From positions 1 through 41,854 of the forward strand of contig DAHUXW010000091.1 in the NCBI GenBank assembly GCA_027306925.1: a stretch of DNA of 41,854 nucleotides. The letters run 5' to 3'. Position numbers and translations under genes: made by a program. Below are positions 1-41,854 of this stretch, piece by piece. The notes below the pieces were generated by a model, which saw nothing but the letters and a program-made list of their open reading frames with translations, was not told the DNA's origin and ran no database searches. How positions within the stretch are numbered: the stretch's first letter is position 1; every line of letters starts with the position of its first letter. This DNA comes from Acidimicrobiaceae bacterium. Lineage in GTDB: Bacteria > Actinomycetota > Acidimicrobiia > Acidimicrobiales > Bog-793.

Positions 1-124
1 GTGACTCAGAATGTGTCTTCCGACCGATCCGGCGGCTGACCGGCGGTGCCCGCCGATGGCCGCGTGTGGCCGAGGAGTCGGTCCGGAACGCGGGACTGGT
101 CGTGGCGCGGCCCTCACTACCGAC

Positions 125-370
125 ATGACCACTTCGACGCATCTGTCCGTTGTCCGCAGCCCCGCAACGCTGGCCCTCCGCGAGCTCATCTCCAGCGTCC
201 AAACACAGCGGGAAGACGCCCGCGGTGCGGAGAGGGCCGCTACCGACCTCCTCGGTGAGTTGTGCCGTCGTATCGAGGACGAGCCCGGCGTCGTCACCAA
301 CGGGCCGTCGGCGCCCCGCTTGGTCGACACGGACCAGGCGGCAGCACTTCGCCACGGCGCTCTGCGGAGC
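125..370 (+). pseudogene. Possible broken small HTH gene
   Basis: From the ATG at 125 the reading frame has strongly GC-biased third codon positions for about 80 codons. It then reaches a segment (RLVDTDQAAAL) that resembles the first helix of excisionase/MerR-type helix-turn-helix domains (compare LLTVEEAAELL in that family). After about position 370 the codon bias fades and the frame runs antisense into the chemoreceptor gene, as if the rest of the domain had been lost or frameshifted. No ribosome binding site stands out. The HTH reading is a weak inference; it may simply be non-coding. Confidence 0.22.
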
Positions 371-480
371 GCACCTGCGCTCGCCCGGTCCACATCCGTC
401 AGCCACGGCTCGACGTCCACCGGATCAGCCAGGTCGGGTACGTCCCATCGTGTCAGAGGAGCCTCACCCTGCCGGAACCG

Positions 481-3003
481 TCAGAACACGAAGCGCCCGA
501 CCAGCGCTTGGAGGTCTGCCGCCATGCTTGCGAGCTCGCCGGCGGAGCGGGTGGTCTCTGCCGTGCCTGCCGAGGTCGACCGCGCGACATCAGCGACGCC
601 GCTGATGTTGCCCGTGATCTCGGCTGCGCCCTGCGCAGCGCTCGACACAGAGCGAGCGATCTCGTTCGTAGTCGCCGTCTGCTCCTCTACTGCCGATGCG
701 ATCGTGGCCTGGAGATCGTTGATCTGAGCGACGATGTCGCCGATCTGGCCGATGGCCGCCACGGCACCCTCCGTATCACCCTGGATCGCACCGATCTTCG
801 CACCAATATCCTCGGTCGCGATCGCCGTCTCGCGTGCAAGGTCCTTCACCTCGCTGGCGACGACAGCGAAGCCCTTGCCAGCTTCGCCCGCCCTCGCAGC
901 CTCGATCGTGGCGTTGAGCGCCAGAAGATTCGTCTGCTGCGCGATCTGGGTGATGACCTTGACGACCTTGCCGATCTCCTCCGACGACTCTCCGAGCCTT
1001 GCGACCTGCGCGTTGGTCGTCGACGCCACATCTGCGGCGAGGGTCGCCACGCGCGACGCGTCAGCGGCATTCTTCGCGATCTCCCGGATCGACGCGGTGA
1101 GCTCCTCGGCCGCAGCAGCGACAGTCTCGACGTTGCCCGCCACGACTCCCGACGTGTCGGACACGACGTTCGCCTGGGCGGCAGTCTCCTCCGCTCCGAC
1201 GGACATCTGCGCCGCCGTCGTCGCGAGCTGCTCGGCGGCCGACGCGAGGCTCTGGCTGTTCGCACTTATCGCCGCGATGCGACTCCGCAGGTCGGCGAGG
1301 AACCGAGCGAGGCTCTCGCCGACCTGGCCCACCGGATCGTCTCCCGACACGGGCACGACGACAGTCAGGTCGCCGCCGCCAGCTGCGTTCACGACTCCGA
1401 GAATGTCTTCGACCTTTGCGCGCAGCTCATCTTCGGCGAGATGCTCCCGCTCGCGTAAAGCTATCCTCTCGAGCGCGGCCGAGAGTGACTGCGCAAGCCT
1501 CCGGAAGACCTCGAGGCGGCGGCCGGTGCTCGCCTGCTGTTCCCTCGAGTACAGCTCGAGGACCCCGATGGTCTTGCCGTCGGCGACCATCGGGAGGGCG
1601 AGCGCCGTACGGGAGCCGCCGCGGGCAGCGCTCTCGGCTCCAGGGTCGCCGACGACGGAGCCGAGGTCGCCGACGAGGACCACGTCGTGACTCTGCCATG
1701 CGCGCGCGACGAGCCCGGTCCCCGACTCGGCGCGATCGACAAAGGCCCCCCTGTCGAAGGAGAAGGACTGCTTCATCATCGCGAGAATGCCGGTGACCGC
1801 CTCTTCGGTGCTCGTCATGCCCTGCACGGCACCCACGACCTCTCCGGCGGCTCTCGTGTCGGCGGCTGCCTCAGCGTCTTCGGCGCTTCGTGCAGCAAGG
1901 CTCTCTTGGGCGGCGGCCTGAGCCGTGATTGCCTGGTTGAGAAGGCCGGCGACCTCGCCGAGCTCGTCTCGCGTCTCGACGGCGGCACGGGCTGAGAGGT
2001 CGCCACGTGCGACGCGACGCAGCGTCTCGCCGACGATCTCGAGGGGCCGGGTGATCGTGCCGGTCAGCCAGCGGACGAGGAGCACCGCGAGGAGAACCGC
2101 GACGGCGAGGAAGACGACGAGAAGGAGCTGGTTCTGACCGGCCGAAGCGAGGGATGACGACTTGAGGGCAGAGGCCCGAGCCTTGAACTCCCGCTCGAAT
2201 CCCGTAAAGGCAGCTGCCATCGCGCTCGACGCCGCGCCGTTCGTCGTGTCGACGACCTGAGCCGCCTCGCCGAGACGGTGCGCGAGGACGCTCGCGTGGA
2301 CCTCGTCGGTGAATACGTTGTACGCGGCCAGATCCGCCTTCGCGCGACCCACCTGCGCTCGCAACGACGCCGAGCCGGATCCGCTGTCGAGCCTGGCGAG
2401 CTTCGTCAGCTCGGACAAGGCGGTAGCGTGACCTAGCTCGACCTGCTGCCATTGGGCAGCGAGCACGCTCGAGGACGGGTTGCCGTAGAGAGCCAGGGCG
2501 ACGTAGGCATTGGTCTGCGAGTCGTCCATGGTCCAGCCCTGATAGGCGGCATCGACGGTGGCATAGCTCGCCGTGAAGGAGTCGGCCGAGGCCGTCGAGG
2601 ACCGGCCGGAGGAGATCGCGGAGAACGAGACGGCCATGCACGCAGCGAAGAGCAGGGCAAGGGCAAGGAAGATGACGAGCAGCCTTCTGCGTACGCTCAG
2701 GTCGCGGATGGCTCGTCCCGGCCCGATCGGCAGCCTTCTCTCCTGCGTAGATCCGGGACGCCGCGCCGCCGCGACATCGAAGGGGATACCGTCCGACATC
2801 CCGGTCGGAGACAGGGCAGTGACCACGGGGTGCTCCGGGGGGATCGGGTCGGCTCGTGGATACGACGCGGCGGCAGCGATTCCTTGCGTGTCGCTCGAAC
2901 CGCCCCGTACCGCCACGACGTCCCGCTCGCGCAGCGCGAACGAACGTGCCGTCAATGCGCCGTGGCCTGACCCGCCCCCGCCACCGTTGCTCCCACGCGA
3001 CAT
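481..3003 (-). CDS. Methyl-accepting chemotaxis protein with GAF domain
   Basis: An 840-residue transmembrane chemoreceptor that would signal to the CheA/CheW array. An unusually long cytoplasmic N-terminus (about 105 residues, Gly-rich start) precedes TM1 (about 107-128). A helical extracytoplasmic sensor (about 130-290) is followed by TM2 (about 293-310), a HAMP domain (about 311-365), a GAF-like domain (about 400-525), then the coiled-coil signalling domain. The signalling tip IAQQTNLLALNATIEAARAG is intact. I chose the ATG at 3003 because it has a GAGAGGCGGG ribosome binding site; an upstream in-frame start at 3072 lacks one. There is no C-terminal CheR-tethering pentapeptide. No other chemotaxis or flagellar gene lies nearby, so this is an orphan receptor beside transposase debris. 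The ligand cannot be read from the sequence. Confidence 0.95.
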   Translation of the reverse strand: MSRGSNGGGGGSGHGALTARSFALRERDVVAVRGGSSDTQGIAAAASYPRADPIPPEHPVVTALSPTGMSDGIPFDVAAARRPGSTQERRLPIGPGRAIRDLSVRRRLLVIFLALALLFAACMAVSFSAISSGRSSTASADSFTASYATVDAAYQGWTMDDSQTNAYVALALYGNPSSSVLAAQWQQVELGHATALSELTKLARLDSGSGSASLRAQVGRAKADLAAYNVFTDEVHASVLAHRLGEAAQVVDTTNGAASSAMAAAFTGFEREFKARASALKSSSLASAGQNQLLLVVFLAVAVLLAVLLVRWLTGTITRPLEIVGETLRRVARGDLSARAAVETRDELGEVAGLLNQAITAQAAAQESLAARSAEDAEAAADTRAAGEVVGAVQGMTSTEEAVTGILAMMKQSFSFDRGAFVDRAESGTGLVARAWQSHDVVLVGDLGSVVGDPGAESAARGGSRTALALPMVADGKTIGVLELYSREQQASTGRRLEVFRRLAQSLSAALERIALREREHLAEDELRAKVEDILGVVNAAGGGDLTVVVPVSGDDPVGQVGESLARFLADLRSRIAAISANSQSLASAAEQLATTAAQMSVGAEETAAQANVVSDTSGVVAGNVETVAAAAEELTASIREIAKNAADASRVATLAADVASTTNAQVARLGESSEEIGKVVKVITQIAQQTNLLALNATIEAARAGEAGKGFAVVASEVKDLARETAIATEDIGAKIGAIQGDTEGAVAAIGQIGDIVAQINDLQATIASAVEEQTATTNEIARSVSSAAQGAAEITGNISGVADVARSTSAGTAETTRSAGELASMAADLQALVGRFVF

Positions 3004-3045
3004 GGTCCCGCCTCTCTCGCCAGCATGCCCGCACCGCACCACGGC

Positions 3046-3064
3046 GCACCACGTGGCGTGGTGC
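3046..3064. repeat. Inverted repeat upstream of chemoreceptor gene
   Basis: GCACCACG-TGG-CGTGGTGC: perfect 8-bp arms with a 3-nt loop, 43 bp upstream of the chemoreceptor start. It could be a leader hairpin or a regulator site. A related GTGC/CCACG-rich sequence continues for about 20 bp downstream. No function is assigned. Confidence 0.4.
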
Positions 3065-3134
3065 AGTGCCACGCGGCGTGCGCTTTGGTCGAATGCCTTA
3101 CGGATCTACTAGTCGTGCAGTTGAGCAATAGAGG

Positions 3135-3775
3135 TTGATCGCAGGCCGTCGCATGGCGCCCCTCGGCCCGATCGATCGAGAGCTCGAGGCACCGTTTCCG
3201 CATCACTGCCCGGATTGCGGTGGCGAGGTGGAGATCGAGCGCTTTGAGGAGCAGACCCAGGTCGACCTGCCCGAGCCGCCGCCAGTCGTCACGAAGTTCC
3301 ACGTGCCGATCGGTCACTGTAAGAACTGCAAGAAGAGGATCCAGGACCGCCACGCCCTGCAGACCTCCGACGCCATGGGTGCGGCCGCCGCACAGGTCGG
3401 CCCGCTCGCAAGTCCTGGGCCACTTGGCTCCACTACGGCCTCGGTCTCTTCTTCGGCAAGTGCGCGGAGGTGCTCACCCGCCAGGGCGTCCGACCGACGG
3501 CCGGGGCGCTCTGCCAGGCGGCCCAGTCCGCGTCGGCTGCCCTCGCCCCGGTCCAGGCCCAGACCGCCGCTCGCCTCAACGCGTCGGCGATGGTCGTCTC
3601 CGACGAGACCGGATGGCACGTCGGCGGTAACCGCACCTGGAGCGGCGCGGTGACCCAGGGTCGTGTGATGAGCGTCATCCGAACCGCCAGCCAGCAGGGG
3701 GTCGACATCATCCAGTACCTCAGCGGCGTCGCCCGCGCACCGACGCCCGAGGATCTGCCTCCGCTGTTCAGCTGA
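3135..3775 (+). pseudogene. IS66-family transposase remnant (frameshifted, internally deleted)
   Basis: The first part carries the IS66 zinc-finger region (CPDCGGEVEIE, then GHCKNCKKRIQ) and the start of the transposase domain (DAMGAAAAQVGP). Around 3400 the similarity moves to another frame (WATWLHYGLGLFFGKCAEVL, TRQGVRPTAGALCQAAQ), then reaches the catalytic-region motif VVSDETGWHVGG. It passes directly into a typical IS66 C-terminus (SVIRTASQQGVDIIQYL). Intact IS66 transposases are roughly 450-550 residues, so about 200 residues between the DETGW motif and the C-terminus are missing. The N-terminal region is also absent. It is therefore inactive by a frameshift and an internal deletion. 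I found no terminal inverted repeats. Confidence 0.8.
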
Positions 3776-3803
3776 GCAGCCCCCCCGGGGCCAAGACGAT
3801 GGC

Positions 3804-4280
3804 GTGGCTATGTCACAACCCGCTTTCCGAATACCCCATATCGTCGACCTCCACCACGCGAGAGAGCACCTCGGTGACCTCGCAAAGCTGCTCGCCCCCG
3901 GGCTCGGCGAGGACCGGACCAGCTGGCTCGCCGAGCGCAAAGACGAGCTCGACGACGGCGACATCCCCGCGGTCCTCGCCGCAGAAGGGGCACTCCATAT
4001 CCCCGCCAACAAGACCAAGGACCTCGACACCGCACTTGGCTACTTCGAGAGCAACGCAGCCCGGATGGCCTACAAGGCCTTTCGGGCTGCAGGCCACTTC
4101 GTCGGGTCCGGCTCGGTCGAAGCCGGGTACAAGGCCGTGGTCGCCTAACGGCTCAAGCTCTCCGGCATGCGCTGGAGCGTACGGGGCGCTACCGGCATCG
4201 CCACCCGTCGCTGCCAGGGAGCCAGCGGGCGCTCGAAGGAACACTGGATGCGGCCCCACACTCAGACGAGCGTGGCCTGA
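3804..4280 (+). pseudogene. ISKra4-family transposase C-terminal remnant
   Basis: The frame encodes the C-terminal part of an ISKra4-type transposase: IVDLHHAREHLGDLAKLL, then ALGYFESNAARMAYKAFRAAG, then GSGSVEAGYKAVVA. A TAA at 4146-4148 interrupts it where the family normally has Gln (a CAA to TAA change would explain it). The same frame then resumes with RLKLSGMRWSVRGATGIATR and runs to a TGA at 4278-4280. The N-terminal two thirds are missing. With the IS66 remnant immediately upstream this makes a composite scar of two unrelated insertion elements. Confidence 0.8.
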
Positions 4281-5540
4281 CCCCGCTACCTACAAACCTG
4301 TCGCAGACCCGGTCCCGACTGGTTGCGATCCGTCCCAGGGCGTCTCGGGCAGGCCCGGGCAGGCCCACCGGCGAGCGCCGATGCGACAACGTGCCACCGG
4401 AGGGAACTCCAAGATACGCTCTGAGCAGTACTTTTAGTCCCAAGGTGCCGGGATCGGGACCCGGGCGGCCCGCGAGTCATGTGCGCGGCCGCGGCGTGGA
4501 CCATGCTTCGCGATTCCGGCCTCCCGTCACCGTTCAACGTCCGAGGTCCCGGCCGTCCCCGACACCATGAACCGGGCCTTCTCGACGATGACGCGTCTCG
4601 ATCTCCTCGCGAACGAGCCGGGCGAGCCGGGCGAGCCGGGGAAGGTCGCGGACGAGGACGTGACCGTCGATGGCGAGGTCGACGTCGAGACCGCCGCGCA
4701 GGAGACGGCTCGCTCGACCACCGATGTGACCCCACGGCATCGCGGGATGCGCGGACTCGAGATGGACTGGCCGTCCCCGCGTCGGCTCGACGGCGGTCTG
4801 GTGTCGAAAGACTGTCGCACCTCGGAGATCCTCGCCCGTGCGAGGAGCGGCCCGACCATGGCGCGCGGCGATGCGTTCGACCCGAGACGCGACGTCATCG
4901 ATTCGAAAACGTCGCCGGAGGTCGTCGTGGTCCGTCGGCGCGGGACGGTCTCGCACGTGGCCGAGCCGACAACGACGGCGCTCGTACGCGTTCCCACGTC
5001 GACACGACAGTCGAGCAGGTCATCCGACTCGCGCGCGAAGACGCCGAGATCGTGCCCACGACCGACCACGTGGAAGCCCACGATTGGGTCTGTCGGTATC
5101 GCAGCTCGCGTCTGCGCGGGCGGCAGTGGCAACGCGCGGCGGCGAGTGGTGGCGCGAAGCGCGATGCACTGCGCTCCTCGCCCCGAGGTGCCGCGATCGA
5201 GACCGGGGCGGCGCGCCGGATCTCCGAATCGCGACGCCCGGTCCGTTACCGGCGGGCTCCACGCGACGCAGAACGGAGATGCGGCGTTGCGTCGCGTGGC
5301 CATCCGCCAGCGGAGCGCTCCACCTCGCGCACGAGCACACGACTCGATCGCCGCGCGGAGATGTGACTCCCTCAAATGTGGTCCTCATGACGCTCTCATC
5401 GAGGCTTCCGCATGATGCTCGTAGCCGGCACGACGGAACGTGTCGGAGCACCGGGTGACTGCTCCTTGTTACTGAGGCAGGGATCCACCGCCCGGCGACG
5501 CGACGACCGATATGAGTGCAGGCACGAGGAGGTGAGCGAG
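4281..5540. other. Gene-poor stretch, no supported gene
   Basis: All six frames contain long open stretches, as expected at this GC content, but none shows coherent protein-like composition or recognisable motifs. One minus-strand frame (about 4534-4956) ends in a segment (LDVDLAIDGHVLVRDLPRL) vaguely like Asp23/Gls24 proteins. That resemblance is too weak to call. An inverted repeat GGAGCA/TGCTCC lies at 5445-5465. The stretch probably represents decayed DNA next to the transposase scars. Confidence 0.5.
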
Positions 5541-5609
5541 ATGGCGAAGAAGACGAAGCGGGACACGGACGTCAAGGACAAGAAGAAGGAGACGAAGAAC
5601 GAGCGGTAA
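5541..5609 (+). CDS. 22-residue lysine-rich peptide
   Basis: A short frame starting MAKKTKRDTDVKDKKK and ending in KNER: 9 Lys, 2 Arg, 3 Asp, 2 Glu, with only Met, Ala and Val as non-polar residues. It is preceded by a near-perfect Shine-Dalgarno (GAGGAGGTGA at about 5526-5535), stronger than that of most genes in this window. Its AAG/GAC-rich codons keep GC in third positions. It would be soluble, unstructured and strongly basic. It lies 104 bp upstream of the ABC membrane-domain gene and could be cotranscribed. I recognise no family; a chance frame after a good ribosome binding site remains possible. Confidence 0.4.
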   Translation: MAKKTKRDTDVKDKKKETKNER

Positions 5610-5713
5610 CGCGCTCCACACGACCCGCGGGCCGCGCCACCACTCGCGTGTGGCGCGGCCCGGCGTCGCGCGTGCGACCGTCGAACTGTCTACGAGGAGA
5701 TCAGGAGCAACCG

Positions 5714-6697
5714 ATGCACGACGCTCCCGACGCGGCGCGCGCCACGGCGTTCCCGTGGCGGCGCCTGCGCCACCTGCTTCGGCCCATGGCGGGCGGTCTC
5801 ACGCTCATGGTCGCGCTCAGCACCGCGGGCGTCCTCGTCGGCCTCGCCCCACCGCTCGCGCTCGGCACGCTCGTCAATGCGCTCACCGAGCGGCGCGACC
5901 CCGCAGAAGCAGCGATCCTCGCGGTCTCGATCGCGATCGCGATCGCGATCGAGACCGCGGCCTACGTGCTCTCCGACACGATGAACGCTCGCAACGCCAG
6001 CCGCATGTACCGCTCGCTGCGCGTGCTCATGCTCGACGGATTGCGACGGCGCGAAGTCGAAGACGAGGAGGCGCGCGGTGGGCTCGCCTCGCGCTTCATC
6101 TCCGACGCCGAGTCTTCAGGCGTCGTGATCTCGGTCCTCGACAGCGGATCGATGCTGCTCGTCGAGTTCGCAAGTGCGCTCGTCGTACTCGGGCTGCTCT
6201 CGCCGTGGACGACTGCCGTCGTCGCGCCCGAGCTCCTCCTCACCTGGGTCGTCACGCGACGCACGCAGGCTCCGGTCGCTACCGCGAGCAGGCGACGCCA
6301 GGAGGAGCTCGAGGAGCTGGCGAGGGCAGTAGCTAGCGAGACCGGCGTGCCGAGCGATGCCCGGGCCGCCGGCCGCTTCGCGCGCTCGGCCGACCGGCTG
6401 CAGTCGGCCGAGTCGAGGCTCGGCTGGCTCCAGGCGGTGAACTTCCAGGGATCTGGAGGGCTCGCGAAGCTCGGCCCGATCGCCGCAGTGGTGTTCGCCG
6501 CGATCGCCGGTACGCACCACGTCGGCACGCTCATCGCCCTGTACCTGCTCGCGCAACGGGTCTTCTGGGGCTTCGACGGCCTCGTCGACCTCAGCCTGAG
6601 CCTCAGCGGCGCACGCGGTGCCGTCGCCCGGTGCTTCGCGCTCGCGGACGCACACGGACCGGCCGCGCTCGGCGCGGCGACCGCGCACACGCAATGA
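5714..6697 (+). CDS. ABC exporter membrane domain without ATPase domain
   Basis: A 327-residue protein that looks like the transmembrane half of a type IV (ABC_membrane-fold) exporter. It has hydrophobic segments at about 28-55, 70-90, 130-175 and 255-285, plus a cytoplasmic loop with RNASRMYRSLRVLMLDGLRRRE typical of the elbow/coupling-helix region. It stops where the linker to the nucleotide-binding domain would begin (GARGAVARCFALADAHG). No Walker A, signature or Walker B motif follows in any frame before the next gene. The start at 5714 has an AGGAG 8 nt upstream. It could be a truncated gene, or a membrane subunit served by an ATPase elsewhere. A 40-bp palindrome lies inside the coding region. 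Confidence 0.75.
   Translation: MHDAPDAARATAFPWRRLRHLLRPMAGGLTLMVALSTAGVLVGLAPPLALGTLVNALTERRDPAEAAILAVSIAIAIAIETAAYVLSDTMNARNASRMYRSLRVLMLDGLRRREVEDEEARGGLASRFISDAESSGVVISVLDSGSMLLVEFASALVVLGLLSPWTTAVVAPELLLTWVVTRRTQAPVATASRRRQEELEELARAVASETGVPSDARAAGRFARSADRLQSAESRLGWLQAVNFQGSGGLAKLGPIAAVVFAAIAGTHHVGTLIALYLLAQRVFWGFDGLVDLSLSLSGARGAVARCFALADAHGPAALGAATAHTQ
5920..5959. repeat. 40-bp perfect palindrome inside coding sequence
   Basis: Positions 5920-5959 read identically on both strands over all 40 bases; symmetry breaks at 5919/5960. The core is a run of GCGATC hexamers, themselves overlapping GCGATCGC palindromes. It encodes the membrane-segment residues AVSIAIAIAIETA. As DNA or RNA it could fold into a 20-bp loopless stem. 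Confidence 0.9.
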
Positions 6698-7079
6698 GGC
6701 GGCCACCCGGGCGCACGACGGAGCGACCGTCGGCTCGCGTCACGCGCCGTTGCGACCTCGCGGCTGCGCCGGACGCCCGGTTCCCGGAGGGCGCGCTCCC
6801 ATCCGGCACCGCGCCGGCCACGTTGGTCGCCTCGACGACGCAACCGCGTTCGGCGCGGGCGGTGAGCCGCTCGGTCGAGCTCGCGCGGTGGCGTCGTCGT
6901 CCCGGTCACCTGGCTCGTCGCGGGACGACCGAGGCGCTGGCCGCCAAGGCGTGCGGTGTGCGACGCTAGCTGCGTCGCCGTCCGTCGCGCCGAGCCGCGT
7001 CGGGCGCGACGTCGCGAGATGGACGAATGCGTCGCGCCGCCGGGGGACGGGACGGCCTCCGACCGATCGAAAGGACACG
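6698..7079. other. Intergenic stretch, no supported gene
   Basis: A 91-codon frame (6694-6969, plus) overlaps the preceding stop as ATGA. Its composition (Arg/Pro/Thr-rich, no motif) looks like a GC-driven shadow and I do not call it. No ATPase-domain remnant for the preceding ABC gene is visible. A GAAAGGA ribosome binding site at the end belongs to the dehydrogenase gene. Confidence 0.5.
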
Positions 7080-7844
7080 ATGAGCGCATCACAGGAGTTC
7101 TCGGGCCTCACGGCGATCGTCACCGGCGGAGCGTCCGGCATCGGCCTGGCGACCGCCGAGGAGCTCGCTCGGCGCGGCGCGGCGGTTGCCGTGCTCGACC
7201 CCACGCCGCCCCCAGCCGGGTCCGGGCTCATCGCGATCAGTGCCGACGTGTCGGACGACGCGAGCGTCACACGCGCCGTCGACGAGGCGATCGCTGCGCT
7301 CGGCCAGCTCGACGTGCTCGTGAACAACGCGGGCGTCGGCGCGCAGGGCACCGTCGAGGAGAACTCCGACGACGAGTGGCGCCGTGTGTTCGAGGTCAAC
7401 GTGCTCGGCATGGTACGCGTGACGCGCCACGCGTTGCCCGCGCTCCGCCGGTCCGCGAACGCCGCGATCGTGAACACGTGCTCGGTCGCGGCGACGGCGG
7501 GTCTCGTGCGGCGCGCGCTCTACAGCGCGACGAAAGGCGCTGTGCTCGCGCTCACGCGCGCGATGGCCGCGGACCACGTCCGCGAGGGGATCCGCGTGAA
7601 CTGCGTGAACCCGGGGACCGTGGAGACGCCGTGGGTGACGCGCCTTCTCGGGCAGGCCGCCGACCCCCTGGCCGAGCGGGCGGCGCTCGTCGCGCGCCAG
7701 CCGCACGGACGGCTCGTGCAACCCGAAGAGGTCGCGGCGGCGATCGCCTACCTCGCGTCTCCGGCCGCCGGATCGACCACGGGAACGGCGATCGAGGTCG
7801 ACGGCGGAATGGCCGGGCTACGCCTGCCGCCCCGCGGCGTGTGA
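7080..7844 (+). CDS. Short-chain dehydrogenase/reductase (SDR)
   Basis: A 254-residue classical SDR, a cytoplasmic NAD(P)-dependent alcohol/ketone oxidoreductase. Visible motifs are TGGASGIG (15-22), NNAG (82-85), catalytic Asn107, Ser135, Tyr148 and Lys152 (YSATK), and NPGTVETPW after beta-6. Asp40 at the end of beta-2 favours NAD(H) over NADP(H). The short beta-2 loop (DPTPPPAGSG) and the ending TGTAIEVDGGMAGL resemble 2-keto-3-deoxy-L-fuconate or other sugar-acid dehydrogenases, but substrate cannot be fixed. The start at 7080 follows a GAAAGGA ribosome binding site. Its last 27 bp overlap the end of the convergent protease gene. Confidence 0.92.
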   Translation: MSASQEFSGLTAIVTGGASGIGLATAEELARRGAAVAVLDPTPPPAGSGLIAISADVSDDASVTRAVDEAIAALGQLDVLVNNAGVGAQGTVEENSDDEWRRVFEVNVLGMVRVTRHALPALRRSANAAIVNTCSVAATAGLVRRALYSATKGAVLALTRAMAADHVREGIRVNCVNPGTVETPWVTRLLGQAADPLAERAALVARQPHGRLVQPEEVAAAIAYLASPAAGSTTGTAIEVDGGMAGLRLPPRGV

Positions 7845-10800
7845 CGGCACAGGCCGGACCGGTCGGAGCGCGACGTGCGCGACGATCCGGCGACCGCCGG
7901 TCAGCGTGACGACGAGATTCGCGTGGAGCACGCGCCGTCCGTCGCGCGCGATGAGTCGCCGGCCGGCGGGGGTCGTCGCGAACGGAACGCTTCTCGCGGC
8001 TGCCGGGCCGAGGACGAACACGCCGGACGCGAGCTCGATCGTCCGGAGCTTCCCACGCGTGGCGGGCATCTCGACCGTGAACGTGCCGCGGCCGGTGCAC
8101 CGCTGACCCCGAGCGCACACGAGCGCGACGCGCACGGACCCTGAGCGGAGACTGCCCGTCGCCGCTGTCCGGCTGAGTCGCGGCACGGAGGCGACGACGA
8201 GATCAGGGTCGTGCGTGAAGGTCGCGGTGACGGTCCCAACCGACGAGGCGGTGCCGAGCGCCACGAGATGGCCCGCGACCAGCGAGTAGATCGTGTCGCC
8301 GACGCGTATCGATGGATCGGTGATCGTGATCGTGATCGGCGCGGTCGCGACCGGGGCGGTGCCGTCGGGGGCGGACCAGGACACGGCGAAGGACGAGAGG
8401 TAGGACTGGCCTGCGGGGATCTCGCGCTCGAGCGCGACGGGATTCGCGGCGTACGCGACGTTGACGACCGTGCCCGGCGGAAGCGCACCCGGGGGCACCA
8501 CGACGCGCGCCCTCGCGCCGTGCGCCGCGTCTTCGAGACCGGTCACGCCTGACGAGACGCGCGCCGACACGGGTGCCGTGAACGTGTCCGCCGGACTGCC
8601 AGGCGGAAGCGGGGCGACCCGGGTCACGCCCACCGGTGGGACCGTGGAGGGTGGTGGCGATGGTCGCGGCGGCACGGTGGTCGTCGGCGTCGGAACAATG
8701 GTCGTGGTCGGCGGACCGCCACGGCCGCCTCCACTTCCGCCTCCGCCGCCACCGCCGCCTCCGCCTCCGCCTCCGCCTCCGCCTCCACCTCCGCCGGACG
8801 ACGGGAACACGGTGAGCGTGAAGCTCTGGCTCGTCGATCCGGCCGAGTCGGTCGCGCCGAAGGTGAACGGGAACGTCCCGCTGCTGGCTGGCGTCCCGGC
8901 CAAGGTTCCGGTCCCGTCCCCGTTGTCGACGAACCCGACGCCTCCCGGCAGAGCCCCGCTCTCGCTCAGCGTCCTCGACGTCGACCCGGTCGAGGTCACC
9001 GTGAAGCTGAACGGCGCACCTTCGGTCGCAGCCGCGGACGCAGCCGAGGTGATCGCCGGGTCCGCGTACGTGAACGCCTCCGGGGAGCTGCTTCCGATCG
9101 GGTTCGACACGACGACCTCGTTCACGCCGCTTCCCGCAGGAACGATCACGGTGAGCGAGCTCGCCGTCCGCGCCGACACCGTCGCGGCTGCTGCGCCAAA
9201 CGCCACGACCGCGTTCGTGAAGTCCGATCCGTGGATCGTGAGGGAGGCTCCCGCGGCGCCGGTCGTGCTCGAAAGGCTTGTGACCGTCGGACAGACGAGA
9301 CCGGTCGCGAGCGGCACGCCGAGGCCTGTCGCCAGGTTGTAGCCGGGCGACACGGAGTAGTCCAAGCCCGCGTAGGCCTGGGTCCAGTCGTTGTTGCCAC
9401 CCGTGACCTCGGCGAGCGCGGTGCCGTACCCGTACTTCTTCTCGTACGAGTACAGGCGAGGGGCGAGGTCTCCGATCGAGGTCGCGCAGGTCGGCACGAC
9501 GTCAGCGACCATCCCGGCCACGAGCGGCGCGGCGAAGCTCGTGCCGACACCGATCACCCACCCGCCTTGCGCGTACGCGACGTTTCCGTCGGCGTCTGCG
9601 GAGATGTCCGGGACGCCGCGGCACGACGTGCTCCCGCCGCACGATCCGGCGATCGGGAACACCGACGCCTGGCCCGCCGGCTGGGCGAAGTCGGACGCGA
9701 TCCCACCGCCTCCCGCGCCGCCCCAGCCCGGTCCCGTGTAGCCGTACGGCGCGTTTCCCGAGTTCTGGGAGCAGGTGATCGCGCCCGCCGACGCACACGC
9801 GTTCCATGCGACGTCCGCGCCGCGGCTGATGTCCGTCCCTCCGACAGCCGTCACGTACGGATCGGACGCCGGGTACTGGACCGCGAGGCCCGTCCCGGAG
9901 ACCGGAGGGTAGTCGCACGCCTCCGAGCCCTCGTCGCCGCTCGCGACGAGGACGGTCTGACCCTGGCTCGCCGCTCTCGCGAAGAGCGCGTCGAGCGCGG
10001 TCACCTCGGAGCCGTCGGCGGCCTCGCACGCGCCCCAGCTCATGGAGACGACCTGGGCAACGTCGTCCTGGACGATCGTGTCGAGGACGTCGTAGAGGCC
10101 GGTGGGCGTGTTCGGCCCCTCGACCGAGACCACGTGCGCGAGCGGGGCCTGGGTCTGGATCTGCTCGACGTCGAAGTCGGCCTCGTCCGTCCCGAGCGTG
10201 GTCGCCGTGCCGCCGCCGTCGACGGTCTGGACCGAGTAGTTCGACGCCTGCACGCCGAAGCAGCTGTCGTACGCGGCGACATCGCTCGCGGAGCTCGGCG
10301 CGAGCTCGACGACCGCCGCGGTCACGCCGAGCCCGCCGTGTCCCGCCGCGAGGAGAGTGCCCACCCCGTAGTGGTCACCTGCCTGGTCGAGCGTGAAGAC
10401 CGAGCCGTCGGACGCGGTGCTCTCGACGTAGTCCCTAGCCTCGGCGGCCGCAGCCGCGCACGGAGCGACGGCCAGGCTCCCCGAGCTCGGGGACGATGCT
10501 GCCGGCCCTGCCGCGGGTGCCCACGGATTGCGCGAGCCCGGCTCGACCCTGAGCGCGGGCGACGCGACCGGCGCGTCGTCCAGACCGACGATCGAAGTGA
10601 GGCTCGCGGCGACCGCCGGCGGCACGCTCGGGCGACCCGACGCGTACGCGCGCGCGCCGCGCGCCGCGTGCTCCCGGAACACCACGTGCAAGAGCCTGTC
10701 GAGCGTCGCCGGGGAGGTGACCACGCGCAGCGCGGCGCCCTCCCGACGAAACGGCACGCCGCTCGACGCGAGCCACGCGGCCACGGAACGGTCCGACGAC

Positions 10801-11072
10801 GAGGACGACCCGCCCCGCAGCACGAAGTCGACTTCGATGCGGGCCGCCGTCACGGGCCCGACTGCGGCGCCCAGCCCCAGCGAAGGATCGTCGCCGAACG
10901 GGACGAGCGCGGACGTCCCACCCGCCGCGCGCGCGCCGACGCGGGCCGGAGACGCGCACGCGACCGCGACGACGGCCGCGACGACGGCGACGGCGACGGC
11001 GAGGAGCGCGGAAACGCGAAGCACCGGCTCGCAGCGACGAGAGACGAAGCGGGGTCGCAGTCTCGAGACCAT
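7818..11072 (-). CDS. Secreted S53 (sedolisin/kumamolisin-type) serine-carboxyl protease
   Basis: A 1084-residue exported acid-type endopeptidase. An Arg-rich N-terminus precedes a hydrophobic signal (about 20-40, ending VAVACASPA; a lipoprotein cleavage is possible but the lipobox is not canonical). A pro-domain (about 50-190) is followed by the S53 domain (about 220-590). The catalytic set is complete: Glu297 and Asp301 (DEADFDVE), Asp380 (SGDEG) and Ser512 (GTSFAAP). SWGACE and a C-terminal calcium-site-like segment (SPGYNLATGLG) are also present. Then come an IPT/TIG domain (about 592-670), an Ig-like putative domain (about 672-757), a 20-glycine run, a Pro/Thr linker and a beta-rich C-terminal region of unknown family. 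The ATG at 11072 has a GGAGGTGA ribosome binding site. Confidence 0.93.
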   Translation of the reverse strand: MVSRLRPRFVSRRCEPVLRVSALLAVAVAVVAAVVAVACASPARVGARAAGGTSALVPFGDDPSLGLGAAVGPVTAARIEVDFVLRGGSSSSSDRSVAAWLASSGVPFRREGAALRVVTSPATLDRLLHVVFREHAARGARAYASGRPSVPPAVAASLTSIVGLDDAPVASPALRVEPGSRNPWAPAAGPAASSPSSGSLAVAPCAAAAAEARDYVESTASDGSVFTLDQAGDHYGVGTLLAAGHGGLGVTAAVVELAPSSASDVAAYDSCFGVQASNYSVQTVDGGGTATTLGTDEADFDVEQIQTQAPLAHVVSVEGPNTPTGLYDVLDTIVQDDVAQVVSMSWGACEAADGSEVTALDALFARAASQGQTVLVASGDEGSEACDYPPVSGTGLAVQYPASDPYVTAVGGTDISRGADVAWNACASAGAITCSQNSGNAPYGYTGPGWGGAGGGGIASDFAQPAGQASVFPIAGSCGGSTSCRGVPDISADADGNVAYAQGGWVIGVGTSFAAPLVAGMVADVVPTCATSIGDLAPRLYSYEKKYGYGTALAEVTGGNNDWTQAYAGLDYSVSPGYNLATGLGVPLATGLVCPTVTSLSSTTGAAGASLTIHGSDFTNAVVAFGAAAATVSARTASSLTVIVPAGSGVNEVVVSNPIGSSSPEAFTYADPAITSAASAAATEGAPFSFTVTSTGSTSRTLSESGALPGGVGFVDNGDGTGTLAGTPASSGTFPFTFGATDSAGSTSQSFTLTVFPSSGGGGGGGGGGGGGGGGGGGGSGGGRGGPPTTTIVPTPTTTVPPRPSPPPSTVPPVGVTRVAPLPPGSPADTFTAPVSARVSSGVTGLEDAAHGARARVVVPPGALPPGTVVNVAYAANPVALEREIPAGQSYLSSFAVSWSAPDGTAPVATAPITITITDPSIRVGDTIYSLVAGHLVALGTASSVGTVTATFTHDPDLVVASVPRLSRTAATGSLRSGSVRVALVCARGQRCTGRGTFTVEMPATRGKLRTIELASGVFVLGPAAARSVPFATTPAGRRLIARDGRRVLHANLVVTLTGGRRIVAHVALRPVRPVPSHAAGRQA
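8736..8795 (-). repeat. Simple repeat encoding 20 consecutive glycines
   Basis: Sixty bases of GGC/GGA/GGT codons on the minus strand, mostly a (TCCGCC)n hexamer on the plus strand, encode 20 Gly in a row. The run is followed by SGGGRGGPPTTT and a Pro/Thr-rich linker. It separates the Ig-like domain from the C-terminal domain of the S53 protease. Such tracts are prone to length change. Confidence 0.95.
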
Positions 11073-11265
11073 GGGGACTCTCACCTCCGGTCGATGGCGC
11101 ACGTCCTCGATCTGCCGACGCAGGCGAGCCGGCTGCGCGCCCACCGCAGCGGGCGGCGAGGTCCGCGGGCACCCGAACGTTGTCGAGCTCGTCCACCGAG
11201 CTGGCCGCACGCTACCGCGCGAGGTGCTCGCTGAACGGCGCCGGCGCCACCCGACGACGCGTCGG

Positions 11266-11892
11266 TCAGGCGACCCCGCGCGGCCGGAACTGCACGCTCA
11301 CCCGCGTCCCGACGGCGCGCGCGGTCTTCGGCACCGCGTGCTCCCAGGTGCGCTGGCAGCTACCGCCCATGACGAGCAGGTCCCCGTGCCCGACCTCGTA
11401 GCGGACCGACGGCCCGCCGCCGCGCGGCCGCAATGCGAGCACTCGCCGGGCACCGAGCGAGAGGATCGCGACGACCGTGTCAGCGCGGGCACCCCGACCG
11501 ATCCGGTCGCCGTGCCAGGCGACGCTGTCCCTGCCGTCGCGGTACAGGCACAGCCCCACCGTGCGGAACGGCTCGCCGAGGTCCGGCCGGTAGTGCTCGT
11601 CGAGCGCTCCCCGCACCCGCACGAGCGCGGGCGCGGGGAGCGCGTCGTGCTCGCCGTAGAAGCACGACAGCCGGGGCACGTCGACCACCCGCTCGTACAT
11701 CGGGCGCCGCTCCGAGCGCCACGGGACGACTGTGACGAGCCGCTCGAACAGCTGGTCCGAACCAGCGAGCCATTCCCGGCGGACATCGACCCACGCGCCG
11801 TGCGCGAGCCGCGTGCGCGCGACGGTCGACCCGAGCACGCCGGGAGCCGGCTCCCTGTCGACGTCGAGCAGGCTCGCCTGGAACACGACCAT
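11266..11892 (-). CDS. alkB: AlkB-type alpha-ketoglutarate-dependent DNA/RNA repair dioxygenase
   Basis: A 208-residue Fe(II)/2-oxoglutarate dioxygenase expected to remove alkyl groups from bases by oxidative demethylation. The iron triad is visible as His127 and Asp129 (WHGDRIG) and His185 (WEHAVPK). The 2-oxoglutarate/substrate arginines lie in RVSVQFRPRG near the C-terminus. PRLSCFYGEHD and LCLYRDGRDSVAWHGD match the nucleotide-recognition region of the AlkB/ALKBH2-3 branch. Length fits bacterial AlkB (about 200-220). I chose the ATG at 11892. A TATCGT -10 element ends 6 nt upstream, which would make the mRNA leaderless, and a LexA box covers the -35 position. Longer in-frame extensions would swallow that promoter. 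Confidence 0.93.
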   Translation of the reverse strand: MVVFQASLLDVDREPAPGVLGSTVARTRLAHGAWVDVRREWLAGSDQLFERLVTVVPWRSERRPMYERVVDVPRLSCFYGEHDALPAPALVRVRGALDEHYRPDLGEPFRTVGLCLYRDGRDSVAWHGDRIGRGARADTVVAILSLGARRVLALRPRGGGPSVRYEVGHGDLLVMGGSCQRTWEHAVPKTARAVGTRVSVQFRPRGVA

Positions 11893-11914
11893 GCGAGCAC
11901 GATACCCCAGCTTG

Positions 11915-11928
11915 CGAACACGTGTTCG
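11915..11928 (-). promoter_or_regulatory. LexA (SOS) box upstream of alkB
   Basis: CGAACACGTGTTCG is a perfect 14-bp palindrome containing GAAC-N4-GTTC, the LexA site of Gram-positive bacteria and actinobacteria (consensus TCGAAC-N4-GTTCGA). Read on the minus strand, it is followed 10 nt later by a TATCGT -10 element (11899-11904), so LexA would sit on the -35 region of alkB. The divergent exporter promoter starts about 70 bp away and is less likely to be covered. Confidence 0.75.
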
Positions 11929-11998
11929 ACTCTCGGATCGGCGCCAGTCCCGCCGGGTTCGCGGTCGCGGCACGCCCGTTATTGCATTGAACGAATCT

Positions 11999-12026
11999 TT
12001 GCGTAGTACGCACACAGTGATATCCT
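11999..12026 (+). promoter_or_regulatory. Promoter of the ABC exporter operon
   Basis: TTGCGT (11999-12004), 16-bp spacer, TATCCT (12021-12026). A GCGTA-G-TACGC inverted repeat (12001-12011) overlaps the -35 box and spacer start and could be an operator. The -10 element ends 7 nt before an ATG at 12034, so transcription would start at or next to that codon. Confidence 0.5.
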
Positions 12027-12033
12027 GGCCGGC

Positions 12034-12147
12034 ATGGGCGCGTCCTCCATCGTGGACCGGCCGCGGCGCGACTCGTCCGTGCGACGCGGACAGTCGAAGG
12101 GCGCGACGCAGCGCCTCGACGCGGTCCGCGACGCGGCACGGGGCTGA
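12034..12147 (+). CDS. Possible leaderless 37-residue leader peptide
   Basis: The frame MGASSIVDRPRRDSSVRRGQ... ends in a TGA at 12145-12147, 10 bp before the exporter start. Its ATG lies where the promoter above would begin transcription, and leaderless translation is common in actinobacteria. The segment SSIVDRPRR resembles the recognition-helix/wing region of MarR regulators (SSLVDRLERRGLVRR-like), which often precede such exporters. It could therefore be a relic of a MarR gene, a leader peptide coupling translation to the exporter, or non-coding. Confidence 0.3.
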   Translation: MGASSIVDRPRRDSSVRRGQSKGATQRLDAVRDAARG

Positions 12148-12157
12148 GCGGGGAGCT

Positions 12158-13891
12158 GTGCTCGTACGCCTGCTCCGCACTCACCTGCGGCCGTACCGCT
12201 GGTCCATCGCGTTCGTCGTGCTGCTCCAGCTCGTCCAGTCGCTCGCGACCTTGTACCTGCCGACGCTGAACGCCGACATCATCGACAACGGCATCGTCGC
12301 CGGCAACGCCGGCTACATCGTCCACAGCGGCGGGCTCATGCTCGCGGTCACGCTCGTACAGATCGCCTGCTCGATCGGCGCCGTCTTCTTCGGCGCCCGC
12401 ACGGCGATGGCCCTCGGTCGCGACATCCGCGGCGCGGTGTTCCACCGCGTCCACGACTTCTCGGCTCGCGAGGTCGGGCACTTCGGGACGCCGTCACTCA
12501 TCACCCGCACGACCAACGACGTGCAGCAGGTGCAGATGGTCGCCCTCATGAGCTTCACGCTCATGGTCTCGGCGCCCATCATGGGCGTCGGAGCCGTGCT
12601 CATGGCGCTCAACCAGGACGTCCCGCTCTCCTCGCTGCTGCTCATCATCGTGCCGGTGCTCGGTGCGATCGTCGCGCTCATCGTCTCGCGCATGCGACCC
12701 CGCTACCGGACGATGCAGCGGCGCATCGACCGGATCAACCAGGTGCTGCGCGAGCAGATCACCGGGGTGCGCGTGATCCGCGCCTTCGTCCGCGACGGCT
12801 CGGAGCGCGAGCGCTTCGAGGTGGCGAACACCGAGCTCTACGACGTGGCGCTCGCCGTCGGGCGCCTCATGGCGTACATGTTCCCGTCGGTCATGCTCGT
12901 CGTGAACGTCGCGAGCATCGCGACGCTGTGGTTCGGCGGTCACCTCATCGCGAGCGGCAGCATGCAGGTCGGCGCCCTCACCGCCTTCCTCAGCTACCTC
13001 GTCCAGGTGTTGATGTCGGTGATGATGGCGACGTTCATGTTCGTCATGGTGCCCCGCGCCGAGGCCAGCGCCGAGCGAATCGAGGAAGTGCTCGACACCG
13101 TGCCGAGCGTCGTACCCCCGGCCGCGCCCGTCGTCCCCGCCGTGCGCGAGGGGCGGCTCGAGATGCGCGCGGTCGACTTCCACTACCCGGGCGCCGAGGC
13201 CCCGGTGCTGCGCGGTGTCGACCTCGTCGCCGGCCCGGGCGAGACGACCGCCGTCATCGGCAGCACGGGAAGCGGCAAGACGACGCTGCTCAACCTCGTG
13301 CCCCGCCTGTTCGACGCGACCGCGGGGGTCGTCCTCGTCGACGGCGTCGACGTGCGCGAGATCGACACGGCGCGGCTCGCGACGCTCGTCGCCATCGTCC
13401 CGCAGCGTCCCTATCTGTTCTCCGGGACCGTCGCGTCGAACCTTCGCTACGGGCGGCCGGACGCGACCGACGACGAGCTGTGGCTCGCGCTCGGGACCGC
13501 CCAGGCGCGCGACTTCGTCGAGCAGATGCCCGGAGGGCTCGACGCGCCGATCGCGCAGGGCGGCACGAACGTCTCGGGCGGCCAGCGGCAACGCCTGGCG
13601 ATCGCCCGCGCGATCGTCCACCGCCCGGCGATCTACCTGTTCGACGACTCGTTCTCAGCGCTCGACTACGGCACGGACGCTGCGCTCCGGGCGGCGCTCG
13701 CACGCGACATCGCCGGCGCGACGATCGTGGTCGTCGCGCAGCGGGTGAGCACGATCCGCCACGCGGACCGGATCGTCGTCCTCGACCGCGGGGCCGTCGT
13801 CGGCACCGGCACGCACGACGAGCTCATGGTGGGCAACGAGACCTACCGGGAGATCGTCCTCTCGCAGCTCACCGAGGACGAGGCGGCGTGA
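12158..13891 (+). CDS. Heterodimeric ABC exporter, degenerate-site half
   Basis: A 577-residue half-transporter: six-helix membrane domain (about 1-320), then an ATPase domain (about 340-577). Walker A is GSTGSGKTT (Lys374) and the signature VSGGQ (473-476) is intact. The Walker B catalytic Glu is Asp497 (LFDDSFSALD) and the switch His is Gln528 (VVVAQRVS). These substitutions are the mark of the degenerate-site partner in heterodimers such as TM287/TM288 or LmrCD. The partner follows directly, overlapping by GTGA. The GTG start at 12158 has a GGGGAG just upstream. Substrates of such pairs are typically drugs, lipids or peptides; nothing here decides between them. Confidence 0.95.
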   Translation: MLVRLLRTHLRPYRWSIAFVVLLQLVQSLATLYLPTLNADIIDNGIVAGNAGYIVHSGGLMLAVTLVQIACSIGAVFFGARTAMALGRDIRGAVFHRVHDFSAREVGHFGTPSLITRTTNDVQQVQMVALMSFTLMVSAPIMGVGAVLMALNQDVPLSSLLLIIVPVLGAIVALIVSRMRPRYRTMQRRIDRINQVLREQITGVRVIRAFVRDGSERERFEVANTELYDVALAVGRLMAYMFPSVMLVVNVASIATLWFGGHLIASGSMQVGALTAFLSYLVQVLMSVMMATFMFVMVPRAEASAERIEEVLDTVPSVVPPAAPVVPAVREGRLEMRAVDFHYPGAEAPVLRGVDLVAGPGETTAVIGSTGSGKTTLLNLVPRLFDATAGVVLVDGVDVREIDTARLATLVAIVPQRPYLFSGTVASNLRYGRPDATDDELWLALGTAQARDFVEQMPGGLDAPIAQGGTNVSGGQRQRLAIARAIVHRPAIYLFDDSFSALDYGTDAALRAALARDIAGATIVVVAQRVSTIRHADRIVVLDRGAVVGTGTHDELMVGNETYREIVLSQLTEDEAA

Positions 13892-15873
13892 GCGCCGCGT
13901 CAGGACCGCCCGTCGAGCGGCCCGTGCCCGAACGCCGCGCGCCGGGCGGCGCGCGTTTTGGTCCGCCGGGCATGGCGGGCGGTGCTCCGGCCGAGAAGTC
14001 CCTCGACTTCGGCGCCTCGAGCCGACGGCTCCTGCGCGAGCTCGCGCCCGAGCGCGCGCTCGTCGCGGGCACGGTCGCGCTCGGCGCCACGAGCGTCACG
14101 CTGTCCGTGCTCGGACCGAGGATGCTCGGCCACGCGACCGACCTCATCTTCTCGGGCTATCTCGGCAAGCGCATCCCCGCCGGCGTCTCGAAGGCGCAGA
14201 TGCTCGCCCGCCTGCGGAGCGAGGGCAAGGGGACGCTCGCGGACATGCTCGCCGCGGTGCACCTCGTCCCCGGGCGCGGGATCGACTTCGGCGCCGTGGG
14301 CCGCGTGCTCCTCGCGGTGCTCCTGCTCTACGCCGCGTCGTCCGCCGCGAGCCTGCTTCAGGGCCGCCTCACCGCCGTCGTCGTCCAGCGCTCCGTCTTC
14401 CGCCTCCGCAGGAAGGTCGAGGCGAAGCTCGCGCGCCTCCCGCTCCGCTACTTCGACGGGCAGCCGACAGGCGAGATCCTGAGTCGCGTGACGAACGACA
14501 TCGACAACGTCGCGCAGAGCCTCCAGCAGACGATGAGCCAGGTCGTGATCTCGCTCCTCACGATCGCCGGCGTGCTCGCGATGATGCTCGTGATCTCGCC
14601 CGTGCTCGCGGTCATCGCGCTCGTGACGGTGCCCGCGTCGGTGTTCGTCGCGACCCGGATCGGCAAGCGAGCGCAACCGAACTTCGTCACGCAGTGGGCG
14701 ACGACGGGCAGGCTCAACGGTCACATCGAGGAGATGTACACGGGCCACTCGCTCGTCCGGGCCTTCGGCCGGCGAGCGGAGGCCGAAGCCACGTTTGCCG
14801 GGCACAACGACGAGCTGTTCCGCGCGAGCTTTCGCGCGCAGTTCGTCTCCGGGATCATCCAGCCGGCGATGACCTTCATCGGGAACGTGAACTACGTCCT
14901 CGTCGCGGTCATCGGCGGCCTACGCGTCGCGTCCGGCCAGCTGTCGCTCGGCGACGTGCAGGCGTTCATCCAGTACTCCCGGCAGTTCTCCCAGCCGATC
15001 GCGCAGGTCGCGAGCATGGCGAACCTGCTCCAGTCCGGCGTGGCGTCCGCAGAACGGGTCTTCGCGCTGCTCGACGCGGCCGAGCAGGAACCCGACCCCG
15101 AGCGGCCGAGCAGCCCGGCGGTCGTCGAGGGGCGGGTGGACTTCGAGCACGTGTCGTTCGACTACAGCGCCGACACGCGGCTCATCGAGGACCTGTCGCT
15201 CTCGGTGGAGCCCGGCGAGACGGTCGCGATCGTCGGCCCGACCGGCGCGGGAAAGACGACGCTCGTGAACCTCCTCATGCGCTTCTACGACGTGCGGTCG
15301 GGCCGGATCCTGCTCGACGGCGTCGACGTCGCGACGATGCGCCGGGAGGACCTGCGCTCGAGGACCGGCATGGTGCTCCAGGACACCTGGCTCTTCAGCG
15401 GTTCCATCGCGGACAACATCGCGTACGGCAGACCGGGAGCGACCCGCGACCAGGTGGTCGCCGCGGCGCTCGCGACGCACGTGGACCACTTCGTGCGCAC
15501 GCTCCCCGACGGCTACGACACGACGATCGACGAGGAGGGCTCCTCGGTGAGCGCCGGCGAACGGCAGCTCATCACGATCGCGCGAGCGTTCCTCGCCGAG
15601 CCGGCCATCCTCATCCTCGACGAGGCGACGAGCTCGGTCGACACCCGCACCGAGGTGCTCATCCAGCGCGCGATGCGCACGCTGCGCGCCGGTCGGACGA
15701 GCTTCGTCATCGCACACCGGCTGTCGACGATCCGCGACGCGGACGTCATCCTCGTCATGGAGGAAGGCCGGATCGTCGAGCGGGGGCGGCACGTCGAGCT
15801 CCTCGAGGCGGGCGGCGCGTACGCGCGGCTCTACTCGGCGCAGTTCGCCGAGGCGCTGTCCGAGATCGAGTGA
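13888..15873 (+). CDS. Heterodimeric ABC exporter, canonical-Walker-B half
   Basis: A 661-residue half-transporter overlapping the previous gene by 4 bp. A Pro/Gly-rich cytoplasmic N-terminus (about 1-40) and an extended loop between TM1 and TM2 make it longer than its partner. The ATPase domain has GPTGAGKTT, a canonical Walker B with Glu579 (ILILDEATSSVD) and the switch His610 (VIAHRLS). Its signature motif is SAGE (555-558) rather than SGGQ. The two half-sites are complementary: this degenerate signature would pair with the partner's degenerate Walker B/switch. The heterodimer therefore has one working and one inactive ATP site, as known for type IV heterodimeric exporters. Confidence 0.95.
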   Translation: MSAASGPPVERPVPERRAPGGARFGPPGMAGGAPAEKSLDFGASSRRLLRELAPERALVAGTVALGATSVTLSVLGPRMLGHATDLIFSGYLGKRIPAGVSKAQMLARLRSEGKGTLADMLAAVHLVPGRGIDFGAVGRVLLAVLLLYAASSAASLLQGRLTAVVVQRSVFRLRRKVEAKLARLPLRYFDGQPTGEILSRVTNDIDNVAQSLQQTMSQVVISLLTIAGVLAMMLVISPVLAVIALVTVPASVFVATRIGKRAQPNFVTQWATTGRLNGHIEEMYTGHSLVRAFGRRAEAEATFAGHNDELFRASFRAQFVSGIIQPAMTFIGNVNYVLVAVIGGLRVASGQLSLGDVQAFIQYSRQFSQPIAQVASMANLLQSGVASAERVFALLDAAEQEPDPERPSSPAVVEGRVDFEHVSFDYSADTRLIEDLSLSVEPGETVAIVGPTGAGKTTLVNLLMRFYDVRSGRILLDGVDVATMRREDLRSRTGMVLQDTWLFSGSIADNIAYGRPGATRDQVVAAALATHVDHFVRTLPDGYDTTIDEEGSSVSAGERQLITIARAFLAEPAILILDEATSSVDTRTEVLIQRAMRTLRAGRTSFVIAHRLSTIRDADVILVMEEGRIVERGRHVELLEAGGAYARLYSAQFAEALSEIE

Positions 15874-15940
15874 CCGCCGGGCCGCGCGACGCACGCGGCC
15901 GGTGGCTGCGGAGGCGGCACAACCGTGCTACCCATGTGGC

Positions 15941-17218
15941 ATGGTCGACACGCGGCGGGACCCGGGCGCCCGCGATCGGGACGACGACCCGTCGGCTCGG
16001 TACGACGTCGCGGTCGTCGGCGCGGGGATCGTCGGCCTCGCGGTCGCACGCGAGCTCGTCACCCGGCGGCCCGGGATTCGGCTCGCCGTCCTCGAGCGCG
16101 AGGGGCGGGTCGGCGTCCACCAGACCGGTCACAACTCCGGCGTCGTCCACAGCGGTGTGTACTACCGGCCCGGGTCGCTGAAGGCCCGGCTCTGCACGAC
16201 CGGCGCGGCCCTCATGTACGAGTACTGCGACGAGCACGGGATCTACTACGAGCGCTGCGGGAAGCTGATCGTCGCACTGAGCGAGCGGGAGCTCGCCGGC
16301 CTCGACGAGCTCGAGGCGCGCGGGCGGGCGAACGGGGTCCCGGGCCTTCGTCGTGTGCGCGCCAGCGAGATCGCGGAGATCGAGCCCGGCTGCCGCGGGC
16401 TCGCCGCGCTCCACAGCCCGGCCACCGGCATCGTCGACTACTCGGCCGTCGCCCGCGCACTCGAGCGCGAGCTGGGCGACGCGGGCGTGGAGTTCCACTT
16501 CGGCCGAACCGTCGAGGGCGTCGAGCGCGGCGGGCGGACCGCGGTCGTGCGCACGAGCCGGGGCGAGATGCGAGCCCGGTTCGTCGTCGGCTGCGCCGGC
16601 CTCTGGTCGGACCGGCTCGCCGTCGCGTCGGGGGCCGGTGCGGACCCGAGGATCGTCCCGTTCCGCGGCGCCTACCTGACGCTTCGCGACCACGTCGAGC
16701 CCGTCGTGCGCGGCCTCGTCTACCCGGTGCCGGACCCCGATCTGCCGTTCCTCGGCGTGCACGTGACGCGCCACGTCGACGGCCGGGTCACGCTCGGGCC
16801 GACCGCCCTCCTCGTGCTCGCGCGCGACGCCTACGCGCTGCGCCACGTGCGCGCGCGTGACGCCTGGGAGACGCTGCGCTGGCCGGGGAGCTGGCGGATG
16901 GCGCGGACCTACTGGCGGAGCGGCGTCGACGAGGTGCGCACCGCCGCGAGCCGGCGCCGCCTCGTCGACGCGGCGGCGCGCTACGTCCCGGCGGTCGCGG
17001 ACGTGGGCGTGCGACCGGGGGGCTCGAGCGGCGTACGCGCCCAGGCGCTGCGGCGCGACGGCAGGCTCGAGGACGACTTCGTCCTCGCCGAGACGCCGGG
17101 CACGTTCCACGTGCGGAACGCGCCCTCGCCCGCGGCGACCTCGTCGCTCGCGCTCGCGCTCGAGCTCGTCGACCGGATCACGGCGTCGAGCGGCTGGCGC
17201 GACGCCGGGCTCGACTGA
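15941..17218 (+). CDS. lhgO: L-2-hydroxyglutarate oxidase/dehydrogenase (LhgO family)
   Basis: A 425-residue FAD enzyme of the DAO family that oxidises L-2-hydroxyglutarate to 2-oxoglutarate, passing electrons to oxygen or quinones. The FAD-binding motif GAGIVGLAVARELVTRRPG is near residue 25. The family signature HQTGHNSGVVHSGVYY, the following PGSLKARLC, and a C-terminal HVRNAPSPAATSSLA are all present. The ATG at 15941 is preceded by little that resembles a ribosome binding site; two in-frame upstream codons are weaker. It lies 67 bp after the exporter operon with a GC-rich inverted repeat (15878-15903) between, so cotranscription is uncertain. It converges on the redox locus that follows. 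Confidence 0.9.
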   Translation: MVDTRRDPGARDRDDDPSARYDVAVVGAGIVGLAVARELVTRRPGIRLAVLEREGRVGVHQTGHNSGVVHSGVYYRPGSLKARLCTTGAALMYEYCDEHGIYYERCGKLIVALSERELAGLDELEARGRANGVPGLRRVRASEIAEIEPGCRGLAALHSPATGIVDYSAVARALERELGDAGVEFHFGRTVEGVERGGRTAVVRTSRGEMRARFVVGCAGLWSDRLAVASGAGADPRIVPFRGAYLTLRDHVEPVVRGLVYPVPDPDLPFLGVHVTRHVDGRVTLGPTALLVLARDAYALRHVRARDAWETLRWPGSWRMARTYWRSGVDEVRTAASRRRLVDAAARYVPAVADVGVRPGGSSGVRAQALRRDGRLEDDFVLAETPGTFHVRNAPSPAATSSLALALELVDRITASSGWRDAGLD

Positions 17219-17225
17219 GGCACGC

Positions 17226-17590
17226 TCAGAACCCGGGGAAGACGGGCACGAGCTCCACGAGCAGACACCCGCCTCGCGCGCCGGATCGCGCGCGGGATGC
17301 TGCCCGCCGAGACGTCCGTGGACGAGCCGGAGGAGCGCCTCCGCGGGCATCTCGATCGACCGGGCGGATCCCTCGTCGCCGCCGGGCTCGAGGCGGAACG
17401 TTGCGAACTGCTCGGCGTCGAGTCCCTCGAACCGCGAGGCGAGCGCGTCGTCGGCCGAGATGCCGCGCGTCACCTGTTCGACCGGCGCCAGTGCGTTCCG
17501 CGCGTCCCGGATCGGGCCGAACTGCTCGGGTCCCGGCGCCGGAGCGCGCCGACCCACGCGGGCGCCCGCGCGTCGGCTCGCGTCTAGTTG
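17226..17590 (-). pseudogene. Frameshifted gene remnant of unknown function
   Basis: Between the chaperone gene and lhgO a minus-strand frame shows strong third-position GC and protein-like sequence (EQFGPIRDARNALAPVEQV, then LASRFEGLDAEQFATFRLEP). Near 17275 the coding signal switches to another frame that ends CLLVELVPVFPGF and a TGA at 17226-17228. A single-base indel would join the two. I find no good start codon; an ATG at 17689 in the first frame would overlap the chaperone gene. I do not recognise a family. It is either a decayed last gene of the redox operon or an intact gene carrying a sequencing error. Confidence 0.4.
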
Positions 17591-17675
17591 CCCGGTTGTC
17601 CCATGGGCCAGCTCCCCCTCGATCGCTCGGCGGTGCGGTCCGCGTCGTGCGGCGGCACGGCCCTGCGACCCGCCG

Positions 17676-18584
17676 TCAGCACGCCGCACCGAGCGCGGCG
17701 GCGAGACCCGCGCCGGTCGTCGTGGCGCGCGCCGACCACCATCGCGCCGGGTCGGCGGCGGCTCCCGGGATCGCGGCGCGATCGTGGATCCCGGCCCAGC
17801 GCCCGGCCTCGGCCGCGAGCCATGCGAGCGCTCCCTCCGGCTCCTGGTCGATGAGCGCGCCGAGCGCGTACCGGCGCTCGCCGACGCGCATGCCCGCGCC
17901 GAGCGCTGACGCCGCGGCGCGCAGCCTCGACCTCGTGAGCACGATGCCGGCGCGCAGTGGGACGGTGACCGAGGTGAGCACGTCGTCGCGTCCGAGCGGC
18001 GGGTGCGGGCCTTCGGGCGCCAGGCGGAGCGCGAGGGGGAGCCGGGCCGGCGGGGCCGCGGCGGCCACCTCGTCGGCGATGCTCCGCATCAGCAGGCTCG
18101 CCCACGCGGTGGCCGGCGGGCGGTCGAGCTCGCAGACCGCCGCGAGGTAGCCCGGGACCCAGCTCCAGAGATGCTCGAACAACAGCGCCTCGCACGACCG
18201 GCGCGACGCGCTCCGCGCCGCGCCGGAGCCGGCGCGCGCGCCCGCCTCGCCGAGGTACGCGTACAGGTCGAGCAACGTGGCGAGGTGGTCCGGCTCGCGC
18301 GACGGCGCGAGGTCGAGCGCCCGCGCGAAGCCGGCGGCCCGGTCGGCCGCGTCGCCGCCGAGCATCCCCTCGGCCCCGAGATGGAGCGACGCGTAGGGCG
18401 GGCATTCCAGCACGAAGACCTCGGTGTGCACCTCCGCGGTGAACGGCTCCAGCCCGAGCGCGTCCTCGACCCGCCGGCGGGCGTCGCCCTGAAGCGACGG
18501 GACCGCCCCGAGCGCCCGGAGCAGCTCGAGGCGTGCGATGCGGCGCGTGCGGTCGCCGGGGGCGAGGTCGTCCGCGACGCTCAT
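17676..18584 (-). CDS. TorD/NarJ-like molybdoenzyme maturation chaperone
   Basis: A 302-residue mostly helical protein overlapping the molybdoenzyme gene by ATGA. The segment VLECPPYASLHLG and the downstream SREPDHLATLLDLYAYLGEA match the conserved core of the TorD superfamily (E-P-x-x-Y region and EPDHL motif). These cytoplasmic chaperones bind the molybdoenzyme apoprotein and help insert the Mo/W cofactor. The protein is longer than typical TorD (about 200), with an extra 100-residue C-terminal extension. Its position immediately after the catalytic subunit supports a dedicated role. As the enzyme has no Tat signal, a purely maturation role is likelier than export proofreading. Confidence 0.82.
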   Translation of the reverse strand: MSVADDLAPGDRTRRIARLELLRALGAVPSLQGDARRRVEDALGLEPFTAEVHTEVFVLECPPYASLHLGAEGMLGGDAADRAAGFARALDLAPSREPDHLATLLDLYAYLGEAGARAGSGAARSASRRSCEALLFEHLWSWVPGYLAAVCELDRPPATAWASLLMRSIADEVAAAAPPARLPLALRLAPEGPHPPLGRDDVLTSVTVPLRAGIVLTRSRLRAAASALGAGMRVGERRYALGALIDQEPEGALAWLAAEAGRWAGIHDRAAIPGAAADPARWWSARATTTGAGLAAALGAAC

Positions 18585-21517
18585 CGCGCGCGGGCGCCGG
18601 GCGGAAGCTCGAAGAGCGCGCGGGCGGGCTTGAGCGGCCGCATGAGCCAGGTCGGCCGCCGCAGGCCGTCCGGGCTCACCTCGTGCGACGGCCGGGTCAT
18701 CGCGAGCCACTCCGCGTAGACGGCACGCGACCGCCCCGTGTCGACCGCGATGTCGCCGTGGCGGTCGTCGGGGAGCGCCGGGCGCACGCGCACCGCCTGG
18801 TGCCAGCAGTGCATGCCCGAGATCGGGTCGGGATGGACGGGGAACGTGAGATTCTGGTGCACGCCGGTGTCGCTCCACCAGATCCGGGCAGTGTCCGGGT
18901 CGGCGGACTCGTGCGGGGCGACCGACGACCGGCGTCTCATCGCCCAGCCCTCGCCCGAGCGCGCGAGGTCCACGGTCGCCATCATGGCCCCGAGCCCCCC
19001 GGGCTCGCCGGCGAGGCGCCACCGGCCCATGTGGTGGCTGCACGCGACGACGCCGGGCCGGATGCCCTCGGTCACCCAGGCCTTCGCGACGAAGTAGCCG
19101 ATCGCGGTCTCGACGCGCACGAGGTCGCCGGTCGAGACCGCGAGCGGCGACGCGTCGCTCGGGTGGATCCACACGGGGTTCGTGTGCGCGATCTCGTCGA
19201 GCCACTTCGAGTTGGCCGAGCGCGTGTGGATCTGCGTCGGCAGGCGGAAGGTCGAGAGGAGCACGAGCTCGTCGGGCGCGAGCGCGTCCGGGTGCACGTG
19301 GCTGCGGATGTAGCCGGGGAGCGCGTGCTCGGGCCAGCCCCAGGACGCGAGGGTCGACGACCAGAACTCGAGGCGCCCCGACGGTGTCGGGAAGCCGCGC
19401 CGGACGACGCCGTCGACGAGGACGCCGACGGGTCGCCGACCCTGCGCGTCCGGCTCGGGTGCGCCCTTCGGGACGATGTTCGGGTCGGCCGGCGCGGGGC
19501 TCGCGCTGTACGCGCGTCCGGTCGGATCGGTCGCGACGTCGACGAGCTCGGCCTCCGGGACCGCTTCGTCGTGGCGCGCGCCGATCTTCGTCGCGACCTC
19601 GAACGCGCCGAACCGACGCATCCACTCGAGCGGCGTGACCCCGTCCGCCGCGGCGCGCTCGGGCAGGCCGGGAACCGAGTTCTCGAACATGTACCGGTAG
19701 TACTCGTCTACGGTGAGCTTCTCGCCCGGGTGCTCACGGGACTCGTGGTGCTCGCGCACGCCGAGCGACCCGTCCGGGTCGATGCGCCACGAGAGCTCGA
19801 TCCAGAACTCGTTCTCCTCCCAGACCTCGCCCGGGTTCACGTCGCGCGTGTCGGTCACGACCTCGCCGAGACGCTCGCGCGCCGCGCGCAGCACCGGCTG
19901 GCGGAACCCGACCCACTGCCCGTCGTACTGCTCGTAGGAGTGGGTGTCGTGCCGCTCCGAGCTGTGGCCCATCGGCAGCACGAAGTCCGCGAAGTAGGCG
20001 GACTCGTTCCAGGTCGGCGTCAGCGCGACGAAGCACCCGACCTTGTCCTCGTCGGTGAGCACCTCCATCCAGCTGAGTCCGTCCGGGTTGGTCCAGACCG
20101 GGTTGTAGACGCGCGTGAAGTACGTGTCGAGGCGTCCCCGGCCGTCCTTCAGGAAGTGCGGCAGCAGGAACGAGAGCTCGTTCTGCGCGAGCGGGTACTC
20201 GAGCGGCCAGGTGAGCTCCTGCCAAACGTGCGGATGCGGCGGGGTGTGGATGGGGCGCGGGACGAACTTGTTCCACGCGTTCGGGAAGACCCCTCCCTCG
20301 GTCGCGACCGCGCCGAGCAGCGCGGAGAGCAGGAACAGCGTGCGCGACACCTGCCAGCCGCCGAGGTTCCCTGCACACGCGCTCCGCCAGGTGTGCGCGG
20401 AGAACCGGTGACCGGCGGACGCGACGAGCCGGGCGATCTCGGCGAGGGACGCCGCGTCGACGCCGGACTCGGCCGCCGCGAAGTCGAAGGTGAAGTCCAC
20501 GTACAGCTCCGCGAGCACGCGCTCGAACGCCTCGAACTCGGCGGGGAGCTCCGGGTGGCACTGCCCCAGGTACTCCGCCCAGTTCCACCAGCGCCGTACG
20601 AAGTCGCGGTCGTACGATCCGGTCTCGATGATGTGGCGCGCGATCGCGAGGTTGATCGCCGCCTCGCTCCCGGGCCGGGGCGATATCCAGTGGTCCGCCT
20701 GGGAGGCCGTGTTCGACAGGCGCGTGTCGAGCACGACGAGCTTCGCACCTCTCGCCCGCGCCTCGGTGATCCGCTGCGCGTGGGGGTTAAAGTAGTGCCC
20801 CGCCTCGAGGTGCGAGCTGATGAGGTAGATCACGCTCGCGTTCTCGTGGTCCGGGCTCGGGCGGTCGATCCCCATCCAGAACTGGTACCCGGTGCGCCCG
20901 CCGCTCGAGCAGACGTTCGTGTGCGAGTTGTGCCCGTCCACCCCCCAGCTCGCGAGCACCCGCTCGGTGAACCCGTCCTCGCCCGGCCTGCCGATGTGGA
21001 CCATGATCTCGTTCTGGCGCGCCTCGACAATCGCGGCGCGGATGCGTCCTGCGATCGCGTCGAGCGCCTCGTCCCACGAGACCCGCTCCCACCGCCCCTC
21101 GCCGCGCCGGCCCGACCGCTTGAGCGGATAGAGGATCCGGTCGGGATCGACGAGCTGGTTGAGCGTCGCCGGACCCTTCGCGCAGTTGCGGCCCCGTGAG
21201 CCCGGGTGCTCCGGGTTCCCCTCGAACTTCCGGACGGTGAAGCGGTCCCGGTCGACGTACGCGAGCAGTCCACACGCGGACTCGCAGTTGAAGCACGTCG
21301 TCGGCACGAGCATGTAGCGGCGCTCTACGCGCTCCGGCCACGCGCGGGAGTCGAGCTCGCTCCAGTCGTCCCACCGCTCCTTCGGCGGGAAGGCGGCGAG
21401 GTGTATCCCGCTCGCGCCCGGGTAGAAGGTCTCGCCGCGAGCCTCGGTCGCAGACCGCGCGGCCGAGACCCTCGCGGCGACCGCGTCGAGGTCCTGCACG
21501 GCGCGTCGGCGCGTCAT
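18581..21517 (-). CDS. Cytoplasmic molybdopterin oxidoreductase (DMSO reductase superfamily)
   Basis: A 978-residue catalytic subunit. The N-terminal [4Fe-4S] site is Cys75, Cys78, Cys82 and Cys112 (TTCFNCESACG ... GRNCAKG). NVCSSGGRTGYQFWMG places a probable Mo/W ligand at Cys203. Later cofactor-binding segments include LDTRLSNTASQADHWISPRPG and the C-terminal RLPTQIHTRSANSKWL. MTRRRAVQDL lacks the hydrophobic stretch of a Tat signal, so the subunit should stay in the cytoplasm, as in SoeA-type enzymes, unlike PsrA, TtrA or ArrA. Neighbours supply a membrane anchor with four Fe-S clusters upstream (7-bp gap) and a chaperone downstream (overlap). Substrate and direction are unknown; sulfite oxidation is a candidate only by analogy. 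Confidence 0.9.
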   Translation of the reverse strand: MTRRRAVQDLDAVAARVSAARSATEARGETFYPGASGIHLAAFPPKERWDDWSELDSRAWPERVERRYMLVPTTCFNCESACGLLAYVDRDRFTVRKFEGNPEHPGSRGRNCAKGPATLNQLVDPDRILYPLKRSGRRGEGRWERVSWDEALDAIAGRIRAAIVEARQNEIMVHIGRPGEDGFTERVLASWGVDGHNSHTNVCSSGGRTGYQFWMGIDRPSPDHENASVIYLISSHLEAGHYFNPHAQRITEARARGAKLVVLDTRLSNTASQADHWISPRPGSEAAINLAIARHIIETGSYDRDFVRRWWNWAEYLGQCHPELPAEFEAFERVLAELYVDFTFDFAAAESGVDAASLAEIARLVASAGHRFSAHTWRSACAGNLGGWQVSRTLFLLSALLGAVATEGGVFPNAWNKFVPRPIHTPPHPHVWQELTWPLEYPLAQNELSFLLPHFLKDGRGRLDTYFTRVYNPVWTNPDGLSWMEVLTDEDKVGCFVALTPTWNESAYFADFVLPMGHSSERHDTHSYEQYDGQWVGFRQPVLRAARERLGEVVTDTRDVNPGEVWEENEFWIELSWRIDPDGSLGVREHHESREHPGEKLTVDEYYRYMFENSVPGLPERAAADGVTPLEWMRRFGAFEVATKIGARHDEAVPEAELVDVATDPTGRAYSASPAPADPNIVPKGAPEPDAQGRRPVGVLVDGVVRRGFPTPSGRLEFWSSTLASWGWPEHALPGYIRSHVHPDALAPDELVLLSTFRLPTQIHTRSANSKWLDEIAHTNPVWIHPSDASPLAVSTGDLVRVETAIGYFVAKAWVTEGIRPGVVACSHHMGRWRLAGEPGGLGAMMATVDLARSGEGWAMRRRSSVAPHESADPDTARIWWSDTGVHQNLTFPVHPDPISGMHCWHQAVRVRPALPDDRHGDIAVDTGRSRAVYAEWLAMTRPSHEVSPDGLRRPTWLMRPLKPARALFELPPGARAR

Positions 21518-21524
21518 CGCCTGC

Positions 21525-23051
21525 TCACGACAGCGGCACGCACTGCGCGCCCTGGACGTACGCGTGCTCGTACGCGAGGAGCCCGAGCAGCGCGAACGGG
21601 GTCGCGACGGAGCCGATCGACGGGGCGGCGATCGCGACGGCGACGGCGGCGGCGGCGGGCCAGAACCAGCGCGCGAACCGCCCGCGGACGATCTCGGTCA
21701 TCGCGAGGTGCGCGTGCGCGGTCCCGTGACCCGTCGCGGCCTCGGACGCGACGAGCACGAGGTGGACCGCCGCGGCGACGCCCAGCACCACCGCGGCCGC
21801 GTGCTCGGCGCGACCGACCGAGTAGGCGGCCGCGAGCGGGACCGTCGCGGCGGCTCCCGCGAGCAGGGCCTGTACCGCGAGGTGCGGGGCGAGAAGGGGG
21901 CTCTGCCAGAGGTCCCGCGCCTTTGCCTGGGCGAACAGGAACGCCGTGTAGCAGGCGGTCGCGAGCGCGAGCGGCCCGGCGAACGCGGCGGCGACCTGTT
22001 CGGCGCCGACCGATCCGGCCGCCCCCGCGGCGAGCGCGGCCGCGAGCGCGGCCCCGTACGCGGAGACGACGAACGCGCCGCGCACGATCCAGCTCCGCCA
22101 CTGCGGCCGCGTGAAGATCATCGTGAAGCGCATCGGGTGCTTGAGATCCCAGACGAGGAGCACGCCGGTCGCCGCGAGCGCGACGAGCCCGAGCGACGGC
22201 GCCGCAAGCGCCATGAGCGGATCGCTCCAGTCGAGCCGGCCGACGAGCACGAGGAGCAGCGGGACGAGGAAGCCACCGGAGGCGAGGCCTTTCGCGAACG
22301 TGTACCCGCTCACGCGCCAACCCCACGGCGCGACGTGGGGGACGTCGTAGGAGAGCAGCGCCGCCGCGCTCGAGTTGTGCGGACCGGGATGGCCCGCGAC
22401 CACCGAGCCCGGCCCCCCGGGTCCCTGCGTCGCCCACGCGAAGAGCCCGCCTGACGGGCGCCGGGCGGCGAGCGGATCGAGCGTCGCCTGGTGCGCGCCC
22501 TTGTAGTAGAGGCCGGGACGAGTCTCCTTCTCCGGGCGGCGGACCGCCACGGCCTCGCGCAGCACGATCTCGGCGGCCTTCGACGACGGGTCGTTGAGGT
22601 CGCCGACCACGATCGCCCCGGTCGGGCAGACCGTGACGCACGCGGGCTCGAGTCCGACGTCGACCCGGTGCGCGCACAGGTTGCACTTCTCGGCCGAGTG
22701 GTCGTCGGGGTTGATGAAGATCGCGTCGTAGGGGCACGCCGCCATGCACGCCTTGCACCCGATGCAGATCGACTTGTCGAAGTCGACGATGCCGTCCGGG
22801 CGACGGTACATCGCGCCGGTCGGGCACGCGCGCACGCACGGCGCGTCGGTGCACTGGTTGCAGCGCGTGACCTGGAACGCACGCCGCACGTTCGGGAACG
22901 TGCCGACGTCGACGGACTTCACGTAGGTGCGCGTGACCCCGACGGGCACCTCGTTCTCGCTCTTGCACGCGGTCGTGCACGCGTGGCAGCCGATGCACCG
23001 GGTCTGGTCGAGAACCTTCACCCAGCGCACCGGCACGGTGCGCGAGCTCAC
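21525..23051 (-). CDS. Fused DmsB-like Fe-S subunit and NrfD-type membrane anchor
   Basis: A 508-residue fusion of two proteins that are usually separate. Residues 1-190 hold four cysteine quartets of the DmsB/PsrB/NrfC type: C19-C22-C25-C29, C64-C67-C72-C76, C96-C99-C102-C106 and C123-C126-C138-C142. Residues about 225-508 contain roughly eight hydrophobic helices of the NrfD/PsrC family, which exchange electrons with quinones. No signal sequence precedes the Fe-S part, so the clusters face the cytoplasm. The GTG at 23051 overlaps the ferredoxin stop (GTGA). It would wire the molybdoenzyme to the membrane quinone pool. The linker (about 190-225) is Gly/Pro-rich. Confidence 0.9.
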   Translation of the reverse strand: MSSRTVPVRWVKVLDQTRCIGCHACTTACKSENEVPVGVTRTYVKSVDVGTFPNVRRAFQVTRCNQCTDAPCVRACPTGAMYRRPDGIVDFDKSICIGCKACMAACPYDAIFINPDDHSAEKCNLCAHRVDVGLEPACVTVCPTGAIVVGDLNDPSSKAAEIVLREAVAVRRPEKETRPGLYYKGAHQATLDPLAARRPSGGLFAWATQGPGGPGSVVAGHPGPHNSSAAALLSYDVPHVAPWGWRVSGYTFAKGLASGGFLVPLLLVLVGRLDWSDPLMALAAPSLGLVALAATGVLLVWDLKHPMRFTMIFTRPQWRSWIVRGAFVVSAYGAALAAALAAGAAGSVGAEQVAAAFAGPLALATACYTAFLFAQAKARDLWQSPLLAPHLAVQALLAGAAATVPLAAAYSVGRAEHAAAVVLGVAAAVHLVLVASEAATGHGTAHAHLAMTEIVRGRFARWFWPAAAAVAVAIAAPSIGSVATPFALLGLLAYEHAYVQGAQCVPLS

Positions 23052-23320
23052 CGCCCGTCGACGAGATCGGCGAACGTGAGCGGCGGGTCGATCATCCGGT
23101 CCGGGAACACGATCGTGATCGCGCTCGTCGGGCACGACTGCTCGCACAGCCCGCAGTACCAGCACTCCGCCGGGTACGCGACGACCGGCGGGTCGATCTT
23201 CGTCCGCTCGCCGCGGATGATGATGTCGCCGGGGCAGACGATGTCGCACAGCGGGCATCTGATGCACAGCTCGTCGTCGATGACGATCGGGTTGTGGCTG
23301 CGGTCGCTCGAGGCGGTCAT
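23048..23320 (-). CDS. AprB-like two-cluster ferredoxin subunit
   Basis: A 90-residue protein with two [4Fe-4S] motifs: C19-C22-C25-C29 (CIRCPLCDIVCP) and C53-C56-C59-C63 (CWYCGLCEQSCP). The CW-x-C-x2-C-x3-CP form of the second motif is like that of the adenylylsulfate reductase beta subunit AprB, though this protein is shorter than AprB (about 150). It overlaps the flavoprotein gene by ATGA and the anchor gene by GTGA. It probably carries electrons between the flavoprotein and either the four-cluster subunit or a soluble partner. AprAB-like pairs of this kind also occur outside sulfur metabolism, so function is not fixed. Confidence 0.88.
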   Translation of the reverse strand: MTASSDRSHNPIVIDDELCIRCPLCDIVCPGDIIIRGERTKIDPPVVAYPAECWYCGLCEQSCPTSAITIVFPDRMIDPPLTFADLVDGR

Positions 23321-25059
23321 CGCCCCTGCCCCGCGACATCGTCCGTCTCGACGGGGGACGAGCCCCACATGGCCTTCCAGGGACCTTCCGCCGGCCCGAC
23401 GAGCCGCTCGAGGCCGGACTCGCCCCGCCGAAGGCCGAGCACCTGGTTCCACGCGTCGTCGACCGCCGGGTAGTCGACGCGGTAGTGCGAGGACCCGCGG
23501 GTCTCGCGACGCGTCTGCGCGGCGACCGCCATCGCTTCGGCCATCGCACGGATGTTCACGGCTTCGACGATCCGGCTCGCCTCGTGGGCGTCGTGCGCCC
23601 GCAGCTCCGTCTCCATCTCGCGGAGCGCCGCGATCTGCTCGCGCGCCCGCGCGAGCCCCTCCTCGGAGCGCCTGAAGCCCACGTCCCGGGTGACGGTCTC
23701 GCGGATCGCGTCCTCGAACTCCCAGTAGGAGGTCGTACGGCGCTCGTCGAACAGCTCCTCGAGCGCGGCGCGCCCCGACGCGAACCGCGCCGCGGGGAGC
23801 TCGGCGCCCGACGTCCGCCGCTTCGCGTAGGACGCGGCGCTCGCGCCCGCGATCCAGCCGAGCGAGGACGCGCCGGCGATGCCCGCGCTCACCGTGCAGC
23901 AGTCGCCCGCGGCGTACACGCCGTCGATCCCGATCTGGCCCGACGCGTCGATCACGACGCCACTGCCCCGGAAGTACACGCCGCTGCGGCGGATGGAGAA
24001 CTCCGAGATCGAGATCTCGATCGGCTCCTCTGCGAGGACGACGCCCTTTTGCCGGAGGAATCCCGGCACCGTGTGCCGGTCGACCTCGAGGGTCCGCTCG
24101 ATGTTCGCGAGCTCGTGCGCCGGCAGGTGCCGCACGTCGAGGTAGATGGGCCCGTTGCCCTCGAGCGTCTCGCTGATCACCGCGTCGACGAGCACCGATC
24201 GGCGCGCCCGCTCGCCGAGCGGGTCGTACTTGAACATGAAGCGCTCGCCCTGCCGGTTCAGGTAGTGCGCCCCGAGCCCCGTGAGCGCGTTCGTCCCCTG
24301 GGAGGAGAACCCGGTCGGGCCGAGCGTCGCCTCGATGAACTCCATGTTCGCGAGCACGCCCCCGAGGGAGAGGGCCATCGCCTGCGCGTCGCCGGTGTTG
24401 TAGGGGCAGTGCCAGGTCGCGAACGGCATGTCCGAGACGTTCCTCGAGATGCGGTTCACGTCGCCCGTCGCCAGCACGCAGGCCTTCGCGCGGATCGCGT
24501 AGAGGTCCCCGCTGCGGATGTTCATCGCGAGCGCGCCGGCGAGCTCCCCGTCGACCTGGAACAGGTCGACGACCGAGCATCTCGTCAGGTCGTCGGCACC
24601 GGACCGGCGGACCGCTCGCGCGATCGTCTGCTTGAACTTCTTCCCGTCGAAGTCGACGTGGTAGGCGCCGGGAAGGCCGAAGGCCCGGTGGCGCATGTAG
24701 GAGTCGGCGCCCTTGTCCCGGAACCGCACCCCCGTCGCCTCGATACGGCGGAAGACGCGCGGGAGCTCGTACACCATGCGCTCGACGACCTCGAGGTCGA
24801 CGAGACCGTCGGTGAGCTGGCTCACGCTCGCCATGAGGTACGCGGGCTGGTCCCACTCCTCCTCGGTCTCGAGGACCGCCAGGAACTGGTCGACCCCGCC
24901 GCCCACGCTGCCGCTCCACGCGAGCCGGCCGCCCTTGTCGCACACGAGCACCGACGCGCCCTGCTCGCGCGCGGCGAGCGCCGCGATGCAGCCGGCGACC
25001 CCGCCGCCGACCACGAGCACGTCCGTCTCGAGCGTGTGCAGCTGTTCCCCGATCATCAC
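23317..25059 (-). CDS. AprA-like FAD-dependent oxidoreductase (fumarate reductase superfamily)
   Basis: A 580-residue flavoprotein. The FAD site VVGGGVAGCIAALAAREQG is at about 15-33 and a second FAD segment (GVYAAGDCCTVSAGIAGAS) lies at about 390. HCPYNTGDAQAMALSLGG is the AprA-branch form of the nucleotide/substrate loop. Length is near that of AprA (about 610-660) and of soluble succinate dehydrogenase/fumarate reductase flavosubunits. The paired ferredoxin overlaps by ATGA. Either of two consecutive Met codons could start it; I give the first, with GAGG 8 nt upstream. It probably oxidises or reduces the imported organic anion or a product of it, which is inference. Confidence 0.88.
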   Translation of the reverse strand: MMIGEQLHTLETDVLVVGGGVAGCIAALAAREQGASVLVCDKGGRLAWSGSVGGGVDQFLAVLETEEEWDQPAYLMASVSQLTDGLVDLEVVERMVYELPRVFRRIEATGVRFRDKGADSYMRHRAFGLPGAYHVDFDGKKFKQTIARAVRRSGADDLTRCSVVDLFQVDGELAGALAMNIRSGDLYAIRAKACVLATGDVNRISRNVSDMPFATWHCPYNTGDAQAMALSLGGVLANMEFIEATLGPTGFSSQGTNALTGLGAHYLNRQGERFMFKYDPLGERARRSVLVDAVISETLEGNGPIYLDVRHLPAHELANIERTLEVDRHTVPGFLRQKGVVLAEEPIEISISEFSIRRSGVYFRGSGVVIDASGQIGIDGVYAAGDCCTVSAGIAGASSLGWIAGASAASYAKRRTSGAELPAARFASGRAALEELFDERRTTSYWEFEDAIRETVTRDVGFRRSEEGLARAREQIAALREMETELRAHDAHEASRIVEAVNIRAMAEAMAVAAQTRRETRGSSHYRVDYPAVDDAWNQVLGLRRGESGLERLVGPAEGPWKAMWGSSPVETDDVAGQGR

Positions 25060-25092
25060 GTGAACCTCATCCTCCTCAGATCACCGCCGGCC

Positions 25093-25133
25093 GGTCCCGG
25101 TGCGGCGCCGCGTGGCCGCGCCGCACCGGGACC
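25093..25133 (-). terminator. Intercistronic hairpin after the tctC-like gene
   Basis: Perfect 16-bp arms (GGTCCCGGTGCGGCGC at 25093-25108; complement at 25118-25133) with a 9-nt loop. It lies 26 bp after the solute-binding-protein stop and 33 bp before the flavoprotein start. No T-tract follows. It may partially terminate or protect the 3' end of the transporter mRNA, leaving less message for the redox genes. Confidence 0.65.
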
Positions 25134-25159
25134 CGTACCCTCTCGCGCCCTCGCGGGCC

Positions 25160-26260
25160 TCAGCCTCCCGCCGCCTTCAGCGCCGCGCGCAGAAGCGGCA
25201 GGTACGGCGTCACGTCCTTCACGATCCCACTGATCTGGCTCTGCTCGTTCACGCCGCTCAGGTAGTGGAGCGTCGCGCCCACCTTCGCCTCGGCCGCGCG
25301 GAACGCCGGGTCGCTGTACATCTTGCCGATCGCGTGGCGAAGCGCCGTGACGGCGGACTTCGGCGTGTTCGGCGGGACGAAGTAGCTCCCTTCGATGCTG
25401 ACGAGGTTGGAGAACGCGCGGACCAGGCCGGCGTTCGTGGTTCCCGACAGCGACACCCAGGACGGAAGCGAGCTGTAGGCCTTCGGGACGCTCCCCGTCG
25501 TCTCGAACATGATCGGTCGCACGAGGTGCGCCTGGATCGCCGGGAGCAGCGAGGTGAGCGATCCCTCGGTGAGCTCGGTCGCTCCCGAGGCGAGCGAGTC
25601 GACGACCGCCGCCTGGCTTGCGAAGCCGCTCACGTACTCGGGCGTGAAGCCGAGCGTGTGCGCGAGGGCGACGACCGTGTAGAAGGTGTCGTCGAAGCCG
25701 CTCAACGGCACGAGCACCTTCTTGCCCCGCAGCTGCGACGGGCTCGTGATCCCGCTCTTGTTCGACACGACGACCACTCGCGGGCTCGCCGTGAGCCGCC
25801 CGAGGTACATGAACTCGCCTGCGTTGTAGCTGATTCCCTGGCCGCCCACGATCGAGGTGAGCAGGGCGACGGGGACGTTTGTGTACCCGACCGTCAGGCC
25901 GTCGCGCGGGGCGTTCCAGAGCTGGTCGAGGCCCACGACGCCGCCGGCGCCCGTGACGTCGATCAGCTTCATTCCCGCTGCGCCGAGCGCGTGCTGGAGG
26001 AACGGGACGGCCGCCCGCGCCGTCGTGTCGATGTTGCCGCCCGGGGCGTTCGGCACGAGGATCGTGACGGTCTTGCCCCGGTAGTAGTTCGGCGAAGCGG
26101 CGTGCGCCGACGCCGCTCGCGGGGCGCTCGCGAGGGCGGGAACCGTCGCTCCGCCGACGAGCGCCCCGATGGCGAGCGCCCCGCCGGCCACGAGGCGACC
26201 GCGCCTCGGCCGTCCCCGCGCCGTCGACCGGACACCACTCGTATGCATGCTCCTCAACAT
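25160..26260 (-). CDS. TctC-type solute-binding protein (tripartite tricarboxylate transporter)
   Basis: A 366-residue exported binding protein. The N-terminus has an Arg-rich region (RGRPRRGR), a hydrophobic core and an Ala-rich cleavage region; Sec or Tat export is possible. The mature part begins with NYYRGKTVTILVPNAPGGNIDTTAR, the TctC/Bug-family signature in which VP-x-APGG binds a carboxylate through water. GAGGVVGLDQLWNAPRDG and the C-terminal PPNTPKSAVTALRHAIGK also fit the family. It binds an organic anion outside the membrane and delivers it to the TctA/B unit encoded just upstream. The ATG at 26260 has GGGAGG 4 nt upstream; a second Met at codon 5 also has GAGGAG. Confidence 0.93.
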   Translation of the reverse strand: MLRSMHTSGVRSTARGRPRRGRLVAGGALAIGALVGGATVPALASAPRAASAHAASPNYYRGKTVTILVPNAPGGNIDTTARAAVPFLQHALGAAGMKLIDVTGAGGVVGLDQLWNAPRDGLTVGYTNVPVALLTSIVGGQGISYNAGEFMYLGRLTASPRVVVVSNKSGITSPSQLRGKKVLVPLSGFDDTFYTVVALAHTLGFTPEYVSGFASQAAVVDSLASGATELTEGSLTSLLPAIQAHLVRPIMFETTGSVPKAYSSLPSWVSLSGTTNAGLVRAFSNLVSIEGSYFVPPNTPKSAVTALRHAIGKMYSDPAFRAAEAKVGATLHYLSGVNEQSQISGIVKDVTPYLPLLRAALKAAGG

Positions 26261-26379
26261 GGATCCTCCCGATTCGCGTCCAGCATCTCGAACCGGCGCC
26301 GCGCGGTTCGCGTGCGCCGCACTCACTCCGTCCCGGCGCCGTCGCCGGTCCGGGTCCTCCGGGTTGCTTCGGTCGGTGT

Positions 26380-28677
26380 TCAACTGGGCAGGAAATGCAC
26401 GAAGCCCACGTACGGGGCGTACTCGTTGATAAGGAAGTGGAACAGGAGCCACACGGCCATCCCGACCACGACCGTGACCGCGGCGCAGTACACGATGGAC
26501 TTGCGGCGGACGACGAGGCCGTAGAGGCCGAAGCCGAGCCCGGTCGCGGGGACGATGCCGACGAGGAACGCGAGCACGAAGAACGTCCCGACGGTCGCGA
26601 CCGCGCGGGTGACCGCGTGGCGCGCCGGCGCCGTGGTGTCCTCGAGCGGTTCCGGCGCACCCGGCGTCTCGACGACCTCGACCTCGACCCTGGTCGCGAC
26701 CGCGCCTGCAGCGGCCCCCACCACGGGCTCGTCGGCGGTCGACCCGGACGGCACGGCCTCGCCGGGACCGGGAGCGGCACCCAAGAGCACGAGCTCCGGA
26801 GCGTTGAGGGCCCGGCCGACCGGTCCCTTCCCCGAGCTGCGAAGTCGCTCGCCGACGCCCAGCTCCTCGACCTGCCCGTGGACGAGGAGGCGCACGAGGT
26901 TCGCGAGCGCGAGGGCCGCGCCCACGCCCGAGACGAGCAGGAGGTCGCCGCCCGTGAGCGAGCCGTAGGTGCGCGCGATCAACGCGACGACGACGAACCC
27001 GGCGAGCAGGAGCACGGCCGCGATCGTGGGCCCGTCCGCGCGCGACTTGAACGTTGCGATGCGACGGCCACCTCGGGTGCGCGACGCCGCGGCGGGCACG
27101 TCACCGGGGACATCTCCGGGCACGTCCGGGGTGCGGCGACGCTGCTTCGCGACGCGCACCCCCCAGGTCGCAAGCGTGAGCAGGATCGCCGCGAAGATCG
27201 CACCGGCGAGCGGGCGCTTGAACATGAACCCGTCGCCGTAGAGCGTCGTCGAGATGTGGAGGTTGCTCTCGATGATCGGGCCGAGCACGAGACCGATGAT
27301 GAGGTTGATCCTCGAGTAGTTGAACTTCCAGAAGAAGTAGCCGAGTATGCCGATCACGCCGGTCGTCACGACGTCCCCGAACGACCCGTTCACCGCGAAG
27401 CTCCCGACGACCGAGACCGTGAGCACGAGCGGGATGAGCGTCGTCTTCGGGATCGTCGTCAGCTTCGCGAACTGCTTCGCGAACACGAGGCCGATGAGCA
27501 TCATCGCGAGGCTCGCCCCGACGATGAGCCAGATGATCGAGAAGACCGTGGGGAGGTGGTTGCTGAGCATCGCCGGCCCCGGCGCGATGCCGAGCGTCAC
27601 GAAGGCCGCGAGGAGGATCGCCTGCTGCTCGTGGGTCGGGATGCCGAGGCTGAGCAGCGGGAGCATCCCGCCGCCCTCCGCGGCCGACTCGGTCGCCTGG
27701 GGGGCGATGACGCCCTCGATCGCGCCGAGCCCGAACTCGACGTCGGACTTCGAGTACTGGGCCGCCTGGCCGTACGCCGCGACCGCCGCGACCGGCGCGC
27801 CGAAGCCCGGGACGGTGCCGGTCAGGACGCCGAACGTCGCCATGTAGAGCTCGAGCTTCCAGTGCCGGAGGACGGCACCGAGGCCGTGCAACGAGGTCCT
27901 CGTGCCCCGAAGGTCGCCGAGGTTCGGCCGGAGCCCGCCCCGGGCGCGGGCGACCTGCGCGGACCGCTCGGGCCGCCGGACGCCGCGACGAAAGCGGTCC
28001 GGCTCGGCGACCAGCCGCATGACCTGCACGACCGCGAACAGGCCGATTGCGACGTCCGCGACGGGAACGCCGCTCGACAGGTAGAGCGAGCCGAACGTGA
28101 GCCGGTTGACGCCCGTGATCGGGTCCTGGCCCACCCAGGACAAGATGATGCCGACGCCGAACGCGAGAAGCCCTTTCGTGAGGTTGCCCGAGCTCAGGAT
28201 CGCGATGAGGATCGCGCCGAGGAGCGCGAGCAGTAGCACCTCGGGCGGCCCGAGGTAGTCGAGCAGGCTGCGCATCACCGGGATCCCCACGGTGAGCGCG
28301 ATCGCGCCGCACACGCCGCCGATCCCCGAGGCCGACGCGGACGCGCCGAGCGCGTAGGCCCCCTTGCCCGAGCACGCGAGCGGGTAGCCGTCCCAGCAGA
28401 GCGGCAGGCTCTTCGCCGACGCCGGGATGTCGAGCGTGATGCTCGTGATCGAGCCGCCGAAGTACGTCGCGATGTGCGTGCCGAGCAGGAGCGCGAGCGC
28501 GACCGGGAGGCTCAGCTTGTACATGAAGGGCAGGAGCAGCACGAGCGCGACGTTCCCGCCGACGCCGGGCATGAACGAGATGAGCATCCCCCAGACGATC
28601 CCGATGCTCAGGCCGGCGAGCGTCGCGAGGCTGATGATGCTGTTCAGCCCCGAGAGTGATGCGTGCAGGTACGTCAC
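26380..28677 (-). CDS. Fused TctA-TctB membrane transporter
   Basis: A 765-residue protein joining the large TctA permease (about 1-520) to a TctB-like small subunit (about 560-765); most bacteria encode these separately. TctA features are GMLISFMPGVGGNVALVLLLPF, the repeated-half counterpart FGVLTGTVPGFGAPVAAVAAYG, and GSITSITLDIPAS. The C-terminal part has four predicted helices split by a long hydrophilic, Pro/Ala/Glu-rich loop (about 620-690), probably cytoplasmic. The transporter is a secondary, cation-coupled importer working with the binding protein. GTG at 28677 is used; its ribosome binding site is weak, while the leader upstream is long and structured. Confidence 0.9.
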   Translation of the reverse strand: MTYLHASLSGLNSIISLATLAGLSIGIVWGMLISFMPGVGGNVALVLLLPFMYKLSLPVALALLLGTHIATYFGGSITSITLDIPASAKSLPLCWDGYPLACSGKGAYALGASASASGIGGVCGAIALTVGIPVMRSLLDYLGPPEVLLLALLGAILIAILSSGNLTKGLLAFGVGIILSWVGQDPITGVNRLTFGSLYLSSGVPVADVAIGLFAVVQVMRLVAEPDRFRRGVRRPERSAQVARARGGLRPNLGDLRGTRTSLHGLGAVLRHWKLELYMATFGVLTGTVPGFGAPVAAVAAYGQAAQYSKSDVEFGLGAIEGVIAPQATESAAEGGGMLPLLSLGIPTHEQQAILLAAFVTLGIAPGPAMLSNHLPTVFSIIWLIVGASLAMMLIGLVFAKQFAKLTTIPKTTLIPLVLTVSVVGSFAVNGSFGDVVTTGVIGILGYFFWKFNYSRINLIIGLVLGPIIESNLHISTTLYGDGFMFKRPLAGAIFAAILLTLATWGVRVAKQRRRTPDVPGDVPGDVPAAASRTRGGRRIATFKSRADGPTIAAVLLLAGFVVVALIARTYGSLTGGDLLLVSGVGAALALANLVRLLVHGQVEELGVGERLRSSGKGPVGRALNAPELVLLGAAPGPGEAVPSGSTADEPVVGAAAGAVATRVEVEVVETPGAPEPLEDTTAPARHAVTRAVATVGTFFVLAFLVGIVPATGLGFGLYGLVVRRKSIVYCAAVTVVVGMAVWLLFHFLINEYAPYVGFVHFLPS

Positions 28678-28824
28678 CGTCCGCCGACCGATCTCCGCCG
28701 AGCGGCGTCGTCGACCCCCACAGGCTCAGCGCGCAACTTGCCCCCCCCGTGCTCGTGCCGCTCGGCCCGCACCCCCACGGCCGCCGACGGCCCCTGCTAG
28801 CTCACCGCAGCATTCCGAGTTCCA

Positions 28825-28862
28825 CCCGGGCCGGAGCGTCGAGCTCGACTCGCCGGCCCGGG
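28825..28862 (-). other. Large hairpin in the transporter operon leader
   Basis: CCCGGGCCGG (28825-28834) pairs with CCGGCCCGGG (28853-28862). Inside lies a second palindrome, GTCGAGCTCGAC (28838-28849), giving a nearly continuous 19-step stem broken by two mismatches. It sits about 150 nt upstream of the GTG start, downstream of the predicted promoter. It could attenuate transcription, stall ribosomes or mark a protein-binding site. It could also end readthrough from the epimerase gene. Confidence 0.6.
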
Positions 28863-28984
28863 CAGTTGCACGCACCGCCGCCCGGGGCCTGCCCGGGAAC
28901 GCGGTGTCGACGACGACGGCGCAGCGCGTGCGAATCGCACGAGCCCGTCGCAGGCGCCTTCCCCTACCTGAGGTCTCTCTTCCG

Positions 28985-29002
28985 AGGTCTGACCTTTGAC
29001 CT
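28985..29002 (-). promoter_or_regulatory. Candidate repressor operator at the transporter promoter
   Basis: AGGTC-T-GACCT (28985-28995) is a perfect palindrome. A TGACCT at 28997-29002 directly repeats the right half (28990-28995). Further AGGTC/ACCT half-sites lie at 28966-28976. The palindrome covers the predicted transcription start, a classic repression position. The form is compatible with FadR/GntR-type or similar dimeric regulators; the regulator is unknown. Confidence 0.55.
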
Positions 29003-29031
29003 ACCCTAGTGACCGCGACGCGTCCGGTCAA
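29003..29031 (-). promoter_or_regulatory. Promoter of the tctAB-tctC-redox operon
   Basis: On the minus strand: TTGACC (-35, at 29026-29031), exactly 17 bp, TAGGGT (-10, at 29003-29008). The same TTGACC-N17-TAnnnT pattern occurs at both promoters of the muropeptide locus. Transcription should start near 28996. Confidence 0.65.
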
Positions 29032-29089
29032 CAGTCGATCGCGCCGGAAATCCGCGGAGGTCGGGAGCGCGCCGACCGGCCGCCCCGCG

Positions 29090-30181
29090 TCAGGGGCCGG
29101 CGAAACGCTCGAGGTCCGTGTGGCCGAGCCCGGGACCGTCGCCGAGCGCGACCCGACCCGCCTCAAAGGTCGCGCCGCCCGCGGCGACGACGCCCGCGAG
29201 CCACCACGGCGCGTCGAGGTCGACCGAGGTGACCTCGACGCGGCCCGCGGCGAGGCATGCGGCGGCGGTCGCAGAGATGTTCGCCTCCATCATCGACCCG
29301 ACCGAGCACTCGATCCCGGCCGCGCGCGCGGCCGCGAGCATCGCGAGCGCCGGACGGATTCCTCCCGACTTCATGAGCTTCACGTTGATCGCGTCGGCAG
29401 CCCGCCGCCGAACGAGCTCGACGACGTCTGCGGGCGAGAAGCAGCTCTCGTCCGCCATCACCGGCGTCTCGACCGACGCGGTCACGTACGCGAGCGCGTC
29501 GAGGTCGCGCGCCGGCACCGGCTGCTCGACGAGCTCGATCCCGAGGCCGGCGTCCTCGAAGCGACGGATGAGCGCGACCGAGCCCTTCGCGTCCCACGAC
29601 TGGTTGGCGTCGACGCGGATCCGCACGAGGTCGCCGACGCGAGCTCGCACCGCCGCGACGCGCGCGAGGTCGAGCGCAGCGGGACCTCCGAGCTTCACCT
29701 TGAGCACCGAGAAGCCGTCGTCGACGCGCCGGGACGCGGCGTCCGCCATGACGTCCGGCGGCGCGAGCGAGACCGTGACGTCGGTGACGAGCTCCTTCCG
29801 GGCACCGCCGAGCAGCCGGTGGAGCGGGGCGTCGAGCGAGCGTGCCCACAGGTCGTGGAACGCGACGTCGACGGCGGCCTTCGCGCTCGCGTTCCCGACG
29901 ATCGCGCGCGACATGCCCTCGAGCGCCGCGTCGATCTCGTCCACCCGTCGGCCGACCACCGCGTCACCGAGCGGGCCGCCCACCGCCGCGACGATGCTCG
30001 CGCGCGTCTCGCCGGTGATCTGTGGCGTCGGGACGGCCTCGCCGATCCCCACGCGCCCGTCGGTGTCGCGAAGCGCGACGACGACGCCACCGACCGCCGT
30101 GACCGACCGGAGCGCGGTCACGAACGGCTCGCGGAGCGCGAGCTCGTAGGGCGTGACCGTGACGGTGGCGACAGACGTCAC
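29090..30181 (-). CDS. L-Ala-D/L-Glu epimerase (dipeptide epimerase, enolase superfamily)
   Basis: A 363-residue member of the muconate-lactonising subgroup. The catalytic K-x-K is in VLKVKLGG, the metal ligands in RVDANQSW, ELVEQPV and MADES, and the second catalytic Lys in INVKLMKSGG. The C-terminal DLDAPWWL is the substrate-recognition motif of L-Ala-D/L-Glu epimerases, which contact the dipeptide amino group. It would convert L-Ala-D-Glu from cell-wall stem peptides to L-Ala-L-Glu for ordinary peptidases. It follows murQ-nagA after 31 bp and uses a GTG start with a weak ribosome binding site. Context strongly supports the muropeptide role. Confidence 0.9.
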   Translation of the reverse strand: MTSVATVTVTPYELALREPFVTALRSVTAVGGVVVALRDTDGRVGIGEAVPTPQITGETRASIVAAVGGPLGDAVVGRRVDEIDAALEGMSRAIVGNASAKAAVDVAFHDLWARSLDAPLHRLLGGARKELVTDVTVSLAPPDVMADAASRRVDDGFSVLKVKLGGPAALDLARVAAVRARVGDLVRIRVDANQSWDAKGSVALIRRFEDAGLGIELVEQPVPARDLDALAYVTASVETPVMADESCFSPADVVELVRRRAADAINVKLMKSGGIRPALAMLAAARAAGIECSVGSMMEANISATAAACLAAGRVEVTSVDLDAPWWLAGVVAAGGATFEAGRVALGDGPGLGHTDLERFAGP

Positions 30182-30212
30182 GCGTCCACGCGCGTCCGGT
30201 CTCGACCGCCGC

Positions 30213-32276
30213 TCACGGAACGGCGACCTCCCGGCCGTGCCGGTACACGCGCTCGAGCGCGAGGTCGTCGTCGAGGACGAGCAGGTCGGCCGGCGCTCCG
30301 GGGTACAGCTGGCACACGGGCTCGCGTCCGAGCAGGCGCGCGGGCACGTCGGTCGCCGCTCGGATCGCCGCCGCGCGGTCGATGCCGAGCCTGGCGAGCA
30401 GGCGCAGGCCGTCCCTCAACCGCCCGACGCTGCCGGCGATCGTGCCATCCGCGCGGCGCGCGACCCCGTTCTCCACGGTGACGGTCACCTCGCCGAGATG
30501 CACCGTCCCGTCGTGGGTCGCCGCAGCTGCGATCGCGTCGCTCACGATTGCGCAGCGTCCGGGCGCCGCCGCGAACGCCAGCCGGATGAGGTCGTCCGCG
30601 ACGTGGACCCCGTCGGCGATGAGCTGGACGACGATGCCGGGTCGGGCGAGCGCGGCGCCCGCGAGCCCCGAGAAGCGCGCGCGCACCGGCTCCATCGCGT
30701 TGAACAGGTGCGTGACCGCCCCCGCCCCCGCGTCGAACGCGCGGCCGGCCTCGTCGCTCGACGCCGCGCTGTGCCCGAGCGACACGACGACCCCACGACG
30801 ACGGCACCGCTCGACGAGGTCGATCGCGCCGGGAAGCTCCGGAGCGATCGTGACCATCGTCACGTCCCCGGCGTCGAGGAGCCGGTCGAGAAGCGCGGGA
30901 TCCGGCGCCAGCAGCCGGTCCGCCGGGTGGGTGCCCGAACGCGCGGGCGCGAGGAACGGACCTTCGAGATGCACGCCCAGGATCGACGCTCCCACGCCTC
31001 GCCGAGCCGCCTCGCCGAGGAGGCGCTCGGCGCGCAGCGCTGCGTCGGGCGCCGAGGTGATGATCGTCGGCAGGTACGCCATGACTCCGTCGCGCAGCAG
31101 CGCCTCGCCCATCGCGAGGAGCGCGTCCACGTCCGCGTCGAGCACGTCGACGCCCGCGTACCCGTTGACCTGCGCGTCGACGAGTCCGGGCACGGCGTAC
31201 CCGGAACCGCCGCCCGACAGGCCGACCGCGGCGATCTCGCCGTCGCGCAACGCGACGTCACCGGGGACGAGCGCGCGCCCGACCATCGCGGCACGGACGC
31301 CGAGCCGGGTCCATCCCTGCGGCGCCGTCCGTCGCGCGGGCCGAGCCGCCGAGCGGTCGTGGAGCGACGCGAGCGCGGGCCGGAGCTTGCCGCCGAACCG
31401 GTCGAGGAGCTCGGCTGCGGCCGCAGGAGCCAGTCCGCCGGCCGCCATCACCGCGGCGACCTTCGGGCGCCATCCGCTCGCCTCGAGCGCGATCGTCGCC
31501 TGGGCGTGCGTCGTGCCGACGACACCGGCGACGATCCGAGCCGCGCGATCTCGCAGCTTCGCGTTCGTCGGTCGCAGGTCGACCATCAGGTTCCCGTACG
31601 TCTTGCCGAGCCGGACCATCGCGGCCGTCGAGATGGTGTTCAGGACGACCTTCTGCGCCGTCCCCGCGTTCAGCCGAGTCGATCCCGCGACGACCTCGGG
31701 GCCCACCGGCACCTCGATCGCCACGTCCGCGGCCGCCCCGAGCGGAGAGCCCGTGTTGCACGCGACCGCGACCGTCAGCGCGCCGGCACGGCCGGCGGCC
31801 TCGATCGCGGCGAGCACGTACGGCGTGCGACCGCTCGCGGAGATGCCGACCACGGCGTCGCTCGGCGAGATGCCGAGTGCGCGCATCGCCGCTCCTCCAC
31901 CGGCGCGGTCGTCCTCGGCGTTCTCGACGGCGACCCCGAACGCGCCACTCCCGCCCGCGAGGACGCCGACGACCTGGCCCTCGGAGGTGTTGAACGTCGG
32001 CCCGGCCTCGGCGGCGTCGAGCATCCCGAGGCGGCCGGCCGTGCCGGCGCCGACGTACACGAGCCGCCCGCCGCGCTCGAGCCGGCCGACGACCCCGGAG
32101 ACCGCCTGCGCGATCGCACCCTCGACCGACGAGAGCGCAGCGGTCACGCGACCGACGTCCGTGCACATGAGGTTCACGAGCTCCTCGGTCGAGAGCTCGT
32201 CGAGGTGAGCGAGCTCGGGCCGCACCTGCTCGGTCCCGAGGCCGGCGAGCTCGCCGACGTCCCCGCCCTGCGTCAT
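30213..32276 (-). CDS. MurQ-NagA fusion: MurNAc-6-P etherase and GlcNAc-6-P deacetylase
   Basis: A 687-residue bifunctional enzyme. Residues about 1-300 are MurQ: VYVGAGTAGRLGMLDAAE and VENAEDD carry the two acidic catalytic residues, and GISASGRTPYV and TRLNAGTAQK bind the phosphate/sugar. It splits MurNAc-6-P into GlcNAc-6-P and D-lactate. Residues about 318-687 are NagA: VDAQVNG (Q-x-N metal-site variant as in E. coli), GVHLEGPFLAP, LGHSAASSDEA, THLFNAM and VSDAIAA. It deacetylates GlcNAc-6-P to GlcN-6-P. The fusion joins two consecutive steps. An Ala/Arg-rich linker (about 297-318) connects them. It overlaps the hydrolase gene by ATGA. Confidence 0.93.
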   Translation of the reverse strand: MTQGGDVGELAGLGTEQVRPELAHLDELSTEELVNLMCTDVGRVTAALSSVEGAIAQAVSGVVGRLERGGRLVYVGAGTAGRLGMLDAAEAGPTFNTSEGQVVGVLAGGSGAFGVAVENAEDDRAGGGAAMRALGISPSDAVVGISASGRTPYVLAAIEAAGRAGALTVAVACNTGSPLGAAADVAIEVPVGPEVVAGSTRLNAGTAQKVVLNTISTAAMVRLGKTYGNLMVDLRPTNAKLRDRAARIVAGVVGTTHAQATIALEASGWRPKVAAVMAAGGLAPAAAAELLDRFGGKLRPALASLHDRSAARPARRTAPQGWTRLGVRAAMVGRALVPGDVALRDGEIAAVGLSGGGSGYAVPGLVDAQVNGYAGVDVLDADVDALLAMGEALLRDGVMAYLPTIITSAPDAALRAERLLGEAARRGVGASILGVHLEGPFLAPARSGTHPADRLLAPDPALLDRLLDAGDVTMVTIAPELPGAIDLVERCRRRGVVVSLGHSAASSDEAGRAFDAGAGAVTHLFNAMEPVRARFSGLAGAALARPGIVVQLIADGVHVADDLIRLAFAAAPGRCAIVSDAIAAAATHDGTVHLGEVTVTVENGVARRADGTIAGSVGRLRDGLRLLARLGIDRAAAIRAATDVPARLLGREPVCQLYPGAPADLLVLDDDLALERVYRHGREVAVP

Positions 32277-33370
32277 GCGACGAACCTCGCGACCGCGCGG
32301 TGAACTCGCTCGCGGAGCGCCGCCTGGCGCTCGAGCGCGCGCACCGGATGGATCGCGTTGGTCAACAGGGCGATGCCGACTCCGGTGTCCGGGGAGACGA
32401 GCAGGGACGTGCCCGTGAACCCCGTGTGCCAGTACGCGGTCGCGGGCCAGTCGCCCCATGCGGCGGGATCGACGCGCCAGCCGAGGCCCCGGACCTCCGG
32501 CGCCGTTCCCGCGTGTGCGCGGCCCATCGACGCGATCGTCTCCGGCGCGAGCACCGGGTGGTGCTGCGGGTCGAGGAGCGCCGAGACGAAGCGCGCGAGG
32601 TCCTCGCACGGGGCGAACAGGCCCGCGTGGCCGGCGATGCCACCGAGCGCGTGCGCGTTGCCGTCGTGCACCTCTCCCCACACGAGCCCCGGCGTCCTCC
32701 GCTGGTCGCCGTCAAGCTCCGTCGCCGCGGCACGCGCCCGCTCACGGGCCGGCGGGCGGAAGCGCGTGCGGCTCATGCCGAGGGGTCGCGCGACGAGATC
32801 GCGGAACAGCCGGTCGAGGCGCTCGCCCGCCACGGACTCGACCGCCCAGCCGAGGAGCATGTAGTTGAGGTCGCTGTACAGCACCCCGCCCGGGTCCGAG
32901 CCCCGCGCACCTTCCTCGAGCACCGCCCGGCGAACCGCGGCGGCGCCGTCGAGGGTGAGGAAGAAAGGGACGTGCGCGACGATCCCGGAGGTGTGCGTGA
33001 GGAGGTGCGCGAGCGTCACGTCCCCGCGGGTGAACTCTGGGAGATGCGACGCGAGCGCGTCCTCGAGCCGCCAGCTCCCCTCGTCCGCGAGGCGGAGCGC
33101 GAGGGTGGTCGTCGCGACGACCTTCGTGAGGGACGCGAGGTCGTAGAGCGTGCGCGAGGTCGCGGCGACCCCCGGCTCGAGCGTGCACGCGCACCCGCCC
33201 CATGCGCGGACGAGCGTGCCCGCGCGCCCGACGACGGCGAGGTCGAGCGCCGGGGGGAAGCCGGCCGCGAGCGCGTCGGCGAGCTCGTCGACGAGCGCCG
33301 ACGCGCCGGCGCCGTGTCCTCGCCGAGCTCGGATCTCGACGTGCAGGCGCTCGCCTCCCGTGCAGCTCAC
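32273..33370 (-). CDS. Beta-lactamase-fold serine hydrolase, AmiE/YbbE-like
   Basis: A 365-residue class C-type serine hydrolase. The nucleophile motif is S80-LT-K83, the second motif YSDLNYMLLG (Tyr165) and the third HTGFTG. There is no signal peptide, so it acts in the cytoplasm, unlike a resistance beta-lactamase. In Bacillus subtilis a protein of this fold (YbbE/AmiE) sits in the murQ-nagZ cluster and removes the stem peptide from MurNAc; I infer the same role here, feeding sugar to AnmK/MurQ and peptide to the epimerase. It starts at GTG 33370, overlapping the regulator's stop, and ends in an ATGA overlap with murQ-nagA. A D-amino-acid peptidase or esterase remains possible. Confidence 0.85.
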   Translation of the reverse strand: MSCTGGERLHVEIRARRGHGAGASALVDELADALAAGFPPALDLAVVGRAGTLVRAWGGCACTLEPGVAATSRTLYDLASLTKVVATTTLALRLADEGSWRLEDALASHLPEFTRGDVTLAHLLTHTSGIVAHVPFFLTLDGAAAVRRAVLEEGARGSDPGGVLYSDLNYMLLGWAVESVAGERLDRLFRDLVARPLGMSRTRFRPPARERARAAATELDGDQRRTPGLVWGEVHDGNAHALGGIAGHAGLFAPCEDLARFVSALLDPQHHPVLAPETIASMGRAHAGTAPEVRGLGWRVDPAAWGDWPATAYWHTGFTGTSLLVSPDTGVGIALLTNAIHPVRALERQAALRERVHRAVARFVA

Positions 33371-34749
33371 GGCAGCGCGGCCTGGTCGGGGAGCGAGCCG
33401 GCCGCGGCGCGCCCGTCCGGCGCGGCAGCGGTCCCGACCGCGCCACCGGCGCCGTTCGCGCGACCCGCCGGCGCCCGCCGCGACGGCTCGCGCCGCATCC
33501 TGATCTCGTCGGCGCCGTAGCGCGGCTCGATGCGCTGGGCACCGTCCGGCTCGAAGCCGGCAGCGGCGTAGAGGGCACGCGCGCGACCGTTGGCCTCGAA
33601 GACCCAGAGCGTGGCCGCACGGCGGCCACGGGTCTCGATCTCGCCGATCGCGCGCTCGAGCAGCCGGCGACCGACACCGCGCCCGGCGGCCTCGGGTGCC
33701 ACGTAGAGGGCGTACACGTGGCCGTCGCGCGGATCGTCGGGGTCGTCGCCGTAGCGGGTGAAACCGACCACCCGCCCGGGCGGCACCTCCGCGACGAGCG
33801 TGTGCTGCACTCCTGTCGTCACCAGGTTCCCGAGCCAGTCGGTGATCTCGTCCTCGTCGAGCGCGGCGATGACCGAGTCGTCGACGACCCCTCGGTACGA
33901 GCCTCGCCACGCCTCGACGAAGACGCGCGCGAGCGCGCGGGAGTCCTCGCGGCGCGCCGGGCGGAGGTTCGCGTCGCCCGCCGACCACGCGGGCGCCGAA
34001 CCGCGCTCGTGGGGCCGCTCGAGGTGCGTGCGGAAGCGGAACCGGTCGCCACGGTAGAGGGATCGGACGTACTCGGTCGGCTGGCCGCGCGTGTCGAGCG
34101 TCCGGCGCGAGAGCAGCAGCAGCGGGGCACCCGGCCACGAACCCAGCAGCTCCACCTCGCGGTGCCCCGCGACGACCGCCTCGATCGTCTCCTCCGCCGA
34201 CGCGAGCTCGACGCCGTAGTCGGAGTAGAGGAGCTGGTACAGCGAGCCGCTCTCCCCGAGCGCGGAGGTGATGCCGTCGAAGCGCGCCGCGCTCAGGTAG
34301 AGGACCTCGATCGCGATCGGGTCACCGTCCGCGAGCCTGAGCCGCTCGATCCGGAGAACCTCGGCGTCGGGCGCGAGCCCGAGCCGCGGACCGACGTCCG
34401 CGCCGGCGGGGATCCTGCGGACGTCGATGAGCTTGGAGCCGGGGATGATGCCGCGTGCCCGCATGCCCTCCGTGTGGCTCGTGAGCTCGAGCGGCTGCTC
34501 GATCTTCGCCTGCGCGACGAAGGTGCCCTTGCCCTGACGCCGGTAGATGCGCTGCTCGAGCTCGAGCTGCTGGAGCGCCTGGCGCACCGTCGAACGCGAC
34601 ACCCCGTACGACAGGCACAGCTCGCGCTCGGTCGGGACGGGCGATCCGGCGGGGAGGCCACGGATGAGTGCGGCGAGTGCGGCGCGGAGCTGCCGGTACT
34701 TCGGCTGACCGCCCGCGTCCTCCGCCGGCTGCACCTCTCCGTCGAGCAC
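33367..34749 (-). CDS. GntR/HutC-family regulator fused to a GNAT acetyltransferase
   Basis: A 460-residue three-domain protein. Residues about 16-82 form a GntR winged helix-turn-helix (PTERELCLSYGVSRSTVRQA). Residues about 95-245 are a UTRA ligand domain like that of NagR/DasR, which senses GlcN-6-P or GlcNAc-6-P. Residues about 262-415 are a GNAT acetyltransferase with the acetyl-CoA loop VAPEAAGRGVGRRLL and the late segment ARALYAAAGFEPDG. The tail is low-complexity. A fused enzyme is unusual for this family. As first gene of the muropeptide operon, with a palindrome in its own promoter, it probably autoregulates and responds to amino-sugar phosphates. The GTG at 34749 has GGAGGTGA just upstream. 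Confidence 0.92.
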   Translation of the reverse strand: MLDGEVQPAEDAGGQPKYRQLRAALAALIRGLPAGSPVPTERELCLSYGVSRSTVRQALQQLELEQRIYRRQGKGTFVAQAKIEQPLELTSHTEGMRARGIIPGSKLIDVRRIPAGADVGPRLGLAPDAEVLRIERLRLADGDPIAIEVLYLSAARFDGITSALGESGSLYQLLYSDYGVELASAEETIEAVVAGHREVELLGSWPGAPLLLLSRRTLDTRGQPTEYVRSLYRGDRFRFRTHLERPHERGSAPAWSAGDANLRPARREDSRALARVFVEAWRGSYRGVVDDSVIAALDEDEITDWLGNLVTTGVQHTLVAEVPPGRVVGFTRYGDDPDDPRDGHVYALYVAPEAAGRGVGRRLLERAIGEIETRGRRAATLWVFEANGRARALYAAAGFEPDGAQRIEPRYGADEIRMRREPSRRAPAGRANGAGGAVGTAAAPDGRAAAGSLPDQAALP

Positions 34750-34796
34750 GTCACCTCCAGACCGGCTGGTGCACCCGAGTCAGCGCAGCCCTGCGC

Positions 34797-34825
34797 AACG
34801 TACCAAGAGGCTTTGGTCCGGTCAA
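34797..34825 (-). promoter_or_regulatory. Promoter and operator of the regulator-murQ-nagA operon
   Basis: Minus strand: TTGACC (34820-34825), 17-bp spacer, TACGTT (34797-34802). A palindrome with ACCAA/TTGGT arms and 6-bp centre (34802-34817) fills the spacer, so a bound dimer would block polymerase. The predicted start is near 34790, giving a leader of about 41 nt. The likely binder is the GntR-GNAT protein. Confidence 0.65.
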
Positions 34826-34883
34826 CCACGCGTGCTCACGGTCGAAAACGGCCGAATCATGCTTCTGCTACGCATCGTTTACG

Positions 34884-34897
34884 TTACAGACCAGTAA
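34884..34897. promoter_or_regulatory. Candidate GntR/HutC half-site
   Basis: TTAC-AGACCA-GTAA: short inverted repeat containing AGACCAGT (ACTGGTCT on the other strand), an exact half of the DasR/NagR-type site ACTGGTCTAGACCAGT. It lies 12 bp upstream of the plus-strand -35 box. Only one half-site is present, so this is a weak call. Confidence 0.3.
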
Positions 34898-34908
34898 TAA
34901 ATGACTAC

Positions 34909-34937
34909 TTGACCGTACCATATGACACTTGTAAGGT
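34909..34937 (+). promoter_or_regulatory. Promoter of the peptide-transporter/anmK operon
   Basis: TTGACC (34909-34914), 17-bp spacer, TAAGGT (34932-34937). The predicted start near 34944 gives a 44-nt leader ending in the AAGGGGG ribosome binding site of the binding-protein gene. It diverges from the regulator promoter, with about 80 bp between the -35 boxes, an AT-richer stretch. Confidence 0.65.
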
Positions 34938-34987
34938 CCGATTGACCGCTGCCCGCGTGGTGAAGGACGAAGACAGAAGGGGGTCCG

Positions 34988-36550
34988 ATGGGCCGTCTAC
35001 GCAAGCTCAGAGCAGTAGCTGCAACAGCGCTCGCCGGCGGTATCGCGGCGACGCTCACCGGAGGCGCGGCCGCGCTCGCGAGCCCGTCGGCGAAGTCCGT
35101 GGTCCACGCGTCGTCGAGCGCGCCGTTCGTCATCGCGGACACCTCCAGCGTGCAGAAGCTCGACCCCGACGTCATCACGAACTTCCTCGACTTCCAGGCG
35201 CTCGGGCTCATCTACGACACGCTCGTCCAGGAGAACGCGAAGCTCCAGCTCGTCCCGGACCTCGCGACGAGCTGGTCGTTCTCGGACGGGAACAAGGTCC
35301 TCACGTTCCAGCTCCGCAAGGGCGTCAAGTTCGACGACGGGAGCACGTTCACCTCGCGCGACGTCGTCGCGTCGATGAAGCGGGTCGTCGCGCCAAAGAC
35401 CGGCGACGCGTCCGCGTCCTTCGTCGCGTCGGTGAGGTCGGTCGTGCCGGAGGGCCCGTACAAGGTGAAGTTCGTGCTCAGCCACCCGGACGTGTCGATC
35501 CTCGAAGGGCTCACGTCCGTGAACCTCGCGATGCTGCCCGCCAAGGCGATCGCGAACGGCTCGATCGCGAAGCACCCTGACGGCACGGGGCCGTTCAAGT
35601 TCTCGAGCTGGAGCCCGGGGAACTCCTTCGTCATGAAGGCGAACCCGGCGTACTGGGGCGGGAAGCCGACCTTGTCGACGGTGAAGATCGAGACGATCCC
35701 GTCGGAGCAGTCGATCGCCTCCGCGCTCCAGGCCAACAGCGTCCAGCTCGGCCTGCTCACCGAGCCACAGGTCGCGAACCACCTTCCGAGCGCGTACAAG
35801 GTCCAGAAAGTGCTCAGCCTCTCCTACCGCGCGCTGATGCTCCAGGATCGGACGGGGCCGCTCGCGAACGTGAACGCCCGACGCGCGATCGCGTGCGCGA
35901 CGAACCGCAAGCAGATCCTCGGCGCCTCGGTGTTCGGCCAGGGCGTCGTCGTCGGACCGGTGCCGCTCGGGCCGTTCGCGTCGAAGCCGGTGTCGTCGCT
36001 CTGCCCGACCCAGGACCTCGCGATGGCGAAGAGCTTCCTCAAGAAGGCGGGAATGGTGAACGGCTTCTCGTTCACGGCGATCACCTCGACCGACCTCGAC
36101 CCGACGAGCGCGGCCCAGGCCGTCGCGATGCAGTCGCAGCTCGCCCAGGTGGGGATCCACATGAACATCCAGAACCTCGCCGGTGACGCGTACATTCAGG
36201 ACTGGCTGAAGGGCAACTTCCAGGCCGCGTTCGCCGAGAACGGCGCGAACCCGGACCCGTACGTCATGTACGGCCGCTACTTCGGCGCCGGCGCGAACCT
36301 CGGAGTGCCGGCGGGATACAGTTCGGCCGCCCTCCAGAAGCTGCTGCTCCAGGGTGACGAGGCCGCCTCGACGGCCAACCAGGCCAAGATCTGGGCGGCG
36401 CTCTCCGCGAACCTGACGAACAACGCGGTGTGGATCTGGCTGTTCGACGCCTTCAACTACGCCGCTCTCGCACCGTCTGTGCACGGGTTCAGCATCTCGC
36501 CCGTGACGGGGACGTCGCTCCAGGCGCTCCGCTCGACCACCGTCTCATAG
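34988..36550 (+). CDS. Peptide ABC transporter solute-binding protein (family 5)
   Basis: A 520-residue DppA/OppA/MppA-type binding protein. A Sec-type signal (RLRKLRAVAATALAGGIAA, cleavage near residue 31-45) lacks a lipobox, unusual for a Gram-positive binding protein that needs a membrane anchor. Family landmarks are DTLVQENAKLQLVPDLATSW, FQLRKGVKFDDGSTFTSRDV, and HPDGTGPFKFSSW with NPAYWGGKP. It would capture peptides or muropeptides outside the membrane. The permeases, ATPases and anmK follow on the same strand, separated by a strong hairpin. Linkage with murQ-nagA and the epimerase suggests cell-wall peptides or MurNAc-peptides as cargo; this is inference. Confidence 0.92.
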   Translation: MGRLRKLRAVAATALAGGIAATLTGGAAALASPSAKSVVHASSSAPFVIADTSSVQKLDPDVITNFLDFQALGLIYDTLVQENAKLQLVPDLATSWSFSDGNKVLTFQLRKGVKFDDGSTFTSRDVVASMKRVVAPKTGDASASFVASVRSVVPEGPYKVKFVLSHPDVSILEGLTSVNLAMLPAKAIANGSIAKHPDGTGPFKFSSWSPGNSFVMKANPAYWGGKPTLSTVKIETIPSEQSIASALQANSVQLGLLTEPQVANHLPSAYKVQKVLSLSYRALMLQDRTGPLANVNARRAIACATNRKQILGASVFGQGVVVGPVPLGPFASKPVSSLCPTQDLAMAKSFLKKAGMVNGFSFTAITSTDLDPTSAAQAVAMQSQLAQVGIHMNIQNLAGDAYIQDWLKGNFQAAFAENGANPDPYVMYGRYFGAGANLGVPAGYSSAALQKLLLQGDEAASTANQAKIWAALSANLTNNAVWIWLFDAFNYAALAPSVHGFSISPVTGTSLQALRSTTVS

Positions 36551-36554
36551 GCTG

Positions 36555-36594
36555 GATCCCGGCCCGCCGGCAAGACAGCCGGCGGGCCGGGATC
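36555..36594 (+). terminator. Intercistronic hairpin after the binding-protein gene
   Basis: Perfect 17-bp arms (GATCCCGGCCCGCCGGC at 36555-36571, complement at 36578-36594) around a 6-nt AAGACA loop, starting 4 bp after the stop codon. No T-run follows, so readthrough is likely. It probably stabilises the binding-protein mRNA or reduces expression of the permease genes, giving binding protein in excess. Confidence 0.75.
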
Positions 36595-36620
36595 GTTCCA
36601 CGCGCCAAGGGGCGGACGCA

Positions 36621-37577
36621 TTGCTTCTGGGAATCGTGCGCCGGATGCTCAGCATGGCGCTCACGCTCTTCGGCGTGTCGGTCGTCATCTTCGTCGTCCT
36701 TCGCCTGCTCCCCGGCAACGCCGTGACCGCGTCGCTCGGCGTGAGCGCCGGCCTTCTCACCCACGCGCAGCTCGCCGCGCTGAACCACTTCTACGGTGTC
36801 GGCCAACCCGCGATCGAGCAGTTCTTCTCGTGGCTCGGGTCGACGCTCAGCGGGAACCTCGGAGTATCGCTCGCGTCGCGCGAGCCGGTGAGCACGCTGG
36901 TCGGCCAGCCGCTGCTCGTCACCCTCGAGCTCGCGGCAGTGGCGATGGTGCTCGGAGTCCTCATCGGGGTCGGTTTCGGGATGGTCGGCGCGATCCGCCC
37001 GGGACGTTGGCCGGACGACGTCGGCCAGGGTGTGTCCGTCGTCGGCCTCGCGATCCCGAGCTTCGTCATCGGAACCGGCCTCGTGACGTTCCTCTCCTCG
37101 ACCTTCCACTACTTCCCGTCGTCCCAGGGGTACGTGAGCTTCCTGCAGGACCCATGGCTCAACCTCCAGCAGATCTTCTTCCCGGCGCTGACGCTCAGCC
37201 TCGGGATCGGCGCAGCGATCATGCGCACCACGCGCGCGGCCGTGCTCGAGGTCAGCGGCCTGAACTTCACGCGCACCGCCCGCGGGAAGGGCGTGTCCAC
37301 CCAGGCCCTCGTCTGGCGGCACCTGTTCCTGAACGCGCTCGTGCCGATCGTCACGATGTCCGGGATCCAGCTCGGCTACCTACTCGGCGGCACGGTGATC
37401 GTCGAGCAGATCTTCGTCCTCCCGGGGCTCGGCCGGCTCCTCGTGAGCTCGATCAACAACCGGGACTTCCCGGTCGTCCAGAGCGTCACGCTCATATTCG
37501 CAACCGGATTCGTGGTCGTGAACATGCTCGTCGACGTCCTCTACACGATCATCGACCCGCGGACGCGCTCGCGGTGA
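36621..37577 (+). CDS. dppB: Peptide ABC transporter permease, DppB type
   Basis: A 318-residue integral membrane protein. The N-terminal helix IVRRMLSMALTLFGVSVVIF, LLPGNAVTAS and five further helices follow the DppB/OppB plan. The EAA-type cytoplasmic loop (FTRTARGKGVSTQALVWRH) contacts the ATPases. TTG at 36621 is used, with AAGGGG about 8 nt upstream; a GTG at 36636 is an alternative. It overlaps dppC by GTGA. It forms the import channel with DppC. Confidence 0.93.
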   Translation: MLLGIVRRMLSMALTLFGVSVVIFVVLRLLPGNAVTASLGVSAGLLTHAQLAALNHFYGVGQPAIEQFFSWLGSTLSGNLGVSLASREPVSTLVGQPLLVTLELAAVAMVLGVLIGVGFGMVGAIRPGRWPDDVGQGVSVVGLAIPSFVIGTGLVTFLSSTFHYFPSSQGYVSFLQDPWLNLQQIFFPALTLSLGIGAAIMRTTRAAVLEVSGLNFTRTARGKGVSTQALVWRHLFLNALVPIVTMSGIQLGYLLGGTVIVEQIFVLPGLGRLLVSSINNRDFPVVQSVTLIFATGFVVVNMLVDVLYTIIDPRTRSR

Positions 37578-38464
37578 CGGATCTCTCGACCGCAGACGTC
37601 GCCGCCGGCGGCGAAGCCGCGCCGATGCACCGGTCGTGGGCAGGCGCGATCTGGCACAGCCGCAACGGCCGCATCGGGTGCGTGCTCGTCGCGCTCGTCG
37701 CGCTCGGCGGGGTGCTCGGCGCGTCGGGGATCACGCCGCATCCCCCGGGCGCGCAGGACGTGAACGCCGCCCTTCGCGGCGTCGGCATCGGACACCTGTT
37801 CGGGACCGACCAGTTCGGGAGGGACGTCTTCTCGCAGGTCCTCCAGGGGCTCGGCGTCTCGCTCGAGATCGCGGCGCTCGCCGTGCTCATCGCGGGAGCG
37901 GTCGGGACGCTCGGCGGGATCCTCGCCGGCTTCATCGGGAGGTGGGTCTCGGCGGTCATCATGCGGGCGACCGACGTCATGTTCGCGATCCCGGCGATCC
38001 TGCTCGCCCTCGCGATCGTGACGGCACTCGGCCCGAGCATCCTCGACAGCGCCATCGCGATCGGCGTCGGCTACGTGCCGATCTTCGTGCGCGTCGTGCG
38101 CGGGCCGGTGCTCGCGCTGCGCGAGGCGGACTTCGTGCGCGCAGGCCGCGTGCTCGGCTTCACGCGTTCGCGGCTGCTCTTCCGGCACATCCTGCCGAGC
38201 GTCGCCGGCGCGGTCGCGGTCCAGGCGAGCCTCGCGCTCGCCTGGGCGATCCTCGCCGAAGCGAGCCTGAGCTTCCTCGGCCTCGGCCCGCCGCCCCCCA
38301 CTGCCTCGCTCGGCGAGATGGTCAGCGAGTCGAGCAGCCTTGCGAGCAGCGCGTGGTGGACCCTCGCCGGACCGTCGATCGCGATCATCGTCGCGGTCAT
38401 CGGCTTCAACTTCCTCGGCGACGGGCTACGCGACGCCGCCGATCCCCGCGCCCGGACGAGGTGA
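37574..38464 (+). CDS. dppC: Peptide ABC transporter permease, DppC type
   Basis: A 296-residue partner permease. GIGHLFGTDQFGRDVFSQVLQG is the conserved periplasmic segment of DppC/OppC proteins. The EAA loop is ADFVRAGRVLGFTRSRLLFRH and the C-terminus has ASLSFLGLGPPPPTASLGEM. Six helices are expected. The GTG at 37574 overlaps the dppB stop by 4 bp, indicating translational coupling. It pairs with DppB; ATPases come from the two last genes of the operon, beyond anmK. Confidence 0.93.
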   Translation: MTDLSTADVAAGGEAAPMHRSWAGAIWHSRNGRIGCVLVALVALGGVLGASGITPHPPGAQDVNAALRGVGIGHLFGTDQFGRDVFSQVLQGLGVSLEIAALAVLIAGAVGTLGGILAGFIGRWVSAVIMRATDVMFAIPAILLALAIVTALGPSILDSAIAIGVGYVPIFVRVVRGPVLALREADFVRAGRVLGFTRSRLLFRHILPSVAGAVAVQASLALAWAILAEASLSFLGLGPPPPTASLGEMVSESSSLASSAWWTLAGPSIAIIVAVIGFNFLGDGLRDAADPRARTR

Positions 38465-38468
38465 CCAC

Positions 38469-39650
38469 GTGCGCGTGATCGGCATGATCTCGGGGACGTC
38501 CTACGACGCGATCGAAGCGGTCGCGCTCGAGATGGAGCTCGTTGGCGCCACCGTGTCGGCCGAGCTGCGCGGCCACGTGTCCGCGCCGTACCCGCCGGCG
38601 GTCCGCGACCTCGTCGCGTCGGTGCTTCCTCCGGCGGCCACCACGATCGAGGACGTCTGCCGGATCGACACGCTCGTCGGCCAGAGCTTCGCGTCGGTGG
38701 CGGTCGAGCTCGCGGCGACGGCGTTCGGCGGCGAGGCGGACGTCGTCTGCTCGCACGGCCAGACCGTCTTCCACTGGGTCGACGCGGGGCGCGCCCGTGG
38801 GACCCTACAGCTCGGGCAGGCCGCGTGGATCGCGGAGGCGACGGGCGCGACGGTCGTGACCGACGTGCGGAGCCGTGACGTCGCCTCCGGCGGCCACGGC
38901 GCGCCGCTCGCGAGCCTGCTCGACGTCATGGTGCTGGGCGCGCACCCGAGCACGGTCCGGGCCGCCCTCAACCTCGGCGGCATCGCGAACATCACCGCCG
39001 TCGGGCCCGACGCCGAGCCGGTCGCGTTCGACATCGGACCCGCGAACGCGCTCATCGACGCGGCCGTGCGCATGCTCTCCGGTGGGACCGAGGAGTACGA
39101 CCGCGACGGCCGGCGCGCGACGCGCGGCGAGGTCGACCGAGCGCTTCTCGACGTGCTGCTCGACGATCCCTACTACGCCCGTCCTGCGCCGAAGTCGACC
39201 GGCAAGGAGCACTTCCATCTCGGCTACCTCCTCGAGCGGCTCGACGGACACGAGGTCGCCCCGGACGACCTCGTCGCGACGCTCACCGCGCTCACGGCGG
39301 AGACCGTCGCACGGTCGGTCGCCGAGCTCGGTGTCGTCGACCTCGTCGTCTCCGGCGGAGGCACGCGCAACCCGGCCCTGATGGACGCGCTCGCGCGGCT
39401 CCTCCCCGCCGTCGCGATCGCGCCGATCGACGTGCTGGGCATCCCCGAGCAGGCCAAGGAAGCCGTCGTCTTCGCGCTCGTGGGACTGCTCACCGTCCAC
39501 GGCATCGCGGGGAACGTGCCCTCGTGCACGGGCGCCGCGCACTCGGCCGTTCTCGGCGCCGTCGTGCCGGGACGCCAGCGGGTCGTCGAGCTGCGCGAGC
39601 ACGAGCGTCCGACCACGTTCGTCATGGTGCGCCCGACCGGTGCCCCGTGA
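38469..39650 (+). CDS. anmK: Anhydro-N-acetylmuramic acid kinase
   Basis: A 393-residue ASKHA-fold kinase that opens and phosphorylates 1,6-anhydro-MurNAc to MurNAc-6-P, the MurQ substrate. Visible motifs are GMISGTSYDAIEAV (canonical GLMSGTSLDGVD), CSHGQTVFH, DVRSRDVASGGHGAPL, NLGGIANIT, and FDIGPANALID, which carries the catalytic Asp. The phosphate-binding loop is thus a variant (Tyr-Asp-Ala-Ile-Glu in place of Leu-Asp-Gly-Val-Asp). The GTG at 38469, 4 bp after the dppC stop, has GAGGTGA upstream. It overlaps dppD by GTGA. A kinase embedded between permease and ATPase genes points to tight coupling of import and phosphorylation. Confidence 0.9.
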   Translation: MRVIGMISGTSYDAIEAVALEMELVGATVSAELRGHVSAPYPPAVRDLVASVLPPAATTIEDVCRIDTLVGQSFASVAVELAATAFGGEADVVCSHGQTVFHWVDAGRARGTLQLGQAAWIAEATGATVVTDVRSRDVASGGHGAPLASLLDVMVLGAHPSTVRAALNLGGIANITAVGPDAEPVAFDIGPANALIDAAVRMLSGGTEEYDRDGRRATRGEVDRALLDVLLDDPYYARPAPKSTGKEHFHLGYLLERLDGHEVAPDDLVATLTALTAETVARSVAELGVVDLVVSGGGTRNPALMDALARLLPAVAIAPIDVLGIPEQAKEAVVFALVGLLTVHGIAGNVPSCTGAAHSAVLGAVVPGRQRVVELREHERPTTFVMVRPTGAP

Positions 39651-40630
39651 GCGGCCCCGTGCTCTCGATCCGCGGGCTGCGCGTCGGCATACGGGGTCGA
39701 CGCGGCGTCGAGGAGATCGTGCGTGGCGTCGACCTCGACGTCGCCTCGGCCGAGAAGGTGGGGGTCGTCGGCGAGAGCGGCTCGGGAAAGACCTTGACGA
39801 TGCTCTCCGTGCTCCAGCTGCTCCCGAGCCCACCGCTCGCCGTGCTCGGCGGGAGGGTGCTGCTCGACGGCGAGGACCTCCTGACGGCCGACGCGCGACG
39901 GCTCCGCGAGGTACGGGGCGGCGAGGTCGCGATGGTCTACCAGGACCCGATGAGCTCGCTGAACCCGCTCACTCGCGTCGGTCGCCAGATCGTCGAGGCC
40001 CTGCGCGCCCACGGGACCGGCGACAAGGTGGCGCGCGCGCGGACCCGCGAGGTCCTCGGGGAGGTGGGCCTTCCCCACCCGGACCGCATCGAGCGCGCGT
40101 TCCCCCACGAGCTCTCCGGCGGCATGCTGCAGCGGGTGATGATCGCGATGGCGCTCGCCACCTCGCCGAAGGTGCTCGTCGCAGACGAGCCCACGACCGC
40201 GCTCGACGTGACGATCCAGCAGCAGATCCTCGAGCTGGTCTCCCGCCTGCAGGCTTCGACGTCGATGTCCGTCGTGTGGGTGACCCACGATCTCGGTGTC
40301 GTCGCCCAGCTCGTCGACCGGGTCGTCGTGATGTACGCGGGCCGGGTGGTCGAGCGCGCGCCGACCCACCGGCTGTTCGCCGCGCCCACACATCCGTACA
40401 CGGCGGCGCTTCTCGCCTCGCTGCCCGGACCCGAGATCGGTCACCGGCGCCCGCTGCACCAGATCGGCGGCACGCCACCCGATCCCTCACGGCTCGGCGC
40501 GGGATGCCCGTTCCGAGCGCGCTGCCCGTACGCCGAGCAGCGTTGCGCCGAGCACGAGCCGGAGCTCGAGGAGCGCGGCGCCGGGAGCTTCGCCGCGTGC
40601 TGGAAGGATCCGGGAGCGTGGGCGAGGTGA
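39647..40630 (+). CDS. dppD: Peptide ABC transporter ATPase, DppD type
   Basis: A 327-residue ATPase. Walker A is GESGSGKT, the Q-loop VYQDPMSSLNPL, the signature LSGGMLQR, Walker B VLVADEPTTALD, the switch WVTHDL. The C-terminal oligopeptide-transporter extension has HPYTAALLASLPG and a CPFRARCPYAEQRC cluster, which binds an Fe-S cluster in some DppD proteins. It overlaps anmK and dppF by 4 bp each. It powers the DppB/DppC channel together with DppF. Confidence 0.94.
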   Translation: MSGPVLSIRGLRVGIRGRRGVEEIVRGVDLDVASAEKVGVVGESGSGKTLTMLSVLQLLPSPPLAVLGGRVLLDGEDLLTADARRLREVRGGEVAMVYQDPMSSLNPLTRVGRQIVEALRAHGTGDKVARARTREVLGEVGLPHPDRIERAFPHELSGGMLQRVMIAMALATSPKVLVADEPTTALDVTIQQQILELVSRLQASTSMSVVWVTHDLGVVAQLVDRVVVMYAGRVVERAPTHRLFAAPTHPYTAALLASLPGPEIGHRRPLHQIGGTPPDPSRLGAGCPFRARCPYAEQRCAEHEPELEERGAGSFAACWKDPGAWAR

Positions 40631-41682
40631 CCGCGGCGGCCCGGCACGGAGGTTCCGACGGTCCCGGCATCCCCGCGCTCCGCTGCGTCGACCTCGCGAA
40701 GCACTACCCGAGCCGGCGGCGACAACCCACGGTCATGGCGTTGCGAGGCGTGTCGTTCGAGGTGCCGGCCGGATCGACCTTCGGCGTCGTCGGGGAGAGC
40801 GGCTGTGGAAAGTCGACGCTCGCACGCCTGCTCGTCGGGCTCGAGGCGCCGACGTCGGGCGCGGTCGAGATCGCCGGGCGCCGTGTCGACACGGGACCTC
40901 GCTCGGATCGGCGCGCGCTCGCGCGCCGGATACAGCTCGTGTTCCAGGATCCCTTCTCGTCGCTCGATCCGCGCATGCCGGTCGCGCGCGCTCTCGACGA
41001 GGTGCTCCGATTCCACCACTTGCACGACGACCGGCGCGACGAGCGCGTCGTCGAGCTTCTCGACATGGTCGCGCTCGGAGGGCGCTTCGCCCGGCGGTAC
41101 CCGCACGAGCTCTCGGGCGGGCAGGCCCAGCGCGTCGCGATCGCGCGAGCGCTCGCCGTCGAGCCGCAGGTCCTCGTCCTCGACGAGCCGACCTCCGCGC
41201 TGGACGTGTCCGTGCGCGCCGAGATCATGAACCTGCTCGTCCGGATCCAGGACGAGCTCCGGCTCTCGTACCTGTTCATCAGCCACGACCTCAGCATGGT
41301 CCGGCACGTGAGCGACGACATCGCCGTCATGTACCTCGGACGCGTCGTCGAAGTCGGGCGCTACGACGCGGTCCTCGACGCTCCGATGCACCCGTACACA
41401 CGGGCGCTCGCCGACGCCGTTCCCGTCCCCGACCCGGACGCGAAGCGCACGAGCCACGAGGCGCGCGCCGTCTCGCACGGCGGACGGGCGGACCCGCCGC
41501 CGGAGCCGGCGAGCGCGCGCGACGTCGACGACGAGCACGCGTGCGCCTTCCTCCCGCGCTGCCCGGTCGCCGAGCGCGTCTGTGGCGAGCGCGCCCCCCG
41601 GCTGGCGCCCGCCGCGGCGGGCCACGAGGTCTCGTGCCACGTCGCCTCGGCCGCGGCCGGCCTCGGGCCGGCGGACCGCTGA
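40627..41682 (+). CDS. dppF: Peptide ABC transporter ATPase, DppF type
   Basis: A 351-residue second ATPase. Walker A is GESGCGKST, the Q-loop VFQDPFSSLDPRM, the signature LSGGQAQR, Walker B VLVLDEPTSALD, the switch FISHDL. The C-terminal extension includes MHPYTRALADAVP and a CAFLPRCPVAERVC cysteine cluster with two later Cys. I chose the GTG at 40627, which overlaps the dppD stop as GTGA like the other junctions; a GTG at 40618 is an alternative. It is the last gene of the operon; no obvious terminator hairpin with a T-tract follows. Confidence 0.94.
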   Translation: MTAAARHGGSDGPGIPALRCVDLAKHYPSRRRQPTVMALRGVSFEVPAGSTFGVVGESGCGKSTLARLLVGLEAPTSGAVEIAGRRVDTGPRSDRRALARRIQLVFQDPFSSLDPRMPVARALDEVLRFHHLHDDRRDERVVELLDMVALGGRFARRYPHELSGGQAQRVAIARALAVEPQVLVLDEPTSALDVSVRAEIMNLLVRIQDELRLSYLFISHDLSMVRHVSDDIAVMYLGRVVEVGRYDAVLDAPMHPYTRALADAVPVPDPDAKRTSHEARAVSHGGRADPPPEPASARDVDDEHACAFLPRCPVAERVCGERAPRLAPAAAGHEVSCHVASAAAGLGPADR

Positions 41683-41813
41683 CGGGGCCGCCGTGACCGA
41701 CGGCGTGCCGACCCGAGTCGAACCGCGGGCGAGGAGCTGGCAAGCTACGACGGCCGCGCGGACAGCCCGACGCGGCGGCGCTCGGCGCGCGGACACGAGG
41801 GACGGTATCGAGC

Positions 41814-41854
41814 ATGCGGTTGATGAGGGTCGGAGCGAGCGGTATGGAGCGGCC
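41814..41854 (+). CDS. Start of a gene, possibly fumarylacetoacetate hydrolase family (partial)
   Basis: The window ends 41 bases into this frame, which begins MRLMRVGASGMERP. That opening closely resembles the N-terminus of fumarylacetoacetate hydrolase-family proteins (MRLLRVGPAGAERP-like). A GAGGGACGG lies upstream. It follows the transporter operon after 131 bp without visible gene content. Too short for certainty. Confidence 0.45.
   Translation, partial: MRLMRVGASGMER

Follow-up and report, generated by a model that had tools for sequence, protein, structure and literature searches.

SoeABC, the sulfite-oxidising complex described for Allochromatium vinosum and Aquifex aeolicus, combines a molybdenum (Mo-bisPGD) subunit that has one iron-sulfur site and lacks a TAT signal with a four-cluster iron-sulfur part and an NrfD-type membrane anchor (PMC8076601, PMC6620896, PMC10100899). 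The portions of these papers available to us list cysteine as the molybdenum ligand of SoeA (PMC10100899), describe sulfur-gene neighbours, and list SoeC for Proteobacteria, Clostridia, and Aquificae (PMC8076601). TTT importers have mostly carboxylates among their listed substrates in the part of the source available, which also describes SlcHFG, an importer for sulfolactate (PMC5812351); an Advenella TTT importer, TctCBA, takes up DTDP (PMC5373536). Flavoproteins offer two further comparisons, namely the APS/PAPS reductases (AprAB and the PAPSR of M. thermolithotrophicus), in which a flavoprotein is partnered by a two-cluster ferredoxin, and SDH, FRD, and L-aspartate oxidase. No operon joining a TTT importer, a flavoprotein, and Soe-like genes was found in the literature searched, as far as those texts were accessible.

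Such a combination occurs in the window, i.e., the whole 41,854-nucleotide stretch analyzed here. As initially annotated, seven consecutive genes lie on the minus strand between 28677 and 17676 (Table 1). They make up two modules: genes 1–4 encode an importer, a flavoprotein, and a ferredoxin, and genes 5–7 encode a 4Fe-4S/NrfD fusion, a molybdoenzyme, and a chaperone. The proposed coupling of the last five genes was borne out by the measured junctions. These are 4-nt ATGA overlaps for flavoprotein/ferredoxin and molybdoenzyme/chaperone, a 7-nt gap between FeS-NrfD and molybdoenzyme genes, and a 4-nt GTGA overlap of ferredoxin and FeS-NrfD genes, which joins the two modules. The two upstream intergenic gaps measure 119 and 103 nt, and a promoter/terminator scan of 17300–29200 gave no match to a sigma-70-like promoter or a terminator.

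Table 1. Genes of the seven-gene operon, in order of transcription, with identity to homologues in the genus-mate JA1.bin31 (genes 1–4 from its locus L072).
Gene	Coordinates	Strand	Predicted product	Length and features	Identity to genus-mate
1	26380..28677	-	TctA permease, C-terminal TctB-like tail	765 aa, GTG start; PF01970 residues 23-461, E 1.4e-104	66.6%
2	25160..26260	-	TctC/Bug-type extracytoplasmic solute receptor	366 aa; signal segment; TctC/Bug PDB matches	64.4%
3	23317..25056	-	FAD flavoprotein, SDH/FRD/AprA superfamily, own subgroup	579 aa; PF00890 E 2.9e-42	74.8%
4	23048..23320	-	2x[4Fe-4S] ferredoxin	90 aa; Fer4; 8 Cys at 19,22,25,29,53,56,59,63	85.9%
5	21525..23051	-	4x[4Fe-4S] subunit (SoeB/PsrB-like) fused to NrfD anchor (SoeC/PsrC-like)	508 aa, GTG start	69%
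6	18581..21517	-	Molybdopterin oxidoreductase catalytic subunit (SoeA/PsrA/ArrA-like)	978 aa; one 4Fe-4S site; PF04879/PF00384/PF01568	78% (up to 79% in family)
7	17676..18584	-	TorD/NarJ-type molybdoenzyme chaperone	302 aa; PF02613 E 1.5e-11	

Genes 5–7 share the anatomy of SoeABC. The fusion protein contains 16 cysteines within residues 1–165, seven hydrophobic segments after residue 250, and Pfam matches to Fer4_11 (E 8.2e-25) and NrfD (E 1.6e-14). The molybdoenzyme has neither a TAT-like signal nor a hydrophobic N-terminal segment (maximum hydrophobicity 0.38 in residues 1–60), and PsrA and ArrA are its best profile matches among solved proteins. Its C203, invariant in 18/18 rows, aligns with the cysteine that ligates molybdenum in these two proteins. 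By sequence, the module therefore has the Mo-bisPGD subunit with one cluster, the four-cluster part, and the NrfD-like anchor of SoeABC, and its catalytic subunit is predicted to be cytoplasmic with a cysteine ligand to molybdenum. The predicted structure was poor (pLDDT 64.7), so fold matches of the molybdoenzyme were not used. The original description of a cytoplasm-facing molybdoenzyme with its own membrane anchor and chaperone thus holds, given the absent TAT-like signal, the NrfD segments, and the PF02613 match. In contrast to the described SoeABC, the B and C parts are one polypeptide in the window, a TorD-type chaperone gene is carried (such a gene also adjoins the molybdoenzyme in the close clade), and the lineage is actinobacterial.

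The molybdoenzyme is present in 40/396 genomes of the phylum and 21/35 of the family, the genome under study included. For the 39 other phylum genomes, 31 loci entered the counts (seven remained unfetched, and that of G490 was too short); of the 19 matching family genomes that are left when this genome and the genus-mate are set aside, 15 loci were fetched. Counts were made by tblastn, and many fetched stretches stop at contig ends. Sulfur genes (SulP, MBL-rhodanese, SQR, TauE, DsrE, TusA) were detected in the fetched stretches around Soe-like genes in 24/32 loci compared to 0/20 control stretches, a difference to be read knowing that the queries came from the Soe-like loci themselves and matches are therefore favored there. 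The SQR query was named by eye, as Pfam gives general FAD/NAD oxidoreductase domains alone. The family loci, fetched after these 32, match in 8/15 cases. None of the six sulfur neighbors occurs in the 41.8 kb of the window; SQR-like and MBL-rhodanese genes lie elsewhere in the same genome, so sulfite could come from sulfide. We conclude that genes 5–7 are a widespread, putatively SoeABC-like unit, a likeness drawn from published descriptions of SoeABC and from gene company. The anatomy and company of the proposed SoeABC-like enzyme are thereby upheld, with its activity remaining putative.

A different substrate for the molybdoenzyme, through thiosulfate or polysulfide reduction or through oxidation of arsenite or thioarsenate, would suit its closest solved relatives, PsrA and ArrA, and its Arg177, which falls where the alignment has the GR of ArrA (GH in PsrA). 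It would also suit the ars-type genes seen near the module in the genus-mate (by eye) and near an Azoarcus relative, and the arsenite induction of Soe-like genes in Thioalkalivibrio mentioned in the available part of one report (PMC6620896). We nevertheless regard such a substrate as very unlikely, since the sulfur neighbors point to sulfite oxidation and no TAT-like signal is present. The neighbor test for an arsenic role gave ACR3/ArsC in 1/32 Soe-like loci, plus ACR3 at the Azoarcus locus, which speaks against that role.

Both the permease and the receptor of a TTT importer are encoded by the first two genes. Of the TctA–TctB fusion described initially, TctA is secured by PF01970, while the TctB assignment is based on position and on four hydrophobic segments after residue 540; no family beyond TctA was matched by Pfam at E 1e-3 anywhere in the protein, tail included. 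The receptor has a single hydrophobic N-terminal segment. Its TctC label is supported by similarity to TctC/Bug receptors of known structure (best E 1.2e-6), although Pfam returned nothing for it at E 1e-3. Like SlcHFG and the Advenella TctCBA, the importer lies beside putative catabolic genes, and tctB follows tctA in slcHFG as the TctB-like part does here (PMC5812351, in the portion available). Unlike in those systems, TctA and the putative TctB are fused, and the operon combines the importer with a flavoprotein and a ferredoxin and contains no desulfinase-type gene.

The flavoprotein had been called AprA-like. This stands for its fold, since the alpha subunit of PAPS reductase (8a8o_A, TMq 0.85) is its best PDB match by both sequence and fold, but not for its AprA score or catalytic residues. 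It scores 79.3 bits against the curated AprA profile TIGR02061 (cut-off 641.75), and the AprA motif GPVGAWFLLFK is absent from its subgroup. The column of SdhA Arg286 holds Arg in 10/10 subgroup rows, compared to Ala in 3/3 AprA rows and Thr in PAPSR; a second Desulfosporosinus protein (L087), below the AprA cut-off, also has Arg. Identity with SDH or FRD was likewise rejected: the superfamily is shared and Arg286 kept, but the carboxylate-binding H242, H354, and R399 of E. coli SdhA have no aligned counterpart. Around the R399 or H354 stretch, where the alignment contains gaps, Arg or His does occur in some distant members of the subgroup. Gly replaces H45, the covalent FAD site in SDH, and the partner is a small ferredoxin. 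Judged by these active-site residues, the protein is neither AprA nor SDH/FRD. The ferredoxin, previously labeled AprB-like, is a generic 2x[4Fe-4S] protein; among the best 60 of its 85 matches, polyferredoxins of formylmethanofuran dehydrogenase rank first and PAPS reductase beta is also present. Other family labels (TctA, FAD_binding_2, NrfD, Molybdopterin, Nitrate_red_del) were broadly recovered by Pfam.

Distant relatives of the flavoprotein (35–40% identity) adjoin TctC and NMT1 solute receptors, TRAP-DctM permeases, and Amidohydro_2, with no sulfur genes among the ten neighbors scanned. This company would fit import of a sulfur-free di- or tricarboxylate, or an aromatic acid, by TctABC and its dehydrogenation by the flavoprotein and ferredoxin, with the molybdoenzyme detoxifying sulfite or persulfide separately and only the transcript being shared. 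The predominance of carboxylates among listed TTT substrates agrees with this, as does locus L072, where genes 1–4 occur without genes 5–7. We consider it somewhat unlikely, given the missing counterparts of H242, H354, and R399 and the adjacency of a Tct permease to Soe-like genes in two genera.

This adjacency takes two arrangements. Besides the window, it is seen in genome G679 of another genus, where a Tct permease (64% identity to TctA) is oriented divergently from LVIVD-LysR-SoeBC-SoeA-TorD and TauE lies close by. No flavoprotein match was obtained in two nearly complete genomes of that genus, and their loci L145 and L146 lack Tct genes beside the Soe-like genes. Genes 1–4 are rare: the flavoprotein occurs in 2/35 family genomes, both of one genus. 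The genus-mate (G664) keeps genes 1–4 in order and has Soe-like genes on another contig. Transposase-like genes, identified by eye, follow genes 1–4 at L072. Synteny confined to the separate modules, named at the outset as an argument against a single pathway, was found in 38/38 Soe-like loci of the phylum, genus-mate, and named plasmid sets (genes 1–4 undetected at E 1e-6) and was broken by one of the 15 family loci, the other 14 having none of genes 1–4 beside the Soe-like genes.

A rearrangement could have placed Soe-like genes behind an unrelated Tct-flavoprotein operon, with no joint function. This would account for the 52/53 other Soe-like loci without Tct genes, the transposase-like genes of L072, and the absence from the window of a LysR-type neighbor present in the genus-mate and matched in 7/15 family loci. 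It also agrees with the molybdoenzyme phylogeny. A first tree of genes 5 and 6, predating the family loci and built on this molybdoenzyme family plus the Azoarcus relative, placed window and genus-mate as sisters; we withdrew this because, in a molybdoenzyme tree of this family's rows with the family loci included, the genus-mate groups with other genera (100/99) and the window branches outside. This shifted the balance slightly from the organosulfur reading below toward chance placement. Such chance co-transcription nonetheless appears distinctly unlikely, as the coupling in the window is exact and G679 shows a second, differently arranged adjacency.

The reading that we prefer, tentatively and at somewhat less than an even chance, is one operon that serves to take up and oxidize an organosulfur carboxylate, the released sulfite being oxidized by the Soe-like enzyme. 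An anion, for example a sulfo-, sulfino-, or thio-carboxylic acid carrying two or more negative charges, would be captured by TctC and imported by TctA/TctB with a cation. The flavoprotein would oxidize (or reduce) a C-C bond through its retained SDH-type arginine, exchanging electrons with the ferredoxin. The C-S bond would then break, directly or after activation, to give cytoplasmic sulfite, which the molybdoenzyme may convert to sulfate while the FeS/NrfD subunit passes electrons to the quinone pool. The ferredoxin, for which the operon encodes no separate anchor, might use the same subunit. We infer which way each reaction runs, that the substrate contains sulfur, that it is desulfonated, and which partner exchanges the electrons.

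In favor of the organosulfur reading are the GTGA overlap across the module junction, the sulfur-gene company of genes 5–7, the SoeABC-like anatomy, and the invariant Arg at the Arg286 position. The sulfolactate and DTDP importers, the genus-mate's retention of genes 1–4 alongside Soe-like genes in one genome, and the G679 locus with its TauE also support it. It is weakened by the scarcity of genes 1–4 at Soe-like loci, the separate contigs of the genus-mate and the grouping of its molybdoenzyme with other genera, the congeners of G679, the missing sulfur neighbors and possible sulfide origin of sulfite in this genome, and the company of the distant flavoprotein relatives. Xsc, the sole desulfonation enzyme sought, did not exceed its cut-off in this genome or the genus-mate, a further point against. 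The organosulfonate route first suggested is partly supported, in its TctABC-type import and SoeABC-like oxidation, and its flavoprotein is not AprA by score or active site.

We raise, as a rather unlikely extension, a new oxidative desulfonation route in which a ferredoxin-coupled SDH-superfamily flavoprotein would dehydrogenate the imported sulfocarboxylate, leading to C-S cleavage, and a single FeS/NrfD subunit would carry the electrons from both flavoprotein and sulfite to the quinone pool. Known desulfonation chemistries are few, and we know of none that uses a ferredoxin-linked SDH-type flavoprotein. The linkage of the modules singles out genes by which uncultured actinobacteria may use organosulfur compounds.

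The flavoprotein, searched against plasmids, gave no match at 1e-60 or 1e-30. Plasmid searches for a named SoeA returned the same molybdoenzyme family and other molybdoenzymes, with no confirmed SoeA; one of them we take, from the arrangement of its neighbors, to be Arx-type. Three of the six named plasmid loci match the sulfur-gene queries: DsrE, TusA, and rhodanese lie near the Soe-like genes of R. jostii pRHL3, and rhodanese and an annotated TauE near those of two haloarchaeal plasmids. The results point to a Soe-like branch in which the B and C subunits are fused, present in this phylum, Thermomicrobium, and haloarchaeal plasmids.

The seven consecutive minus-strand genes described in the initial annotation were borne out, as was the tight coupling of the last five; intergenic distances from gene 1 to gene 7 are 119, 103, −4, −4, +7, and −4 nt. 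This operon, carried by a genome of 2.87 Mb (completeness 97.6%), is real, was aptly described, and is partly explained by our analysis; we regard it as a new variant arrangement of known parts. At higher coordinates lie genes for a muconate-cycloisomerase-like enzyme and for SIS-domain, beta-lactamase-like, and AnmK proteins; nothing evident ties them to the operon. The SIS-domain gene belongs, with AnmK, to a likely cell-wall recycling cluster. An inverted repeat upstream of gene 1 is a possible operator.

Features of the operon, its surroundings, and compared loci
Locus	Coordinates	Strand	Feature
Window	28677 to 17676	minus	Seven-gene operon, in order of reading: TctA with TctB-like tail, TctC, FAD flavoprotein, two-cluster ferredoxin, FeS-NrfD fusion, molybdopterin oxidoreductase, TorD-type chaperone
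Window	18581-21517		Molybdoenzyme used in trees
Window	28825-28862		Ungapped inverted repeat of 19 nt (89% complementary) within the 412-nt region upstream of gene 1
Window	30213-32276		SIS-domain protein (MurQ-like by eye), long C-terminal part NagA-like by eye
Window	33367-34749		GNAT acetyltransferase domain fused to GntR/UTRA regulator
L134 (G679, other genus of the family)	13577-14854		LVIVD-repeat protein
L134	2-967		SsuA/NMT1-type receptor near Soe-like operon, below SsuA_fam cut-off
L072 (genus-mate JA1.bin31)	462-1751		LVIVD-repeat protein
L083 (genus-mate, Soe-like locus)	11336-13584		ArsR, ACR3-type permease, and ArsC-like genes (by eye) downstream of Soe-like module, one other gene between
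L077 (marine Rhodospirillaceae MAG)	7127-16415		Related flavoprotein (36% identity) and flanking genes

The initial annotation held that synteny found only for separate modules would argue against one pathway. All of the first 38 Soe-like loci (31 from the phylum, the genus-mate's, and six named plasmids) follow this pattern, with no match to any of genes 1–4 at E 1e-6, and the genus-mate carries the two modules on different contigs. The pattern is broken by one of 15 further family loci, L134, from a genome that is 68% complete: here a TctA-TctB protein (64% identical to that of the window, 71% to that of L072) is divergent from an LVIVD-LysR-SoeBC-SoeA-TorD operon with TauE beyond, and the contig ends directly after a possible TctC start. 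The LVIVD-repeat proteins of L134 and L072 are 70.5% identical and divergent from TctA-TctB in both; neither the window nor any other locus compared at that stage has a match. Among the window and the fetched loci, three genomes carry this Tct permease, and in two of them Soe-like genes adjoin it, in differing arrangements. Such adjacency, judged from three genomes only, argues for joint function of the modules and is our main result beyond the initial annotation; a single old linkage rearranged later is as possible as two separate linkages. A family search found no flavoprotein in G679, which incompleteness and the contig end could explain, nor in two nearly complete genomes of the same genus.

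Genes 5–7 appear SoeABC-like by comparison with published descriptions of such traits (in the available text of PMC8076601, PMC10100899, and PMC6620896): the molybdoenzyme lacks a TAT-like signal, the four-cluster iron-sulfur part of gene 5 has 16 cysteines, its membrane anchor is of the NrfD type, and all 18 aligned molybdoenzyme rows keep a Cys at the Mo position. They differ in that B and C are fused and in their actinobacterial setting, which lies outside the SoeC range listed in that part of PMC8076601; for Sulfobacillus, excerpts of PMC4378227 give a similar assignment made from the genome. As our tree contains no studied SoeA sequence, we use the name "SoeABC-like" only. The molybdoenzyme is common, with matches in 40 of 396 phylum genomes (E 1e-100) and 21 of 35 family genomes, own genome counted in both, and plasmid relatives (50–61% identity) in Thermomicrobium roseum, Rhodococcus jostii RHA1, and haloarchaea. 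When family rows are included in the molybdoenzyme tree, the copy of the genus-mate falls in a clade of six with other genera (support 100/99) and the window's branches outside it, a placement that may reflect replacement or transfer of genes 5–7; an earlier tree, without family rows, had made the two sisters and was overturned once these were added.

At least one of six sulfur genes was present within the fetched stretches of 24 of 32 Soe-like loci (31 phylum loci drawn from the 39 matching genomes besides the window's own, together with that of the genus-mate), i.e., SulP (16), MBL-rhodanese (15), SQR (8), DsrE (5), TauE (4), and TusA (4), compared to none of 20 control stretches drawn from 12 of the same genomes. 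Since the query proteins came from Soe-like loci themselves, we checked 15 later-fetched family loci, and eight contained a sulfur gene (seven MBL-rhodanese, one TauE). None of the six occurs in the 41.8-kb window or the fetched stretch of the genus-mate's own Soe-like locus.

The description of the flavoprotein as AprA-like stands in part. By predicted structure (pLDDT 79) it comes closest to PAPS reductase alpha (TMq 0.85); SDH/FRD follow, and AprA ranks 21st. We aligned ten subgroup rows with E. coli SdhA, FrdA, and NadB and three AprA proteins: the AprA motif GPVGAWFLLFK was not found in subgroup rows, and the SdhA Arg286 position is Arg in all ten but Ala in all three AprA. PAPS reductase alpha has an aligned Thr there. 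This position alone does not divide the families: the second flavoprotein of YF2.bin99, which is more distantly related, has Leu there, and an AprA-like protein (L087) under the AprA cut-off has Arg. The SdhA H45 position is Gly in all ten rows, and H242, H354, and R399 have no counterpart in the aligned window flavoprotein; some distant members have Arg or His near the H354/R399 stretches, where the alignment is gapped. The flavoprotein is a separate subgroup that could be capable of C-C dehydrogenation.

In the proposed mechanism, an organosulfur carboxylate would be imported and oxidized by the flavoprotein-ferredoxin pair, sulfite would be released, and the Soe-like complex would oxidize it, passing electrons into the quinone pool. 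We hold this whole reading tentatively, at slightly less than an even chance. TTT precedents in the available text of the sources are SlcHFG for sulfolactate, with tctB after tctA (PMC5812351), and DTDP in Advenella, with sulfite released (PMC5373536). No desulfonase was seen, Xsc being the one sought, which counts against this reading, and SQR-like and MBL-rhodanese relatives elsewhere in the genome mean that the sulfite source may instead be sulfide.

Unlike the molybdoenzyme, the flavoprotein is rare: it matched two of 298 order genomes (E 1e-60; own counted, the other 37% identical), one of 396 phylum genomes (its own), and two of 35 family genomes, both of the same genus. In a single scan, species genomes yielded nine loci. 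L072 keeps genes 1–4 in order (67, 64, 75, and 86% identity); beyond them lie two genes that look transposase-like by eye, and then the contig ends. The other eight flavoproteins share 35–40% identity with the window's. Ten neighboring proteins scanned from four loci (L073, L075, L077, and L080) included TRAP-DctM, TctC, NMT1 receptors, Amidohydro_2, aspartate dehydrogenase, and a molybdopterin enzyme. The distant neighbors look like plain organic-acid catabolism, which also counts against the organosulfur reading. L077 has the same three kinds of part as the window operon with another molybdoenzyme: its flavoprotein is flanked on one side by a divergent molybdopterin enzyme, with PhsA, under cut-off, as its top NCBIfam hit, and by TctC, a TctB-sized ORF, TctA, and an aspartate-dehydrogenase-like gene on the other.

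Follow-up and report, generated by a model that had tools for sequence, protein, structure and literature searches.

The closest described counterparts of the regulator analyzed here are DasR of Streptomyces and NagR (YvoA) of Bacillus, GntR-UTRA proteins with which it shares the order of winged helix-turn-helix and UTRA domains, ligand-contact residues, palindromic operators of the TGGTC type, and an amino-sugar operon setting. The enzymes encoded beside it, AnmK, MurQ and NagA, are those of known MurNAc/peptidoglycan recycling. For the acetyltransferase that the regulator carries, precedents come from a bacterial enzyme described as N-acetylating the GlcN ends of peptidoglycan fragments, and from RmNag, a GH3 N-acetylglucosaminidase of fungal origin that carries a glucosamine N-acetyltransferase of the GNAT type (both in PMC4680927). 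A glucosaminide acetyltransferase of Clostridium acetobutylicum, which we compare by its description only, is tied to salvage of peptidoglycan fragments, but is not fused to a regulator as far as it is described.

In a 41,854-nucleotide stretch of DNA from an Acidimicrobiaceae bacterium (contig DAHUXW010000091.1; hereafter the window), positions 33367-34749 on the minus strand encode a 460-residue protein that joins a predicted DasR/NagR-type GntR-UTRA repressor to a GNAT acetyltransferase. The original prediction had placed a winged helix-turn-helix, a UTRA domain and a GNAT domain in one chain at this locus; we find the ORF in a single frame, and the GntR, UTRA and Acetyltransf_1 matches all exceed Pfam's curated cut-offs. 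The GntR winged helix-turn-helix spans residues 18-78 (34516-34698, minus strand; PF00392, 1.4e-15) and the UTRA effector domain residues 99-238 (34036-34455, minus strand; PF07702, 1.8e-40). The GNAT domain, supported by Pfam (PF00583), AlphaFold2 and VIA-align, occupies residues 259-425 (33475-33975, minus strand), with the Acetyltransf_1 match itself covering residues 316-399 (6.4e-15). An AlphaFold2 model of the full-length protein (mean pLDDT 90) shows three confident domains, a short linker at about residues 244-256, and a disordered tail at residues 433-460. The ORF begins with a GTG codon preceded by GGAGGTGAC.

By scanning genome contigs and searching the genomes of relatives, we found the uninterrupted regulator-GNAT frame in 12 loci (the window, L037-L045, L090 and L098), and a thirteenth fused locus (L046) is truncated by the end of its contig. 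Since all 12 read through without a stop codon, a local sequencing or assembly error is excluded. The alternative that two separate genes had been misread as one through a frameshift falls with it, and the domain order GntR-UTRA-GNAT recurs in 11 loci beyond the window. Ten aligned fusions share 54-64% identity with the window protein; L098 matches it at 67% across the GntR-UTRA portion and at 59% across the GNAT. By their labels, the carriers are mostly metagenome-assembled genomes of Acidimicrobiaceae and other actinobacteria, with two labelled Acidobacteria and Dormiibacterota. A phylum-wide sample searched at E<=1e-60 returned, besides the window protein, solely DasR-like proteins without a GNAT, from large genomes, and none of 968 matching plasmid records covers more than 80% of the fusion chain. 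We found no description of a GntR-UTRA-GNAT fusion in the literature searched. The regulator-enzyme fusion is real and conserved, and apparently previously undescribed.

The gene order bears out the original prediction in making the fusion the first gene of an amino-sugar operon. Downstream on the minus strand lie a serine hydrolase of the beta-lactamase/PBP4B fold (32273-33370; PF00144, 8e-56), a 687-residue single-chain MurQ-NagA protein (30213-32276; NCBIfam MurQ 3.9e-105, nagA 1.3e-68), and an enolase-superfamily enzyme (29090-30181) that is probably an L-Ala-D/L-Glu epimerase, judged from a profile match below the equivalog cut-off. The first three genes overlap by start and stop codons: the GTG start of the hydrolase overlaps the TGA of the fusion (GTGA), and the ATG of murQ-nagA overlaps the hydrolase stop codon (ATGA). 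A divergent operon on the plus strand opens with an Opp-type (family 5) solute-binding protein (34988-36550; PF00496, 1.8e-74) and continues with ABC permease 1 (36621-37577; Pfam), ABC permease 2 (37574-38464; an ORF conserved in the cluster), the anhydro-MurNAc kinase AnmK (38481-39650; NCBIfam 5.7e-156, above cut-off), ABC ATPase 1 with an oligopeptide C-terminal domain (39647-40630; Pfam) and ABC ATPase 2 (40627-41682; an ORF conserved in the cluster). Relatives retain this core layout except at contig ends, while the epimerase is not a constant neighbor. AnmK itself is rare in the class, occurring in 10 of 395 genomes at E<=1e-30. Unlike the known AnmK-MurQ-NagA recycling set, the window cluster adds the Opp-type importer, the MurQ-NagA fusion and the GNAT. 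A targeted literature search for a MurQ-NagA fusion returned no paper by title or abstract. Further along the minus strand (26380-28677) is a 765-residue TctA-type transporter ORF in which Pfam covers residues 23-461 only, with about 300 C-terminal residues unmatched.

From sequence comparisons we assign the regulator half to the GntR/HutC repressors, and among these to the DasR/NagR subgroup. Of known structures it matches DasR best (50% identity, E 3.6e-62), and 13 of the 14 residues by which DasR contacts GlcN-6-P and GlcNAc-6-P (PMC4918961) are identical in the window protein, some of them lying just outside the Pfam UTRA match; the fourteenth, Tyr98, is His in the window and in nearly all fusions. 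The fused GntR-UTRA halves form one clade (support 100/98), which adjoins a clade with Streptomyces-like DasR sequences, a join supported at only 90/81. The window protein differs from DasR and NagR in its additional C-terminal GNAT.

In the 238 bp between the two divergent operons we predict two dre-like operators. The first, TTGACCGGACCAA (34813-34825, minus strand), is the sole exact match in the genome and carries the TGGTC half-site common to dre; its other half departs from the dre consensus, so that unlike operators of the DasR/NagR type it has a TTGAC half-site next to TGGTC. The second, TTGACCGTACCAT (34909-34921, plus strand), follows the conserved pattern with 2 mismatches, 96 bp from the first. 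Among the 13 fused loci, L046 included, two predicted sites at up to 2 mismatches are present in nine and a single one in three; L098 lacks any. Shuffled intergenic regions yield 0.01-0.07 sites per region, a comparison somewhat favorable to the consensus because it was derived from those very regions. The predicted sites rest on this conserved pattern, since a repeat search for operator palindromes returned none; a promoter scan gave no sigma-70-like site. Across the 2.87-Mb genome there is a single occurrence of the exact pattern, and allowing 1 mismatch adds one more occurrence, not above the reversed control. Given this single exact site, the fusion looks like a dedicated local repressor, in contrast to DasR with its global regulon, with repression and effector both inferred. 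In L098 (14047-14290), half-sites TTGAC and ACCAA are present at a different spacing, and sites of the common spacing are absent.

The C-terminal half is a GNAT by fold, and we predict acetyltransferase activity for it. The isolated domain is modeled with a pLDDT of 95.5 by AlphaFold2 and superimposes on 1wk4 with a Z score of 23.0 and an rmsd of 1.8 over 165 aligned residues (VIA-align). In an alignment of 33 GNATs, the acetyl-CoA loop maps to residues 354-362 (AAGRGVGRR; 33664-33690, minus strand). The original prediction called this loop intact, and that is right for its GxG core (G-R-G-V-G, residues 356-360) but not for the whole motif: every cluster member retains G-x-G/A, while the first position of Q/R-x-x-G-x-G/A is mostly not Q or R, nor is it in the window. 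Acetyl-CoA-binding residues are not lost on alignment, and Tyr394 is invariant across all 33 sequences. At the beta-4 position (residue 344), 16 of 16 cluster GNATs checked have His or Gln; GNATs of another lineage, in L099 and L103, show this trait too. In 18 of 20 GNATs from other settings, the residue is Glu. We count the His or Gln shared by the cluster GNATs in favor of the salvage reading. In an ungapped phmmer register, however, residue 344 aligns with Glu234 of mycothiol synthase, a catalytic base, and the change from Glu to His or Gln in the fusion clade counts against reading the GNAT as a pathway enzyme. So does its rate of change: in three of five pairs the GNAT half diverges faster than the regulator half, a pattern that would also suit a chance fusion of no functional consequence, its GNAT in decay. 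We hold such decay to be highly improbable, because dN/dS for the GNAT is about 0.1-0.4 (with dS near saturation), indicating purifying selection, the core, the Tyr and a C-terminal motif are conserved throughout the GNAT clade, and the domain is present in all 14 clusters of that clade, including those marked by loss of the regulator half.

This loss is seen in two clusters, L086 and L088, which lack the regulator half and have no operator site within 2 mismatches, and in which the GNAT still occupies the slot ahead of the serine hydrolase. In the GNAT tree, the two unfused domains and the 12 fused ones form one clade (100/99). A tree built from six further genes of the cluster puts L086 and L088 at two distinct positions among the fused loci, and its well-supported branches force three changes. 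Because the fused GntR-UTRA halves also form one clade, the three changes are most simply read as one fusion followed by two losses of the regulator half. We considered GntR proteins near the clusters of genomes G003 and G011 as substitute regulators and rejected them, as their identity across the whole domain is just 37-39% or so; in the regulator tree, the one near the G003 cluster (L087) falls outside the DasR clade. Two more distant genomes carry similar clusters with an unfused GNAT of a second lineage: in L103 the GNAT lies between NagA and an ATPase, and L099 also has such a gene. In a further locus, L107, the gene immediately after anmK encodes a GNAT that is truncated where the contig ends. 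No GNAT was found close by in the six remaining AnmK loci, several of which lie on short contigs or have different transporters. Since the GNAT is kept after loss of regulator and operators, and GNATs recur beside such genes elsewhere (unfused in L099 and L103, truncated in L107), our best reading of these comparisons is that it behaves as a pathway enzyme and not as a regulatory appendage. In L099 (2200-2420), the GNAT gene comes first and a separate DasR-like GntR gene second, the two overlapping by GTGA; upstream, near this pair, lies TGGTCTAGACCA, a dre site close to the canonical form.

Retention of the GNAT without the regulator also bears on the idea that it targets lysines in the DNA-binding part of its own chain for acetylation, such that the acetyl-CoA level would relieve repression directly. 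DasR offers a parallel, as acetylation of K78 by acetyl phosphate abolishes its DNA binding in Saccharopolyspora erythraea (PMC11323494); K78 probably corresponds to the wing lysine K74 of the window fusion, and a linker lysine, K82, is invariant in 11 of 11 aligned fusions. K82 is, however, shared with the GNAT-free DasR and NagR, and at the DNA-contacting wing position four of the 11 aligned fusions (L041, L042, L044 and L090) have Arg or Ser in place of lysine. With the GNAT persisting in L086 and L088 after the regulator half and operators were lost, and the wing lysine not conserved, self-regulation is unlikely, and the coupling of acetyl-CoA level to transcription proposed in the original prediction is not supported.

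We therefore propose, with a probability of about two in three, that the fusion is a bifunctional repressor and enzyme of muropeptide and amino-sugar salvage, and that its GNAT acetylates a cell-wall-derived amine; ligand, DNA binding, activity and substrate are all inferred. The Opp-type importer would bring in muropeptides or muropeptide sugars, which the hydrolase, AnmK, MurQ and NagA would convert to GlcN-6-P. The DasR/NagR-type half would bind the two dre-like sites of the promoter between the divergent operons until released by a build-up of GlcNAc-6-P or GlcN-6-P, which MurQ and NagA produce. The C-terminal half would serve as an acetyl-CoA-dependent N-acetyltransferase among the cluster's pathway enzymes, and fusion would mainly couple its dose and timing to the operon. 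Its acceptor is likely a primary amine on imported cell-wall material, in keeping with the proposal in the original prediction that the protein could acetylate a metabolite it senses or a cell-wall fragment, a substrate class that fits the operon setting.

Our leading guess for the acceptor, drawn by analogy, is a de-N-acetylated GlcN, MurN or anhydroMurN unit that would be re-acetylated before other enzymes can act. RmNag is similar in that a GNAT is joined to a protein of amino-sugar salvage and acetylation readies a deacetylated sugar for the pathway, but its partner is a glycosidase and not a regulator, and it has two GNAT units (PMC4680927); its structure (4zm6) matches the window GNAT only marginally in sequence (E 0.08). 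Several points count against the proposed salvage role. A bulk catabolic enzyme on a DNA-tethered dimer is an unusual placement, and L098 keeps the fusion without a site within 2 mismatches. The sequence and fold searches produced no match that gives a substrate for the GNAT: the fold search returned 845 PDB matches at E<=0.001 with no substrate-specific answer among the matches listed, and the nearest of those listed, 1wk4, has a record title that names no substrate. Neither the RmNag GNAT nor human GlcN-6-P acetyltransferase is among the matches listed (50 of 845).

A more specific suggestion, also made in the original prediction, was that the enzyme acetylates GlcN-6-P in opposition to NagA, in a futile or buffering cycle that would set the effector level. 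The regulator pocket suits both GlcN-6-P and GlcNAc-6-P, and NagA is encoded in the same operon, but this last point cuts both ways: since NagA lies downstream in the same operon, acetylating GlcN-6-P would simply reverse it. The genome moreover carries predicted NagB-family genes able to use GlcN-6-P, and no similarity to GlcN-6-P acetyltransferases appears among the sequence and fold matches listed. We consider this substrate quite unlikely. The broader idea that the enzyme half makes or removes the metabolite sensed by the UTRA domain, so that one molecule would set both flux and transcription, with the GNAT performing a step, so far undescribed, that would re-acetylate muropeptide sugars after their deacetylation, is speculative and doubtful.

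Peptide amines are a serious alternative, although we judge them improbable as the substrate. Under this alternative the GNAT would acetylate muropeptides on their peptide or amino-acid moieties (stem peptide, D-amino acids or diaminopimelate), either to make use of them or to detoxify them. In its favor are the oligopeptide-type transporter, the in-frame joining of GNAT and serine hydrolase in L088, and several structural neighbors whose substrates are amino acids or the ends of peptides. There is no specific family match to go with these, however, and likeness of fold within the GNATs does not yield a substrate.

The salvage reading predicts that the acetyltransferase takes part in cell-wall salvage of these actinobacteria. 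Since clusters that dropped the regulator half still hold on to the enzyme half, growth on some cell-wall fragments should depend on the enzyme, and its retention after loss of the switch points to an unrecognized enzymatic step in cell-wall recycling. Fused, adjacent and unfused arrangements, together with those that have lost the regulator, form a rare natural series that offers material on how sensors and enzymes join and part.

Other genes of the cluster are also joined in single chains. The frame across the MurQ-NagA junction is open in 11 of 11 relatives checked, and the GNAT-serine hydrolase chain of L088 (13979-15634, genome G011) is 551 residues long, with both Pfam domains detected.
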